Assembly (NCBI GenBank): GCA_020850475.1
Contig: JADZEO010000134.1
Coordinates: 1-64,000 of the forward strand
Source of the DNA: Bdellovibrionales bacterium
GTDB taxonomy: Bacteria; Bdellovibrionota; Bdellovibrionia; Bdellovibrionales; UBA1609
Direction of reading: 5' to 3'
Length of the DNA stretch: 64,000 nt
Each line of letters begins with the position of its first letter. Position 1 is the first letter of the stretch. Position numbers and translations under genes: made by a program. Below are positions 1 to 64,000 of the stretch, piece by piece. The notes under the pieces are model-generated. The model was given only the letters and a program-made list of their open reading frames with translations, had not been told where the DNA came from and ran no database searches.

Positions 1-5
1 AAACG

Positions 6-1322
6 CTACTTCCGCCCGTAACGGAGCAGCTCCGAAGGTTGAGCCGAGGTATTGATTCTGGCTGGCAAATAGGAGCTCAAAAAGGCCACAACTGCCGAAA
101 CCCCCACCACAAAGTAGATCAACTCGGGAGTCACCTTCACTGGAATTGATGAGTCATAGTAGATGTCCGGGAGCATATCGATCGGGTAGCGGTCGAGCAA
201 ATAACTAATGCCAATGCCAAGACCCAAACCACCCCCCATACCGCAGGCGCTCAGCAAAATCCCCACTCGAGTGAAGACTTGCCGGGTCCGACGAGGACTC
301 AAGCCCATGGCCATGAGGATCCCCAAATCACGCCGTTTCTGGGTGAGCAGCAAAACCAATACCGTCACGATCGAAAAACAAGTGATGAGAGCTGCCAGCG
401 CGAGAAAAATTGTCATCGCCATTTTTTCCATCTTGAGCGCAAAAAACAGGGCCTCGTTGCGCGAGACCCAGGTTTGAACGGCAAACCCGCGCTTGGTGTA
501 TTCGGTCGCCATCGCCGCATAGTCGTAGGGTTCCGGTAGTCGAACTTCCAGAGAAATCTCGCGACTGGCCGCCTCGCGAAACCGTCCTAGAGTGTGGCCG
601 GGATTGTAAAACACCATTTTCCCGTCAACATCAGCGACTCGCGAGGACAACAACGCCCGCACCGTCACTTTTTCATAGACCGGGGTCTCTCCCGCCGGCT
701 TAAGTAAACTCTCAGGAGGAATGATCAAAATCTGATCACCCTCGAAAATCCGCAAGGAGTGGGCCAAATCCACTCCCAAAATCACTTCGCCGGCCTCGAG
801 ATGCGCAAGCCGCTGGGCAAGATCACCTTCCGCCGAAGGGTCCGTCGGATCGTCCGTTGGCCCCTCTCCCTGACTGACAACAAAATCGTTGTAGTTACCG
901 TGGCGCTTTTTGCCGATCTTTTGAATGTCAGAAAATATTTTTTCCAGCGCTTCCGCATCCATGCCTTTGGCAACTGCACCACCAAAGGTCCCTTCGAGCG
1001 TTCGCAAAATCACATCCTGACTTTCGACGATCGAAGCCCGGGCTCCTGGTAATTGATTGAGCTCGCCTCGCAATACTCCAAGTTCATCAAGACTTCGGGG
1101 TTGCCCCCCTGGCGCTGGCGGTGGGAGTGCAATCACCAAGTGGGGCTCAACGGCTAACAATCTTTCGCGAATTGTCCCGTTAAATCCATTCATGACACTC
1201 AAAACGACCACCAGAGCCATAACGCCCAGACCAATACCCACAATGCAAATCCAGGCGATGGTTCGAATCAGTGCGCCGGCGCGCTTAGAAAAAAGATAGC
1301 GGCCAAAAAACTTTAAGGTCAT
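6..1322 (-). CDS. LolC/LolE-family lipoprotein-releasing ABC transporter permease (FtsX-like)
   Basis: N-terminal 'FGRYLFSKRAGALIRTIAWICIVGIGLGVMALVVVLSVMNGF' is typical of LolC/E; C-terminal FtsX-type TM block 'ILMAMGLSPRRTRQVFTRVGI'. Confidence 0.88.
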   Translation of the reverse strand: MTLKFFGRYLFSKRAGALIRTIAWICIVGIGLGVMALVVVLSVMNGFNGTIRERLLAVEPHLVIALPPPAPGGQPRSLDELGVLRGELNQLPGARASIVESQDVILRTLEGTFGGAVAKGMDAEALEKIFSDIQKIGKKRHGNYNDFVVSQGEGPTDDPTDPSAEGDLAQRLAHLEAGEVILGVDLAHSLRIFEGDQILIIPPESLLKPAGETPVYEKVTVRALLSSRVADVDGKMVFYNPGHTLGRFREAASREISLEVRLPEPYDYAAMATEYTKRGFAVQTWVSRNEALFFALKMEKMAMTIFLALAALITCFSIVTVLVLLLTQKRRDLGILMAMGLSPRRTRQVFTRVGILLSACGMGGGLGLGIGISYLLDRYPIDMLPDIYYDSSIPVKVTPELIYFVVGVSAVVAFLSSYLPARINTSAQPSELLRYGRK

Positions 1323-1480
1323 ACAAAATCATAATCATGGGTGGACGCCGAATTCAATCCCTGACTCATCCCCACCAAGTTCTCAAAACCCCTCAACCGA
1401 GTTCTCACTTCGATCGCAATCCCTCTCGAACCATGGGTTTGTGGGCACCTGGCAGCGAAAGCCGAGGTCGGTTGCGTGAG

Positions 1481-2020
1481 TCAGAATTTGGTGGAGAACC
1501 AGTGTTTGAGGCGGGCCCACCATGACTGTGGTGATTTTGGACTGTTTGGGCCATAGCGCCTGAGGAACTCCTCGGGCGCCAGGTGGTGAGCCACGGGGGC
1601 CTTATTAAAATTGGTAAGCAATATTTCGCGGTCCGTCTCGGTGAGGGCTAATACGTGACGCAAAACCTCGATGGCTTGCTTCACAGAAGCCACCTGGGGA
1701 TCTTCATCAAACCGCACCACTTCGGATCCTTCAACTCCCGATGGTTCATTTTCGTCTTCCAGCACGACCCCGGTTTTGATTCCCTCTAGGATATTCCACT
1801 CGACAATTTGCCCGCAAAAGCTCATCTGTTGCTTGATGATATTTTCTTTTTCATCTTTCCAAATGAAAAGATCCGCCTCTTTGGCACTGTGGAGCCAGCG
1901 GCTGGTGATGTTCTGACTCTCCGTCTTGATAATGTCGACAGCCACTTCCTCTAGACTTTCGCCGATATCGCGGGCGTTGAAATAAAAAATGGGCGAGTGG
2001 CCTTGCGACTCTCCGACCAT
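1481..2020 (-). CDS. Conserved hypothetical protein, last gene of the Mla-like operon
   Basis: 179-aa ORF starting 3 nt after the MlaD-like stop, same strand. Confidence 0.6.
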   Translation of the reverse strand: MVGESQGHSPIFYFNARDIGESLEEVAVDIIKTESQNITSRWLHSAKEADLFIWKDEKENIIKQQMSFCGQIVEWNILEGIKTGVVLEDENEPSGVEGSEVVRFDEDPQVASVKQAIEVLRHVLALTETDREILLTNFNKAPVAHHLAPEEFLRRYGPNSPKSPQSWWARLKHWFSTKF

Positions 2021-2022
2021 AT

Positions 2023-2985
2023 TTACTTGGTTCCTTCCGTCGCAGGATGTCTTTTGCCTTCTTCCTCTCTTACGTCCTGAACGTTACTTCGCAAGAGAAA
2101 GGACTTTTGCAAAGCCTTTAACAACACGACAGTTTCATCCAAAGCCTCAACAGCCCGGCGGCTGGTTTGGGGTAAATCGGGAGCCACGGCTTGAATGGCG
2201 GGAACCAACTTTTCAAATTCCTTGGAGAGAATGCCCAAGCTGGTAATCATTTGGCCCAACTGCTGGCCCATATGCGGAGCCTCTTTGGCCATTTCCGGCA
2301 GGATCACTTTCATTTCGCGAGCCAAATCGGTGAGACCGCTCGCCATCACTTCCATTCGCTCGTCTCTGTTGAGTGTCACCGTGAGCTTTGATACCTCAGT
2401 CGCCATTTTGTTCATGTTGATCACGAGAGGTTCAAGACGATCAAAAGTTGAGATCAGTGACTGCGTGCGCTTGGGATCAGCAAAGGCATGCGCAATCAGG
2501 CGCAAACTATCCACCATCCCGGTAAAGCTCGCCAAGAACTCATTCATTTTCTTGCCGGAAACCAGGTCCATCAAATCAACGCTCGGTCGGGAAGGGATCA
2601 CGTCGCCCTCTCTCACTCGCACCTCTTCAATTCCCACCGACAGGTCCAAGGCCTTTTCCCCAATGATAAAGGGCCTGACGACCTGGATCCGACTGTCCGT
2701 CCGGATACGGTCAGAAAACTTATCGAGGATTTTAAACTTGACCAAAACCTGATCTGAGCTCATCAATTCGACTTCGCTCACCTCACCTGCTCGCAGCCCC
2801 GAGATTTGTACGACCGTTCCCGGATGAATTCCCTCGGCGTTATCGAGAGAAGTTTCGTATCGCACCTTGGTGGAAAACCAACCTTTTTTGATGGCCACGC
2901 CCACGGTGGTGGCGATTGAACCTACCACGGCAGCTAACAGAAAGACTCCAGCGGCCCGCTCATAGCGGTTGAGTTTAATCATCAT
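2023..2985 (-). CDS. MlaD-family MCE-domain protein
   Basis: Single N-terminal TM followed by MCE-like 'VRYETSLDNAEGIHPGTVVQISGLRAGEVSEVELMSSDQVLVKFKI'; adjacent to MlaF- and MlaE-like genes. Confidence 0.85.
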   Translation of the reverse strand: MMIKLNRYERAAGVFLLAAVVGSIATTVGVAIKKGWFSTKVRYETSLDNAEGIHPGTVVQISGLRAGEVSEVELMSSDQVLVKFKILDKFSDRIRTDSRIQVVRPFIIGEKALDLSVGIEEVRVREGDVIPSRPSVDLMDLVSGKKMNEFLASFTGMVDSLRLIAHAFADPKRTQSLISTFDRLEPLVINMNKMATEVSKLTVTLNRDERMEVMASGLTDLAREMKVILPEMAKEAPHMGQQLGQMITSLGILSKEFEKLVPAIQAVAPDLPQTSRRAVEALDETVVLLKALQKSFLLRSNVQDVREEEGKRHPATEGTK

Positions 2986-3728
2986 GAACTTGCCTTCTTG
3001 TGGGTTACAATGAACGCACTGTGTACGCTCTCAATTTCTTCGATCTTTTGACTTTTTAATTCCAGAGTTTTGGTGGTTGCTTTGCGCGCAAAGCTCACAT
3101 CATCACTCGCAATCACCACCACCGCTAACTTTCCAGCTTCGCGCCACTCGTGGATGAGACGACCCAGGGTATCTTTGCGTGACTGCGACAACCCAATGGT
3201 CGGCTCGTCAAGAATGAGTACGCGGGGTTGCAGAACCAAGGCTCGCGCCACCACCGTGGCTTTTTTAATACTGCCGGACACCTGACTTGGCCGACTGTGC
3301 AAAAACTCAGTCAATTCAAATAAGGTCGCCAACTCCTCAATCCAAGTTTTGGCTTCATCCTCAGGCATCAGCTTATGGTATTGGAGAGGTAAAATGAGGT
3401 TTTCAAAGAGTGATTTGTTCGACAGAAGTCCGCCCAGCTCAAAGCTGTAACCGATCTGCAATCGATACGGCAAAAACTCCTCAAAAGTCATCGCCCGAGT
3501 ACTTTGACCGTTGATGAGGACATCGCCTCCTAGGGGTGTGGCCAGTACCGAAATCACTTTCAGAAGTGAAGATTTGCCACTCCCCGATCCGCCCTTAATC
3601 CAATAACTCGTCCCCTTTTTAAATTCATAATTGAGCCCAACAAACATGGGCTTTACTTTGGGGCCAAACGAATAGCCCATATCCTCGAGACTGATTGCTT
3701 CAATGGGTTGAGCCCCAGTCACAAGCAT
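2982..3728 (-). CDS. MlaF-like ABC transporter ATP-binding protein
   Basis: Walker A 'GGSGSGKSS', signature 'QVSGSIKKATVVARAL', Walker B 'VLILDEPTIGL'. Confidence 0.85.
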   Translation of the reverse strand: MLVTGAQPIEAISLEDMGYSFGPKVKPMFVGLNYEFKKGTSYWIKGGSGSGKSSLLKVISVLATPLGGDVLINGQSTRAMTFEEFLPYRLQIGYSFELGGLLSNKSLFENLILPLQYHKLMPEDEAKTWIEELATLFELTEFLHSRPSQVSGSIKKATVVARALVLQPRVLILDEPTIGLSQSRKDTLGRLIHEWREAGKLAVVVIASDDVSFARKATTKTLELKSQKIEEIESVHSAFIVTHKKASS

Positions 3729-4564
3729 TACAGGACCCCCAACTTGATGAGCTGATTGAGATAAAAGAGGGTGGTGACTCCAAGATTAAAGACAGTGACG
3801 TAAATAATGCTGTTCATGACCGCTTTGGTGGTGACCTGTGGGACTTCTTCTGGCCCGCCCCGCACCAGCAAACCCTGGTAAGAGCACACCACAAAGATAA
3901 TCGCACCACTAAAGGTGTTCTTGGCCAAGAACAGGAGCACGTCCTCTGCCGCAAACGCCTGCGCTAAACTTTCTGAGTAAAAAGTAAACGGCATATCGTG
4001 GATGAGCGAGGTCACCAAAAAGCCACCCAAGAGCGCCACCAAAATAAAATAAAAGGCCAAGCCGAGAACACTCAAAATTCCACCCAACAACCGAGGAAAC
4101 ACGATGTAGCTCAGCGGATTAATTCCCATTGACTCCAAGGCCTCGGTCTCGCGATTGACTTTCATGTTTCCGAGTTCACTGGCCACCGCGGTACCACTTC
4201 GAGCGATCACCACCAGGGCCGTCAAGAGCGGTGAGATTTCACGCACAATAATTACGACCAGCAAGTTGCCGATCATCCCCGCTCCGCCTAACAGGCTCAG
4301 CTGCATGTTAGATTGCATGATCACAATCGAGCCTGACGCCAGAGCGAGCACCGAAATCAACGGAAGCGCCTGCACACCGGTAAAATAAATTTGCGCCGAG
4401 ATCACGCTAATGACCGAGCGAAACCCTTGGGCTTGATCAAATACCGCCGCTCGCACCGATAAATAGATCATCGAGAAAACGCGAATCGTATAGCTAACAA
4501 TTGACAGCCCCCGAAGGCCGAAGGCATCAACTTGCGCGATGACAAAGGATCCTATTTTTGCCAT
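3728..4564 (-). CDS. MlaE-family ABC transporter permease
   Basis: MlaE-type 'ISPLLTALVVIARSGTAVASELGNMKVNRETEALESMGINPLSYIVFPRLLG'. Confidence 0.92.
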   Translation of the reverse strand: MAKIGSFVIAQVDAFGLRGLSIVSYTIRVFSMIYLSVRAAVFDQAQGFRSVISVISAQIYFTGVQALPLISVLALASGSIVIMQSNMQLSLLGGAGMIGNLLVVIIVREISPLLTALVVIARSGTAVASELGNMKVNRETEALESMGINPLSYIVFPRLLGGILSVLGLAFYFILVALLGGFLVTSLIHDMPFTFYSESLAQAFAAEDVLLFLAKNTFSGAIIFVVCSYQGLLVRGGPEEVPQVTTKAVMNSIIYVTVFNLGVTTLFYLNQLIKLGVL

Positions 4565-4642
4565 GAAAACCTATTCTCCCGACATAGAATAAAATCGGAA
4601 AAATCAGCTCTTAGCTTGATTGGGAAAGAGGCGATCCAGACC

Positions 4643-5209
4643 TCAATACGCCCACAACGAATAGAACAGACTTTTGATGACCTCGACCACCAATTCCCCT
4701 CGACTATGATGGTAAGAGCCCTGGACAATTCCGCGGGGATAAATCACAAAATCATGCGGGAACACGGACGAGAAAATGCGGTGCGAGCGGTACATGTGCA
4801 GACGCGAGGTGACCAGGATCAAATCGCGACAGTGCAAGGCCTCGACCAAGGGCAGGGTTTGCTGGGCGTTTCCATAGGTGGTCTTTGACCTCTTTTCGAG
4901 AATCACATCGCGCTCATCGAGGGTTCCGTAGAACACCCACTGTGGGAATATTTCCCTTAGCGTGGCCTGAGGATAGACCCCAGAGATGATCAACTTCTTG
5001 ATATTTTTTTGCGCCAAAAGATCAAATCCCTCGCGGACTCGACCCGCGCCACCGGTGAGAACGACGGCGCAATCGGCCCGGTGATCTTCTTCCCAGGCCG
5101 TGGCAGTCGAAGCCTCGACCCGCTTGAGCTCGCGATAAAACAACCAGGAACCGAGGCTGGCTACCAAAAGAGAAATGATAAGTGACCAGGACTTAAGGCT
5201 GATCGACAT
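4643..5209 (-). CDS. YdcF/SanA-like (DUF218) membrane protein
   Basis: 'ADCAVVLTGGAGRVREGFDLLAQKNIKKLIISGV' plus 'LILVTSRLHMYRS' match the DUF218 pattern; N-terminal TM. Confidence 0.75.
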   Translation of the reverse strand: MSISLKSWSLIISLLVASLGSWLFYRELKRVEASTATAWEEDHRADCAVVLTGGAGRVREGFDLLAQKNIKKLIISGVYPQATLREIFPQWVFYGTLDERDVILEKRSKTTYGNAQQTLPLVEALHCRDLILVTSRLHMYRSHRIFSSVFPHDFVIYPRGIVQGSYHHSRGELVVEVIKSLFYSLWAY

Positions 5210-5214
5210 AGAGA

Positions 5215-5616
5215 CTAGCGTCGCGCTAGGACCTCAATTTCGACATTCACTCCCTTGGGCAGTGCTGCCACAGCAATGGTGGAGCGCGCCGGGGGGTGGG
5301 ATCGAAAATAAGTTCCATACACTTCGTTCACTTTGGCAAAATCATTCATGTCGGTAAGAAAGATCGTGGTTTTAACGACATTGGCAAATGTCATGTCGGC
5401 CGCGGCTAAGACGCCCTCGATATTTTTCATGACGATTTGCGCTTGCTTTTGAATGTCACCCGTAAAAACCGCATTGGTCGCAGGATCAATGGCGATTTGA
5501 CCGGAGCAATACAAAGTCCCATCATACTCGACCGCCTGAGAATAGGGGCCGACCGGAGCTGGCGCACTTTTGGTTTCGATAATATTTTTTTTCATCATTT
5601 TTCTCCTCAATGCCAT
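5215..5616 (-). CDS. RidA family protein
   Basis: 'APAPVGPYSQAVEYDGTLYCSGQIAIDP...RSTIAVAALPKGVNVEIEVLA' is the RidA signature. True start is probably the MKKNIIETKSAP methionine inside the ORF. Confidence 0.95.
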   Translation of the reverse strand: MALRRKMMKKNIIETKSAPAPVGPYSQAVEYDGTLYCSGQIAIDPATNAVFTGDIQKQAQIVMKNIEGVLAAADMTFANVVKTTIFLTDMNDFAKVNEVYGTYFRSHPPARSTIAVAALPKGVNVEIEVLARR

Positions 5617-5625
5617 TCAATTGGA

Positions 5626-6144
5626 TCAAAAATAAAATGCCATCCCCGCCCTGATAGGATGATCGCCGAGAGTGCGAAATCGCACTTCACTCGAAATCGA
5701 AGTCACTCCCACTCCTGACTCAAACATAAAGGCCAGACTGTCGAGGCCGTACAAAAAGAACTCGGCGCCAAAGAATCCGCTTAACTCAAAGCCGGATTCG
5801 TTCTTACCGGCGGTTTCAACACTGAGAATGCCAGCCCCCGCCCCCATATAAAAATTGAGGTTGGCTTCGGTGAAAATCACTCGATGAACACGCGCCATAA
5901 AACCAAAGCGTGAATTGTCCTTGCGAGTGTCGACTCCCAACGAGGCGGAAAGCCCCAAGGACGCATTGGGATAATAACGGACGGCTAAACTTGGAAGGCT
6001 CTCGGCGAACTGGTCGGTGTACCCAACTCCTAAGCGATTAGAAAGTTCTTTGGCATTTGCCGTAAGCCCCGAGCCAAGCGCCACGGCTGACAAAAGCACC
6101 AGCAAAATCAGGAGTCCGCGCCCCAGGCTGTTCTTAGGATCCAT
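5626..6144 (-). CDS. Outer-membrane beta-barrel-like hypothetical protein
   Basis: Signal-like N-terminus, alternating hydrophobic strands, C-terminal aromatic (...GMAFYF). Confidence 0.5.
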   Translation of the reverse strand: MDPKNSLGRGLLILLVLLSAVALGSGLTANAKELSNRLGVGYTDQFAESLPSLAVRYYPNASLGLSASLGVDTRKDNSRFGFMARVHRVIFTEANLNFYMGAGAGILSVETAGKNESGFELSGFFGAEFFLYGLDSLAFMFESGVGVTSISSEVRFRTLGDHPIRAGMAFYF

Positions 6145-6256
6145 TGATGCACCTCCATGTGCCTCTATTACAGTGCCTAAGTATCGGGGATTTCAAGCAA
6201 TTTATTGCTTGCCACCGCTGGTCAGGCGAGATATTTATCCAGGTTATTGCGTTTAA

Positions 6257-6332
6257 GGGCCCGTAGCTCAGCTGGGAGAGCGCCACAATGGCATTGTGGA
6301 GGTCGTCGGTTCGATCCCGATCGGGTCCACCA
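6257..6332 (+). tRNA. tRNA-Ala(GGC), CCA encoded
   Basis: Cloverleaf read by eye: acceptor GGGCCCG/CGGGTCC with G3:U70; D-arm GCTC..GAGC; anticodon stem-loop CCACA-ATGGCAT-TGTGG (anticodon GGC); T-arm GTCGG-TTCGATC-CCGAT; 3' CCA. Confidence 0.96.
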
Positions 6333-6406
6333 AAATCATTGAAGCCAAAGTCCTCAAGATAAAAACCACAGTTAGATTTGACCTCGAAGGACCGGCAAAG
6401 CCGTGA

Positions 6407-7459
6407 TTATCGCTTCAACTGAACGCGGATTTCAGAGAGCTTTCCATCCGTAGTGAAGGAGGAGCTCGCGGCACCAATCGCCCAAACCTCTGAGCTCGAA
6501 CGCTTTTCAATAATCAATTTATCGACTCGCCCACCAAGTGTTGCCTGACACTCTAATAGGACATCCTCAGTGCCGGTTTCATGTGCAAACCAGAGAACAG
6601 GCGCAAGGATTGAGGTGTGCTCGATCTGCTGTTGGCATAGCCGATCGCCGCTAGCTGACACCACTGAAAGACGTGAATCCACTCGCCCCCCAGTAGCCCC
6701 CGCAAGCGCGGCCAGGGAATACGCACTCCAATAGGTTTCAATGGTCGTCGCCGAAACCCGGGTCTCCTGAAAGGCACCGTTAAAGGCGACCTCTTGCCCG
6801 ATGCCGGCCGCATTTAAGAATGAACCTGCTGCGGCCAGGAGGATATGAGTATAATGCTCTCCCGTGAGCCTATCGGCTTCGACATTGCCGACTAATGCTG
6901 GTTCTTTAATTTCATAGGTATAGGGAGCAACACTCACGATTTCTTTGTCATGAAGGATCGGCAGAAGCTTTCCGGGAATTCCGCGCCAGGAATAACTTAA
7001 GAATCCATGGTACTTTCTCAAATACCTTCTCTTGGTTCTCACTTCTATTGTTCTAAACAGATCTTCCACTTCGGCTCGATAGGCCAATTCGTCGACCGCG
7101 GATTTTTGAAACCACTGCCTCATAGTCAGTTCGTATTTTCTTCGAAGCTGCAGGAGTTGGGTTACTTTTTGGTCATGGCTCAGATTTTTATCATGGTGAA
7201 TCGCCTGAGCGGTGCTCTCAAATTTTAGCAGCTCGGCCTTTAAGCGCGGGAGCGACTCGGCAGTCCTGGTAAGCTTTACTTGATAAGGAGAAGCAATTTT
7301 GAGAATGGCCTGAGAAATCGGGTCTGGAGACTGGGCCCACACGGACTGACTGAAACCCAACGCCAGTAATGTCAACCACGCCAATCGAATCACTGGTTTT
7401 CTCAATACTTGATTCACCATTACCCCCACCAAGCTGCTCAGACTCATCAGCGAGTCCAT
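6407..7459 (-). CDS. Secreted hypothetical protein
   Basis: 350-aa ORF with signal-like segment 'LAWLTLLALGFSQSVWAQS'. Confidence 0.6.
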   Translation of the reverse strand: MDSLMSLSSLVGVMVNQVLRKPVIRLAWLTLLALGFSQSVWAQSPDPISQAILKIASPYQVKLTRTAESLPRLKAELLKFESTAQAIHHDKNLSHDQKVTQLLQLRRKYELTMRQWFQKSAVDELAYRAEVEDLFRTIEVRTKRRYLRKYHGFLSYSWRGIPGKLLPILHDKEIVSVAPYTYEIKEPALVGNVEADRLTGEHYTHILLAAAGSFLNAAGIGQEVAFNGAFQETRVSATTIETYWSAYSLAALAGATGGRVDSRLSVVSASGDRLCQQQIEHTSILAPVLWFAHETGTEDVLLECQATLGGRVDKLIIEKRSSSEVWAIGAASSSFTTDGKLSEIRVQLKR

Positions 7460-7645
7460 GAAAGGTGATATACCTAATGGGGACGGTTTTTACCACCAGC
7501 AAATAAAAAAATCAGAGGGTGGTATAAATAAACGCAATATGGCCTCAAAGCTTAATTTCTCGAACATTCACCGGTGGGTTTTCGCGTGGCTTCGGTTTAG
7601 CTAGTTTCAGCACCGAGTTTAAAAATCTGATGTAGTCTTGGTAGC

Positions 7646-8158
7646 TCATTTTCGCTTTCGAAGATTAGAAATAAATTCCCATTCATCAAATAAATCAGCA
7701 TATTTTTTGATTAAATCAAAATCAAGTTTTGTGACAGTTTTGAGCAAAGCTTGAACATCAGCCTTATCTTGAAATTCTCGGTCCGGGTTGTTCTTGTAGG
7801 CCTGGATCTTAAGGCCAATAAGATCCTCTGCCGAAACGACAGGAATTGGGAAATCATTTATTAGCCTTGCTCTCCTGAGCATGTCCAAAGTGGAATCACG
7901 ATTTGCTAGGAGAATGTCCAGTTGCCCCAGCCCTGAAAAATGCAAGACCTCTGAGTTTTCAAAGGCCAGCACGAACCCAGCATCGATGAGCGCCTTTCTT
8001 GCTATCCCTCTTTTCCCGCCATCAACCAAAAGGTCGATATCCTGGGTCGCTCTTATCACTCCGTGCGCAGCCAGGGCAAAGCCACCAATCAGGGCGAACC
8101 TCACGCCCTCCTTCTCTAAAGATCCCTTGGCTACGCTCAGGATATCCTGAATTTCCAT
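7646..8158 (-). CDS. MNT/AbiEii-like nucleotidyltransferase-fold protein
   Basis: 'FALIGGFALAAHGVIRATQDIDLLVDG' has the GG...DxD nucleotidyltransferase core. Confidence 0.7.
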   Translation of the reverse strand: MEIQDILSVAKGSLEKEGVRFALIGGFALAAHGVIRATQDIDLLVDGGKRGIARKALIDAGFVLAFENSEVLHFSGLGQLDILLANRDSTLDMLRRARLINDFPIPVVSAEDLIGLKIQAYKNNPDREFQDKADVQALLKTVTKLDFDLIKKYADLFDEWEFISNLRKRK

Positions 8159-8239
8159 GACTCAATTTTACTCGAAAACCAACGGGCGAGCTAGAACAAA
8201 GTGTTTGCTCACACCCTTGATTCAAACAGATAGCGGATA

Positions 8240-9019
8240 TCAGAATGCCTCTAGCGGACGGTGAGTGAGGATTTGATTCATCCGATCAATGATGCCTGAG
8301 TAGGTCAAGATTGGCGAAGGACCAAAATAGCAGTTGGCTGACGGTCCGCTTTGCTGGCTTGGGGTTAGGTCGGCACACGGGCCAAAGCCTTGAGCGGAAA
8401 TCTTGTTATGAACGATAAAGTACCCGACACAGTCATCGCTATAAACAAGTCGATCGTCGTTGATTTGACTCGAACTCAGCTGGACGAGGTCAAAACAGAC
8501 GGGATGATTCAGTCCCCGCAGCGACTCGGGCAGTTCATCGGGCGAGCAGTCTCGCCCCACCCGCGTTTTGGTGACCGGAAATTTAAGCGAAAAGCTGGCT
8601 TCGTATTGTTGGACCTGTCTGACTTCAGAGGGCGTCAGAGGACCAGGCTTTCGAGAGTTGGACCACCGAGAACACCAAGCCGACTCGCTTAATCGCTGAG
8701 GCGCCCATTCAAAGACTTTGGCGGCGATCGCTCCAGAAATTCCCGTCTGCCTGAGGCAGTTGACCAGTTCGGCGTCAGCACGGCGCTTATCCTCTCGATC
8801 CCCACAAACCCAATAGGCAAAGTCATGATGAGTACAACAATCTGTCCAGCTTTGAATGGTCACGGTAAACGGGGCGCTGCAACCGTTGGTCCGAAAGGGC
8901 CGCAAAACGTGGCTCCCGCCTTCTTCAGCCCAAGCCAAAGCCCAGGCGTTGGCCGCCACCAAGATTCCAACGGGGAGTTTTAACAGCCGCTCGAGCCATC
9001 TCATTGGATGCCCCTCCAC
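8240..9019 (-). CDS. Secreted phospholipase A2-like protein
   Basis: 'NGCSAPFTVTIQSWTDCCTHHDFAYWVCGDREDKRRADAELVNCL' contains PLA2-like CCxxHDxxY plus a downstream Asp/Cys; N-terminal signal-like region. Confidence 0.68.
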   Translation of the reverse strand: MEGHPMRWLERLLKLPVGILVAANAWALAWAEEGGSHVLRPFRTNGCSAPFTVTIQSWTDCCTHHDFAYWVCGDREDKRRADAELVNCLRQTGISGAIAAKVFEWAPQRLSESAWCSRWSNSRKPGPLTPSEVRQVQQYEASFSLKFPVTKTRVGRDCSPDELPESLRGLNHPVCFDLVQLSSSQINDDRLVYSDDCVGYFIVHNKISAQGFGPCADLTPSQQSGPSANCYFGPSPILTYSGIIDRMNQILTHRPLEAF

Positions 9020-9023
9020 TCCG

Positions 9024-10106
9024 TCACTTGGCCGTTTGAGGCGACGAAGTCAGCTCCCCGGTCGACCCCGAAGGTGACGGCACAGCCCTTTGGGTGGCCA
9101 CATGGATTTGACCATCGCAGGGAATTCGGGTGGTCAATTCTGCAACCGGTTGAGCGGAACACTTAAGGCGAATCGTTTCTTGGTGGATGCACTCTCGCGA
9201 ACGCAACATCTCGTGCTCCGACTTAGACAAGACACCCCACTCACGCCGAATCAACTCATCTAGCTCCGCCTTGATTTGAGGGGACAACCCTGCCATGGGT
9301 GTCAGCTGCTCCTGTTTAAAGACTCCATTCCAAGAGGTCACCGTGGGACAGGAGTTGGCCAAAAAGGTCTGCAAATACTTGTCCTCGTAAGCCCCGCCAC
9401 TCATGCGCCGTCGTTTAGGATTTACAACTAAATCCGACAATTCAAAATGAACTTTTTCCCGCAGCTCATCTACCATGGGTCTAAAAACCTTTTGATCACA
9501 AGTTTGAAAGAACGTGGAGTCGCGACCCTTACCCCCTCGCATTTCATCTAAAGTCGCCAGGCAAATCTTACGGTGAAGCTTAATCAATTCGAGAGTGGCC
9601 TCATCACCTTGTTTTGAACTGACTTCAGGGCGCGCCGAGAACAAAGCCAACCGCGTCAGTCGTTGAGCGGAATCCGAAGCCTTTGGGTCGCTCGCTTCTC
9701 CACCCATTAAGAAATAGGTTTTCTGGGTCAGGTGTTTTCCACCGGGGCACCTCAACGGCTTCTCGCCCCGCAAACTCAGACACACTTGACGAAGTGGCCG
9801 AATTTCCTCGGCGTCGACGACGAGCGCATAATTGGTAAGGCCCTCCGTCTGGCAACTCCCTTTGAGGCAACACTCCTCAGTCTTTTGCAAATCGCGTTTA
9901 CACTGGTTTTCAATTTCATTCCGACGAAGCTCCTCCCCGCCTAGGGCGGGACTTGCGACCTCATCGGCACGCGCAAATAAACCAAGAATTAAAAATAAAA
10001 CTAGCTTTGCCATGCCATGCCCCCTCAACTCGTATTTTACTGAAGTTCCGCCTTGAGAGCATGGCCAAGGCCTTAATGGTTTCAGAACTGGACTAGCCGT
10101 TCGCAC
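9024..10106 (-). CDS. Cys-containing secreted hypothetical protein upstream of the PLA2-like gene
   Basis: 360-aa ORF, same strand, stop 4 nt before the PLA2-like start; internal signal-like 'MAKLVLFLILGLFARA' suggests a later start. Confidence 0.55.
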   Translation of the reverse strand: MRTASPVLKPLRPWPCSQGGTSVKYELRGHGMAKLVLFLILGLFARADEVASPALGGEELRRNEIENQCKRDLQKTEECCLKGSCQTEGLTNYALVVDAEEIRPLRQVCLSLRGEKPLRCPGGKHLTQKTYFLMGGEASDPKASDSAQRLTRLALFSARPEVSSKQGDEATLELIKLHRKICLATLDEMRGGKGRDSTFFQTCDQKVFRPMVDELREKVHFELSDLVVNPKRRRMSGGAYEDKYLQTFLANSCPTVTSWNGVFKQEQLTPMAGLSPQIKAELDELIRREWGVLSKSEHEMLRSRECIHQETIRLKCSAQPVAELTTRIPCDGQIHVATQRAVPSPSGSTGELTSSPQTAK

Positions 10107-10132
10107 CCTGTGTGCCGCATTAGGCGGCTCGC

Positions 10133-10642
10133 CTAACCTTCATAGAGTTCCTCAATCAGAAATCGGGTCTTGGGGGGAATTTTCTTTTTTGGGTAAAAGC
10201 TTTCAATGATCGAAAACACTGATTCGGCGGACTTTAGTTTGAGAAAGCCAATTAGAAACTGAACATCATCCCTATCGGAAGTATCCCACCGGGCACTCAC
10301 GCATTTCATGGCCAGCATATAGCGGGGTTCTGGAGCCCAGACCCTCAGATTCGAAAGATTAATGACCTCTTGGCGCTGAAAGTTTCCTTGGATAAAGCCC
10401 TTGGCGGCATCATTCAACCAATCGCTACTCAAACCTTCTTCGTCGGCAATTTGGGCCACAAGATCTCGAACGAGTCTTGTGGGTTTAAAAATCCCATCGA
10501 TGTCTCGCGTTGCTTTGCGGGCATGAAACACAAGACACATGACCGCACCTCCAACAATGCCAATTTCGGCAATCTCACCCTTACCAGCAAGTTTCTGATT
10601 CAGGTTTTCGAAAAGACTCAGAATCTTTTTTTCATCTAACAT
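10133..10642 (-). CDS. DUF6036-like nucleotidyltransferase, possible TA partner
   Basis: 'IGIVGGAVMCLVFHARKATRDIDGIF' (GG...DxD core); starts 3 nt after the stop of an HTH gene. Confidence 0.68.
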   Translation of the reverse strand: MLDEKKILSLFENLNQKLAGKGEIAEIGIVGGAVMCLVFHARKATRDIDGIFKPTRLVRDLVAQIADEEGLSSDWLNDAAKGFIQGNFQRQEVINLSNLRVWAPEPRYMLAMKCVSARWDTSDRDDVQFLIGFLKLKSAESVFSIIESFYPKKKIPPKTRFLIEELYEG

Positions 10643-10645
10643 GAC

Positions 10646-11224
10646 TCACGCTCGATCTAGAAAGTTTTCACCGACAAAAATTAAGTTTCGTTTGAACTCG
10701 AGAGGTGTCTCCAAAATCATCATCGGCTTTAATGCCTCACTCTCCGATACAAACCATGGATCAGCCAGCGGCAAAATTCGCTCGGCCCACTTAGGCGCTG
10801 CAATTTCAGATTCATGACAAAGGTAACTGACCATTGAACCCAGCAGCGCCTGAAGACGTTGACTCAGTTGGCGGGGCGGAGGCAAAACAATGAGTCGCGT
10901 ATCGAGAGTTCGACGAAACTCGTCGACGAAATTCATAAAGTGAATTTTCCAAGAGTCTTCACCATCCAACAAAACCTGATAGCCGACCGCCTGCACGGAA
11001 CAATCGGGTTGGGTTTTGGCAGATTGAGATACGAGTACAACTTCGTAATCTAATCCTTCCGCGGCCTCAGCCCAAGTCTTGAGCCTCGCCCCCTCAAACT
11101 GCCGACTCAGCGACCTCACCGTAAGTCGAGAAATGGCCGAGCGACGAGCTAACTCACACTCCGAAATCTTGAGCTTTGCCAACAGCGCTTTGAGCGGGAA
11201 TAGGTTGTATAATAAATTGTACAT
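10646..11224 (-). CDS. HTH (XRE-like) protein, possible TA regulator or antitoxin
   Basis: 'LKISECELARRSAISRLTVRSLSRQFEGARLKTWAEAAEGLDYEVVLV' is HTH-like; operonic with the nucleotidyltransferase. Confidence 0.6.
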   Translation of the reverse strand: MYNLLYNLFPLKALLAKLKISECELARRSAISRLTVRSLSRQFEGARLKTWAEAAEGLDYEVVLVSQSAKTQPDCSVQAVGYQVLLDGEDSWKIHFMNFVDEFRRTLDTRLIVLPPPRQLSQRLQALLGSMVSYLCHESEIAAPKWAERILPLADPWFVSESEALKPMMILETPLEFKRNLIFVGENFLDRA

Positions 11225-11227
11225 ATG

Positions 11228-11247
11228 TTGTATTATATAATATACAA
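11228..11247. promoter_or_regulatory. 20-bp palindromic operator-like site (TTGTAT-TATATAAT-ATACAA)
   Basis: Inverted repeat overlapping the predicted -10 of the HTH/NTase operon. Confidence 0.6.
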
Positions 11248-11261
11248 TGGGTTTCCGTCAA
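11232..11261 (-). promoter_or_regulatory. Sigma70-like promoter for the HTH/NTase operon
   Basis: Minus strand TTGACG (11261-11256), 18-nt spacer, TATAAT (11237-11232). Confidence 0.6.
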
Positions 11262-11367
11262 ATTAATTTACTATAGTAATTTCAAGTGGATACCCTTTTG
11301 GCTGGGGGCCTTGGCTTGATAGAAATCAAGGGCCTCTCTCCGAGAGTAATGATGCTAAAATAACCTG

Positions 11368-12261
11368 ATGTGGCTCTTGCTCGCAGCTCTCATTTTTCTT
11401 GCCGATGAATCGGCCGCTCAAAACTCCGGCAATTTGTTGAGTCCTCGCCCGAGAATTCTGATCACCGCCTTTGCTCCCTATCCGGGCTCTCCAAGCAACG
11501 GATCCCTCCAGGTGGCCCAGAGGATAAAAACCGAGCTCGGAATTCGAGGCATTGAAGTGGAGATTTGCGTGGTCCCCGTTTCCTACCAAGGGGCCGTGCC
11601 CGCCGCCCGGGAATGTCTACAAAGAATGAATCCCCGTCCTGATCAAGTGCTGGCGCTCGGCGAACTTTCAAGCTGCGACACCAAAATTGAAACCCTCGCC
11701 CGTAACCTGGACAACGATCGCACTCCTGATGCCGATGGAGTTCGGCGCGCCATGACCCCAATCGACCCACAGGGGGCGGAACGTGTTGCTTTCGATAATC
11801 ATGTGCTCTCGATGTACTGTGCACTTTCACCAGCTGAGCGCCAATCACTCCAGGTATCGCACGACGCCGGGGGATTTATCTGCAATCACCTCAGCTACGT
11901 GTTTGGACAGGAGGTTCAGGGGCAAGGCATTCCGTTTTCATTTGCCCACGTCCCTCATCACCGCTGCGAGCGCGAAGTCAATCGGGCGGGACGGCAATTC
12001 TCAAGGATGATCGCACCAACTGTCACGTCGCCAGAAGCGTTACGTAACCAATCCCTGGTTTCTGAACTCAATTTGTGTCAACGAGTCCCGGCAACGGTTG
12101 AGCAAGCCAATCAAGTTCTCCAAGTCGTCGCAGGAACCGCGCGAAGCCGTCACAAGGCTTGTGAAGAAAGTTTTCTCCGCCAATTGCGCGACTCTTGGGC
12201 TACCGAGCTCAGTCCTGGCGCTGGCTCCCCTCCCCGCAGCGAAACCCCAAAGGGTCAATAA
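11368..12261 (+). CDS. Exported pyroglutamyl-peptidase I-like (C15) protein
   Basis: 'IETLARNLDNDRTPDADG' (Glu), 'DAGGFICNHLSYV' (Cys) and 'FAHVPHHRC' (His) match the C15 catalytic regions; N-terminal 'MWLLLAALIFLADESAAQ' is signal-like. Confidence 0.75.
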   Translation: MWLLLAALIFLADESAAQNSGNLLSPRPRILITAFAPYPGSPSNGSLQVAQRIKTELGIRGIEVEICVVPVSYQGAVPAARECLQRMNPRPDQVLALGELSSCDTKIETLARNLDNDRTPDADGVRRAMTPIDPQGAERVAFDNHVLSMYCALSPAERQSLQVSHDAGGFICNHLSYVFGQEVQGQGIPFSFAHVPHHRCEREVNRAGRQFSRMIAPTVTSPEALRNQSLVSELNLCQRVPATVEQANQVLQVVAGTARSRHKACEESFLRQLRDSWATELSPGAGSPPRSETPKGQ

Positions 12262-12388
12262 ATAATTATCAACTCCCAAAGTGAAACCTTTCGCCGCCCG
12301 GAAAAAGATTCAACCTCGGGAACCTGCAATTCTTCCTTGATTTGCTGTGGTAGACATCCCAACGACTGATCATTAACGGAGGGTTGAT

Positions 12389-12901
12389 ATGTTCATCCGA
12401 TCACTGGCTTCATTTTTGGTTCTATTTTTTGGTCTCAATGCTTTCGCGATTGATCCCGCAAAATGTCCTGCTAGTTTTGAGCTGACCGTGGCGGTAAGCA
12501 AGGTCTACAAAACTTCGATCTACAGCAAAGTCCCTGGCTGGAAAGCCGCGCAACAAGCTCTGCTTGAGAGCGATCCGCTGGATGCGAGTTTTCGACTGAG
12601 CTCGACCAAGCCCGAATCTTGCCTTTATCAGGGACCCACGGGTGTCACTGCCACTTTAAGTACGGCCAAATTTAACGACCCCGAAGAGCCCGACCCGGTT
12701 CCAGTCGACCAGCTCACCTTGAGCCTGGCTCTACGTGGCTCAACATTTGTATCTTTTCTTCCCCTCGATTCTTACGATGCCAACGGACTCAAACTTTACA
12801 GCAATCCCTTCCCAGTCAAGGTAAAGGCTCGCCTGTTTAATCCAGACACCAACCGCTGGGCGAGCTACGACATGGGGATGATTGCAGTGAGCATGCAATA
12901 G
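12389..12901 (+). CDS. Secreted hypothetical protein
   Basis: Signal peptide 'MFIRSLASFLVLFFGLNAFA'; RBS-like GGAGG upstream. Confidence 0.65.
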   Translation: MFIRSLASFLVLFFGLNAFAIDPAKCPASFELTVAVSKVYKTSIYSKVPGWKAAQQALLESDPLDASFRLSSTKPESCLYQGPTGVTATLSTAKFNDPEEPDPVPVDQLTLSLALRGSTFVSFLPLDSYDANGLKLYSNPFPVKVKARLFNPDTNRWASYDMGMIAVSMQ

Positions 12902-12984
12902 ATTCTATTGCCCTATCGGGCATAGTTCACTTGTAAGGATTTTCCTGGGATGAATTTTAACCAGCGGAATCTCTCACAAAAAAG

Positions 12985-13014
12985 GCCAACTTTTTTGACA
13001 AAGTTGGCTTTTTT
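12985..13014 (+). terminator. Rho-independent terminator
   Basis: GCCAACTTT-loop-AAAGTTGGC followed by TTTTTT. Confidence 0.85.
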
Positions 13015-13069
13015 CACTCAAAGCACTACAGCTTTTCACGTTTAAGTAAGTGTTAACCACCAACAAAAA

Positions 13070-13429
13070 ATGAGGTTCGAAATGAAAAAATTTTTAATGG
13101 CTGCCGCCGTTGTCGCTTTTGCCGGTCTCGCCGCTGCATCCGCCATGCGCGATCTGGAACAAGATGAAATCGATTCAGTAAATTGGATTCTCCAATGCCC
13201 GAAGGAGCTCGGTCAGATTACCAAAAAAGCTCAGTTCGTAAGCACGGGCCGCTTTTTTAGTGATCGTATGGGCACTCAAATCAGCTACAATTTTTTCCGC
13301 CGCAAAGGTTTTATCGGCAGTGAATACGTCTCCACTCTTAAGGTTGCTCGTATGCGCCGCCCTGACCCCGTTCCGGCCGATGCCCCTTCTTTCACAGTTG
13401 TTTGCCAACTCGTCAAAGAACAGCAGTAA
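13070..13429 (+). CDS. Small secreted hypothetical protein
   Basis: Signal peptide 'MKKFLMAAAVVAFAGLAAASA'; the internal ATG at 13082 is the likely start. Confidence 0.6.
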   Translation: MRFEMKKFLMAAAVVAFAGLAAASAMRDLEQDEIDSVNWILQCPKELGQITKKAQFVSTGRFFSDRMGTQISYNFFRRKGFIGSEYVSTLKVARMRRPDPVPADAPSFTVVCQLVKEQQ

Positions 13430-13455
13430 TTCACCCTTTTTGCGAGGAAACTGAG

Positions 13456-13488
13456 CCCGCCACTTAGGTCATCAAAAGAAGTGGCGGG
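13456..13488. terminator. Hairpin between convergent genes
   Basis: CCCGCCACTT / AAGTGGCGGG 10-bp stem between 13429(+) and 13489(-); weak U tract. Confidence 0.5.
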
Positions 13489-14694
13489 TTACCAAGTCAA
13501 CATTTGAATGCGACAGCGGACATAGGTGACAAGGCGACGGCTCTGAGCCGCAATTTCTTGGAGAAGATTTTCGGTCTTTTGCAGGGCCCACGAAACTCCC
13601 TCCGGCAGACCACCAATAGAGACCCGAACAAATCCCGGCAGGATGGGCGAAATGGTAATTCTCAGCATCGAGACTCGATGCGAGCTGTTGGTGTAGGTAA
13701 ACAAATCGACAAACGGCGGGGGCGGGAGAGACAAAGACGTGCTAAATCCGGCACTGTAATGAGAGTTGGTCACTTCCATGTAGCCAGGCGCTCCTGGGGG
13801 ATAAAAAGAATAGCCAGAACGCGGGCGATGAGCCGCTCCTTCGGGAGTGCCGGCGAGAAAAAAGCCGACCTTGGGCAAAACTCCAACCAAACCCACCGCG
13901 GCCAAGGATTTTTGAAAGCGCTCGGTCTGCCGATAAATATCAAACACCAGAGCCTTTTGTTTTACATTGTAGGCAAAACTAATCCCAATCGAAAAAGAGC
14001 CTCCGACGCCCTTGGAGCGAGCCCCGCCTTCGGCGATTGTGCCCACTGAGGCCATGGCACCGAATTCGTTGGCCTCGGCGACCCGCCGGGATTCCTGCCA
14101 CAATTTGGTGTCGACGGAACGCAAAATACCTTCGACGGCCACCCGACCACGCTCGCCGATTCCATTTCGGACCGATTCGCCGGTCAATTCCTCAATCGGG
14201 TGGGTGTCTCCACCGCGGCCGACCATTTGCTTAACCTTGTTTTTTACCAAAGAGCCAACGCCAAATCCAAGTCGACCGAAGGAAAGAACTCGGGCGAGAC
14301 CCTTTAAGATCGTTTCACGGTTTTGCAAAAAACTTTGCATCAGGTCGGGTTCAACGTGCAGCCGATTTAACTGGTATTGCTGTGGATCCAGACTGTAGCT
14401 GGGGCCCCCGTTGAACTCGATGCGAATCGCATAGGCGTTTTGAAATCTCAGTGCGGGGTCGACGAGCAGGGACTCTTGAAAAGTCTGCGCGACCAGCCCT
14501 TGCTCGCTGCTGATTTCGATGGGGCCAACCCGATACTCAGGCGCCGACTCACTGCCCACCCGACTGGTGAAATCGGGAGTACCTCGATCTGAACCCGAAG
14601 TTTGCCCGAAGGCGCTCGCGCTGTTGAGCAACAACGACAGAGCGACGACGGCACAGATTGACGACTTCAGCAGGTCAGGGAAATTCTTTAACAT
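13489..14694 (-). CDS. Secreted hypothetical protein
   Basis: Long ORF (track 13489..14766); start at MLKNFPDLLKSSICAVVALSLLLNSASAFGQ gives a signal peptide. Confidence 0.6.
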   Translation of the reverse strand: MLKNFPDLLKSSICAVVALSLLLNSASAFGQTSGSDRGTPDFTSRVGSESAPEYRVGPIEISSEQGLVAQTFQESLLVDPALRFQNAYAIRIEFNGGPSYSLDPQQYQLNRLHVEPDLMQSFLQNRETILKGLARVLSFGRLGFGVGSLVKNKVKQMVGRGGDTHPIEELTGESVRNGIGERGRVAVEGILRSVDTKLWQESRRVAEANEFGAMASVGTIAEGGARSKGVGGSFSIGISFAYNVKQKALVFDIYRQTERFQKSLAAVGLVGVLPKVGFFLAGTPEGAAHRPRSGYSFYPPGAPGYMEVTNSHYSAGFSTSLSLPPPPFVDLFTYTNSSHRVSMLRITISPILPGFVRVSIGGLPEGVSWALQKTENLLQEIAAQSRRLVTYVRCRIQMLTW

Positions 14695-15053
14695 CGACCT
14701 ATTTACACAACCCAAAATCCGCATCCCGCAAGTGGCGAACATAATTCCAAACCGACGTTGATTCACTCCATGTGTTCAAGGACGGCCCTCTTAGTCTCGA
14801 TACCCTAGGCACAGAGAGATCCAATTCTGAGGCCAAACTCGAGCGCCGACCGCCCCCTTTATATGAGCTGCAAATACCTAATACTATTAAATTTTTCATG
14901 ATTGCCGGCCAACACCAGCCCGAAAGTTCGAGGAAGGGTGGGGAATTTTTCCAAACCCAAATCAAATAAAGCCAATTACCGTCACATCAAGCAATTTGCT
15001 CGAACTAAAACTCTATTGGTCGGAGCGATTTAAATCTTGTCTGGAGGTAAACA

Positions 15054-16046
15054 ATGATCCCGATTATTGGCCTAGTGTTCGCGGTTTTGTCCTTATCCCC
15101 CATCGCCACTGGCACCGAGAGCAGCCAGGTGACTGGCAAATACGCCATCGACCGCAACGCCTGCGCGATCAGTGATTTTAGTGGGCTGTCTCGGGTTGTG
15201 ATTGAATATCGCAAGGTCACCGTGGATCGAGATCGGTTTCCGGCTTTAATCGTCACGGCCTACAATTTGAAAAATTCAACTTCTGACACTCTCATTATTG
15301 GCAAACTCGAAGACACCGCCACGGGTGCCGGCGGCAAAGAGATCTCGACAGGATCATTTGACGATCGCGGATTTCATGCCGTTAAACACTTCATTCGCTA
15401 TGGGAACCGCACCTGGCCAGATCTCGAGATGAAGACATCCATGCATTTGCTCAAATCACCGCTTGGGCTCACCATCGAAAAAACCAGCGAGATCCTGACC
15501 GGGCGGCCAACTACTAAGACCACTTCCTGCAAGCTTTTGTCGCTATTAAATGATCCCCGGGAAATAAAGTTTCGTCCCCTTTTTGGCGAACTCCAAAACG
15601 CCCAACTTAATGACTTAAAAGCGGCCAAGATGAATCAAGGGATGGATCTCGATCAAGCCACCGTCGATATCTCAGCCATTCATATCTCAGAGAAAAACCC
15701 CAGCCTCTCGCAGCTTAAAGAGGTCGTGGCACTTCAAGTACTTGGAACCTATTCTGGCCTCAATGAAATGAAAATCCAATTGGTCAAGGGACAGCAAAGG
15801 CCAGAAGCGATTGCCTCAACGGCCCTCGGACCTGCCCTTCGATTTGCAGACGAGGACCAACCTGATGAGTACCAGAGTCTATTTGATTTGCGTGACTTGA
15901 TTGCGCAAACGATTCGACACGCGACAAGTTCCATAAAAGTGTATTCGCTTCAGTGGAGCGACTCCAACAATGAGGGCGCCGGAGTGTTGTTTCTCGACAC
16001 GACAAATCAAGAGGCACTCTATCTCGGAGCCTCCTACCACGAATAA
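15054..16046 (+). CDS. Secreted hypothetical protein
   Basis: 330-aa ORF with GGAGG upstream and signal-like start 'MIPIIGLVFAVLSLSPIATG'. Confidence 0.6.
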   Translation: MIPIIGLVFAVLSLSPIATGTESSQVTGKYAIDRNACAISDFSGLSRVVIEYRKVTVDRDRFPALIVTAYNLKNSTSDTLIIGKLEDTATGAGGKEISTGSFDDRGFHAVKHFIRYGNRTWPDLEMKTSMHLLKSPLGLTIEKTSEILTGRPTTKTTSCKLLSLLNDPREIKFRPLFGELQNAQLNDLKAAKMNQGMDLDQATVDISAIHISEKNPSLSQLKEVVALQVLGTYSGLNEMKIQLVKGQQRPEAIASTALGPALRFADEDQPDEYQSLFDLRDLIAQTIRHATSSIKVYSLQWSDSNNEGAGVLFLDTTNQEALYLGASYHE

Positions 16047-16253
16047 CTCCGACGGCAAGACTTGTGAGGGGGTAGTGAAGCTACCCCAACACCAAGCACA
16101 CTGACTTTCGACCAGGAAGGGGTTTCAAGAAATCCCTTCAACCGGGTTATGCCTTGCGTAATTACTCCCTCTCGTTGCAGTCCTTAAACAGCCGTTGAAT
16201 ACTTGAGGAGTTCGTCTCGGTAAATTTTCACCGAGACAGCGGTACTCATTCAA

Positions 16254-16583
16254 TTGGAGGAAGGAATGAAGATTTCCAAGCTGTTAACATTGGGATTGAT
16301 GGTAGTTGCTCTTAGTAGCGCAACAGCGTTTGCCCAGGAAGAAGATTGGCCGGCTGAAGAAGAAGGCGCCGCCGTCGAAGATGGCGCGGCTCCGGCCGAA
16401 GCTCCGGCTGCTGATGACGCTGCTGAAGCGGCTCCTGAAGAAGAGGCGGCTCCGGCGGAAGAAGAAGCTCCAAAGCCAAAAGCTGCTGCAAAAAAAGCCG
16501 AAAAGAAGGCAAAAAAAGAGGCTAAGAAACAAGCCAAGAAAGAAAAACACAGCAAGAAAGCGAAGAAGAAAAAATCAACTTGA
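16254..16583 (+). CDS. Small secreted protein of bipolar charge (acidic Ala/Glu/Pro-rich then Lys-rich)
   Basis: Start is probably the ATG at 16266 (MKISKLLTLGLMVVALSSATAFAQ, after GGAGGAAGGA); mature part 'EEDWPAEEEGAAVEDG...' then 'KAAAKKAEKKAKKEAKKQAKKEKHSKKAKKKKST'. Confidence 0.7.
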   Translation: MEEGMKISKLLTLGLMVVALSSATAFAQEEDWPAEEEGAAVEDGAAPAEAPAADDAAEAAPEEEAAPAEEEAPKPKAAAKKAEKKAKKEAKKQAKKEKHSKKAKKKKST

Positions 16584-16597
16584 GGTTGATTTTTTTG
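16571..16597 (+). terminator. Terminator spanning two convergent stop codons
   Basis: AAAATCAAC-TTGAG-GTTGATTTT followed by T tract. Confidence 0.7.
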
Positions 16598-17066
16598 GGG
16601 CGGGAACGAGATGCTTCCCGCCTGGCGATTTGCCAATCAAGAACGAGCGCGACGGATTCACCAAGAACTGTCCCTTAAGCGCTTGACGTCCCAGTAACAT
16701 ACGAAAGCCCATGATATCGCGGTTGATCAATGTGATCTCGATGGGCCACGAAAATTCACCAATCTTCAGCATGACTTCAATCACTGGTCGAATGGTCGCA
16801 ACGCCGGTTGAGCTGGTGACCCGTCGCTCGTCAATGAGTCGTGCGCGGCAGCGCTTAACGGGTTTGCGGCTGTGCTGCTTGGGATGAAGTTTAAACTCAA
16901 CATACTCGTGCCGTCCCACCGTCACGCGCTCGATGTCAGTTACGTGCAAGGCCGAAGTCCTGGCTCCCGTGTCGACCTTCACTTTGATCTTTGAAACTCC
17001 AAACTCTGGGAGCGAAGCCCACTCGCGCCAACCGATAATGGGACGTTTCTTCGCGGGTCGGCTCAT
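16575..17066 (-). CDS. RimB-like ATP-dependent zinc protease / retropepsin-like protein (PF05618 type)
   Basis: 'IIGWREWASLPEFGVSKIKVKVDTGARTSALHV' signature. Confidence 0.85.
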   Translation of the reverse strand: MSRPAKKRPIIGWREWASLPEFGVSKIKVKVDTGARTSALHVTDIERVTVGRHEYVEFKLHPKQHSRKPVKRCRARLIDERRVTSSTGVATIRPVIEVMLKIGEFSWPIEITLINRDIMGFRMLLGRQALKGQFLVNPSRSFLIGKSPGGKHLVPAPKKSTSS

Positions 17067-17070
17067 GGGC

Positions 17071-19518
17071 TTAAGCCTTTAGGCCTTCTCCAGCCGGGCT
17101 CTGGAGAGGAAAAATTTTTTTGCTTCCATCCGGACGAAGATCACCATTCTCGGCATGATCATCGGCCTGCTTCATTAACAACTGGAGCTCTTCGCTCGCT
17201 TGCCGTCCCCCTTTAATGCTAAATACAAAAGCATGGCGGGCGGTCTCAACCCAAAGCGCATCTTGCCAAATGTAGGGATGGAAGACAAAGTGGCGCCAAC
17301 CCAACTTCCACAATCGACCGGGACTCATGAGCACCAACCAATACGGCACGGCCTCTACCTTTTTGATCTCCTCAAAAGGCAGTCGAAGTGAGAAATAGGT
17401 GAGACTCTTAATGACGAGAGCGCGTTTTTCGACCATGAGTTTACGTGGGAAAAAACTGAGGGTTCCAATAAATACCGAGGTCCCCAATACGACCTCAAAC
17501 CACGGCATCAAGTAGCCGTTGTAGACCACGTGATGTCGCCACTCCAGGACTTCAGGCAAAAACCTTTCGATCAAATATCGGAGGTGGCCAAAAATAAAAA
17601 TCGCCGAACCCCAAGCAAAAATCTCCACAAGCTTAAGACCTGGATAGCGGACCTTGCGAATCCAGCGCACTCCCGCGTGATCAAAGGGACGCAGAAGCAG
17701 AAAGCGCGCAATCCAGAGGCTCATCAACAATAACGAAAACCCCAATACCCATTCATCATAACGAAACAAAACGTTGGGCACATCGAGAAACTCCATGCGC
17801 CGATTGGGGGCTAAATGTTTACTCAAGGCCTGATTAAAAGTCTCTCGATTCATCTGGAGCAGAACTTGGTAAGGTGAAGCAATGTCTTGACCATAGCGGT
17901 AGCGATACTCGCGCCAAGAGCCTGCGAGATAATGAAGTGATTCGCTATCAGATTCCACTAAGCCAAATTGCTGAATGGTGAACTCGCGGGCTTTTTCGAA
18001 TTCCTCCTCCGTCAAACCTTGCTTACGGACGCGGGCAAAGGCTTCGCGAACTGTGTTGCGGATCGCCTTATAGCCTTCGCGAGGAGCTTCGAGCTCCACG
18101 TCGGCGTGCCCCACTCCCCAATCGGTAAAGTAATTAGGCAGTACGGTGTAGGTTTGCCCTTTGCGATTGCGGATCTCCTTCATCAATTCATTGGCTAAGT
18201 ATTTGATAAAAACATGAACCGCGATTTCCTCGGCGTAGTTGAGATCATATAAGAGTGTTCCCACTTGAATTCGCGGCGTCTGATCCGAAGACAAAGCATG
18301 AACAACTTGGGGCTTACCCCGGGGCTTGGGTTTGCCCGGCCTCGGTGGGACAAGTCCGGAGCGATCGGTATCATTCTTCCAGGCCTCGAGTAGTTTGGTT
18401 TTTACTTCTGTCGGATCGATTGCGCCGGCAACATAGAGCCGCGCATTCCGCGGATAATAGTAGTGGTCGTAGAACTTCTGCACTTGCTTAAGCGAGAGAC
18501 GCCGATTCGCGAGGCGAGTTTCTTCTTCACTAAAGGCCGTGGAGTTAAGATCAATGCCAAAGTTGTATTCAAAAAAATCGGGTATCTCGAGATAGTCGAG
18601 GGTCAGATAGTGATAAATATCAAACCCTAGGAAATCATGAACGGGATGGGGCTCGCCGATTTCGAGTTGAACTTCGCGACGAGACTTTTCGAGATCTTCG
18701 ACTCGCAACAGGCGACGGAGCATCATTTTGGCATAGGTTTCGACCAACCAGGGGCCATCTTTGCGAGGGACGGTGGCGTAATATTCGGTACGGCGCTTGC
18801 CCGTAACTCCGTTGCCTTCGCCTCCCCGCTCTTGAATCACCTCAAGAAACGACATGTTGTCGGACAGTTCAGGATGACGGAACAAACTGTGCTCAAGCAA
18901 ATGGGCGACGCCGAGGTTATCACGGTCCTCGGCTCCATAGCCGACGTCCACCTCATACTGCACTTTCACCGTGCGCGCCATGCTACTTGGCGCCAAGATC
19001 ACTTCAAGTCCATTGGGTAAAGTGATAAATTCGATGTGAGCGTAGGGATCGCCCCCGGTTTTTTCGCTAGTTTCGTTCTGCGTGGCCACAGCGGCTATTG
19101 GTTCGGGATCGGTCTTTACTTCGGGAGCCAACTTAGGTTCGGCACTGCCTGTTGATTCTGTTTTGATTTTGCTCTTGGCCTTTGCCCGCTTTTTCCTTTC
19201 TTTGTCTTTCGTTCCGTCGCCAGATTCGTTCTTATTGGCAGCACTTTTGTCGGCACCAGCCGCAGCTAAGTTGACATCGCTACTTGCTTGGTTCTTGGAG
19301 CCGGCCAAAGCACGGTCCCAGTTGACCTGAGCAGTCCCCCAAACCATCATGGCTATTAAGAGGGTCCTCAAAAAATTTAATGCGCAGGTTGCTTGCCGAT
19401 TCATGTCCAAGTTGGCTTTTGCCGTTCGAACAAAGTCTCCCGACGAATCCACCAGCGGATTATTGGCAAATGTTAATGCTCGACTGATTTCTCGTCGTTG
19501 CAAGGTCCACCCCATCAC
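17071..19518 (-). CDS. M16-family metalloprotease with C-terminal TM and PH-like region
   Basis: Inverted zinc motif HLLEH in 'NLGVAHLLEHSLFRH'; C-terminal third has several TM segments then a soluble domain. Start may be at M39 (about 19404). Confidence 0.82.
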   Translation of the reverse strand: MMGWTLQRREISRALTFANNPLVDSSGDFVRTAKANLDMNRQATCALNFLRTLLIAMMVWGTAQVNWDRALAGSKNQASSDVNLAAAGADKSAANKNESGDGTKDKERKKRAKAKSKIKTESTGSAEPKLAPEVKTDPEPIAAVATQNETSEKTGGDPYAHIEFITLPNGLEVILAPSSMARTVKVQYEVDVGYGAEDRDNLGVAHLLEHSLFRHPELSDNMSFLEVIQERGGEGNGVTGKRRTEYYATVPRKDGPWLVETYAKMMLRRLLRVEDLEKSRREVQLEIGEPHPVHDFLGFDIYHYLTLDYLEIPDFFEYNFGIDLNSTAFSEEETRLANRRLSLKQVQKFYDHYYYPRNARLYVAGAIDPTEVKTKLLEAWKNDTDRSGLVPPRPGKPKPRGKPQVVHALSSDQTPRIQVGTLLYDLNYAEEIAVHVFIKYLANELMKEIRNRKGQTYTVLPNYFTDWGVGHADVELEAPREGYKAIRNTVREAFARVRKQGLTEEEFEKAREFTIQQFGLVESDSESLHYLAGSWREYRYRYGQDIASPYQVLLQMNRETFNQALSKHLAPNRRMEFLDVPNVLFRYDEWVLGFSLLLMSLWIARFLLLRPFDHAGVRWIRKVRYPGLKLVEIFAWGSAIFIFGHLRYLIERFLPEVLEWRHHVVYNGYLMPWFEVVLGTSVFIGTLSFFPRKLMVEKRALVIKSLTYFSLRLPFEEIKKVEAVPYWLVLMSPGRLWKLGWRHFVFHPYIWQDALWVETARHAFVFSIKGGRQASEELQLLMKQADDHAENGDLRPDGSKKIFPLQSPAGEGLKA

Positions 19519-19727
19519 TCTCTTTTCGGATTTATTGAATTCTCAGAATAGATCCAGCGCCGAAATCCCCGAAGCCCGAGGTCGCGGGGCACTTATCCTT
19601 GCTGAATCCTCCCCCGCCACACCCGCCAAAGGCGCGAGCAACAGGTCTTAAGACTTGTTGCCGAAATAGGTGCGTCAAAGCCGGACATAAAGGATCAAAC
19701 AGGACGGTCCAAAGGAGGTGATCCCTT

Positions 19728-22700
19728 TTAAGGGACCTTCACTTTGCGGGTCAGTCCGAGAGAGTAATCAGAAACAAACAAGGTGGCTGAGTCGATGCCG
19801 AGCACCGGAAGGGGATAGTTTAGGCTCATAAAACTTGTGGCCAAGGGAATCTCAGATGCTGGGCTCGGAATATATGCCGCTGTAACTCCGTTGTGGCTCG
19901 CATAATTAGGACTTGCAGAATCATAATCTGCGCCAGCACTGCAAACTCCGGGAAAGTAATAAGCTGTCGTCCCGCTCCCCTGAAACGGCCCACCCACGGT
20001 TCGTACGATGCCAGACGTATCCACGCACCTCACGTTGTGGTAATTGTAGTTTGAGTAACAGAATTTAATACCCACCTGAGTTACCGAATAAACGCCACTG
20101 CAAGCAGCAAGAGAGACGGCAACAACGCCATCTGAATGCGAAGTCCCGCCACAGGCGACGACATAGGACTGATCTACTGGGATGGAGTTTCCAAACAATT
20201 CCAGATCCCCAGCTAAGCGATGAAACATCACCCTCGTGTTACCCGTCACGGCGATGATGAGACCACGGTGAGTGCCGTCTTCATAGTAGGCGATCCCCTC
20301 GGGACCATTCATCCTAGCGGTATTCACTGGACCATTTAATGGACTACCAGTCGCATTTCCACAAGTACCCGCAATGGCGGTAAGATCTCCATTGGCGTCG
20401 ATTTTCTTAATGCAATGGTTCCCCGTGTCGGCAACATAAAGATTGGTTCCATCAAATGCAACTCCACTCGGGCTATTAAAGGCGCTTTGAAGGGCCGCAC
20501 CGGTGGTTGCATTCCCAGCCGTTCCATCGCCACCGATGGTTGCAACTTTACCCGTCTCAACAAAGACCCCAAACAAAGTCGCGTCGCTAGTGGAGCGATT
20601 CCAAACCCGAATCCGGTGGTTGCCATAGTCTGCCCAAACAAGATTCCCACCAAACGAAGTCGTTTTGTGAGTCAATACCAAGTTACGAGGGCCATTCATC
20701 GTCGAAGAGGTAGGCCATTCATTTTCCTCGGAACCAGCTCCCGAAGAGCCACCAATACCAACCGCCTGAGTAACTGTGCCATATCGATCGACCACTCGAA
20801 TTCGATGATTAGCAGAGTCGGCTAAAAATAGGTCTCCCGTCACTGAGTCGTAGGCCAAGCCACGCACGCTGCTCATTTTTTCACTGCCGACCTCGACCGA
20901 CCCTTGGCCGGCATTAGATCTCGTCCTGCCAGAACCATTGCCCGCCATAAGCTCAGACTTTCCATCTGAATTCTTCACTCGCCGAAAACGGTAATTGCTG
21001 TAATCGGCAATGAAAAAATCACCATTGACTGGATCATAGACTGCACTCAAAGGATTGTTGTATCTTGAAACCAGAGGCGCACCTCCCTCTAAATATCCAG
21101 CAGCCCCTTGGCCAAAGACTTTCGCAAAATTGTAAGGATCGACAGTCACTCCAGAGACAATATTTGAAGCAGTCGCATTGAAATTGAGTATACCCACGGC
21201 GTGAGCCGAATTGTTTCCGGCCGAGTTTGTCATGGGAATGACCATGAGGCCAGTCGAAGTAAGCGAAATGTGTCGCAGTCGAGCTGTTAGGGCATTGGTT
21301 GCACCCGTAATATCGACTGCTTCTCCATTCACCACTGCGACATCGGTGCCCGCGCAACTGGAACCGGCCTTACCAAGTACAATTCGCTGCATATTATTGT
21401 TAATGGTCCATGTGCCAAAGAGGGTGATCGGGCCGCCCGATAGATTGTACAACCGGACCCGACAACCAGTATACTCACCAACATAAACGTTTCCAGAGGA
21501 GTCTGAAGTTACTCCGTAGGGGCCACGTAGGACACCATTGGTCCCGTCTGTTGGACTACTTTCATTGGTGTTCGCTGGATCTCCCGCGGTGCCAGTTCCG
21601 GCAAAGGTTGTGGCAGTGAGAGTCCCAAGATCGACCCGACGAACGTGATTTGAGTCATAGCATGCCACGTACAAATAGGTACCGACAACGGTGATTCCAT
21701 ATGGCTGGTCACAGCTCGTGTTGGTGTGGACTACGGAAATCACTCCACTTGAGTCAACTTTAAACACACGACTGTTGCCATCGTTCCCTTGCGAAATGTA
21801 GAGATTGCTACCGTCCCAATGGAGCCCTCGTGGTGTATCAAGTCCAGTTCTTAAGGCCTTGTCGCGCGGACTCGCAATAGTCCCAGGAGCAATTGCAATC
21901 CCAACACCCGCCACCACCTTGATCGTATTGATTGGTACCGAAACGCCGAGTACCGTGACACTCGGACTGGTGGCGCGATTCCAAAACCAAACTGAGTGTT
22001 CATATTGGTCGGCGATGAAAACGTTGCCTTCGTTCGTCATCTCGACGGCCGAAGGGAGCACATAAATGCTAGAAGCCGAAGTCTCGGGATTTAACCCATC
22101 CCCCGCACCTGCGATACCAACATAAACGCAGGCCTTGTTGGTTTCCGAATCATTTTCCATTTTGTTACAGGCGCTGGGAAAGTGATTCACATACACCGTC
22201 CACGACTGCGTGACTTTATAGGTTCCACTGTCAGAGGCTGGGCCATCGTAAACATCCACGACCACAGTGTGATTACCAACGTCCACAGTTGCTGGAGTCC
22301 AGTTTTGACTTCCCGTTGTGGAGGTTAAGACATTTTCTTCGCCATCAAGTTTCCAAACATAGGTTAAGGTGTCGCTGTTGGGATCAGTCACCGTCACCGA
22401 AAAAGTTTGTTGGGTGGCGCGGCGTAAATTCACACTCGACGCCGAAGGGGACGCCACACTAATGACGGGTGTGCCATTGATTTTGACGGCCCACTCTTGG
22501 GTCACCTCTCCCACTTCATCGTTGATTTTTACCTTTAAGGTTTTGTCTCCCACAGTTTGTAGAGCGGCATTAAGGGAATAAGTGGGCAGGTTGCTTCCCA
22601 CCTCGACGTCATCAAGAGTCCAAGTGTAACGAAGTTCCCCTTGCCCCACGGCCACGACCAAAAAATTTTGCGTGGCGGTTGCTTTAACTACGACTGAACT

Positions 22701-22874
22701 TAATCCAGGAGAGTAGGACTGTACCGCAATACTCGCGGTCCCTCGACCTCCGTTGGAATCATCGAGGACCGTGCTAAATTCGTCTGAACTATTAGTGCAG
22801 CCCGTGCCGAGAGCCAAGAGCCCCAGGCTGATGAGAAATGCCATTGAATTTTTACTGCCCAAAATACGTCCCAT
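19728..22874 (-). CDS. NHL-repeat lipoprotein with N-terminal Ig/PKD-like domains
   Basis: Lipobox 'LGTGC'; repeated 'GVTSDSSGNVYVGEYTGCRVR', 'VAFDGTNLYVADTGNHCIKKID' NHL-type units. Confidence 0.8.
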   Translation of the reverse strand: MGRILGSKNSMAFLISLGLLALGTGCTNSSDEFSTVLDDSNGGRGTASIAVQSYSPGLSSVVVKATATQNFLVVAVGQGELRYTWTLDDVEVGSNLPTYSLNAALQTVGDKTLKVKINDEVGEVTQEWAVKINGTPVISVASPSASSVNLRRATQQTFSVTVTDPNSDTLTYVWKLDGEENVLTSTTGSQNWTPATVDVGNHTVVVDVYDGPASDSGTYKVTQSWTVYVNHFPSACNKMENDSETNKACVYVGIAGAGDGLNPETSASSIYVLPSAVEMTNEGNVFIADQYEHSVWFWNRATSPSVTVLGVSVPINTIKVVAGVGIAIAPGTIASPRDKALRTGLDTPRGLHWDGSNLYISQGNDGNSRVFKVDSSGVISVVHTNTSCDQPYGITVVGTYLYVACYDSNHVRRVDLGTLTATTFAGTGTAGDPANTNESSPTDGTNGVLRGPYGVTSDSSGNVYVGEYTGCRVRLYNLSGGPITLFGTWTINNNMQRIVLGKAGSSCAGTDVAVVNGEAVDITGATNALTARLRHISLTSTGLMVIPMTNSAGNNSAHAVGILNFNATASNIVSGVTVDPYNFAKVFGQGAAGYLEGGAPLVSRYNNPLSAVYDPVNGDFFIADYSNYRFRRVKNSDGKSELMAGNGSGRTRSNAGQGSVEVGSEKMSSVRGLAYDSVTGDLFLADSANHRIRVVDRYGTVTQAVGIGGSSGAGSEENEWPTSSTMNGPRNLVLTHKTTSFGGNLVWADYGNHRIRVWNRSTSDATLFGVFVETGKVATIGGDGTAGNATTGAALQSAFNSPSGVAFDGTNLYVADTGNHCIKKIDANGDLTAIAGTCGNATGSPLNGPVNTARMNGPEGIAYYEDGTHRGLIIAVTGNTRVMFHRLAGDLELFGNSIPVDQSYVVACGGTSHSDGVVAVSLAACSGVYSVTQVGIKFCYSNYNYHNVRCVDTSGIVRTVGGPFQGSGTTAYYFPGVCSAGADYDSASPNYASHNGVTAAYIPSPASEIPLATSFMSLNYPLPVLGIDSATLFVSDYSLGLTRKVKVP

Positions 22875-22948
22875 ATCGCTATTTTACCAAACTTTTATCA
22901 CCAGACCGAGCGAGGTCCAATTTATTGATAGAGCTCCATAAAAGTCTC

Positions 22949-23542
22949 TCAAAACTGAACAACTCCCCCGAGCAAGATATCAATTTGAGTCGCCTCAGAA
23001 CCATTCGGTCCGCTCAAACCGAAGTAACGGAGGACTCCAATGACACTCAACTTTTCGTTATACTGGTATTCAGTGCCAAACTTCAGGCCCATCCCGGCGT
23101 ACTGGGAGCTGACCGATTGAAAACTGCGCTGGCTAAAGAAGCCTCCAACAAATGGGCGCCACAGGGACTGCAAAACAAAAAATGCCTTACCGGAATCAGC
23201 TTCGATGTCGCCAGGGACTGAAAACGGATAGTAGTTCACTCCGGCATCGAGTCCAAAGGACAAATCTCCACCAATGACCTCGGTCGCAACCAATGAGTAA
23301 CTAATGTCAAATTCATAGTGATCCATAAAGGTGCGGCGATATCCCAAGCGATAAGACCCAAAACCGGAAATCGTCTTGGAAGATTTGTTGCGCGCGTTGG
23401 TGGCTTCAAAACTAAACCCGCCGACACTGACGTCGATTTTGTCGGCAAAGGCAGTCGAAGCAAGCAAACAAAGACCCGACACAAGTGCCCAGATCCCCCT
23501 CGCGAGCCCGATTCTTAGCCCCCCATTAGGCTGCTTGATCAT
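22949..23542 (-). CDS. Outer-membrane beta-barrel-like protein, last gene of the motor-like operon
   Basis: Signal-like N-terminus, amphipathic strands, C-terminal VVQF; start overlaps the upstream stop (23526). Confidence 0.6.
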   Translation of the reverse strand: MIKQPNGGLRIGLARGIWALVSGLCLLASTAFADKIDVSVGGFSFEATNARNKSSKTISGFGSYRLGYRRTFMDHYEFDISYSLVATEVIGGDLSFGLDAGVNYYPFSVPGDIEADSGKAFFVLQSLWRPFVGGFFSQRSFQSVSSQYAGMGLKFGTEYQYNEKLSVIGVLRYFGLSGPNGSEATQIDILLGGVVQF

Positions 23543-25250
23543 CCTTTTTGACTCCCCCGATGTCTTGCGAAATACTACTGATGACGGAGTTCACTTCGTC
23601 CGCGTGCTTTTTGTCCGACAAGTACTTATCCAAGGCTTTGCCCACCAATTCCCTTGCATCGTTAACCTGCAATGGCTCGGGAGGATTGGCGTCAAAGCGT
23701 TTGAATTTTTCGATCAACATGAATTTTTGCTTCTCACTAAAGTGTTTGTCGATCTTTGCCCGCTCGGGCTTGGGCACATTAAAAAGTGCCAAGGCCCAGG
23801 TGTCGGTCGAAATCGTCGGCGCAAACCACTGAAGCGTTTCCTCTGATTGATCAAAAATCGGAAAAAATGGTGGGCGCATTTTGTGCACCAAAGAATCATA
23901 GGGAGCGGCCCCATAAATGTCGCGCTCCTCTTGAATGTCCGTCAAACGAATGTAGTCAAGCAGCTCTTTCTCCGAGCGATAGCGCTTGAGCATTTCAAAA
24001 TCATGGAGTGGCAACACACCTTGAGCCATTCGCTGGATTTCCGCAATGCGCTCTTTGCTGAGGCGAACTCCCTTGAAGTTGGGATCAAGAATCGCGGCCC
24101 AGGATCCCGGAAAGGCCTTGCGCGACTCCGAAACCGCAATGGCCTTAGGCATATCGGCTAATAGCGCAAAGGCCTCATCTTTCGGGAGACTCTTTAAAAA
24201 CTGGGTGCGATTTTCGTTTAGGCGCCAAACCGCCAGAACGGTTTTCTCCCATTCTGCATCGTCACCTTCGCGTGGATTTTGCGTCAGTTGCTGCAAAACC
24301 TCGGTGCATTTAAAGTCCAGTACCCCAGGCGAGTGAAAGGCCTCGATCCAATAAAAGCCGGAACTGTAGGCAAAAAGTTTTTGCTGCATTTTAGCTGGAA
24401 ACTCAGCTAAGACGGCGCCCAGTTTGTGGGCGTCGGCTTTACCGAGTTGATCAAGAGCAAATATGTCTAAATGATTGGGAAAATTCTTGGCTTGCACCAA
24501 AAAACTAATGTGGTGGTTGGCCAGTTGCTTCATTTTAATCGGGTCATTAAACTTGAGCTCTTGCGTGGCCTGAGCCTTCTCCGGTTTGCGATCCATCACT
24601 GCACCGCCACCCATGCCACCGCCACCGCCACTGCCTGCACCCTGCAGTTTTAAGTCCGAAAGAGCTTTGGCAATGCGGCCCGCACTCGAACGATTGATGA
24701 TCAAGAGGCCGATCAAGAGCGACATCAGTACCGAAGATGCCACATAAATAAGAATCCACGGAACTTCTTGGGTGACCCAATCACGTCGCAGGATTTCAAC
24801 CTGATCGCGCGCAGGAGTTAAATGCAGAATCGCATAAATTCCCTCTTTCAGCTCACTAACTTCGGCTTCTTTAAGTTTGGAGGGAATTGAAATCGACACC
24901 TGAATGCGGCGCACGCGGTTGATCAAAGCCGCCAACGGAATTTGCGGATTGTCCCATTCGTCTTTGATTTCCTCAGCGCTCTCTTCATAATAGGGCAACA
25001 CTTCGTTTTGCTGATAACTGCTGCCTTGTTCACGGCGGAGAGGATCCACGCGAACAGTCACCATGTAGGGAATGTCGGGAAAGCGTGATTTGATGTAGGC
25101 CGCAGCATCTTTGTTCATACGGTCTTCAAGTTCCACCACTCTCGGGTGTTTAAGAACTTCTTGACCGATGACCGGGATGCCGGTTGACAGCACCAACATC
25201 AATAGCACCAAAAGCTTTGGACTCCTGGCCAGTTGATAAACCCACCTCAT
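23526..25250 (-). CDS. FliF-C-terminal-like / FliG-like fusion protein
   Basis: FliF RBM-like 'RVRRIQVSISIPSKLKEAEVSELKEGIYAILHLTPARDQVEILRRDW', TM 'WILIYVASSVLMSLLIGLLII', Gly-rich linker, then FliG-like helical repeats; follows MotA/MotB. Confidence 0.6.
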   Translation of the reverse strand: MRWVYQLARSPKLLVLLMLVLSTGIPVIGQEVLKHPRVVELEDRMNKDAAAYIKSRFPDIPYMVTVRVDPLRREQGSSYQQNEVLPYYEESAEEIKDEWDNPQIPLAALINRVRRIQVSISIPSKLKEAEVSELKEGIYAILHLTPARDQVEILRRDWVTQEVPWILIYVASSVLMSLLIGLLIINRSSAGRIAKALSDLKLQGAGSGGGGGMGGGAVMDRKPEKAQATQELKFNDPIKMKQLANHHISFLVQAKNFPNHLDIFALDQLGKADAHKLGAVLAEFPAKMQQKLFAYSSGFYWIEAFHSPGVLDFKCTEVLQQLTQNPREGDDAEWEKTVLAVWRLNENRTQFLKSLPKDEAFALLADMPKAIAVSESRKAFPGSWAAILDPNFKGVRLSKERIAEIQRMAQGVLPLHDFEMLKRYRSEKELLDYIRLTDIQEERDIYGAAPYDSLVHKMRPPFFPIFDQSEETLQWFAPTISTDTWALALFNVPKPERAKIDKHFSEKQKFMLIEKFKRFDANPPEPLQVNDARELVGKALDKYLSDKKHADEVNSVISSISQDIGGVKKDDQAA

Positions 25251-26029
25251 AACGCCTCCTCAATATCAGGCTCAATCACCAAAACGACTTTGCGCGCCAG
25301 TGCTAACCCCTTGTGCGGATACTCAGGGGTGGAAGCAATCGCGCGCTGAAGCTCTTCAGCGGTCAGGCGCAATTCGCCAAAACCACCTAATCGCATGCGA
25401 TTCAAGGGAATCCCGAAATGCTGGAGAGATCGCATGGTCGCCACCGCCCGCAAGGCTGAAAGTTCCAAATTGTCTTTGTACCTGCGAGCGTCTTTACGAA
25501 CTTGTTTGTTGTCCGTGTAAGCTCGAATTCCAATGAGGTAATTGCCGGCAAAGGGCATAAAGCGACCCACAAACTGTTTGAGCTGTTCTTCTCCAACTTT
25601 AGTCAAAGTGGTTTCGCCCAAATCAAAAAAGGATGTGCCGGGAAACTCCACCAACATCCGGTTACCCACTTTGTGAACCTGGGCATCAAGGTCCTTTTTA
25701 ACCTTCTCGTCCATGGCTGGGTCCCGCCCGGCCTTTGATTCTGTACTACCTTCGGTTCCCTTTTGTCCTTGGCCAGGCTCTTTGCCTTCAGTCTTAATTC
25801 CCGCTTGGTCCCCGGCTTCACCTTTTTGCTTTTGTTCACCCTCGCCCTTAAGCTTTGACAGCAAAAGCGAATCCATGTGTTCCAATCGATCTTTTTCTGG
25901 ATTGGTCGAAAAAAACAAGATGAAGAAAGTCAAAAGCAGAGTGATCATGTCACCATAACTGATCGCCCAACTCCCTTCGGAGTCGACTTCCTGGTGATCG
26001 GTCACTCTCTGCCGTCGAATAATGGCCAT
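25247..26029 (-). CDS. MotB-family stator protein with OmpA-like domain
   Basis: 'SWAISYGDMITLLLTFFILFFSTNPEK' carries the conserved Asp of the MotB TM; C-terminal OmpA-like region. ATGA overlap with the downstream gene. Confidence 0.9.
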   Translation of the reverse strand: MAIIRRQRVTDHQEVDSEGSWAISYGDMITLLLTFFILFFSTNPEKDRLEHMDSLLLSKLKGEGEQKQKGEAGDQAGIKTEGKEPGQGQKGTEGSTESKAGRDPAMDEKVKKDLDAQVHKVGNRMLVEFPGTSFFDLGETTLTKVGEEQLKQFVGRFMPFAGNYLIGIRAYTDNKQVRKDARRYKDNLELSALRAVATMRSLQHFGIPLNRMRLGGFGELRLTAEELQRAIASTPEYPHKGLALARKVVLVIEPDIEEAL

Positions 26030-26032
26030 GGG

Positions 26033-26821
26033 TTATGCAGCTCCTTCGGCATCAAAGCGAATCACATTCACGCGGTGGTGCTCAGGGACATAGGAGTTCA
26101 AGGTTTCTTGGGCTTCTAAGAGCGACGCTTGATCCCCTGCCAACAACACGGAGTGAATGGCCACTTCGCCGAGCTTTCGTTCTTCACCGACTTTTTTCGC
26201 CAGATACTCACCGGCTGGGTTGACAATAAGGTTCGACACCAACAGCCCGTAAAAGGTTGCCATGAGGGCAACGGCCATCACCAGACCAGTTTGCTTGGCA
26301 TCAGCGCCGGCTGAAACCGCACGCATCAAGGTCACCAGACCCAACACTGTTCCCGCCAGCCCAAAGGCAGGTGGATATTTGGCCAGTGAACGAACTGCGT
26401 TGGCCACTCGCTGCTGGCGCTCACAATATTGATGAATGCGCTCCTCGAGAATTGAATGGATTTTCTTACGCTCAAAACCCAAACTAATGAGCTCAGCTCC
26501 GTCTCTCAGGATTTGCGCCCCGAGTCCGCTCGACGAGGGTTGAAAGTGAGTGTTCCCTTCGCGCACGGCTTTGATGTATTCAATGCACTCGGCGAGAAAC
26601 TCGCCCATTTGAATCTTGGGCGAAGCGACCAGCGATAGCAGTGACTTGAAGACGATCTTGCGGTACTGCCAAGGCAGCGTGATCACCGCCACAGCCAGTG
26701 TTCCGCCAAACACGCAGGCAAAGGCCACAAAGTCCCAAAAGTAATGAGCCTCTTGTTTGAGGTGAGTAACCGCCGCGATAATCGAAACAACTGCAATGAC
26801 TAAACCTAATGGAAATGCCAT
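26033..26821 (-). CDS. MotA-family stator protein
   Basis: 'YPPAFGLAGTVLGLVTLMRAVSAGADAKQTGLVMAVALMATFYGLLVSNLIVNPAGEYL'. Start refined to MAFPLGL after strong RBS GGAGGAGGGTGAG (ORF track 26869). Confidence 0.9.
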   Translation of the reverse strand: MAFPLGLVIAVVSIIAAVTHLKQEAHYFWDFVAFACVFGGTLAVAVITLPWQYRKIVFKSLLSLVASPKIQMGEFLAECIEYIKAVREGNTHFQPSSSGLGAQILRDGAELISLGFERKKIHSILEERIHQYCERQQRVANAVRSLAKYPPAFGLAGTVLGLVTLMRAVSAGADAKQTGLVMAVALMATFYGLLVSNLIVNPAGEYLAKKVGEERKLGEVAIHSVLLAGDQASLLEAQETLNSYVPEHHRVNVIRFDAEGAA

Positions 26822-26822
26822 C

Positions 26823-27446
26823 TCACCCTCCTCCGGGCGGCAGACCCTGGAGCTGTTTAAGCCGCTCAATCATCCGTTGGGTCTGGGGATTGTTGGGAGC
26901 AATGCTGGCCGAGCGACGATACGACTCAAGTGCTTTGGCCAGATCTTTTTGCAAGTAATAGGCGTTGCCTTGAAGATCATACAGCACACTCACTTGATCA
27001 TACTTTGAAGTGAGCATCTGGAGTGACATGAGGGCTTCATTAAAACGTTTGCGTTGAAGCATTCCCGAAACTTCCGCCACTCCTCGAGCGAGGTCGTCAA
27101 GTGTTCCCAACTGACTCTGACAGGACTTAGGAAGTTCAGAGGCTTGCAGGTTGAACCTCAGGCGACCCCCAACTCCTGAAAAACCCAGGCGCGGAATCAA
27201 CGCTGTTTGCGGCATAAAGCCTTCTTGGGTCACTTGCACTTGCGCTGAATCTGAGAATAGTTGAGGTTGATCTTTCGAATTGATCTCAAGAGGCGTCTTG
27301 CCCAGTTTGACAGGTTCGCGGCCGGCCGCCACAACCGTGACCGTGGCGCCCTCAGGTACCGATGACACCCGTAAACTCGGCGTCGTACAGCTTTGTAGGA
27401 CCACCCAAGCGGTGACAAAAAGAGTAATTTTAAAACTCTGATTCAT
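26823..27446 (-). CDS. PEGA-domain plus TPR lipoprotein
   Basis: Lipobox-like 'VLQSC'; PEGA-like 'RVSSVPEGATVTVVAAGREPVKLGKTPLEI'; TPR-like C-terminus. Start refined from 27470. Confidence 0.75.
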   Translation of the reverse strand: MNQSFKITLFVTAWVVLQSCTTPSLRVSSVPEGATVTVVAAGREPVKLGKTPLEINSKDQPQLFSDSAQVQVTQEGFMPQTALIPRLGFSGVGGRLRFNLQASELPKSCQSQLGTLDDLARGVAEVSGMLQRKRFNEALMSLQMLTSKYDQVSVLYDLQGNAYYLQKDLAKALESYRRSASIAPNNPQTQRMIERLKQLQGLPPGGG

Positions 27447-27620
27447 GACTGCCTCATCTTCAGCACGCAATTAAATATCGATATCCAATCACTGTTTCGG
27501 CGGATCCCGGGGCGCAGGTTAGACCTACCCGCAAGATCAGGACTTAGGTCTATGGTCTTGCCCTTACCGATAGTTTCACTTCTCAAAATGATCCAGTTTG
27601 CCTCGGGGAAAACCTCACCC

Positions 27621-27718
27621 GCCTTTGAGTGGCCATCGTACTCGCCGCCTTTGGGGGGCCCGCGTACTCGCCCGCCTTTGAGATGCCCGCGTACCCGCCT
27701 GCTTCTGGGGGGCCCTGG
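27621..27718. repeat. Tandem repeat, about 27-bp unit, 3.5 copies
   Basis: GCCTTTGAGTGGCCATCGTACTCGCC / GCCTTTGGGGGGCCCGCGTACTCGCCC / GCCTTTGAGATGCCCGCGTACCCGCCT / partial. Confidence 0.85.
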
Positions 27719-27787
27719 TTCCTCTGTCGAGACACTAAACTGTTACCCATGTCGCGAAAGCGTGTTACCCATTTACCAGGGTCGGAC

Positions 27788-27945
27788 CACCTGACACCTG
27801 ACACCTGACACCTGACTTCTGTCACCAGGCCCCTGCGGGCCCCCGTCATCTGACACCCGGCACCTGACCCCTGCGGGCCCTCGTCATCTGACACCTGGCA
27901 CCTGACCCCTGCGGGCCCCTGGCACCTGACGACCCCTGCGGGCCC
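27788..27945. repeat. CACCTGA heptamer array followed by CCCCTGCGGGCCC-centred repeats (38-bp period)
   Basis: CACCTGA x4 from 27788; CCCCTGCGGGCCC at 27830, 27868, 27906 and 27933. Confidence 0.85.
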
Positions 27946-28084
27946 CTGTCACTTGACTCCGTTTTCCAGTATGACACCCATAGCTCCCGAAAACACCTAT
28001 CCTCCGGTCATCCTGCCATCCTTTCACCAAACAAATCCTGCGATTTCTATTGACATCGCTACCATTTGAAATTACTTTGCCTCT

Positions 28085-28642
28085 ATGTCGCGCAAGATCC
28101 AGCAAGAGCTTGACCTCCAAAATGAAAAATCGATGATTGGTAAGCCATTTGGGGGAGGATCTCATCAGCAGAGTCACCCCAAGGCAAAGCGCCCCTTCTC
28201 GCGGCGCCATCTCATTCACCTTATTCTTAAGTCGTCGCAAGCAAAGGGATCGCGATCATTCTTACACAAAAATAATAGCCCGCGAGTTAACCAATTAGTA
28301 CGAAGGCAGGCGCGGCTTAATGGGATTCAATTGAATGACTATGTCAACGTGGGGAATCATCTCCACCTACTGATAAAATGCGCTCACCGTCGCCAGCTGA
28401 TACGCTTTGTGCGCGCGGTAACGGGCCTCATCCCGCGGATTATACTCAATTGCGAGAGAGGAAATCCTCTTCCCAAGAGTTTTTGGGATGGGCGCCCTTT
28501 TACTAAAATTCTGGCATTGGGACGAAGGACCTTTCTGGTCATCAGAAAATACTTTGCAAAGAATCGAATTCAAGCCAACCGCCGACAATCTCAAAAATAC
28601 GTTGAGGGGTTTGATTTTGCCGCTGCGCCTGCGACGGGTTAG
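28085..28642 (+). CDS. REP-associated tyrosine transposase-like (RAYT/Y1) protein
   Basis: HUH-type 'DYVNVGNHLHLLIKC' and 'KSFWDGRPFTKIL'; resembles 58063..58692. Confidence 0.75.
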   Translation: MSRKIQQELDLQNEKSMIGKPFGGGSHQQSHPKAKRPFSRRHLIHLILKSSQAKGSRSFLHKNNSPRVNQLVRRQARLNGIQLNDYVNVGNHLHLLIKCAHRRQLIRFVRAVTGLIPRIILNCERGNPLPKSFWDGRPFTKILALGRRTFLVIRKYFAKNRIQANRRQSQKYVEGFDFAAAPATG

Positions 28643-28669
28643 TCCGCTCTCTGGCAGGAAGGCCTTCTC

Positions 28670-28749
28670 TTAAGCGGGATAGTGTTTCCGCAGATAGGAT
28701 AGTATCTCCTTAGACGGGATAGTATTTCCTTAGGCCGGATGATTTGTAC
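28670..28749. repeat. Tandem repeat, 20-bp unit, 3 good and 1 degenerate copies
   Basis: TTAAGCGGGATAGTGTTTCC / GCAGATAGGATAGTATCTCC / TTAGACGGGATAGTATTTCC / TTAGGCCGGATGATTTGTAC. Confidence 0.85.
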
Positions 28750-28757
28750 CATCACTA

Positions 28758-28820
28758 GCCCTCACGCTCACTCAAACCGCCCTCACCCTCACACAAACAG
28801 CCTTCACCCTTACCCAAAGG
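28758..28820. repeat. Tandem repeat, 21-bp unit, 3 copies
   Basis: GCCCTCACGCTCACTCAAACC / GCCCTCACCCTCACACAAACA / GCCTTCACCCTTACCCAAAGG. Confidence 0.85.
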
Positions 28821-28978
28821 CGTACCCACAGGTGAGGGGTCAAGAACCGAGTTACTGCATTTATTGAGTTTCTGGATATTGCTTGGCTCGACTGAGGTCT
28901 TGGTGCTAGGCTTCTTTTTGAAGCGCTCTTTGGGGTCTAACCGTCAGGAATTAGGTCGGCTCAGCGAGTCGCTAAGGG

Positions 28979-29036
28979 TCCGATGAGGAGCTCGAGACCC
29001 GATGAGGAGCTCGTGGTCCGACGACTGGCTCGAGAC
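28979..29036. repeat. Tandem repeat, 18-20-bp unit, 3 copies
   Basis: TCCGATGAGGAGCTCGAGAC / CCGATGAGGAGCTCGTGG / TCCGACGACTGGCTCGAGAC. Confidence 0.8.
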
Positions 29037-29113
29037 GCAACACAATGCACTCAAGGCTTTTGGGCGATTATCTCGAGGTTCTTGGGGGATTATCGTCCAG
29101 CCTAAGTTGGGGG

Positions 29114-29180
29114 GATCGCGCGGCTCTGACGATCACGCGGCTCCGAGAACGCGCGGCTCTGACGATCGCGCGGCTCTGAC
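29114..29180. repeat. Tandem repeat, 17-bp unit, 4 copies
   Basis: GATCGCGCGGCTCTGAC / GATCACGCGGCTCCGAG / AACGCGCGGCTCTGAC / GATCGCGCGGCTCTGAC. Confidence 0.88.
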
Positions 29181-29201
29181 GCACGCAAGCAGGGGATGTT
29201 T

Positions 29202-29849
29202 ATGGTTAAACATATCGTTTTTGATTTGGGTGGGGTTCTTGTCGACTGGAATCCCCGACACCTTTATCGTCAGGTTTTTAAATCCGCCGAAGAGATGGAA
29301 CATTTCCTTCAGTATGTTTGTTCTAGCGAATGGAACTCGCGGCTCGATGCCGGACTACCTTTTGCCGAAGGAATCGCGGAACGCTGCCAAGCCTTTCCTC
29401 ACTACCAACGCGAGATCCGCCTTTACTGGGAGCGCTGGCCCGAGATGATTGTGGGGGCCATTGATCCGGTGGTTGAGGTCTTTCAACATTTTCGCCAAGT
29501 CGGATCTTTTGGGGTTTTTGCATTAAGCAATTGGTCGACGGAGACTTTCCCGCTAGCCCTTGCTCGCCTGCCCTTTCTTAGCCAGTTTAATGGCTTGGTG
29601 CTAAGTGGCCAAGAGGGAGTTGGCAAACCCAACCCTCGAATCTATTCGATCCTGCTTGAGAGGTATCAACTCAAAGCGACTGATTGTCTTTTCATCGATG
29701 ATCGCTTGGAGAACGTAAAGACCGCGCTTGACTTAGGCTTCTTGGCCCTCCATTTTCGTGATCCAGACACACTCAAAATCCAACTTCGCCAGATGGGTTT
29801 AATCGGCACAGGTTTTCAATCGGGGGAAAAACATGAACCAAAAAAGTAA
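29202..29849 (+). CDS. HAD-superfamily hydrolase
   Basis: 'KHIVFDLGGVLVDWNP', 'ALSNWS', 'CLFIDDRLENVKTALDLG' HAD motifs. Confidence 0.9.
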   Translation: MVKHIVFDLGGVLVDWNPRHLYRQVFKSAEEMEHFLQYVCSSEWNSRLDAGLPFAEGIAERCQAFPHYQREIRLYWERWPEMIVGAIDPVVEVFQHFRQVGSFGVFALSNWSTETFPLALARLPFLSQFNGLVLSGQEGVGKPNPRIYSILLERYQLKATDCLFIDDRLENVKTALDLGFLALHFRDPDTLKIQLRQMGLIGTGFQSGEKHEPKK

Positions 29850-30396
29850 CCACCACCATCTCATTCAAATTTTTGCGGCCACTGTTGCTGCGCTGGCTGT
29901 CACGATCTCTGCGAGCGCCTTGGTTCAATCAGGACCACGACAGGAACGGCCAGATTTTATCGAAGCCCAAATGCGCTTTTCTCCCGGAACCACTCCATCC
30001 TGCATTTACTGGCAGGAAATTCAAACCTTGGAAGTCCACTTGCAACTCGAATGGACCAACTTTGAAAAGGGTTTGCACGATGGGGGCTTTGATCTTAATC
30101 GCGCAGTGAGTTCTTACATGCTTTATCCCAACACCCCAGAAAACTGCGCCTTCGAACGAAGCACAGGAGTTCTTGAAGGAACACTGCCCGGACAACTCAA
30201 TTATGTCTCGTGGGTTTTTCGCGGATCGGCCTGTGAGCAAATGGCGGAGTATTTGAACCTTGGCACCATCGCGATTCACCATTACGAAGTGCCGACCCTT
30301 AATAACCAACTTCCCGCGACTAAGGTGCTGCGACTCCAAATTTGGGATCACTTGCCTAATTTAACTTGCGAAGCGCGCAATCTTCCGTCGATTTAA
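29833..30396 (+). CDS. Secreted hypothetical protein
   Basis: 187-aa ORF with signal-like 'LIQIFAATVAALAVTISASALVQS'; overlaps the HAD gene end. Confidence 0.6.
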   Translation: MNQKSNHHHLIQIFAATVAALAVTISASALVQSGPRQERPDFIEAQMRFSPGTTPSCIYWQEIQTLEVHLQLEWTNFEKGLHDGGFDLNRAVSSYMLYPNTPENCAFERSTGVLEGTLPGQLNYVSWVFRGSACEQMAEYLNLGTIAIHHYEVPTLNNQLPATKVLRLQIWDHLPNLTCEARNLPSI

Positions 30397-31049
30397 TCAG
30401 CGTTCCACTGGAGTTTGCGGGCAGCCGCCAGACGCTTGATTTCCGTGACCAGGGATTTGGGGGGAAGCGCAAACTCCAACTCCTTCGGTTCATGAACGGC
30501 GGAGAGGGAATTCCAGGACAGGGTGATGCCCTCGGGCAATTGGGTTAACTGCTTTTTAAGGAAGCCTTCACTGACCTTGGCCGCGGAAATTTCTTGCGTG
30601 GTTTTTTCGCGATTGGTTCCTGGCATAATCGAAAACCAAAGATACCCATGATCGTCCCGCCAACTAAAAAGCTCCGCTCCTTTGGTGAAAGCTCCTGGCT
30701 CAAACGAGACCGGCGGAGGCAGGTGCGGCATACAGTAATTTCCTAAGACCTCTTTGACTGGAATCGTTTTCTCGAGCACGACCTTTTGCTTAGAATCGCA
30801 GTTCCAGTACTCGTAACTGAGGACTTCACAAACACTATTGTTTTGGTACTTCTGCAGATGATATCTCTCCAGCTGATTGAGGTACTGCCCGGCCGCGAGA
30901 GCTAGTGGCAACCGACACTCTGCCGAGGCCGCAGAGGCGAGGATTGCTATGGCTGCAAGAACAACCGGTCGCCAATTCGACTTTTGACTTCTCCCCCACA
31001 GCTGATTACCTCTCATCTGCATATCAAGACCCTCCCCGCCGAGCTCCAC
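30393..31049 (-). CDS. Secreted hypothetical protein
   Basis: 218-aa ORF with signal-like 'VVLAAIAILASAASA'; convergent with the preceding gene. Confidence 0.55.
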   Translation of the reverse strand: MELGGEGLDMQMRGNQLWGRSQKSNWRPVVLAAIAILASAASAECRLPLALAAGQYLNQLERYHLQKYQNNSVCEVLSYEYWNCDSKQKVVLEKTIPVKEVLGNYCMPHLPPPVSFEPGAFTKGAELFSWRDDHGYLWFSIMPGTNREKTTQEISAAKVSEGFLKKQLTQLPEGITLSWNSLSAVHEPKELEFALPPKSLVTEIKRLAAARKLQWNAD

Positions 31050-31168
31050 GGCCTTGCTGATTGTTCAATAAACTCCATTTTCTTTCAACCCCCTGCCAGC
31101 CGCCTTGGCTCGCCACAGCGAAACACTCCTTGGCCGACCTAAGGGGATTGAGATAAAGTACAGTTGAG

Positions 31169-32188
31169 ATGAAAAACACTAGACCAAAGGTTCTCATAAT
31201 TCGATTTTCGAGCTTTGGAGATATTATCCAAACCTTAACCTCTGTTGACCATTTGGCAGCGAACTTTTCCGATTGCGAAATTCATTGGGCCACCCGTGAA
31301 GACTTTGCCCCTTTTGTGAAATCCCATCCACGGATCAATCAGGTTTGGGCGCTCGAACGAAAGTCAGGTTTCCTGGGTCTGGTTCGCTTGGCACGTGAGC
31401 TCAGTCGGCAACAATTCACTCATGTTTATGATGCCCACTCGAATGTGCGGAGCCATTTTTTGAGTTGGTGGTTACGCCTTCGCTTGATCCCTCGAGTTTG
31501 CTTTATTCGTCGGTCGAAAAACCGCTTGCGACGGTTTTTACTTTTTCAACTCCGCTTTAATTTTTTACCCTGGCCCTATCACGGTTCCCAGTCCTTTGTG
31601 TGGCCGCTTAAACCCTGGGGCATCGCCTTTAAGGAAAGCCTGCCGAAGGCTCTCAAATTTCCCGAGCTCAGCTCAGCACTCAAAACTCAATTGCGCTTTG
31701 ACCCCAAGCTGACCGTGGTCCTGGCTCCCTCAGCGGCCTGGGAAATGAAGCGTTGGCCACCTGATCATTGGCGAAAACTCATTCAACTTCTTCCTCGACA
31801 TCATTTTTTTATTCTCGGGGGACCAGAGGATCAATTTTGTGCAGAGCTTGCTCAGACTGATCCCCTTCGGGTGCAAAACCTAGCCGGAAAGTTAAACTGG
31901 TTAGAAAGTTCAAGACTCATCCAAGCCTCACTCGGAGTTGTAAGTGCCGACACCGGGATCATGCATCTCAGTGATTATTTGGGTCGACCCACCTTTGCCC
32001 TCATCGGACCTACGGCCTTTGGCTTTCCCAGCTGGCCTAACAGTCGAACTCTCGAAGTGGACCTCCCCTGCCGTCCCTGCACCAAAGATGGACGAGGCCG
32101 CTGCCGTCTTAAAGAGTACCAAAAATGTCTCGTTGACATCCGTCCCGAAGTCGTCGCATCTATGATTGAACAACACTTACCGATGTGA
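31169..32188 (+). CDS. Glycosyltransferase family 9 (heptosyltransferase-like)
   Basis: 'KVLIIRFSSFGDIIQTLTSVDHL...DADTGIMHLSDYLGRPTFALIGPT' class GT9 signatures. Confidence 0.88.
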   Translation: MKNTRPKVLIIRFSSFGDIIQTLTSVDHLAANFSDCEIHWATREDFAPFVKSHPRINQVWALERKSGFLGLVRLARELSRQQFTHVYDAHSNVRSHFLSWWLRLRLIPRVCFIRRSKNRLRRFLLFQLRFNFLPWPYHGSQSFVWPLKPWGIAFKESLPKALKFPELSSALKTQLRFDPKLTVVLAPSAAWEMKRWPPDHWRKLIQLLPRHHFFILGGPEDQFCAELAQTDPLRVQNLAGKLNWLESSRLIQASLGVVSADTGIMHLSDYLGRPTFALIGPTAFGFPSWPNSRTLEVDLPCRPCTKDGRGRCRLKEYQKCLVDIRPEVVASMIEQHLPM

Positions 32189-32195
32189 GCCCACT

Positions 32196-33500
32196 GTGAG
32201 AGTCCCTTGGTACTTTTGGCCCCTGCTTTTGGTCTACCGCTTGGTGGTCCTGCCGATTTTGCTCAGCCTGTTTTTTACTCTCGGGATTTGGTTTTCACCA
32301 AAAGTTCGCCAGGGATTTCGATTGCGCCGCGAATCCCCTCTGCGCCAGGCCCCCGATTGGGTTGGGCAGATCCGCCCTTTGTGGATTCACGCGGCTTCGG
32401 GGGAATTCGAATACGCTAAAGCCCTCTTGCGCGAATTGAAATCCCGCTTTCCGAAAACCCCCGTCCTCGTCACTTATTTTTCGCCCACCTACCAAAAAAA
32501 TATCGCTCAAACCAGTGAAGTCGATTGGCATGAGCCTTTACCTCTGGATACGCCATCGGCTTGCCGCCAGTTTTTGCTGCGCTTTAAGCCGCTCGCTTTA
32601 TTGATTTCGCGCACCGATGTATGGCCGGAAATGATTTATCAATGCCATCGCGCGCGTTTACCCATGATTTTGTTTAGCGCCACTTTTGCAGAAGACAAGG
32701 CCAATCGCTGGCTGAGGGGCCTTCTGGTGCGCTGGCTTTATCCTTTGCTCCAAGAGATCCATTGTGTGAGTAAAGATGACGAAATTCAGCTGCGCCGACT
32801 CCTTCCCAAGTCGGCGGTCACAGCCTCTGGGGACACTCGCTACGATCAGGTTCTTTATCGTTTGAGTCATCGCAAAGTCCTTAAAGAAAATTTAAAACCC
32901 CACCAGCGCCTTCAGACACTGGTCGCGGGCTCGACTTGGCCCGAAGACGAAGCGGCCCTACTTAAAGTGGTGGCGCCGTTTCTCAAAGAAAAGCGACTCC
33001 AAATGATTTTGGCCCCTCACGAGCCAACCCCGGGTCACTTGCGGCCGCTCACAGATCAATTGACCAAATTAGGCGTTCCGTTGCGGATCTATAGTGAGGC
33101 CACGGAATTCAATCTGGGCGAAGTCCTGATTGTGGATCAAGTGGGAATTCTTGCTGATCTTTACTCTTGGGGCTCAATGGCTTTTGTGGGTGGATCCTTT
33201 CGCGGTTCCGTCCATAGTGTGATGGAACCTCTCGGCTCGGGAGCGGTAACCCTCGTCGGTCCTCATCATTACAACAACCGTGAGGCCATGGAGTTTAAAC
33301 ACAAGAGTTTAAATCCGCAACTTCACATGGTTCAGACTTGCCGCTCAAGCCAAGACCTCGGCGAAGCCTTGGCTTTGTTGCTTCAACTGGGGCCTTCCCG
33401 TGCGGGGTGGCCGGAATTAATTATTGATCAAGTGCTAAAAAAGAGCGGCGCCAGCATCCAGCTGGCGCAGTCTTTGGGCAGCAAATTTAATCTGCGCTGA
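32196..33500 (+). CDS. waaA: 3-deoxy-D-manno-octulosonic acid transferase
   Basis: 'WIHAASGEFEYAKALLRELKSRFPKTPVLVTYFSPT', 'VAGSTWPEDEAALLKV', 'GGSFRGSVHSVMEPLGSG'. GTG start at 32196 preferred over 32166. Confidence 0.88.
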   Translation: MRVPWYFWPLLLVYRLVVLPILLSLFFTLGIWFSPKVRQGFRLRRESPLRQAPDWVGQIRPLWIHAASGEFEYAKALLRELKSRFPKTPVLVTYFSPTYQKNIAQTSEVDWHEPLPLDTPSACRQFLLRFKPLALLISRTDVWPEMIYQCHRARLPMILFSATFAEDKANRWLRGLLVRWLYPLLQEIHCVSKDDEIQLRRLLPKSAVTASGDTRYDQVLYRLSHRKVLKENLKPHQRLQTLVAGSTWPEDEAALLKVVAPFLKEKRLQMILAPHEPTPGHLRPLTDQLTKLGVPLRIYSEATEFNLGEVLIVDQVGILADLYSWGSMAFVGGSFRGSVHSVMEPLGSGAVTLVGPHHYNNREAMEFKHKSLNPQLHMVQTCRSSQDLGEALALLLQLGPSRAGWPELIIDQVLKKSGASIQLAQSLGSKFNLR

Positions 33501-33511
33501 ACAGAATTTTC

Positions 33512-36500
33512 TTACTTTCCTGCCGGAGGGGCTCCGGACCCAGGAGTTGGGCGCGTCCCATTACGGAAAGAGTCTTGAGGACGATCCTCAAATGGATACT
33601 CAGGCTTTTCCTCCGCCTCTTCAAGAATCGTATAGAGTCCAGGAAAGGTGGGATGCACTCCGCGGTAAGTGTTCATCATGTGCTGTAAACTCCAAGCCTC
33701 TTCTTTGACGACGGGTTCAAACTTATTGTTGGCCGGAACGGCCTTCAGGAGCACGGCAAAGGCTCTAAAGTCACGCACTCCCCGCAGCGCCAAGAGCCAC
33801 GGGTGATTGTAGATATCGCTCGAGTCAAGTTGATCACCCTCGGTAAAGTGCTGAGTGAAGTAGTAGTACCGCTCTCGAATCGGCGTGATCTTATCTTCGG
33901 CGGCACCCTTACAAATCATCGTCCCTCGCGTGGCCTCAAGAACAAAGCGCTTTTCTTCATCCGACATATTGCGACGATTAATTGGTAAGAACATTACCAA
34001 TTGCTCCCCGAGAGAAGGATTAGGACGAAGCAGGAGGCATCTCTCGTAGTTAACAAGCTCAAGATCCATCGTCGCCTGCTGCATCACCAGGAAGGCCTGC
34101 TCAGAAACAGAAGTCCCGTTCCCGCGGCTTCTGGTTTCTTCGTGGCCAATTCTTAGCGCGAAGGGACTCAGAACTGAACCCACGACCGGAATTCCATTTA
34201 AAGGACCAAGCGGATTAAAGGACTGGCTCCAAGCCAAAGCCTGATTGTAATTGACAGTAAAGTTAGCCCCCACGTTGAGATTGAGCGACTTACCACCTTT
34301 ATAGCGATACTTCCCGGTCTGCAGAACTTTGTACTTACGCTCCATAAATACGGCTGGGACATTGGCTCCAGGATTTTTGAAGAAGTCAAACTGAGTCGTC
34401 ATGCAAAGATTTGACAGCTCCATGCGAATGTCGCGCATGCCACCAAAAGCAATCGACAGTTTTTTGTTTTGATTGTAGCGCTTCCAAGCTTGCTCCGCCT
34501 GCCGCCCGATCATGTCACAGTAGCGAGTAAAGAACGGAATCTCCAGGGGAGCTCCATCAATGACCGCGACGAGATCTTCTTTTGAAACCGGTTTGGTTCC
34601 AAAGCGAGAGTTATTAAGTGACTGCAAAAAATTGTCGGTACTCAGCGTTCCCTCTCGAGTATCCGACAAGCAGTTGCGTTTTTCAGGAATATTCTCATCC
34701 ACTGACTGGCACTTGGCAGAGTCAAATTTTACCAAAGGAGTTTCAACCAGTGAAACGTAAGTGAGGTTAAAATCACGTACAAAAGTATAAAGCAAGGATG
34801 CCACCGAGTTGCGGGCGCGATATTGCTCTTCAAGACGAACCATCTCGCCGATGAGCGAATCAACACTCTTATTATAGAGGTGTTTCACCGACCCAAAGAG
34901 GCGGGAGTCGCGATACTCAACGTCTTCCTTGCGGCCGCCACGGAGGTCGGCAAATTCTTTTTTAATTTGGTCGCAGTCATCACTCGCCGGGCAATAAATC
35001 TCATCAAGATTGTCGGTCGGCCGCATATAAGATCGATTGGAGTTCAACAGCAAAGTCACCGGACCTGAGAATACCCGAGGCTCCAGACCTGAATCACGAT
35101 CCCGCAGACTATCCAAATCCACGACCGGGGCCAGTGGCATGTAAGTCAGATCATTCTTTTTGTAGGCCTGCATGGTGCGGTCTTTCACTCGCGCAAAGAA
35201 CTCCGGCGGCAAGTCCTTCACTTCATCCATTTCTTTATAAAAGATTTCTAGATCTCCAGGATTCGAAGTTCTTCCTGGTCGATTCAGTTCCATTTCAGAC
35301 AACTTGGCCACATAGTTGTGGATGGGTCGCATTTTCGCCGCCACGAAGGCCTTAAGTTCAGCCTCGGACCCCCCGCGATCCGGCTTGAGTCGACGTTGTT
35401 CCTCAAGTTTGCGCAGCTCATCGTGCATAATCGAAATTTTAGTCAACTCTTTCTCATCAATCGTCTCGAGCTGCACCATTAGATTTGCGCGAATTCGCAT
35501 GAGCCGCAAATCGCGCATGGAAATTTCAATGGGCGTAATAATGGTACCGTCTTGAACGCGAACCAGCCGCTTGATGGCAGTGATGTATTGCTTCCGTTTG
35601 GCCTCTTCTTCAAACTGCAGGCGCGTGGCGCCGGAATTCATGTCGCGGCCAATGGAGACCCCTTCGGCCGCGGCATCAAAGTAGTCTTTTTGAACTGCCA
35701 CTTTAAGCAAGTAAATCCCATCCCGGAGAGACTCCGTCGCCCGCCGGCCGTTGACGATACTACTGTAGCGGACCACGCGAGGATCCACCCGGAAGAGCAA
35801 CATCTTTTTGACGTTCAAATTCATGAATTCGTCGATTTCATAGCGAAAACGAAGCGTGTCGTAGCTAAAGTAGTCGAGGAAAAAGAGCGAGGGAATTTTT
35901 TGGCGGCCATTGGTCGCTGTTTGCCCACCGACGGGTCCCACCGAGCGAAGAGACTCAACATACTCGTCAGTCAGGACCCGACGGTCCCGTCCAAAGGTCG
36001 CAAACAGATCCCAGGGGTTAATCGCCAGAGTTAACTCTTTGGTAAATCCACTCGCCACATGAGTGATCTTAACCGACGGGAACAGCAATTCTTCAGGCTT
36101 GTAATACTTGTGGGTGACATGCCCAATCCAAGTCAAACACCCTTCATGATTGGCTTTCGCGACTTCGCGACAAGACTTAGCGGCATCGGGCTTTTGCCCG
36201 AGGGGACACCACGGCTTACTTTTTTGATCCGCATCAGGATAAAAAGCCTTTTCTAAGTCGGCATAGCGAGAGTCCGGAATCATATCGATATAAAAGAACT
36301 CATCACGAACTCGATTGCCACTGACAATGTTGCGCACACAGGCTTCGACCGAATACTCGACCGTACGCGTGGTGGCCGTCTCACCCGGCTTGATAGTTTC
36401 AAATTTGATGTGCATGGTCCCAAACTCAAAGGGCTCCAGCTTAAACGCTTGGTGAGCGTCGAGCATCTTTTGGTAGTTACTGGTGGCTTTCAGGAAATCA

Positions 36501-37609
36501 TCGTACTTAAAGCTTGCACCTTCAGCCGAGGCACGCGGGTTAAACCACAGCATTTGTTTGCCTTGCAACTGAGTAAAGTCGCCAATTTCAAACAGGCCTT
36601 CAAAGGGTTCAAGCTCTTCGGGCGCATTCAGCGGAACCACGCGAAGTGCGAGTTGCAGATTTCCTCGCGCCACTCGACGCGTGATATGAGCGTTGAGGCT
36701 GACCCGGAGAGTTCCGTCACCCTCTTCGATGGTTCCCACCGACGGGGGGATCTCAGGAGTGAGAATCAAACTCTCGTCGCGACTGCCACCCAAGTTGGTT
36801 GCCACAATGTTGGCGTATATCCGAAAGCGACCGGCGGTGAGCGGAAAGGGGCTGGGATCGCCTTGCAAACTGTGAAGTTTCACCACTGGGCGCATGGAGA
36901 GCTGAATCTCCAGGGCCACACCTTTATCCAGCTCTTTGATTTGCTTGATATAGGACGCCACATTTGACATGTAGAGTTGCTTGGTGACCGAATCATCTTT
37001 GTGGGCCGCAGGATTCCCGCCGGAGCGGCCGGCCAAGCGTTCTTTTACTTTTTCGCGCCCCACCACTTTAATGTCCTTGGGGATTTCGCCACCGGTTTTA
37101 ACCCAGACAATTTCAGGGTTACCGGTGCGACGCAAACCCGCCCACGGATTTACCGCGATCTTGAGTTTACGAGGCCCCTTGTAAACGCCTAAGCCTTCGA
37201 TGGTTCTTTCCATTTCCAGATAAGCTTCGTCAGCATAGTAGTTCGGCACCGGAACTCGCTCTTGCCAATGCAGACAGCCGTTCTCATCGGTCCAGGGCTC
37301 GACCGTGGTGTCTTCAACTTTGATTTTAAATTGAATGCCGAGAATTTTATTGCGAGTGGCTCGGTCAATCAAACACGCATAAAAATCATAGTGGCGCGCG
37401 AGCGGCAGCTTCCAGTCCTTGCTGACTTCACGCGTGGGGAGCGCACTGCCCCCGACATTGACGACCAAATAATTGGTGTTCTGCTCTGAAGGGTCTTCAG
37501 ACATGGCTTTGATTTTTGACTGATCATGGGGTTTTGCCTGCCAACATGAAGTGAGCAACAGGCTGCCGATGACGAGCGTTAAGAATTTGCCGCGTCTAGA
37601 ATTCCACAT
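33512..37609 (-). CDS. Very large (1365 aa) lipoprotein of unknown function
   Basis: Lipobox 'SLLLTSC'; start overlaps the stop of the upstream OMP-like gene by 14 nt. Confidence 0.75.
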   Translation of the reverse strand: MWNSRRGKFLTLVIGSLLLTSCWQAKPHDQSKIKAMSEDPSEQNTNYLVVNVGGSALPTREVSKDWKLPLARHYDFYACLIDRATRNKILGIQFKIKVEDTTVEPWTDENGCLHWQERVPVPNYYADEAYLEMERTIEGLGVYKGPRKLKIAVNPWAGLRRTGNPEIVWVKTGGEIPKDIKVVGREKVKERLAGRSGGNPAAHKDDSVTKQLYMSNVASYIKQIKELDKGVALEIQLSMRPVVKLHSLQGDPSPFPLTAGRFRIYANIVATNLGGSRDESLILTPEIPPSVGTIEEGDGTLRVSLNAHITRRVARGNLQLALRVVPLNAPEELEPFEGLFEIGDFTQLQGKQMLWFNPRASAEGASFKYDDFLKATSNYQKMLDAHQAFKLEPFEFGTMHIKFETIKPGETATTRTVEYSVEACVRNIVSGNRVRDEFFYIDMIPDSRYADLEKAFYPDADQKSKPWCPLGQKPDAAKSCREVAKANHEGCLTWIGHVTHKYYKPEELLFPSVKITHVASGFTKELTLAINPWDLFATFGRDRRVLTDEYVESLRSVGPVGGQTATNGRQKIPSLFFLDYFSYDTLRFRYEIDEFMNLNVKKMLLFRVDPRVVRYSSIVNGRRATESLRDGIYLLKVAVQKDYFDAAAEGVSIGRDMNSGATRLQFEEEAKRKQYITAIKRLVRVQDGTIITPIEISMRDLRLMRIRANLMVQLETIDEKELTKISIMHDELRKLEEQRRLKPDRGGSEAELKAFVAAKMRPIHNYVAKLSEMELNRPGRTSNPGDLEIFYKEMDEVKDLPPEFFARVKDRTMQAYKKNDLTYMPLAPVVDLDSLRDRDSGLEPRVFSGPVTLLLNSNRSYMRPTDNLDEIYCPASDDCDQIKKEFADLRGGRKEDVEYRDSRLFGSVKHLYNKSVDSLIGEMVRLEEQYRARNSVASLLYTFVRDFNLTYVSLVETPLVKFDSAKCQSVDENIPEKRNCLSDTREGTLSTDNFLQSLNNSRFGTKPVSKEDLVAVIDGAPLEIPFFTRYCDMIGRQAEQAWKRYNQNKKLSIAFGGMRDIRMELSNLCMTTQFDFFKNPGANVPAVFMERKYKVLQTGKYRYKGGKSLNLNVGANFTVNYNQALAWSQSFNPLGPLNGIPVVGSVLSPFALRIGHEETRSRGNGTSVSEQAFLVMQQATMDLELVNYERCLLLRPNPSLGEQLVMFLPINRRNMSDEEKRFVLEATRGTMICKGAAEDKITPIRERYYYFTQHFTEGDQLDSSDIYNHPWLLALRGVRDFRAFAVLLKAVPANNKFEPVVKEEAWSLQHMMNTYRGVHPTFPGLYTILEEAEEKPEYPFEDRPQDSFRNGTRPTPGSGAPPAGK

Positions 37610-38930
37610 ACAAAGTCTCCACCTTAAAGAACACTGAATCGAGTTTCTCCTGAGAAGCGTTCGGATTGATCACTTCGCTTCCTAGGTACTCGGCTACGAC
37701 CCTGAAATTGTATGAACGAAACAGAATTTCAATGCCAAACCCATCGCCCTGGCGATTGTTGTGCCCCCGCGCCCCACTGTTATAGCGGGCCGGCGACGTA
37801 TCGGACTCATTAAAGAACTGAAGATAATAAGGACTGACCACCGCACCCATGATGCCCATGTCGGCCCGCAAGAACATTTCCTGACCTCGGTTAAAGCTGG
37901 GGTCGGCTTTGGTATTCTCCAGCCAGTAACCCCCGCCGCGAATTTTAAAAGTATCCAGCACGCACAGGCAGGCTTCGGCGCCCGCCAGCCAGCCTTCAAA
38001 GTCATAGTTAAAAAAACTATTGCCCGGCAGCTCGCCTGAAGTGGAATTTCCCCAGCGCGAACTTTCATAGGCGACCACCGCCGGAAGATCACCGTACTTC
38101 CAATGAGTCGCTGAACCAGTCAATTCAAAGGCATTCTTGAGTTGGAGACCACCGCGCAGAGTTTCGGTCACAAAGGTGGGAGTTTTTTCTTTTTCTACGC
38201 GCATGGTTTCAAACGAAGTGGAAGTGGGAATCGTTTGACTCGCAATGAACTCAAGATAAGTTTTCTTGCTCCCCGCACGCAGAGTTTCGCTCACGCCCGG
38301 GAAGGCTCGGTCAGTGATCAACAAGGGCGCATTCAAGTAGCCCTGGCTGAGAGCTCCACCCTTGATTTCTAGAAACGAAAAGGGCCGAAAACGAGCGGCG
38401 ACTTCGTAGGGCAAAATTCCTGATTGAACGGAGTCATTAAAGCGCGATTGAACTTGGCTCGTGATGAGCTGCAGTTTAGCATCGGCATAAATATCAAAAC
38501 TCTCGGTGAGCTTGTAAGTCATCCGTGGGCGCAAAGTAAATCCCACCATGGTGCCTTCATCTTGCGCTTCGGAAAATGATTCACCACCCACGCCCATCGC
38601 CCATTCGCCAGACAAGCGCTTTTCAATGGTTTCATCTTCCACCCGCAAGCGCGATTGGGAATTGGCTTCCGATGGTGACGGTTTTGATTTGTTTTCGAGT
38701 GCCCGGGCCGTCGGCGCCGGAGAGAGTAAGACAAGTACGGCCATCAATACGGCCAATACCACTGGTTGGGCCAAGGCCGATAAGCCACGCCCCTCTTCCA
38801 CCATGGGGAGGGTGCCAATTTGAGGGTTCAACGTCCTTGAGTTAATTTCCCTGCTCCTCGTAAATGCCGTCCCCGAAATCCGGGGACTCCATGAGACCAC
38901 TCTTGCAAGCTCTATACATCCTCGTAACAT
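37596..38930 (-). CDS. Outer-membrane beta-barrel-like protein (cassette A)
   Basis: Beta-rich sequence ending in aromatic 'VETLYVEF'; possible start at M43 (38804), which is followed by a signal-like segment. Confidence 0.65.
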   Translation of the reverse strand: MLRGCIELARVVSWSPRISGTAFTRSREINSRTLNPQIGTLPMVEEGRGLSALAQPVVLAVLMAVLVLLSPAPTARALENKSKPSPSEANSQSRLRVEDETIEKRLSGEWAMGVGGESFSEAQDEGTMVGFTLRPRMTYKLTESFDIYADAKLQLITSQVQSRFNDSVQSGILPYEVAARFRPFSFLEIKGGALSQGYLNAPLLITDRAFPGVSETLRAGSKKTYLEFIASQTIPTSTSFETMRVEKEKTPTFVTETLRGGLQLKNAFELTGSATHWKYGDLPAVVAYESSRWGNSTSGELPGNSFFNYDFEGWLAGAEACLCVLDTFKIRGGGYWLENTKADPSFNRGQEMFLRADMGIMGAVVSPYYLQFFNESDTSPARYNSGARGHNNRQGDGFGIEILFRSYNFRVVAEYLGSEVINPNASQEKLDSVFFKVETLYVEF

Positions 38931-39089
38931 TATATAAGTTATTGATTATACGAGTTTTTTTACACAACGGGAGGATGGAAGGGACTGCCTAACTAGCGAA
39001 CATTAGGCCGCAAATTGTTGGTTTGAAAAGTTTCCTATGAAAAATTTGGAAAACGGCTTAATCTACCCCACTATTCAAGGAGTTAGGAA

Positions 39090-40400
39090 ATGGTGACCCC
39101 CCTCAATCCACTGCGAAAGCTTCCCCCCCCAGCCAATTTCAAAAAGGGCGACGTCCTAGTCGTTTTTGGGGAGCTTTTTGCTCGCGGCTACGCCAACGGC
39201 ATCGTCGAAGAAGCCCAGAAACATGGAATGAAGGTTATTTATTCCACCGTCGGCCGCCGGGATGATCAAGAAAAGTTGCGACCCCTGACGCCTGAGGAAC
39301 TTGCCGAGAAGGATCAGCCCTTGATCAATGTTCCCCTGGAAGCGGGCTTTGATATGGAACCCAGCAAATCCGGAGTGCGCCCGATTGATCAGCTGGCGAA
39401 CAAAAAACTGAGTGAGTGGAACTCCGTGCAAATGAATTTTAAGCAAATCGAAGAGAGCCGACTCTCGGGGATTGAAAGTTTTCGGGGCCGGGTGCGGGCC
39501 TATTTGCAAGAACTCGAAAAACATATTCCCCACGGTGCCAATGTGGTTTTTGCCCACACCATGGCCGGTGGAGTTCCTCGAGCTAAAATTGTGATGCCCG
39601 CCATGAATCGGGTCTTCAAAGGTTCAGGCGACCGATTTGCCTCGAGCGAGGAATTTTGGAACACCGACATGGGCCGCTTTTGTGCGCAAAGCTTTGAGGA
39701 AGTCACTGCCAACACTCTCCGCCACTTAATTGATTTGAGCACTCAGCTGAGAGAAAAAATTCAAGCTCAGGGGGGCAAGGTCTCCTACACGGCTTACGGT
39801 TATCATGGCACGGAAATCCTCATCGAAGGTGAATACCGCTGGCAGTCTTACTCCCCTTACCTCCAGGGCTTTGCCAAAATTTTGCTCGAGAACATTGCGC
39901 AAGAGTATTGGCAAAAAGGAATCAAGGTAACGGTGTTTAATGCCCCCGAAATTCTCACCAATTCTTCGAGCATTTTTCTGGGCGTTGAGGTTTCTCTTTA
40001 CCCATTGATGGGTGCCCTTCGCAAAGAAGCTAGCCGTCACCCGCGAATTGCTGAAATCTTAAGGAAGTGCCAGAGTGTTCTCAAAGAAGATTTCACCTTA
40101 GACGAAGTGCTTGAGTACACCGACGAGTACTTCACTTCTGAAACCATTGGTGTGGAGTGGAGCCGCTTCAATGTGTGGCCCCAACATAATGGCGCCGAAC
40201 AAATGGCCCTGATGCGCGAGACCAGTACCGGATTAATCGAGATGCATCGAGACGCTAAAAATCTGCTGACTGCTGAACTCAGCGAAGTTGTGTTTCGCGC
40301 CTGCGGGGAGATCATGCTGGCGGAAGCGGCGAATCCTCAAGCTCCGGTCTGGTGGCTGGGGCACGACATTGTCGCCAAACAAACTGCGACTCAAAGTTAA
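39090..40400 (+). CDS. Conserved cytoplasmic protein, possibly a nucleotide-binding reductase-like fold
   Basis: 'FKKGDVLVVFGELFARGYANGIVEEAQKHGMKVIYSTVGRRD' looks Rossmann-like; family not certain. Confidence 0.5.
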   Translation: MVTPLNPLRKLPPPANFKKGDVLVVFGELFARGYANGIVEEAQKHGMKVIYSTVGRRDDQEKLRPLTPEELAEKDQPLINVPLEAGFDMEPSKSGVRPIDQLANKKLSEWNSVQMNFKQIEESRLSGIESFRGRVRAYLQELEKHIPHGANVVFAHTMAGGVPRAKIVMPAMNRVFKGSGDRFASSEEFWNTDMGRFCAQSFEEVTANTLRHLIDLSTQLREKIQAQGGKVSYTAYGYHGTEILIEGEYRWQSYSPYLQGFAKILLENIAQEYWQKGIKVTVFNAPEILTNSSSIFLGVEVSLYPLMGALRKEASRHPRIAEILRKCQSVLKEDFTLDEVLEYTDEYFTSETIGVEWSRFNVWPQHNGAEQMALMRETSTGLIEMHRDAKNLLTAELSEVVFRACGEIMLAEAANPQAPVWWLGHDIVAKQTATQS

Positions 40401-40590
40401 ATAAAAGCGTTGATCCTGGTGAGCAATTGTCCAATTTTGAGTCACTAGCCCTTGTTCTCATTTTGAAACACGCAAGATTTGTCCGCACATTCGACAACTT
40501 AGCTTGAGCCTTGGTGGCCCCAAAGGCACCTCCGTTTGGCCCTCTCTTTGCTCAATCTAAGCATGAGGTGTTCTAAAAAGGAGAGGGGAT

Positions 40591-41256
40591 ATGGATCAAT
40601 TCTTTGGTTTTAGGCAGTTGTCTTTTTGGCGAATTGGATTGGTAATGGCCATGCTGTGGGCCTTTGGTTGTGCTAGCAAAAATCCACCGCCGTCGATTAA
40701 CAAGTCTTCAGCAAATTCCAACGGAGGGGGGTCGCAACAAACCAACCCGTTCAATCCGGTTCCGCAGCCGCAACCCAACCCTGGGCCTGTGACTCCGGCA
40801 GGATCGCTCACCTTTTCGAATACGATGGCCAATGCCCTCGCCGGCACTAACGTCTCAAGTTTTCGGCTCTTTGAAATTGTTCATGGCGTGGTCCGAGGGG
40901 GTGGTAGTGCAAATGCCTATGGCTGTGCCGTACCGGTGGGTAACACCGGTTGCGACAACTTTAGCAATTGGACTCATTTACCAACAGAGGATTGGACCTT
41001 TAATGCCAGCGACCAGACCTGGCGAATGTCCGCAGATTTTCTGTGGCTTCAACGAGATGCGGTCGGTGACTTCGTGATGCACTTTAAGGATCTTGATACC
41101 AAGGTCGAGGTCTCAAAGATTATCAAGCTCACTTGCCTAAACGCTTGGTACAGCACCAGTGCCGTGATCGGCCCTTACTATCCCCCTGAGGCCTGCGATT
41201 CTCTTGGGAAGACCACAACTGGTGGGGGCGGGAACTGGGTCTGCGACTGTCGTTGA
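40591..41256 (+). CDS. Lipoprotein of unknown function
   Basis: 'GLVMAMLWAFGCASKNPPP' lipobox and Pro/Asn/Gln-rich linker; AAGGAGAGG RBS. Confidence 0.65.
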   Translation: MDQFFGFRQLSFWRIGLVMAMLWAFGCASKNPPPSINKSSANSNGGGSQQTNPFNPVPQPQPNPGPVTPAGSLTFSNTMANALAGTNVSSFRLFEIVHGVVRGGGSANAYGCAVPVGNTGCDNFSNWTHLPTEDWTFNASDQTWRMSADFLWLQRDAVGDFVMHFKDLDTKVEVSKIIKLTCLNAWYSTSAVIGPYYPPEACDSLGKTTTGGGGNWVCDCR

Positions 41257-41295
41257 GACCAAGTTGTTAAAGCTGATTTGGCTCGCGATCTCGGA

Positions 41296-42126
41296 TTAGA
41301 AAAAACTTTTTGGTTTAAGGATTAACGACGCGCCAATGGCGGCCGCCAGTAGAATTGTCAGTATCAAGGCGCGCCCAATTAAGTCGCGCCAAGACCCTGG
41401 CGGCACTGGACTTCGAGTGGCTTGCTTCCACCAAAAGTGCGATGTCGCAAACAACACCAGCGGAGCCATCCACCCCAGGGGAACTTCGAGGTAATAGTGC
41501 GCCACTAAGGCCTGCCAAAACCACCATAACCAAAGCCAACCAAGAGGCTTGGCTTGCAAGCCTGGGCGGACCATTAGCTCAAAGGCCAACAAGACCCCCA
41601 AAGAGGTTAAGCTCCCCATAATTATTTGCGACTGGGACGCACTCCCCCACAGCAGCGCAATCCAAGCCAAATAGGCAGTTGAAAAAACTCCGGCCAGCAG
41701 GGCGTCGCGCCCCCTCAGGTCACTCGCTCGAAAGCGCCCCAGCGCTTCGCCAACTCCGAGCCAAATTGCCAACAGTGAGTAGACACCGATCTGCTCGACC
41801 CAAGCTAACTCTAAGGGTTTAATTACGAGCCACACCACCACGATGGAGAAGGCCATAACGACTAGGCCTAGTATTCGCCGACCGCGCGCCAGACTCCACA
41901 AAAGAGCCAATAGTGGCGAGCACATCACCAACCAATCATTACCGCTCAAGGACTCCCAGACGGGAATTCCAGCAAGTGCCCACCATGCAGCCGAGTAAGC
42001 CAGGGCCGGAGCCAGACTCCAGCAGGTCCAATTCCAACGTCGCTCGAGCTGGAAGTTGATCCCCAATAGACCGACGGAAAAAAACAGGGGAAGTATCGCA
42101 CTTCCCCAGGCAATCGTTAGAATCAC
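41296..42126 (-). CDS. Polytopic integral membrane protein
   Basis: Multiple Trp-rich hydrophobic segments. Confidence 0.6.
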   Translation of the reverse strand: MILTIAWGSAILPLFFSVGLLGINFQLERRWNWTCWSLAPALAYSAAWWALAGIPVWESLSGNDWLVMCSPLLALLWSLARGRRILGLVVMAFSIVVVWLVIKPLELAWVEQIGVYSLLAIWLGVGEALGRFRASDLRGRDALLAGVFSTAYLAWIALLWGSASQSQIIMGSLTSLGVLLAFELMVRPGLQAKPLGWLWLWWFWQALVAHYYLEVPLGWMAPLVLFATSHFWWKQATRSPVPPGSWRDLIGRALILTILLAAAIGASLILKPKSFF

Positions 42127-42133
42127 AACTCAA

Positions 42134-42724
42134 TTAAAGAGTGCCTTCGACCGACAAAGTGATCTCCACTTCATCACCCAAACCACCCTCTTGGGCCATG
42201 TAGTTCATGCCAAAATCAGTGCGCTTAACCGTAAACTTGGCCATTCCACCCGTACGATCTTTCTTCCAAGGATCTTTTCCGGTCTTGAGACGCTCGAAAT
42301 TAAACGACACGGGCTTAGTTACTCCCCTCATCGTCAAATCGCCGGTGACTTCGTAGCGATTGCCGCCCAGTCCAACCACCTTGGTGCTTTTGAAGGTGAT
42401 TTTTTTGTGCTTTTTAGCATCAAAGAAATCCGCTTTGCGTAAGTGATCGTCTCGGTCTTTGTTGAGAGTATTGATGCTAGCCGTAGCAATTTCCACGGAA
42501 ATTTGGCTAGCCGGTGGATTGGCATCGTCAATCGTGAACTCACCTTTGACGTCACCAAACATTCCATGGGTGTAGCTAAAACCCAAGTGGTTAATCTTAA
42601 ACAACACTTGAGTGTGGCCTGGATCAATTTTGAACTTTTGAGCACTTGAAGCGGGCACTGCCGAGGCCGTCATCGCCGCCACTAAACCCACCGCAAACAA
42701 TAAAACCAATTTCTTCATGAACAT
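42134..42724 (-). CDS. YceI-family protein
   Basis: 'FKIDPGHTQVLFKINHLGFSYTHGMFGDVKGEFTIDD...LRKADFFDAKKHKKITFKST'. Confidence 0.95.
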   Translation of the reverse strand: MFMKKLVLLFAVGLVAAMTASAVPASSAQKFKIDPGHTQVLFKINHLGFSYTHGMFGDVKGEFTIDDANPPASQISVEIATASINTLNKDRDDHLRKADFFDAKKHKKITFKSTKVVGLGGNRYEVTGDLTMRGVTKPVSFNFERLKTGKDPWKKDRTGGMAKFTVKRTDFGMNYMAQEGGLGDEVEITLSVEGTL

Positions 42725-42788
42725 TCCTCCGTCGTTGGAGGAAAATCATATTGACCGAATCACCCTTTGGGGAGTCCTATTGCGCTGT

Positions 42789-45500
42789 TTAATTTGGCAG
42801 TTCCATCGGCATTATCAATTGATTTTCATCGCTTGATGTCTGTTGTTGATCCCAAAGCTCTCTCTCCCGCGGCGCACTGGGTAAGCGCTGGCCGCCGTCG
42901 GTGATGGTTCCAAAAATGCGAAGCAAGTCCATGCGATTTAGGTTGATGGACCAGCTAAAGCCGCTCAGTGCCTTTGACCAGACCACTCCTGCCCCACCAC
43001 TGGGAATTGAGCCTCGATTGGACAAAATGTATCCGTAGACATCTTGAAGATCCCCGTCATCCAAATCATGGCCGCCGGCCCGGGCAAGTTTGCCAATCAA
43101 CCCGCGAAAAACCGGAAATGCCACCCAGGCTTCATCGGTTTCCATGTGGTCATTCCGATTGGTATCAAACCGAGTCATGATCGTTTCAACGTAGTGAATG
43201 ATGACCGCTATCGATCCGATTTCGCCGGACTCAATCCACTGACAGTAATTCTTAGAAACTTCTTTGCTGCGAACCCAAGGACAATGCACCGGGTTCATCT
43301 CTTTTTCCCGCAATTCCTTAATCACCGTATCAAGAAGCGGCAAGCGCCGCTCGTTGTTTTCTAAGCACGCCTGATAGGCTTTGCGGGCGCCTGGTCTAAA
43401 GCGCGCAAAATTTGGTGACGAACAAGTGGCCATGGGTTTGGTGTCACCCAGGGTCGTGGCCACTTCCTGGTACTCGGTTTCATCTTGAAGAGGCCGGACC
43501 ACGATGTTTTCTAAAATCGCGTAAGCCTCCGCCCGACCACTGCGATCCAGACTGTCCCAAAATCGCTTCATGTGCGGCAGACCGACTAAGTGAGAACTCA
43601 ATTCCGCGAGGGCCTTCTTGCGAAAGCACTCGCGATCAACTTTGGGTCGCCCAAAAACGTCGATAGATCCCTTAGGGCAGGCTTTGAGTCCCAAGTGATA
43701 GAGCTCGTCATTGAGATTCCCGCCTGAGTAAATCAAGCTGACCAACTCCAGGCCTTCTTCAAAGTTGAGTAAGTGAGCCGTCGGATTATCCGGGTTCGGG
43801 CGCTGCAACCCATTACCGTTAAATGTAAAGACGTTGCCTTCAGTAAAGGCCCGCCCGCCGAGCCCAGGGACATTGCGAGGGTCAATAAAGTGGAGGTCTC
43901 GGCCCAATTCCTTTACGTCGCGAAAAAAGTGGGTCATTTCCTCGTCAGTAAGACCTTGCATTTGACTCACTCGAGATTGTTCCTCGGCATACCCGCGAAT
44001 TAAAATTCGCACCAAGCCGCGGACCACATTCATCACCGAAAGATTGTAAAATCCGTGGTAGACGTCGAGTTCCCCCAACTCCTCGATGGGAGCCAGGACC
44101 ACTTTACTTGAATTGACTTTGAACAAGGGGCGAACCAACCGACGAATACTTTCGAGTTCTTGGCTCACGATGTGCTCAGCTCCGGAGGTAAAAAACTTAA
44201 TGCCCAACGGCGCTGGATCGATGCGCAGGCCGGCCGGGCTCGGCGCGCCCAAGACCTTCATGGCCAAATCCACCGACTGCGCCTGTTGCGCCGGGGAAAA
44301 ACTGCGGTCGAGGTAAATTTGAATATCTGCCCACCGATAGAACTCTGATTTGGCTTGATTAAGCGCGTAGAGGTTGAGCCCCGCCGAGGACCGCTTCTTA
44401 GGCTTGACTTGGGTGTCGCCTAAAATACGGTCAATCACGGGACGAAGGGATTGGGAAACACCGCTTGCGGAAAACTTGGCGGGCATTAACCCGAGTGCTT
44501 TCATTCGATATGCCAGCTGCTCGAGATCCTCAAACTTGAGAACCTTCTCCGTCTGCCGATTGATCGCGAGCTCAATCAAATGAATGGCGCGTCCGACGTT
44601 ATCAACAAAGTCCTCGAGCCCCGGGCCGTAGATCAGACTGCCGTCACCATTTTCGTAGTGAAAGCGAATGTAAAAGGAGTACCAACCAAAGCCAGCTTGC
44701 AGCAGAGTTCCCCACTCCTGAGGTTCCACCACATCGCGCGCGCCACCGGTGGTGACCGTCTTAAAGATTCCCAACAGATCTGCCCATCGCCTCGCCTTGA
44801 TCGCCGAGTCCGTATCGCTACCGTAAATAAAGCGCGCCAATTCCACCAAAAATTCTTGCATCTGCACCAGCGGGTAAGAATTGATCTTTTCCCCTAACTG
44901 CTGACCCAAATACTGCGCAACTCGAATGGTGGCCTCGCTGGCCGCCCGAGCCTCGCTCAAACGTTGGCGGTACTCAGGGATCGCCCCAATGCCGACGCGA
45001 GTATTGAGCGCCCGCAAATAAGGCTGCATTTGAATGCTCGCGGCTTTGAAAATGTCGAGGACATCGTTGAGTTTAGTAAACTCGGCGCGGGTGATCTTAT
45101 CGGTGGTTCCCCCTAACAGCATCACTTTCAAATTCACCGATTCGCGCAGCAAGGGATCCGAAATCGCCCCGGGTTTTAAAAAGTTGTTTTCTAAAAAGCG
45201 CCTGAGTTCCTCCGGCTGATAGGAATCCCGGTCAGCACCGCGAGTGTAACTCTGAAACTGGGTAAACGCTCGCTTGAGGCAATCATAGAACTCGCCGGTC
45301 TCTTTGGCGGTAAATTCGGCACGAAAGTAGCCATCGAGGTTTTCGCGAATATGAGTGACGCAATGAAATCCGCGAGCGTCGAGTTTGACCGGAGTTTCTT
45401 TTTCCTTTTCATCGCCAATGTTGAGCCCGCAGCCGATCCCCAAGACCAAGAGGCTTCCCGTGAGCAGCACCGCAACCAACGCCTTCAATCTAAAAGACAT
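42789..45500 (-). CDS. Large (903 aa) lipoprotein with EF-hand-like loops (cassette B)
   Basis: Lipobox-like 'LVLGIGC'; EF-hand loop 'DTNRNDHMETDE'; paralogous to 47255..49783. Confidence 0.75.
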   Translation of the reverse strand: MSFRLKALVAVLLTGSLLVLGIGCGLNIGDEKEKETPVKLDARGFHCVTHIRENLDGYFRAEFTAKETGEFYDCLKRAFTQFQSYTRGADRDSYQPEELRRFLENNFLKPGAISDPLLRESVNLKVMLLGGTTDKITRAEFTKLNDVLDIFKAASIQMQPYLRALNTRVGIGAIPEYRQRLSEARAASEATIRVAQYLGQQLGEKINSYPLVQMQEFLVELARFIYGSDTDSAIKARRWADLLGIFKTVTTGGARDVVEPQEWGTLLQAGFGWYSFYIRFHYENGDGSLIYGPGLEDFVDNVGRAIHLIELAINRQTEKVLKFEDLEQLAYRMKALGLMPAKFSASGVSQSLRPVIDRILGDTQVKPKKRSSAGLNLYALNQAKSEFYRWADIQIYLDRSFSPAQQAQSVDLAMKVLGAPSPAGLRIDPAPLGIKFFTSGAEHIVSQELESIRRLVRPLFKVNSSKVVLAPIEELGELDVYHGFYNLSVMNVVRGLVRILIRGYAEEQSRVSQMQGLTDEEMTHFFRDVKELGRDLHFIDPRNVPGLGGRAFTEGNVFTFNGNGLQRPNPDNPTAHLLNFEEGLELVSLIYSGGNLNDELYHLGLKACPKGSIDVFGRPKVDRECFRKKALAELSSHLVGLPHMKRFWDSLDRSGRAEAYAILENIVVRPLQDETEYQEVATTLGDTKPMATCSSPNFARFRPGARKAYQACLENNERRLPLLDTVIKELREKEMNPVHCPWVRSKEVSKNYCQWIESGEIGSIAVIIHYVETIMTRFDTNRNDHMETDEAWVAFPVFRGLIGKLARAGGHDLDDGDLQDVYGYILSNRGSIPSGGAGVVWSKALSGFSWSINLNRMDLLRIFGTITDGGQRLPSAPRERELWDQQQTSSDENQLIMPMELPN

Positions 45501-47016
45501 AGGTCATGCCCCCGATTAAACGGTCATTCTGATGATAGCGGCTAAACGAACTCTTTTCGCTGATCTTGCCGTCTGGTCCGGGATCAACTCCCAGGACGTC
45601 GACGCCGATGTGCCATCTCACCTGCGGAGAAAAGCCCCACTTAACGGACGCCGAAAGCCAGCTGGCCTGATCGGGCAAAGAGTAAGTGTATTGTCCAACC
45701 CAAGACAAGTGGCGTCTGACTGAATTCCATAGCTGCGCGTCCCAACGAAAGCCAATTCCTTGCTGAAGCGGAAAGCGTTGGATGGAGTCTTTCATCCCGT
45801 CGCCAACCAGTCCTTGCCCTCGACCCTCATGGTGAATCCGCGACTCGTCAGTGAGGAGGTAGTTCCAACTGACCTTACTCTGGGGAAGACCTGGAAGAGG
45901 GAGGGCGTGACCCAAGTGGGCACCGTACACCCGAGTCAAAAACAAGGGAGCTTGATCCCATTCGGTGGACATAGAAGGGGCATCGGGCTTTTCTTGAGAG
46001 GCAGAAAACCAGAGCTTGACCGCCTCCCAGGAGTGACCGGCTTCCACGGTGTTGACTTGATGAGAGAGCACCGAGGCGTGAATGATGGCGACCGTGTTGC
46101 CGGCGGTGGGAGTGAGGGCCAAACTATGGTACCCTTCCAGACCCAGATGCAGATGGTTCATGGGCTTGTGAGTGCTCGACCACTGCATCCACCCGCCGCG
46201 GTCGGGGTTGCCTTTGCGCAGTCGAAGCGCCCATGAGGTCTGAAATATCACATCTTCGACCCGGGGTTTATCGAGCTGGTAGTAGATGGCGGAAGTATTG
46301 CGAAACACTTCAATCTGATCTTGCGGCGGCAGAAACCAGCGGTTACCCGACTCAAAACTTCCATCGGTTAAGGTGAACTGAGGACCTTGATCCGGGATAA
46401 AAAAGGGCGAAACGAATCCCAAAATTTCCCAATCATCCGTTTGCCCGCGGGCAAATACCCCAATCAGACCCTGCTCCTGAGGGCGAAGGTAATCCCAGCG
46501 AAACAGCGGCTGCCAAAGTCCCAAATTCCACTCGCGATCCAACAAACTCCAATCGACCCGTCGTCGACCGACGCCAAAGTGATAACTTTCGGCCGTACCG
46601 GTCCAGCCCACATAGGCTTCGGGTACCGTGATATGAACTTCGCGCGAGTTATCGAGTGCTTGCTGTCCCCAAGCTTGGAAGATCATCTCCCGGTCATCAG
46701 TCGTCGTGAGGACTTCGTAGTTGAGTCCCAAGGTGGAATAGGAGGTGGCGTGCTCACGAATTGGACCATCGGTCACATAGTGGTCGCCAATCACCGAGAG
46801 CGAAAAGGCTTCCTTACGAAACTGCGGAGTCTCACGAAAATTGAGATCGCGACGGACGAGAAAAAAGTCCACCTCCGCCGAGGCAGCAAAGGCCACAGCA
46901 AAGCCGACAATGGCGAGGAACACCACTGCACTTACCTGTCTTGTGGGACACTTAACCCGCCCGAACCCCAAAAAACACCTCGTCAGTTGCTTGCGTCGAC
47001 AAACCCCAAAAACCAC
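45490..47016 (-). CDS. Outer-membrane beta-barrel-like protein (cassette B)
   Basis: Beta-rich, C-terminal 'GGMTYVF'; paralogous to 49773..51302. Confidence 0.7.
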   Translation of the reverse strand: MVFGVCRRKQLTRCFLGFGRVKCPTRQVSAVVFLAIVGFAVAFAASAEVDFFLVRRDLNFRETPQFRKEAFSLSVIGDHYVTDGPIREHATSYSTLGLNYEVLTTTDDREMIFQAWGQQALDNSREVHITVPEAYVGWTGTAESYHFGVGRRRVDWSLLDREWNLGLWQPLFRWDYLRPQEQGLIGVFARGQTDDWEILGFVSPFFIPDQGPQFTLTDGSFESGNRWFLPPQDQIEVFRNTSAIYYQLDKPRVEDVIFQTSWALRLRKGNPDRGGWMQWSSTHKPMNHLHLGLEGYHSLALTPTAGNTVAIIHASVLSHQVNTVEAGHSWEAVKLWFSASQEKPDAPSMSTEWDQAPLFLTRVYGAHLGHALPLPGLPQSKVSWNYLLTDESRIHHEGRGQGLVGDGMKDSIQRFPLQQGIGFRWDAQLWNSVRRHLSWVGQYTYSLPDQASWLSASVKWGFSPQVRWHIGVDVLGVDPGPDGKISEKSSFSRYHQNDRLIGGMTYVF

Positions 47017-47254
47017 CCCATTGCTCGTTTTCCAACCTGCCCGGTGGTCGCATCGAATTGATCATTTAAATGAACAGCAAGAACCGTACTCGACGACTCG
47101 ACTCCCAGGAGCCGACAGGCCATGAAAATTTTTCTCAATCAGGAGGTGTTAAAGGCTATATTCGCGAAGATCACTCCAACCGGGGGGTGATCCCGCCGCG
47201 ACCCGGCGCAATTAGGCACTCGCTGGGTAAACTTTTCTTAAGTGCGAAGCTCTC

Positions 47255-49783
47255 TTACAAGGACTTCGACAGTTCTGACAGGATTCTTACCACACGAACG
47301 CGATCAGCCTCAAAAGACCACTCGGCTTTTTTGTCTTTCCACTCTTGCAACAACTTAAGTCCGTCGATGTCCTGGGGCGGTGGTCGGCCGTTTTTCATCA
47401 TGTAAGTGAACAAAGCCTCGCGGTCACTGCGCTCAGCAAAGCCCAACAGATTCATCAATGGCAAGTCAAAGACCGGAAAGGCCCCAAGCGCTTCTTCAAC
47501 GTTGATCGTTAAAACTTGAGCATCGCGATTAAAGCGAGTGAAAAACGTCTCGATGTACTGAAGCAAAATAAAAATCTCTCTCACATCCGAGGTTTTAATG
47601 GGCTTGTCAGAATAGCCCTCGTCACCTCGGGTCGCGGTCTCTAAGTACTCCTGAATATGTCCCCACTGTTCGGGCGCCAGGGTATCAACATACGCATTAA
47701 AATTGGGTAAGTGGGCGAGAAACTGGTGCCGCTCTTTTCCAAAGTGTTCGCGAAAGCAAGACGTCACGAGGCGTTCGTCGCCGGCTTCGGCATTACGACA
47801 ATCCTTCGGCAAGAAGGCCAACAGTTCTCCACCCGCATCAATGCCGCTCAAAACAAAAGTGAGATACTCAATGCCCTCTTCGAAATCGACCAGCTCATTG
47901 CCGTTCGCCCGTGGCATAAAGAGATCGGCCTCAAGATGTATGCGCTCGGCCAGACTGTCGTCGCCCTCTTTAAAGATCCCCATGTCGACGCCGATGGGAC
48001 GAACGTCGGTCGCCAAAAGATCCAATTCGTCGATGTTCAGGCCACGCAACTGGTCGGCTCGTTCACGCTCTTCGGCGTAACCAAGGACGAAAAGCCTCAG
48101 CAGAGCGCGCGACCAATTCATCTGGGTCAAACTCTTTTGATCCCAAGCCATATCGGCGACGTTTTTAAATACCAACCGACCCTTGGGATCTTTCACTAAT
48201 GGCCACGGACCCGCGAGGACTCGCTTCATTTCAAGCTTGATTGAATCATCGCCCGGATCCGGGTTTTTCCCTATGGCCATAAGGTTCGCAAAATCCTGCG
48301 CGGTCTTCCACCCCGCCCACTGAAGGCGCAGGTAGGCCATGGTTTTTTGGTCGAGGCCTTCAGGTTTAACGCCCGAGAGCCGGTCTTCGGGAGACCTCAA
48401 CAAGCGATGCAGTAAAGCCGGAAGACTTGCTTCGATGGAACTTCCACGAATTTTAAGCGGCAAGACTTTGGCTTGATCTAGACTCGCAATTAAACTCTTC
48501 AGTTCCGCCATTGGGATTACCGCTTTGGGCTTTCTCACCAGCGCTGAGTCAATGACGTCCATCCCGAGGCCAACCACGCGGTCCAACTGACGCAGGCCCT
48601 CGCCTTGGCTCCAGTCGTTGGGTTTAACTAAATGAGAATACCTTAAACCCACTTCGGCCAAGCGAGTGGCCGTGAGCATAAACTGGGGCCACTCGTCAGG
48701 GCCAATGGCATTTTTGGCGCCGCCGACTAACTGAAATTTGATTTCTCCAAACAGAGGAAGCCAACTAACGAACTGTTTGAGGTCTTTTTTTGAACCATGT
48801 TTCTTCATGAGCTGATCGAGGTCAGTGATCAAGCGCTCAATCGTGGGCCACTCGAGAACCTGGTCGGTTTGCGCAAACATCTGGCCCAGTCGCGTGGAGG
48901 CGGACTTCATCGAATCAAATGCTTGTTCTAACATCACCGGGTCACTGGCCCACCCTTGATGAGTGGTAAAGTGCTCAGCCCTCATCCAAAGACCAAAGCT
49001 TTCAGCCAAGATGGTCCCGAGTCTCACCCACTGCTTGGCGCCGATGCGATCGGCTGGCGAGCCCACGAGTTGCAATTTCGCCTGGCGAACAAAGGGCATC
49101 AAATCCTGAACAAAACTTGCGCGGCTGTTTCCCGCTCTCTGAGTCAACTTGTTGAGCTCGGTCAACAGCGTCTCAAACCGGGCAAACTCATAGGATTGCC
49201 CCCGGGTTTCGATGATGCGCGCAAAGCGCGCCAGCACGTCCGAAAGCGCCGCCAAAGATCGGTTCAACTCATCGACTGAGTAGAAACGCTGATGGCGATA
49301 AAACTCCCCCTTGATGACCTGAATGTGCGGATTTAAATCAATGGTCAATTGGCGGAAGTCTTCGATGATTAATTGGGTGGTTTCAAGTTCATTGCGAGTG
49401 ACAAAATCACGGCTCCCCGCCAGGAACACTCTTTTGATTTCCATGAATTCTTCTAGGAGAGTGTCGTTGATGCGCAACTCGCCCAAAAAAAAGTTGTGTA
49501 AAAAGTGACGTAACTCTTGCGAGGAATAAATTCCGACCTGTCGGCCTTGCGTAAAGCGTAGAAAAATATCGAGAGCCCGCTGGGTGCAATCCCAAAACGC
49601 ATTGATTTGCTGAGCATTGAGTCGACCGTCGAGGTAGTCGACAAAGGTCTCATCGGCTTTATCCAAACACTGTGACTCTTTCATTTTGACGACCGGCGGA
49701 GTTTGGTAAGGCTGATCCTCTCCGCTGCATCCCACCAGTACGAGAGCCACGATCATCACCCAAGCGCGAAGTTTAGAAAACAT
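47255..49783 (-). CDS. Large (842 aa) lipoprotein with degenerate EF-hand-like loops (cassette C)
   Basis: Lipobox 'LVLVGC'; same architecture as 42789..45500. Confidence 0.75.
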   Translation of the reverse strand: MFSKLRAWVMIVALVLVGCSGEDQPYQTPPVVKMKESQCLDKADETFVDYLDGRLNAQQINAFWDCTQRALDIFLRFTQGRQVGIYSSQELRHFLHNFFLGELRINDTLLEEFMEIKRVFLAGSRDFVTRNELETTQLIIEDFRQLTIDLNPHIQVIKGEFYRHQRFYSVDELNRSLAALSDVLARFARIIETRGQSYEFARFETLLTELNKLTQRAGNSRASFVQDLMPFVRQAKLQLVGSPADRIGAKQWVRLGTILAESFGLWMRAEHFTTHQGWASDPVMLEQAFDSMKSASTRLGQMFAQTDQVLEWPTIERLITDLDQLMKKHGSKKDLKQFVSWLPLFGEIKFQLVGGAKNAIGPDEWPQFMLTATRLAEVGLRYSHLVKPNDWSQGEGLRQLDRVVGLGMDVIDSALVRKPKAVIPMAELKSLIASLDQAKVLPLKIRGSSIEASLPALLHRLLRSPEDRLSGVKPEGLDQKTMAYLRLQWAGWKTAQDFANLMAIGKNPDPGDDSIKLEMKRVLAGPWPLVKDPKGRLVFKNVADMAWDQKSLTQMNWSRALLRLFVLGYAEERERADQLRGLNIDELDLLATDVRPIGVDMGIFKEGDDSLAERIHLEADLFMPRANGNELVDFEEGIEYLTFVLSGIDAGGELLAFLPKDCRNAEAGDERLVTSCFREHFGKERHQFLAHLPNFNAYVDTLAPEQWGHIQEYLETATRGDEGYSDKPIKTSDVREIFILLQYIETFFTRFNRDAQVLTINVEEALGAFPVFDLPLMNLLGFAERSDREALFTYMMKNGRPPPQDIDGLKLLQEWKDKKAEWSFEADRVRVVRILSELSKSL

Positions 49784-51302
49784 AGCTCACCCCGAGAGAA
49801 AAGCGATCGTTGGAGCGATACTCACCAAGAAAGCCGTCGCTGACCTCGGCGGCTTTTTCGTCGACAATCCCCAACAAGTCGACGGCTCCATAAAGTTGCC
49901 ATTGTGGTCCCCAACTCCAGGCGGCGTCGGTTATAAAGGCCAACCCCTGTTGAACGAAGTCATAAATCCCGCGCGCCCCCCAGCTCAGACGATGCTGCTT
50001 GCGCAGCCAGTAGCCGTTGCGCAATCCCAGTTCCGCCGATTCGATGAACTGATAGCGGCGCTCAAAAAGCGTTTCGCGAGCGGTGAATTCGCCGGCGTCC
50101 GGTCGGTCGCCGCCATCCACTCTTGAATAGGCTGCATAGACATGACTGCTTTCTTTTGGGCCGACGTTGACGTCATGCCCAACATAGGCCGTTAAGATTC
50201 CCGTCTTCCCCGTATTTTGGTAGGTCCACTCGCGAGGAATCGAATCAAACTCCGGTCGCTCAAAGGAGTAACTCAACCAACTGGTGAGGCCGCCGGATCG
50301 TTGCCAGCCGCCTTCCAGAGTGGACAGATGGTGATACTGCACCCGAGGGTAAACGCGCACCCGAATGTCTTGCTGACCGGCTTCCTTGTGTTGAAAAACG
50401 AATTGCCCAGCCAAGAGCATCTGGTTCATTGGCTTGTAGGCATGGGAGGCGCGCACAAACCAATTCTCCCAGTGCTGCTCCAATCGCACCGCCAAACTTT
50501 CGTTGAGCACCACGTCACTCTCGACGGGGTTGACGACCGAGTACTTGAGCGGCGTATCGACTCCCAAAAAGTTGAGACTCGCAGAAGGGGGTCGAAAATA
50601 GGGATTGGGTGAGTAAAAATCTCCGTCAATGATTTGATGATCAGGGCCAAATTCGGGGACAAACAAGGGTGAGGCAAAAAACAGCACCGAACCTCGACGC
50701 CAGCGACTCTCCAGAAAAACTCCGGTGAGCCCGTGACTGTCCTTGCGAAGTTTATCATTCATGAACCGGCCCTGATAGAGACCGCGCTTGAGATGCTCGT
50801 CGGCTTCACTCCACAGATACCACTTGCGCCCGGCCCACACCTTCCACTTTTGATCCTGCCACCCGGCATAGAGATTCTTGGGCATGAGGTAATTGGCATC
50901 TTCTTGAAGCGCAAAGCGATTGGTGAGATCCACTTCGCCTTGGAGAACGCCCTGCCAACGGTAACTAAAATCAAAGGTCAGGTCAGAAACATCTGACACA
51001 ACTCCGCGCTTTTTAAAGAAGTGAGTGTCGGCCCGAAAATACGAAGACGAGCTCAGCTTGAGACCCAACTGCAAGTGATCGGCGGCTTCAGGGTGACTCC
51101 ATCCTTCTCCTTGAGGAAGTCGCACTTGGGGAAGCTCGGCGGTGCTCGGTTGCGCCTGACCACCAAAACTTAACGCCAAGGCAATGGCCAACAGCGCCCC
51201 ACGACCTTTACCCATCAATGCGTCCATATCCTTCTCCCGAATGGTCCCAACCTGCTTGTCGACTTTGGGTGTCATAGATATTATTCCCCAATGAAAGAGC
51301 AA
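49773..51302 (-). CDS. Outer-membrane beta-barrel-like protein (cassette C)
   Basis: Beta-rich, C-terminal 'LGVSYVF'; paralogous to 45490..47016. Confidence 0.7.
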   Translation of the reverse strand: MLFHWGIISMTPKVDKQVGTIREKDMDALMGKGRGALLAIALALSFGGQAQPSTAELPQVRLPQGEGWSHPEAADHLQLGLKLSSSSYFRADTHFFKKRGVVSDVSDLTFDFSYRWQGVLQGEVDLTNRFALQEDANYLMPKNLYAGWQDQKWKVWAGRKWYLWSEADEHLKRGLYQGRFMNDKLRKDSHGLTGVFLESRWRRGSVLFFASPLFVPEFGPDHQIIDGDFYSPNPYFRPPSASLNFLGVDTPLKYSVVNPVESDVVLNESLAVRLEQHWENWFVRASHAYKPMNQMLLAGQFVFQHKEAGQQDIRVRVYPRVQYHHLSTLEGGWQRSGGLTSWLSYSFERPEFDSIPREWTYQNTGKTGILTAYVGHDVNVGPKESSHVYAAYSRVDGGDRPDAGEFTARETLFERRYQFIESAELGLRNGYWLRKQHRLSWGARGIYDFVQQGLAFITDAAWSWGPQWQLYGAVDLLGIVDEKAAEVSDGFLGEYRSNDRFSLGVSYVF

Positions 51303-51357
51303 GAATTTTCTGCTGGCTCTGACCTTTTACATGGCTGCCTACAAAGATTATAAAGGC

Positions 51358-52146
51358 TTAAACTCTCTGAGATTCTCGCCACTTACGGACCTCATTCAAG
51401 ATCCAAGGGGTATCATCGAGGGGAAGGTCATGGCCGGCCCAGGGGTGCCGTGACAGGGGCCAACCGTACCGGCGATGAAGGGCCTCACTGCACCGCGGGT
51501 GAACCAGGCGATCCCCCTGTCCCACCAGTAACAGCGTCGGCACTGCCGGCATGTGTTTAGGCAGACGAAACCGGCTGGCAGCAATCATTTGCCGAACCAC
51601 ACTGCGGTGATTGATGGGGCGTTCGACCGCCAAGCGGCGCCAACGCTCAGCGATCTCATCATGATTCTCGCGACGATTTGAGATTAAGTCGACAATTCGC
51701 CTCTCGCGCTGGAGCGGGTCTTTTACCAAGGCAGAGGAAACAAAGCTGGGGAAAGCCGAGATGCGCATACGCCGATAAAAGGGGGCGAGGCCCGCCACCG
51801 AGGTATTGATGACGACAAGACTCCGCAAGTCCTGAGGAAAACGGTGAAGCCACTCGAGCGCAACCATTCCGCCTAAGGAAAGCGCGAGAATATTAAAGGT
51901 TCCCGACGCGACTTTCTCGCGAGCGGCCTGGCGGACATACTCGGTCATCTGATGGAGCGTCGTCGGTGGCGGAACATGGCGAGCGTCGCCCGCTCCTGGC
52001 AAATCGATACAGAGGACTTGATCCCCCTCAAAGGCGCGCCCAAATTCGGTGACGAAATCACCCCAATGGCCCTGCTCGCGTCCCAAACCCCGCAAAAAAA
52101 TCCAGTGTTCATGGTTGGTTTTCATTTTCACCCTGCTCTTATCCAT
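51358..52146 (-). CDS. Alpha/beta hydrolase
   Basis: 'ALSLGGMVALEWL' nucleophile elbow, 'HWIFLRGLGREQGHW', 'GQGDRLVHPRCS', C-terminal 'AGHDLPLDD'. Confidence 0.85.
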   Translation of the reverse strand: MDKSRVKMKTNHEHWIFLRGLGREQGHWGDFVTEFGRAFEGDQVLCIDLPGAGDARHVPPPTTLHQMTEYVRQAAREKVASGTFNILALSLGGMVALEWLHRFPQDLRSLVVINTSVAGLAPFYRRMRISAFPSFVSSALVKDPLQRERRIVDLISNRRENHDEIAERWRRLAVERPINHRSVVRQMIAASRFRLPKHMPAVPTLLLVGQGDRLVHPRCSEALHRRYGWPLSRHPWAGHDLPLDDTPWILNEVRKWRESQRV

Positions 52147-52305
52147 TCTGAGGAAAAATCGGTTTCAGCACCAAAGTTAAGAGTGAATTTATCTATTCAG
52201 TGAGGCGTTGTATAGGGCCTCGGCCCGATGCGTGAAGAGTTGACCTCGCTCACTCCTGAGGCAAACTCGGCTTTTGTCAATAAATGCTACCCCTAGGAGG
52301 GCTCC

Positions 52306-54249
52306 ATGCACCACTCGGATGACCGCATTAAGGTCAAACCCCAATGGGAAAAGAATGCCCATGTGACCCAATCTCAGTACCGAGAACTCTACGAGCAAAG
52401 TGTTCGTAACCCTGAGATCTTTTGGTCTAAGCAAGCTGAGCGCATCACTTGGTACAAAAAATGGAGTAAAGTCAAAGACACCTCCTTCAAAAAACCAGTT
52501 CACATTCGTTGGTTTGAAGGCGGACAGCTCAATGCCTCCTTCAATTGCTTGGATCGTCATCTCAAAGACAAAGCTGATCGCGTGGCCTACTATTGGGAAC
52601 CAGACAATCCGCAGGAAAAGGGGCTCAAGATCACTTACCGTGAGTTGCACGAAAAGGTTTGTCAGCTCGCCAACGTCCTTAAGTCTAACGGAGTTAAGAA
52701 AGGTGATCGCGTCACCATTTACCTGCCGATGATTCCTGAGGCCGTTTATTCGATCTTGGCTTGCGCCCGAATTGGCGCGGTTCACTCGGTGGTGTTTGGC
52801 GGTTTTTCTCCCGACTCACTCGCCAGCCGTATTCAAGATTGCGACAGTAATTTTTTGATTACCGCTGACGAGGGCTATCGCGGTGGCAAAGCAGTACCGC
52901 TCAAAGTGAATGCTGATGCCGCGGCCACAAAGTGTCCGTCGTTGAAAAAAATGTTGGTCGTCCAACGAACCAAGGGTCCGGTTCAGTGGGATCGCCAGCG
53001 CGATGTTTGGTACCACGAAGCGATGGCCAAAGCTTCTCCGGAGTGTGCTCCCGAAGTCATGGACGCCGAAGACCCTTTGTTTATCCTCTACACCTCAGGA
53101 TCAACGGGAAAACCCAAAGGTGCACTCCACACCACCGGCGGCTACATGGTTCATGCGGCCCTCACCCACGAAGTGGTTTTTGATTACAAACCAGCCGATG
53201 TCTACTGGTGTGCGGCGGACGTCGGATGGGTCACTGGTCACAGCTACATCGTCTATGGCCCCTTGGCCAACGGTGCGACCTCGGTATTGTTTGAAGGTGT
53301 GCCGACCTGGCCGACCGCTTCGCGAATTTGGGAAGTCATCGACAAGTACCGGGTCAACATTTTGTACACTGCCCCCACTTTAATTCGCACGCTCATGCGC
53401 GAAGGCGAAGAGATGGTGAAGAAAACTTCTCGCCAGAGTTTGCGTTTACTGGGGTCGGTGGGCGAACCGATTAATCCCGAAGCGTGGAAGTGGTACTATG
53501 AAGTCGCTGGCGACAGTCGCTGCCCCATTGTCGATACTTGGTGGCAAACCGAAACCGGGGGAATCATGATCACTCCTCTGCCGGGTGCGACGGACCTCAA
53601 ACCTGGTTCTGCCTCCCAACCGTTCTTTGGAGTACAGCCGCTGATTGTCGACGACAAAGGCCAAGAACTCTCAGGCCCCTGTGAGGGCAACCTCTGCATC
53701 AAGGACTCGTGGCCGGGACAAATGCGCACGGTCTACAAGGCCCACGATCGGTTTGAAGAAACTTACTTCACCCAATTTCCTGGGCTCTACATGACTGGCG
53801 ACGGCTGTCACCGTGATCAAGATGGTTACTATTGGATCATTGGCCGCGTCGACGATGTGATCAATGTTTCGGGCCATCGCATGGGCACGGCGGAAGTGGA
53901 AAGCTCTCTCGTTGCTCACGAGCAAGTCGCCGAGGCAGCGGTGGTGGGTTTCCCTCACGACATCAAGGGACAAGGCATTTATGCTTTCGTCACTCTCATG
54001 ACTGGTGTTCAGCCCAGCGAATCGCTTCGCAAAGAATTGGTCGAGTGGGTGCGCAAAGACATCGGGCCCATCGCCAAGCCCGACGTGATCCAATTTGCTC
54101 CCGCTTTGCCTAAAACTCGCAGTGGTAAAATCATGCGACGGATTTTGCGCAAGGTGGCTTGTAAGGATGAAGCCCACATCGGCGACGTGACCACCTTGGC
54201 AGACCCCAGTGTGGTTGAATCACTCATTCGCGAACGCATATTGTCCTGA
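52306..54249 (+). CDS. acs: Acetate--CoA ligase
   Basis: '[23 protein letters not shown]', '[19 protein letters not shown]', '[14 protein letters not shown]'; RBS TAGGAGG. Confidence 0.96.
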
Positions 54250-54275
54250 AGACCAGACTCTTTGGGTCTTAAGCT

Positions 54276-55097
54276 CTAGTAGCGGACGGCTAAGGTCAGT
54301 GCGGGGAGATACAGCCCCGCATAGACGTCGGCCATGTAACTATCGAGTTCGTTGACGATGGCTTGTTCCAGGGCTCCCCCACTCAGTCCGGGAATATCCA
54401 TCGTTGTGGTCGACGAAATGGGATGCAACACCGCTAAACTCAAATCCCAAAACCACCGGCCCTTCCACTGTGAAGTGTAGCCAAAGCCTAATTTGAACGC
54501 GGTCACTTCGCCCTCAATGGGGATTTGCGTATTCCCGCTCGCACCAGGAAGTGTCCGCCCTAATAAAACCTCGAGCACGTCCTTGCCGGTTGATTGGGAC
54601 TGACCGCGCAAAGCGCCGATTCCTCCTTCAAGATACCAGCGACGGTAATTTCCTACGGCATAGCGACCGCCGACTTCGATATAGGTCGAACCCGGCAACA
54701 AGGTTCGCACCAAATCGCCCGTCTCTGAATCATAGGCGCCAATGCTTTGGGCAATCGAGTCGGCGCTCGACACAAAGGGGTCAGGGACAACTCCGCCTTG
54801 CAAATAAAACATGAGCCGCGAACCAATGCGCACAGCACCTTGAGCTCCCACCGCGATCGGAAACATCGCCAACGCCGCCGCATGAAAACTAAAGACCGGA
54901 CCACTCGCGGACTCCGGCGGTGCCATGGATTTTTTCGCTTGTTCCGCAGTGTCTTCATCGTCCATGGGAGTAATGATGGTGGTTTTGGGCGGTTTTTTAG
55001 ATTTGCGCGGTGAGGTTTGCCCAAGCGCCGAGAGGGGGGCCAGTGTCAACAAGCTCGCGAGCACCCAAAGAGAGATCTTGGCCGCTAGAGCCTTCAC
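54276..55097 (-). CDS. Secreted/outer-membrane hypothetical protein
   Basis: Signal peptide, beta-rich, C-terminal 'LALTLAVRY'-like end; ATGA-type overlap with lgt. Confidence 0.55.
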   Translation of the reverse strand: MKALAAKISLWVLASLLTLAPLSALGQTSPRKSKKPPKTTIITPMDDEDTAEQAKKSMAPPESASGPVFSFHAAALAMFPIAVGAQGAVRIGSRLMFYLQGGVVPDPFVSSADSIAQSIGAYDSETGDLVRTLLPGSTYIEVGGRYAVGNYRRWYLEGGIGALRGQSQSTGKDVLEVLLGRTLPGASGNTQIPIEGEVTAFKLGFGYTSQWKGRWFWDLSLAVLHPISSTTTMDIPGLSGGALEQAIVNELDSYMADVYAGLYLPALTLAVRY

Positions 55098-56188
55098 GGT
55101 TTCTCCTCATCGGGGCCCTTGAGTAATCCTCCCAGCCGAGGATTGTCGGTCTTAAGCGTGACAATCAAATAGCCCGTCGACAGGGCAAAAAAACCAACAC
55201 TGAGCCATTGCCCGCGCGTCAGTCCCAGCCATTGGTAACCAATATGGGCATCGGGCATGCGAAACTGCTCACCGATGATTCGCGCGATCGAATAGCAAAA
55301 CCCAAAGAGGCTGGCGACCAAGCCGGCTTTACGGGGTTTGAGCCAAAACAAAGTCAGCACGACCCACACCAAAAAGCCCTCTAGAAATGACTGATACAAT
55401 TGGCTGGCATGCCTTGGAGTCAGAACGGTTTGTAAGGCGTCGACCACCGCCGTCTGCCCCGTCTGCGTGGCCGTAATGACTTGTTCGATCACGGCATTGA
55501 CGTTTTCATGTGCAACGGAATCAAGGCGATAACGATTCACCCACTCGTTCCAAACTTCGGGCGTGAGATTGAGCATTTGGCCCTTAGAGTCTTTGACCCC
55601 GCCGAGCGCGGGCAGCACCGGAACCAGCCGCTTCAGCTCTTGGACTTGGTAGTTGGCCCAATAATAAAGCTCGGTGGGGAATTTTACGGCCCACTTAAAG
55701 CTTTCATCCGCGGCGCGCCCGTAGAGTTCGCCGTTGATAAAGTTCGCAATCCTCCCAAAGGTAAAGCCAATGGTGCAGCCATAGGAGGTCAAATCAACCA
55801 AATGCAAACGGGAATACTTCCCGCGGTGGGCAAACCACAAGCAGACCAAAATCACGCCCAAAAAGCCCCCGTGACTAGCCATTCCTCCCTTGTGAACTTC
55901 GAGTACTCCCCAAAAAGGCAGCTCGGAGCTAAACTGCCAAAACAGCTCGGGAGAGTAAAAAAGACAGTAACCGAGGCGACCGCCTGCCAGAGTTCCGATT
56001 GCCACCCAGGTGATGAAATCACCCGCCCGGTCCACGGGAAGCTGAATTCGCCCGCGCTTGGCCAGCCAAACAAAGATTAAATAACTCCCAACAAATCCCG
56101 CCAAATAGGCCAGGCCGTACCACCGGATACCCATGGTCTCGGTGAATTGAATCGCAAAGGGATCGAGTTGATGCACGTAGTGGGTCAC
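55094..56188 (-). CDS. lgt: Prolipoprotein diacylglyceryl transferase
   Basis: 'GIRWYGLAYLAGF', 'GGRLGYCLFY', 'GGMASHGGFLGVI', 'FGRIANFINGELYGR'. Start refined to GTG at 56188 (ORF track 56518). Confidence 0.93.
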   Translation of the reverse strand: MTHYVHQLDPFAIQFTETMGIRWYGLAYLAGFVGSYLIFVWLAKRGRIQLPVDRAGDFITWVAIGTLAGGRLGYCLFYSPELFWQFSSELPFWGVLEVHKGGMASHGGFLGVILVCLWFAHRGKYSRLHLVDLTSYGCTIGFTFGRIANFINGELYGRAADESFKWAVKFPTELYYWANYQVQELKRLVPVLPALGGVKDSKGQMLNLTPEVWNEWVNRYRLDSVAHENVNAVIEQVITATQTGQTAVVDALQTVLTPRHASQLYQSFLEGFLVWVVLTLFWLKPRKAGLVASLFGFCYSIARIIGEQFRMPDAHIGYQWLGLTRGQWLSVGFFALSTGYLIVTLKTDNPRLGGLLKGPDEEKP

Positions 56189-56281
56189 AAGCTGCCTCTC
56201 AGTAAGTCCATTTTTCGATTGAGCCTTGCACGGCAATTCTATATCAAGGGACTGGATATTTTCACGGAGTTTGCGGTGAGT

Positions 56282-56935
56282 ATGACACAGAGTGCAGAAT
56301 CCCCACGTATCATTCTGGCGAGCACCTCTCCCTATCGGAAGAAGCAGCTCGAAAGCTGGGGGCTGCCGTTTGCGGCCGTCAAACCGACATGTAACGAGGA
56401 AGACCTCAAAACGAGCTTTTACGGAAGCCCTCAGGAGCTTTGCCGCCACTTGGCCGAAGCCAAAGCCCAGTCCATTGCCCAACTCCACCCCGAAGCTTTG
56501 GTTATTGGCTCCGATCAAATCGCCGTCGCTCCTTCTGGAGTGGTGCTCGATAAACCCGGATCAAGTGCGAAGGCCGCAGCCCAGCTTCGCCAATTGTCGG
56601 GCCACACCCATTCCTTAATCACGGGCCTCGCCGTAATTTATTTGGGCCAAACATTTCGCGCCCACGAAGTCATCGAAGTAACCCTGCGCGATCTTACGAT
56701 TGAGGAAATTGCCGCCTACGTTGCCCAAGATGACCCTTGGGACTGTGCGGGCGCCTACAAGTTGGAGCAGTTGGGAATTTGTCTGGTAAAGGAAATTAAG
56801 GGACGCGATCCCAGTTCGATTCAGGGGCTACCAATGATGGCACTGAGTGAGGCTTTTTTAGAATTACTGGGAGCTCTGCCTTTTCAGCTGAAACACCGTC
56901 TCCCGCTCATCAATACAGGAGAATCGCATGACTAA
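56282..56935 (+). CDS. Maf-family nucleotide pyrophosphatase
   Basis: 'IILASTSPYRKKQLESWGL', 'ALVIGSDQIAV', 'GAYKLEQLG...RDPSSIQGLPM'. Start refined to ATG 56282. Confidence 0.93.
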   Translation: MTQSAESPRIILASTSPYRKKQLESWGLPFAAVKPTCNEEDLKTSFYGSPQELCRHLAEAKAQSIAQLHPEALVIGSDQIAVAPSGVVLDKPGSSAKAAAQLRQLSGHTHSLITGLAVIYLGQTFRAHEVIEVTLRDLTIEEIAAYVAQDDPWDCAGAYKLEQLGICLVKEIKGRDPSSIQGLPMMALSEAFLELLGALPFQLKHRLPLINTGESHD

Positions 56936-57917
56936 GTCGACACCCTTGCTGACTCAACGTCCACGGCGCCTACGGCGCAGTGAAGCCACTCGTCGGCTCA
57001 CCCAGGAAACTTGGCTGCGTCCTGAGGACTTTGTTTACCCGTTGTTTGTCATGGAAGGTAAAAACAGCAGCGAACCCATTGGCTCGATGCCGGGACAATT
57101 CCGCTGGACGCCAGATCTTTTGGTGCGGCAAGCGCGTGAGGCCTTTGATTTGGGGGTACCGGCGGTCGCCCTCTTTCCCAAAATTGACAATTCCCTAAAA
57201 AATTCCCGCGCCACTGAATCCACCAATCGTGAAGGACTGCTCCCGCGCACCGTAACTTTGCTCAAAGAAAATGTGCCCGGTCTGACTGTGATCACCGACG
57301 TGGCCATGGATCCCTATTCCAGTGACGGCCATGACGGTCTGGTCGAAAACGGCGAGATTCTCAACGACCCAACTTTGGAGATCTTGGGTCAAATGGCCTT
57401 GGTCCAAGCCAATGCCGGCGCCGACTTTGTCGCACCTTCTGACATGATGGATGGGCGGGTGGGATTTTTGCGTCAGGTTCTCGATCAGGCGGGCCACACC
57501 GAGGTTGGAATCATCAGTTACTCGGCAAAATATGCTTCGTGTTTTTATGGACCCTTTCGCGAGGCCTTAGACTCGGCTCCGCGGGCGGGCGACAAAAAAA
57601 CCTACCAAATGAATCCCGCCAATCAGCGCGAGGCCATTCGAGAAATCAAGCTGGATCTTGCCGAAGGGGCCGACCTGGTCATGGTTAAGCCCGCTTTGGC
57701 TTACTTGGACGTAATTGCCCAAGCCAAAGCGCTGAGTGAGGTTCCCGTTGCGGCATACAATGTGAGCGGCGAATACGCGATGATCAAAGCCGCGGCGGAA
57801 AAAGGTTGGCTCAACGAAAAAGGCGCGGCTCTTGAGAGCCTTTTAGCCATCAAACGGGCTGGCGCTGACGTGATTTTTACCTACTGGGCCTTGCAAGCGG
57901 CGAAGTGGCTCCAGTAA
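56928..57917 (+). CDS. hemB: Porphobilinogen synthase (delta-aminolevulinic acid dehydratase)
   Basis: 'FVAPSDMMDGRVGFLR', 'YSAKYASCFYGPFREA', 'LVMVKPALAYLDVI'. Confidence 0.96.
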   Translation: MTKSTPLLTQRPRRLRRSEATRRLTQETWLRPEDFVYPLFVMEGKNSSEPIGSMPGQFRWTPDLLVRQAREAFDLGVPAVALFPKIDNSLKNSRATESTNREGLLPRTVTLLKENVPGLTVITDVAMDPYSSDGHDGLVENGEILNDPTLEILGQMALVQANAGADFVAPSDMMDGRVGFLRQVLDQAGHTEVGIISYSAKYASCFYGPFREALDSAPRAGDKKTYQMNPANQREAIREIKLDLAEGADLVMVKPALAYLDVIAQAKALSEVPVAAYNVSGEYAMIKAAAEKGWLNEKGAALESLLAIKRAGADVIFTYWALQAAKWLQ

Positions 57918-57928
57918 AGGGCGTCTGA

Positions 57929-57982
57929 GCGCGCCACCAAACATTGGCGCCCCACCAAACCTTGGCGCGCCACCCATCTTGG
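57929..57982. repeat. Tandem repeat, 18-bp unit, 3 copies
   Basis: GCGCGCCACCAAACATTG / GCGCCCCACCAAACCTTG / GCGCGCCACCCATCTTGG. Confidence 0.85.
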
Positions 57983-58944
57983 GATCAATACTGTTCGGTT
58001 AAGGAATCGGTTAAGGCCTTGAGGGCGTGAACTCGCCCCCTCTAACCTGCGACTTCGGTTGCTCAAACCTGGAGTCTAGTTATTTGAACCTCAAATTTAC
58101 GCTTGAAATTCTCAAGACTCTTACCCCTCAATCGTTCCCGGTACACCCAGCGGTGGAATTTTTCCAAGTATAATTCCCTTGCCTCCGTCGAACCCCGGCC
58201 TTCGATTTGATTGGCTTTAATATAACCAAATAAATTAAGTTCCTCACGTCGTGACACCAAAACGCGAGTAAAGGCTTGGCCTTGCCAGAACCTCCCAAAC
58301 TTTTTACCCCGCCTAGCGCCCGTGAGAGTTCGGGCGATCAAGGTGGTGACGGACACCAAAAAAGCTTGAAATAGCGGCCGGGAAGCAATGCGAATTTTCA
58401 GATGAAGGTGGTTGCCTACGTTAGCAAACTGACAAATGCGCACGCCAAATTTTCTCGCTTTCTCTCGAATAATGGTTTCGACGACGGGTTTGTTCTGGTG
58501 AGTAAGAAAACTCAAACTGCCCTTGGCCTTATGGGACTTCAACACCAAATGAATCGGACGAGTGGTTGAAAGTGGTCTCTCTAATTTTCGGTGACCTTTG
58601 GTTTCGACCCCACCGTGGTGGGTGCGCCCGTAGCGCAGGCGGGTTTGACGTGTATCAAAGTAATCAAAAAGGTTCGATTGTTTTGCCTTCATGTGGGCAC
58701 TATAGTAATAGATGTATATATAGTCAAATTATTTCACATATAAGTCTATATTTTTACATGATTTTTGGGAGGTGCGAGGCTCCAGTGGCAAAATGCTCAA
58801 GCGACGCAAAATGGGCTAAAAGGCGCGCCATCCAACTCCTCAAAGTGTGGGTTTGGTCGATCTTATTAATGAAAACGCAGCCATCAATCGCCTCCCCAAG
58901 GGAAGAGCGGTGAAAATAGCTTGTTTACCGAACAGTATTGATCC
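57982..58944. mobile_element. RAYT-like gene bracketed by a 21-bp inverted repeat
   Basis: GGATCAATACTGTTCGGTTAA (57982-58002) versus TTTACCGAACAGTATTGATCC (58924-58944), 20/21 inverted match. Confidence 0.65.
58063..58692 (-). CDS. REP-associated tyrosine transposase-like (RAYT/Y1) protein
   Basis: 'QFANVGNHLHLKIRI' HUH motif, 'FWQGQAFTRVL', 'LFGYIKANQIEG'. Confidence 0.8.
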   Translation of the reverse strand: MKAKQSNLFDYFDTRQTRLRYGRTHHGGVETKGHRKLERPLSTTRPIHLVLKSHKAKGSLSFLTHQNKPVVETIIREKARKFGVRICQFANVGNHLHLKIRIASRPLFQAFLVSVTTLIARTLTGARRGKKFGRFWQGQAFTRVLVSRREELNLFGYIKANQIEGRGSTEARELYLEKFHRWVYRERLRGKSLENFKRKFEVQITRLQV

Positions 58945-59142
58945 TAGGAGAGCTCAGGCCAACCTAAGATTGCCGATCCAACTGGACTCAACTTTGGTGG
59001 GGAATTGATCCTTGTTGGGGCTCAAAATCCTGCTAAATTGGCTACCGGTAACGGCGCCTCTTTCTCTTTTTGGACATTAAGATAATATAGTAACAGGAAG
59101 TGTCTGGTATGTTTTTCGGCAAATAGCGACAAGGATGGTCCT

Positions 59143-60186
59143 ATGATGGTTGATCGTACGTTAGCTAAGAGGATTGGAAAAATCATTTTAAGTGGTTGGT
59201 TGATGGCGAGCGCCCCTGGCGCAACTTACGCCGAGTCTTCAGCCGACTCGCTGGCGGATCATCTCCAAAAAACCCAACAAGTATTTAAGTCCCACTCCAC
59301 CAATCGAACGCTCTTTGAAGAACTCTTTAAAACCCCTCTCTTAAGCCAAAAAGATCGGGAGTGGTACTTAAAGACCTACCAAGAAATTCTCGACCAAGCT
59401 CCGCCCGCTGTCGTGGTCGACTCCACTTCCTTGACCTTTAAGGGCACCGAAGGTCAAGCCGACGTCAAGATCGAAGTGGTCGATGCCACTCGAGGGATGT
59501 TTAAGATTGTCGGCTATGATGCCGAGTTTGACTTTGAAAAGAAAGGGCTTAAGCACCACGTTCAATATGTGGAAAAGATTTTGCGCAAACAAGCGAAGGC
59601 GAAGAAAAACGCGGCTCATTCAATCTATGATCTCCTGATTCCGGAAACGCAAGCTTTAAGTTGGCCCTTATTTGTCGGCGTTGGTGTCGTTGGAGCTGCA
59701 TATTACATCTATCAGTGGTCAAACAGTTCGCTTAGTAATTTGAGCAATGTCTCCAAAATCAATTCTGTTACCGAGGCCAGTCTCTCCTGTACGGGGACAC
59801 CTCAGGCCGAAGGCGTCTGTGTTGATTCCACAGGAACACGGGCTTTTGAAGCCACGGTGGTCAGAAACGGGAAAGTCGAACGCTACTACATCTGTAGCCG
59901 CCGCGCTGAAGAATCAAAGATGGCTGGCTCATTTGTTCGCATTGCCGACGATGATGGTGATCAAACGGCTGAGCGCTACAACTTCACTGACGCAACTCAA
60001 AATACTTCAGAGCCCCCTCACAAGCTAGCCGCTGATGAGGCCACCCGCATCCGGGCAGTGGTTGCGGCAATTGCCAACTGCTGCCAGTCCAAAAAGAGTG
60101 AATGTTCCGAATACATCACCAAACGACTTCCCTTACGCGATCACACACGCAAAAATGCCGATCAACTTTCAGGCAGTGCTCGCTAA
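59143..60186 (+). CDS. Secreted/membrane hypothetical protein
   Basis: 347-aa ORF with signal-like N-terminus and a central TM 'WPLFVGVGVVGAAYYIYQW'. Confidence 0.6.
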   Translation: MMVDRTLAKRIGKIILSGWLMASAPGATYAESSADSLADHLQKTQQVFKSHSTNRTLFEELFKTPLLSQKDREWYLKTYQEILDQAPPAVVVDSTSLTFKGTEGQADVKIEVVDATRGMFKIVGYDAEFDFEKKGLKHHVQYVEKILRKQAKAKKNAAHSIYDLLIPETQALSWPLFVGVGVVGAAYYIYQWSNSSLSNLSNVSKINSVTEASLSCTGTPQAEGVCVDSTGTRAFEATVVRNGKVERYYICSRRAEESKMAGSFVRIADDDGDQTAERYNFTDATQNTSEPPHKLAADEATRIRAVVAAIANCCQSKKSECSEYITKRLPLRDHTRKNADQLSGSAR

Positions 60187-60220
60187 GTTTTTTTAAAACT
60201 CAAGCTCATTAAAACACCAA

Positions 60221-60248
60221 CGCCTGACCCACGGGGGATCAGGCGTTT
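60221..60248 (+). terminator. Probable terminator
   Basis: CGCCTGA...TCAGGCG followed by TTT, between convergent genes. Confidence 0.6.
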
Positions 60249-60278
60249 GGCATCGAACCTGAGTTCTTAACTCACAAT

Positions 60279-60722
60279 TTAGGGATTCGCCGGATCTTGC
60301 CCAGGATCTTGTCCCGGGTCTTGCCCAGGATCTTGTCCCGGGTCTTGTCCAGGGTCTTGCCCCGGGTCTTGTCCCGGATCTTGTCCAGGATCTTGCCCAG
60401 GATCTTGTCCAGGATCTTGACCAGGATCTTGCCCCGGGTCTTGACCAGGATCTTGTCCTGGATCTTGCCCTGGATCTTGTCCTGGATCACCCGGGTCGAC
60501 CGGTGGGGGTTGAGAACCGACGTAGTCGTCCTCGGTTACGCAGAAAAAGATTTCGCCTTCGCGCTCAACGCGCCAAACACGATCAGCAAGGTGATCGAAC
60601 TCACCTTGATAGACGTGCTGAGAGATACACACCATCTCGACGTCTTCTTGGGCCATGGCGAGTGGTCCCGTGATAAGTAGCCACGCTGTCGCAGCGGCCC
60701 CTACCAGAAATAGTTTTTTCAT
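60279..60722 (-). CDS. Secreted protein with C-terminal (DPGQ)16 repeat tail
   Basis: Signal peptide 'MKKLFLVGAAATAWLLITGPLAMAQ', two-Cys head domain, then 16 DPGQ units. Confidence 0.75.
   Translation of the reverse strand: MKKLFLVGAAATAWLLITGPLAMAQEDVEMVCISQHVYQGEFDHLADRVWRVEREGEIFFCVTEDDYVGSQPPPVDPGDPGQDPGQDPGQDPGQDPGQDPGQDPGQDPGQDPGQDPGQDPGQDPGQDPGQDPGQDPGQDPGQDPANP
60288..60490. repeat. 12-bp coding tandem repeat array (DPGQ units)
   Basis: Reiterated (C/T)CC(A/C/T)GG(A/G)TCTTG units on the + strand. Confidence 0.9.
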
Positions 60723-60775
60723 AGATGCCTCCTTATAGATTTGTGTCTGAAAGTGGAAGATTCCACTTTCTCAAT

Positions 60776-62527
60776 TCAGTGCGTAGCCCCCTGGGTGGGC
60801 GCACCCCAAAATGACACTCCTTTGATTACCAGCGGGCTTGTGGCTCGAAGGGTTCGCCCCGTCGAGTTCACAATCACCAAGGCATCCATGTTGGTAACTT
60901 CAAAATTAATATTCGTGGGCGACGTCCCCACACTGTAATAGCCAGTTAAAAACGGACTTTGATCACTTAAATGAGGATATTGCGCGGCTGCCCCTCGGGC
61001 TCGGATGACCAAGGTTTCATTGTATCCGGAGCCACCAAACTCGACCTGAAATCCCGTCCCCACCAACGGACCTTGCAAGGGGATGACCACTTCGCTGTTG
61101 GGCGGAATTTCTCGTTGGATTGACAAATTCAGTGCCACAGTTTGGCGTTGCGCGGGAGGAAGGCCGCTCAACCAGGTTTCAACTTCTTGGTGATTGATCG
61201 CCGGGTTTTCTCGGCCGCATTTTTTTTGCGCCAGCGGAACCCACATGAAATCGGGGTGACTCCAGTCATCCACCCACTCGCCGGCCAAGATATTGCGTTG
61301 GGCATCGAGTTGAACGCGAGATCGATAGACGAGCGTGTAGGTTTCCGCCGGACGCACCACCTCTTCGCGATAGGAGTCATAGCGGTGCATTTGCAGTTCC
61401 GTTTGGACCTCATACCACCCAGGTCGAGAGGGGATTTCGGTAAATACCGAGCGGTAGCCAGTTATGACATTGTTGTCGACGGACTCATCCACCACGTAGT
61501 CGATCGCGATTGGTTTTTTGAGATTGCGCAAGTAATAACGAAGGACCTTGTGAAAGCGATCGGCATGAATGTCAGAGATGTCATCGCTACTGGTGCGATA
61601 GCGAGCACCGTAAAAGGCCCAGTCAACGCAAAAACTCGCCTCAGCCCGAATCCCATCGACGTCGGACGGCAGGATGACGGTTTGAATTTGCTCGTCCCAG
61701 ACCCGAGTGGCCCACTTGTCATATAAAATCGAACTGGCGGCCCACCCATTACAGTGCCCACCCCAGGCAACATTCTGCAGGGAATGTTGTTGGCGTTCCC
61801 AGCTGGCGGCTCCGGGATTGCGACCAGTCCGGGCTTGGCTGGCCCGATCATACTTTCCTAAGGGCGAATGATCGCCGGCCCCGAGAGGGACTCCACTGTG
61901 GGGCCACCAGTAAGCATCATATGGGTAAAGATTGGCATCGAGTTCATCGTGCTCGGTAAAGTTGGCAATCGCCAACTCCTCTGATTTTTTAAGAGGAACT
62001 TCCCGCAATTGATTGATCAACTCCTGGGCCCGCAGAACGGTGGCGCTGGAAGAGCTGAGCAGCTGAACTTGGTTGGCCCCATTTTGCGTGGCTTCGTCGA
62101 CCGAGAGGGGCACGCCAAAGGGCGAAAAACCGGGGTCCGTTGATTTGACCAAACTCAATTGCCCCTTGGCGCGACTGCCTTGAGCAAAGGTGGTCTTTCC
62201 CTTTACGCCCGAGTCAATGAGCAAGCTCATCTCTGGACGCACTTCGGGTTCGTCGTTATTAAAGATAAAGAGCTCAGTTGGACTGACCTGGGAATAGCAC
62301 CAAACCTGTGTCTCAAAAATGGACTCACTTGAGCTCTGCAGAAACAAATCAGGAATTCTCTCGGGAGTGTCGTGACTCAAGAACTCAAAACAAAGCGTGG
62401 ATGCGAACACCTGGTCAGCGTAGGCCGACGAAATACCAAGGATGTGACTTGAGGTGCACATTGTTAGGATGAAAGCCAAGATAGACTGGTGGCGACGACC
62501 CATGATGTTCCTCCCCGGTTGCAGCAC
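60776..62527 (-). CDS. Secreted protein resembling the transglutaminase-elicitor family
   Basis: 'YDAYWWPHSGVPLG...SPLGKYDRAS...WERQQHSLQNVAWGGHCNGWAASSILYDKW' with a candidate Cys nucleophile; signal-like N-terminus; beta-rich C-terminal domain. Confidence 0.5.
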   Translation of the reverse strand: MLQPGRNIMGRRHQSILAFILTMCTSSHILGISSAYADQVFASTLCFEFLSHDTPERIPDLFLQSSSESIFETQVWCYSQVSPTELFIFNNDEPEVRPEMSLLIDSGVKGKTTFAQGSRAKGQLSLVKSTDPGFSPFGVPLSVDEATQNGANQVQLLSSSSATVLRAQELINQLREVPLKKSEELAIANFTEHDELDANLYPYDAYWWPHSGVPLGAGDHSPLGKYDRASQARTGRNPGAASWERQQHSLQNVAWGGHCNGWAASSILYDKWATRVWDEQIQTVILPSDVDGIRAEASFCVDWAFYGARYRTSSDDISDIHADRFHKVLRYYLRNLKKPIAIDYVVDESVDNNVITGYRSVFTEIPSRPGWYEVQTELQMHRYDSYREEVVRPAETYTLVYRSRVQLDAQRNILAGEWVDDWSHPDFMWVPLAQKKCGRENPAINHQEVETWLSGLPPAQRQTVALNLSIQREIPPNSEVVIPLQGPLVGTGFQVEFGGSGYNETLVIRARGAAAQYPHLSDQSPFLTGYYSVGTSPTNINFEVTNMDALVIVNSTGRTLRATSPLVIKGVSFWGAPTQGATH

Positions 62528-62616
62528 TTTTCATCGGTGAGAGGGACGATCTCTAGAGTCGCGGAAAGGACGAGGTCGTGTGCCTCATCCCGAGAATTAA
62601 ATCGACTTTCGGAAGT

Positions 62617-62661
62617 AAAAAAACGAGCGCCTGGTGATTGGCACCACCAGTAAAAACGCTC
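62617..62661 (-). terminator. Interrupted-stem terminator for the small lipoprotein gene
   Basis: GAGCG/CGCTC and CTGGTG/CACCAG nested stems; minus strand ends in TTTTTTT. Confidence 0.65.
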
Positions 62662-62697
62662 GCAGTCAGACCAGGAAGTCCGTTGAGTTAGAGAAAC

Positions 62698-62907
62698 TTA
62701 CTTGGGCAGCCCGTCGTTTTCGATTTCGAGAGCGGTCACGGTTTCGCCCGCTTCATTACGCTTTACGCACTCGTTAAAGATCTTCATGTTTTGATGGTAG
62801 CACTTGGGATACTTGCGCACCATTTCGCGATCGGGTTCTTTTTGTTTGTTAGCACAACCTGAAGTCAACGCGCCCGAAACTACAATCATTAAAATCCACT
62901 TTGCCAT
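62698..62907 (-). CDS. Small lipoprotein
   Basis: 'MAKWILMIVVSGALTSGCANKQ' lipobox; GGAGG RBS upstream. Confidence 0.75.
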   Translation of the reverse strand: MAKWILMIVVSGALTSGCANKQKEPDREMVRKYPKCYHQNMKIFNECVKRNEAGETVTALEIENDGLPK

Positions 62908-62995
62908 GACGGCCTCCCTGCTTGGTCATTGTAAGACAAAGTCTGATGATAGGTGGCCGACCACCTTGAACGCAATGGAATTTTGGGGGCCCACT

Positions 62996-63023
62996 AAAAG
63001 CGGCTTGTCATCAAGCCGCTTTT
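62996..63023 (-). terminator. Perfect 12-bp-stem terminator overlapping the HD-GYP stop codon
   Basis: AAAAGCGGCTTG-TCAT-CAAGCCGCTTTT. Confidence 0.8.
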
Positions 63024-63652
63024 AAGATGTGGTGAACAACTGTGCTTTCTTCCTCTTTCTCCTCGTGGAAGTAAGGAAGGGCTTCTAAGAAAACCTTGAC
63101 CAGGTTGGCGTCGAATTGGCTACCGCTGTAGTCAATCAACTCCTTGATGACCTTATCTTCGGGCAGCGCCTCGCGATAGGGCCGTTTATTGGTCATGGCA
63201 TCATAGGTATCGACCACCGCTATGACCCTTGCCGGGAGCGGAATGCGATCGCCGACCAAATTAAAGGGATAACCCGTGCCATCGATTTTTTCGTGATGAT
63301 AACGAATACCCGGCAACAAAAAGCGGAAGAACGGAATGTGACTTAAGGGCTCGAGAATTTCCGCACTCTTGATGGGGTGGGCTTTCATGACGTCGACTTC
63401 TTCAGCCGTGAGGCGACCGGGCTTTAACAGAATGCTGTCAGGCACTCCGACTTTTCCCACGTCGTGAAAGAGACCGGAGAACTCCAGCACGGCTTGCTCG
63501 AATTCGTTTAGGCCCATCGCTTTGGCTAATTTGCGCGAACCACGGCCGACTCGGCAGCAGTGGTAAAAAGTGAACGGGTCTTTTTTCTTGACCGTTTGTA
63601 AAATAGAGTTGGCCACATCATTGGCCCAACTCGGGACATCATCCCAAGACAT
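63011..63652 (-). CDS. HD-GYP domain protein (putative c-di-GMP phosphodiesterase)
   Basis: 'LFHDVGKVGVPDSILLKPGRLTAEE', 'HHEKIDGTGYPFNLVGDRIPLPARVIAVVDTYDAMTNKRPYR'. Confidence 0.93.
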   Translation of the reverse strand: MSWDDVPSWANDVANSILQTVKKKDPFTFYHCCRVGRGSRKLAKAMGLNEFEQAVLEFSGLFHDVGKVGVPDSILLKPGRLTAEEVDVMKAHPIKSAEILEPLSHIPFFRFLLPGIRYHHEKIDGTGYPFNLVGDRIPLPARVIAVVDTYDAMTNKRPYREALPEDKVIKELIDYSGSQFDANLVKVFLEALPYFHEEKEEESTVVHHILKAA

Positions 63653-63869
63653 ACTCCCACACCTCGTCGTAGACGTTCCGATAAAATAACATGGAAGTGA
63701 TGCCTCTTATTTTTCACAAACGTACCGCGAAAGAGCACCAGTTAATTATTTATCGGTGACACTGTGCAAACCTAGAGAGGAGGACCAAAAAAGGGCCTGT
63801 TTCATTGTGATAACATGAGCTGAATCAAACATTTAGACACTTTATGGAAATTTACGTGTTTGCAGCAAT

Positions 63870-64000
63870 TTAGCAGCTCTTTAAGAACTGTCCCGTAATG
63901 CTGCGCTTTTCTCGCGCCACTTGCTCCGGAGTTCCCACCGCGACGATTTCGCCACCGCCCACTCCCCCCTCTGGACCTAGGTCAATCAGCCAATCGCAAT
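63870..64000 (-). CDS. uvrA: Excinuclease ABC subunit A, C-terminal fragment (truncated at window edge)
   Basis: Manual minus-strand translation: [42 protein letters not shown]. Not in the ORF track. Confidence 0.9.

What the first reader, a model, noticed from the sequence alone, without database searches (positions are those of the whole stretch)
33512..51302. Three same-strand OMP/large-lipoprotein cassettes with overlapping genes
In 18 kb there are three pairs with the same design: beta-barrel-like gene with C-terminal aromatic (…YVEF, …TYVF, …SYVF) whose stop overlaps the start of a 842-1365-aa lipoprotein gene by 14, 11 and 11 nt. Repeated use of the same overlap suggests translationally coupled two-partner surface complexes, each barrel having its own lipoprotein (functionally like SusC/SusD pairing, but unrelated as far as I can see).
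Basis: partly seen in the sequence, partly recalled or inferred. Interest (0 to 1): 0.82.

Follow-up and report, generated by a model that had tools for sequence, protein, structure and literature searches.

The report
Barrel gene endings encode partner's start
In bacteria related to the predator Bdellovibrio, the last few codons of certain outer-membrane barrel genes also contain the ribosome-binding site and start codon of the next gene, a large lipoprotein, and this double use has been kept across the whole phylum in two unrelated gene families, which suggests each barrel and lipoprotein are made and work together.

Summary
The three barrel/lipoprotein pairs and their 14, 11 and 11 nt overlaps are real. 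Pairs 2 and 3 are ancient paralogues; pair 1 is an unrelated family. The overlap has a simple cause: the lipoprotein ATG is read in the +2 frame out of the barrel's C-terminal Tyr-Val codons (TAT GTN). ...YVF* gives 11 nt and ...YVEF* gives 14 nt. This is conserved across Bdellovibrionota. A start codon sits at exactly -11 in 92 of 103 junctions of family 2/3, and at -14 in about 43 of 55 of family 1. When Tyr is replaced (F, C, V, H, N, D, S, G) the codon still yields ATG, TTG or GTG. Synonymous sites upstream are biased to a Shine-Dalgarno sequence (family 1: GAG 26/26 and xTG 23/23). The barrel's sorting signal thus doubles as the partner's ribosome-binding site. Partners co-occur in 57-59 of 59 genomes, and their trees match best with the encoded partner. 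The pair-2 barrel is a confident AlgE-like porin model (pLDDT 92). The pair-2/3 lipoprotein is all-helical with EF-hand similarity. No tested SusC/SusD feature was met. Physical complexes and function remain inferred: most likely a porin with a lipoprotein attached, as in AlgE-AlgK.

The parts
49773..51302 (-). OMP3, barrel paralogue ending SLGVSYVF (likely true start 51227 or 51215)
   Evidence: homologous to modelled OMP2
47255..49783 (-). LP3, 842-aa lipoprotein (lipobox LVGC), all-helical model
49773..49783 (-). 11-nt overlap; LP3 ATG 49783-49781 read from OMP3 Tyr-Val codons TAT GTT
49786..49793 (-). Shine-Dalgarno-like GGGGTGAG inside OMP3 (Gly-Val-Ser codons)
45490..47016 (-). OMP2, barrel ending IGGMTYVF
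42789..45500 (-). LP2, 903-aa lipoprotein with an EF-hand-like segment near its C-terminus
45490..45500 (-). 11-nt overlap; LP2 ATG 45500-45498 from OMP2 Tyr-Val codons TAT GTC
45509..45513 (-). Shine-Dalgarno-like GGGGG inside OMP2 (Gly-Gly codons)
37596..38930 (-). OMP1, unrelated porin-like protein ending VETLYVEF (likely true start about 38804)
33512..37609 (-). LP1, 1365-aa lipoprotein, no known family; invariant lipobox Cys and four further invariant Cys towards the C-terminus
37596..37609 (-). 14-nt overlap; LP1 ATG 37609-37607 from OMP1 Tyr-Val codons TAT GTG
37617..37623 (-). Shine-Dalgarno GGTGGAG inside OMP1 (Val-Glu of the conserved L/V-E-T motif)

Best explanation
Each cassette is an obligate two-gene unit: an outer-membrane beta-barrel followed by a large lipoprotein partner. 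The 3' end of the barrel gene has three jobs. It encodes the C-terminal beta-signal (aromatic last strand, read by the Bam machinery by general knowledge). Its codons form the Shine-Dalgarno and start codon of the lipoprotein. Its stop codon is read as a usually basic residue (Lys/Arg) of the lipoprotein signal peptide. Ribosomes finishing the barrel most likely step back 5 nt (11-nt overlap) or 8 nt (14-nt overlap) and reinitiate with help of the embedded Shine-Dalgarno, so lipoprotein output follows barrel output. The proteins most likely form a porin-lipoprotein complex, with the lipoprotein docked on the barrel as in AlgE-AlgK. For pairs 2/3 an AlgE-like pore carries a helical, possibly calcium-dependent, partner. 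Shown: the overlap, its conservation, synonymous-site constraint, co-inheritance, the barrel model for OMP2 and the helical model for LP3. Inferred: reinitiation, binding, and export or gating function.
For: Family 2/3: start codon at -11 in 92/103 junctions (89 ATG, 2 TTG, 1 GTG), over many families of the phylum. Family 1: 28/39 at -14 in the first set, most of the rest at -17, -8, -4 or -1, plus 15 of 16 lipoprotein-followed junctions in the phylum set. Tyr codon is TAT 77/77 against backgrounds of 0.73/0.68 (p 1.8e-8 and 3e-4). Non-Tyr residues at the site keep a start codon (F gives TTG, C gives GTG, V gives TTG, H/N/D give ATG, S/G give GTG). Family 1 Glu codon GAG 26/26 (background 0.39, p 3e-11) and Leu/Val codon ending in G 23/23 (p 5e-11), giving TGGAG; in many f16/f17 genomes the peptide becomes LRK but the DNA still spells AGGAA. 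Family 2/3 Gly codon GGA/GGG 52/68 (p 3e-7). Shine-Dalgarno score exceeds the synonymous null (z 2.4 and 4.9). Lys/Arg from the stop codon 68 of 92. Co-occurrence 59/59 (family 2/3, using the profile for one genome) and 57/59 (family 1). Mantel r 0.82; within-genome partner swaps reach at most 0.76 in 2000 trials. OMP2 model pLDDT 91.8, best fold AlgE (E 1e-11). LP EF-hand profile hit (E 9.5e-6). Closely spaced or overlapping pairs are enriched for subunits of complexes (PMC10666635).
Against: No interaction, expression or coupling data. A Mantel signal can arise from physical linkage alone. The review PMC12548453 reports that coupling efficiency falls as overlap grows beyond -4 nt, so -11/-14 is not the optimum. 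The binomial tests treat related genomes as independent, so the p-values are optimistic. The fold resemblance to AlgE is moderate (TM about 0.5, 11% identity), and no polymer-synthesis genes were recognised beside the cassettes. OMP1 was not structure-predicted. A few junctions lost the overlap and the pairs persist, so it is not indispensable. In many junctions another in-frame start exists (sole start in 23/54 and 9/28).
Confidence: 0.68

Rival explanations
1. The overlap is a frozen accident of the beta-signal: barrels tend to end Y-V-F, TAT GTN happens to contain ATG, and the pair was inherited without selection on expression coupling.
For: Overlap length follows directly from the position of Tyr-Val. 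In the own genome another OMP-like ORF (L151...GLSYDF) overlaps a non-lipoprotein ORF by the same 11 nt, so the geometry can arise independently.
Against: Tyr codon invariably TAT, start codons retained when the residue changes, and biased synonymous Shine-Dalgarno sites in both families. Barrels that lost the overlap mostly show I, S, Q, T or L in the penultimate place, so Val/Ala is not required by the barrel.
Confidence: 0.1
2. The lipoproteins are initiated independently by free 30S subunits at the embedded site, with no dependence on barrel translation; the overlap is only compaction.
For: A Shine-Dalgarno at normal spacing is present, and coupling efficiency is reported to fall with longer overlaps.
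Against: The site lies inside a translated gene, where elongating ribosomes would constantly clear it (inference); exact -11/-14 is kept rather than drifting.
Confidence: 0.19
3. TonB-dependent SusC/SusD-like uptake pairs.
For: Barrel-lipoprotein pairing and an all-helical lipoprotein resemble the SusCD layout.
Against: No Pfam match to a plug, TonB-dependent receptor or SusD. The modelled OMP2 chain is 461 aa and matches porins/AlgE. LP3 has no SusD among its listed fold matches.
Confidence: 0.03

Closest known systems
AlgE-AlgK (Pseudomonas alginate export porin and its TPR lipoprotein)
   Same: AlgE is the best structural match to OMP2; AlgK is a TPR-containing outer-membrane lipoprotein thought to sit on the barrel (PMC9734138).
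   Different: About 11% identity, no Alginate_exp Pfam match, lipoproteins have EF-hand rather than TPR signals and are about twice as large, no polymer synthase or modification genes recognised nearby.
Rhodospirillum rubrum porin-lipoprotein complex (PMC11369160, title and start of abstract only)
   Same: Precedent for an outer-membrane porin working with a lipoprotein.
   Different: No homology tested; different phylum; gene overlap not compared.
Termination-reinitiation gene pairs with -4/-1 overlaps (PMC12548453, PMC10666635)
   Same: Short same-strand overlap, often encoding subunits of one complex.
   Different: Overlap is 11 or 14 nt rather than 4 or 1, and the start and Shine-Dalgarno lie inside the codons of a protein sorting signal, conserved phylum-wide in two unrelated families.
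SusC/SusD
   Same: Barrel plus helical lipoprotein, adjacent genes.
   Different: No plug, no SusD match, porin-size barrel.

Membership tests
SusC/SusD | SusC barrel with TonB plug domain | tested here: not met
   Pfam scans of OMP1, OMP2, OMP3 and family members; OMP2 model matches porins
SusC/SusD | SusD-family lipoprotein | tested here: not met
AlgE alginate-export porins | 18-strand barrel fold | tested here: inconclusive
   AlgE best hit E 1e-11 but TM about 0.5; strands by DSSP roughly 18-20
AlgE alginate-export porins | sequence match to the Alginate_exp family | tested here: not met
   0 of 64 members match any Pfam family at E 0.01
AlgK-type lipoproteins | TPR repeats | tested here: not met
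   no TPR match; EF-hand instead
EF-hand proteins (LP2/3 family) | EF-hand helix-loop-helix | tested here: inconclusive
   profile vs NCS-1 E 9.5e-6, Pfam EF-hand models in 3 of 48 members; helix-short strand-helix units in the model
Bacterial lipoproteins | signal peptide with conserved lipobox Cys | tested here: met
   near-invariant C19 in LP2/3, invariant C22 in LP1
Outer-membrane beta-barrels | predicted transmembrane barrel | tested here: met
   OMP2 pLDDT 91.8, OMP3 by homology; for OMP1 only alternation of hydrophobicity, z 5.1 and weak Porin_5 hits in 2 of 38 members
Translationally coupled gene pairs | downstream translation depends on upstream translation | not testable with these tools
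   needs reporters or ribosome profiling

The most novel reading that the evidence does not exclude
A phylum-wide dual-coded element in which the beta-barrel sorting signal of one protein is at the same time the ribosome-binding site and start codon of its lipoprotein partner, kept in two unrelated protein families, so that barrel and partner are made from one ribosome run and assembled together; the partner's start codon dictates the barrel's penultimate residues.
Probability: 0.6. Interest if true: 0.78.

Novelty: new variant of a known kind. Interest (0 to 1): 0.68.

Why it matters
I know of few gene overlaps that hold the same exact length over a whole phylum. This one shows a protein-sorting signal and a translation start signal sharing the same nucleotides, with natural losses as controls. 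It also points to two uncharacterised, phylum-wide barrel-lipoprotein families in Bdellovibrionota, including Bdellovibrio-type predators, whose complexes and function can now be tested directly.

Tried and rejected
SusC/SusD membership (no plug, no SusD). Common ancestry of pair 1 with pairs 2/3 (BLAST and hhalign negative). A genome-wide rule for all barrels: in the own genome the pattern TATGNNTTYTAR has 16 matches (25 for the reversed-pattern control), of which only pairs 2 and 3 plus one OMP-like/non-lipoprotein pair look like real gene overlaps. Searches of named genomes with the larger alignments failed for lack of conserved stretches; a four-sequence alignment worked and returned Bdellovibrionales MAGs. 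Fold search of LP3 against PDB gave nothing significant. Literature searches for this overlap or these families found nothing on them; the library is open-access only.

Full report
Observation. The three minus-strand pairs are present as stated. The junctions read tATGTggaattcTAG (14 nt), tATGTcttttAG (11 nt) and tATGTtttcTAA (11 nt). The lipoprotein ATG starts at the second base of the Tyr codon in the barrel's C-terminal Tyr-Val, so the overlap length is set by where Tyr-Val lies before the stop: YVF* gives 11 nt, YVEF* gives 14 nt.

Families. Pairs 2 and 3 are paralogues. Pair 1 is unrelated to them by BLAST and by profile comparison. None of the window's six proteins has a significant Pfam or NCBIfam match.

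Distribution. The named relatives found are Bdellovibrionales MAGs. Among 59 relatives, LP2/3 relatives occur in 46 and OMP2/3 relatives in 47, in the same genomes once profile evidence is used for one of them; LP1 and OMP1 each occur in 43, with two discordant genomes. The OMP2/3 profile is found in 146 of 194 sampled genomes of the phylum and OMP1 in 61 of 146. In most of the fetched family-f1 loci the cassettes share one locus with a FabMG-type enoyl reductase and often with a relative of window gene 32166-33500, which from its sequence I take to be a KDO-transferase-like gene (synteny; the gene name is my inference).

Conservation of the overlap. I fetched junction regions from relatives and across the phylum and found barrels and lipoproteins with iterated profiles. 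In family 2/3 a start codon lies exactly 11 nt before the end of the barrel stop in 92 of 103 junctions, 89 of them ATG. Outside the window's order it is seen in nearly every family sampled, with two losses in f17. In family 1 it lies at -14 in 28 of 39 and in 15 of 16 lipoprotein-followed junctions of the phylum set (one of these has a second ATG at -17, and two of the downstream proteins fall below the LP1 profile cut-off but carry a lipobox). Most of the rest still overlap, at -17, -8, -4 or -1.

Constraint. The Tyr codon at the site is TAT in 77 of 77 cases followed by a G-starting codon. Where Tyr is replaced, the new codon still makes a start: Phe and Val give TTG, Cys gives GTG, His, Asn and Asp give ATG, Ser and Gly give GTG. 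Upstream, family 1 encodes L/V-E-T with GAG in 26 of 26 Glu codons and a final G in 23 of 23 Leu/Val codons, which spells TGGAG at normal spacing. In many f16 and f17 genomes the peptide is LRK and the DNA spells AGGAA instead. Family 2/3 prefers GGA/GGG at the Gly before the site, 52 of 68. Against a synonymous-codon null the Shine-Dalgarno match is higher in both families. The barrel stop codon, read in the lipoprotein frame, gives Lys/Arg in 68 of 92 family 2/3 cases. Barrels that lost the overlap mostly carry I, S, Q, T or L in the penultimate place, so the barrel itself tolerates other residues. Caveat: these tests count genomes, not evolutionary events, so p-values are optimistic.

Partnership. 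Trees of barrel and lipoprotein correlate (Mantel r 0.82); exchanging the two partners within the 30 genomes that have two cassettes lowers it in all of 2000 trials, maximum 0.76. This shows that cassettes duplicated and descended as units; linkage alone could also produce it.

Structure. OMP2 is a confident barrel (pLDDT 91.8); best PDB fold is AlgE, then other porins, with Wzi and OprB lower in the list. LP3 is all-helical with no significant PDB fold match, but its family profile matches EF-hand proteins and three of 48 members match Pfam EF-hand models. OMP1 was not modelled; its profile shows the alternation expected of membrane strands, like OMP2/3 and unlike LP2/3.

Interpretation. The best reading is an obligate barrel-lipoprotein unit with a shared 3'/5' signal: beta-signal, ribosome-binding site, start codon and signal-peptide n-region in about 25 nt. 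Termination-reinitiation with a 5- or 8-nt step back is the likely route. Published work puts the usual coupled overlaps at -4 and -1 and reports weaker coupling with longer overlaps (PMC12548453), which leaves independent initiation at the embedded site as a rival. Close or overlapping pairs (-8 to +10 nt) are enriched for complex subunits (PMC10666635). By analogy with AlgE-AlgK (PMC9734138) I favour a porin with its lipoprotein docked on it; what passes through the pore, and whether calcium matters, is unknown.

Noticed in passing
L151 (G000:C70:3598-3609): A further OMP-like ORF in the same genome ends GLSYDF and overlaps the next ORF by the same 11 nt, but the downstream protein looks like a membrane protein without a lipobox.
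   Followed up: partly
L110 (G051:C7) and L122 (G058:C82): LP1 relatives in two species of one genus carry an in-frame TAG at a similar place, suggesting a split or shortened gene.
   Followed up: no
window 39090-40400: A FabMG-type enoyl-ACP reductase gene sits between pair 1 and pairs 2/3 in most family-f1 loci, an unexplained conserved neighbour.
   Followed up: partly
window 33512-37609: The LP1 family shows a repeated NPW motif (residues 154-156 and 531-533 of the window protein) in similar sequence context, probably a duplicated domain.
   Followed up: no
L169 and L170 (G086 and G182 junctions): Overlap lost but the lipoprotein still follows after a short gap, a natural control for the coupling hypothesis.
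   Followed up: partly
window 19728-22874: 1048-aa NHL-repeat protein next to an M16-type peptidase gene.
   Followed up: no
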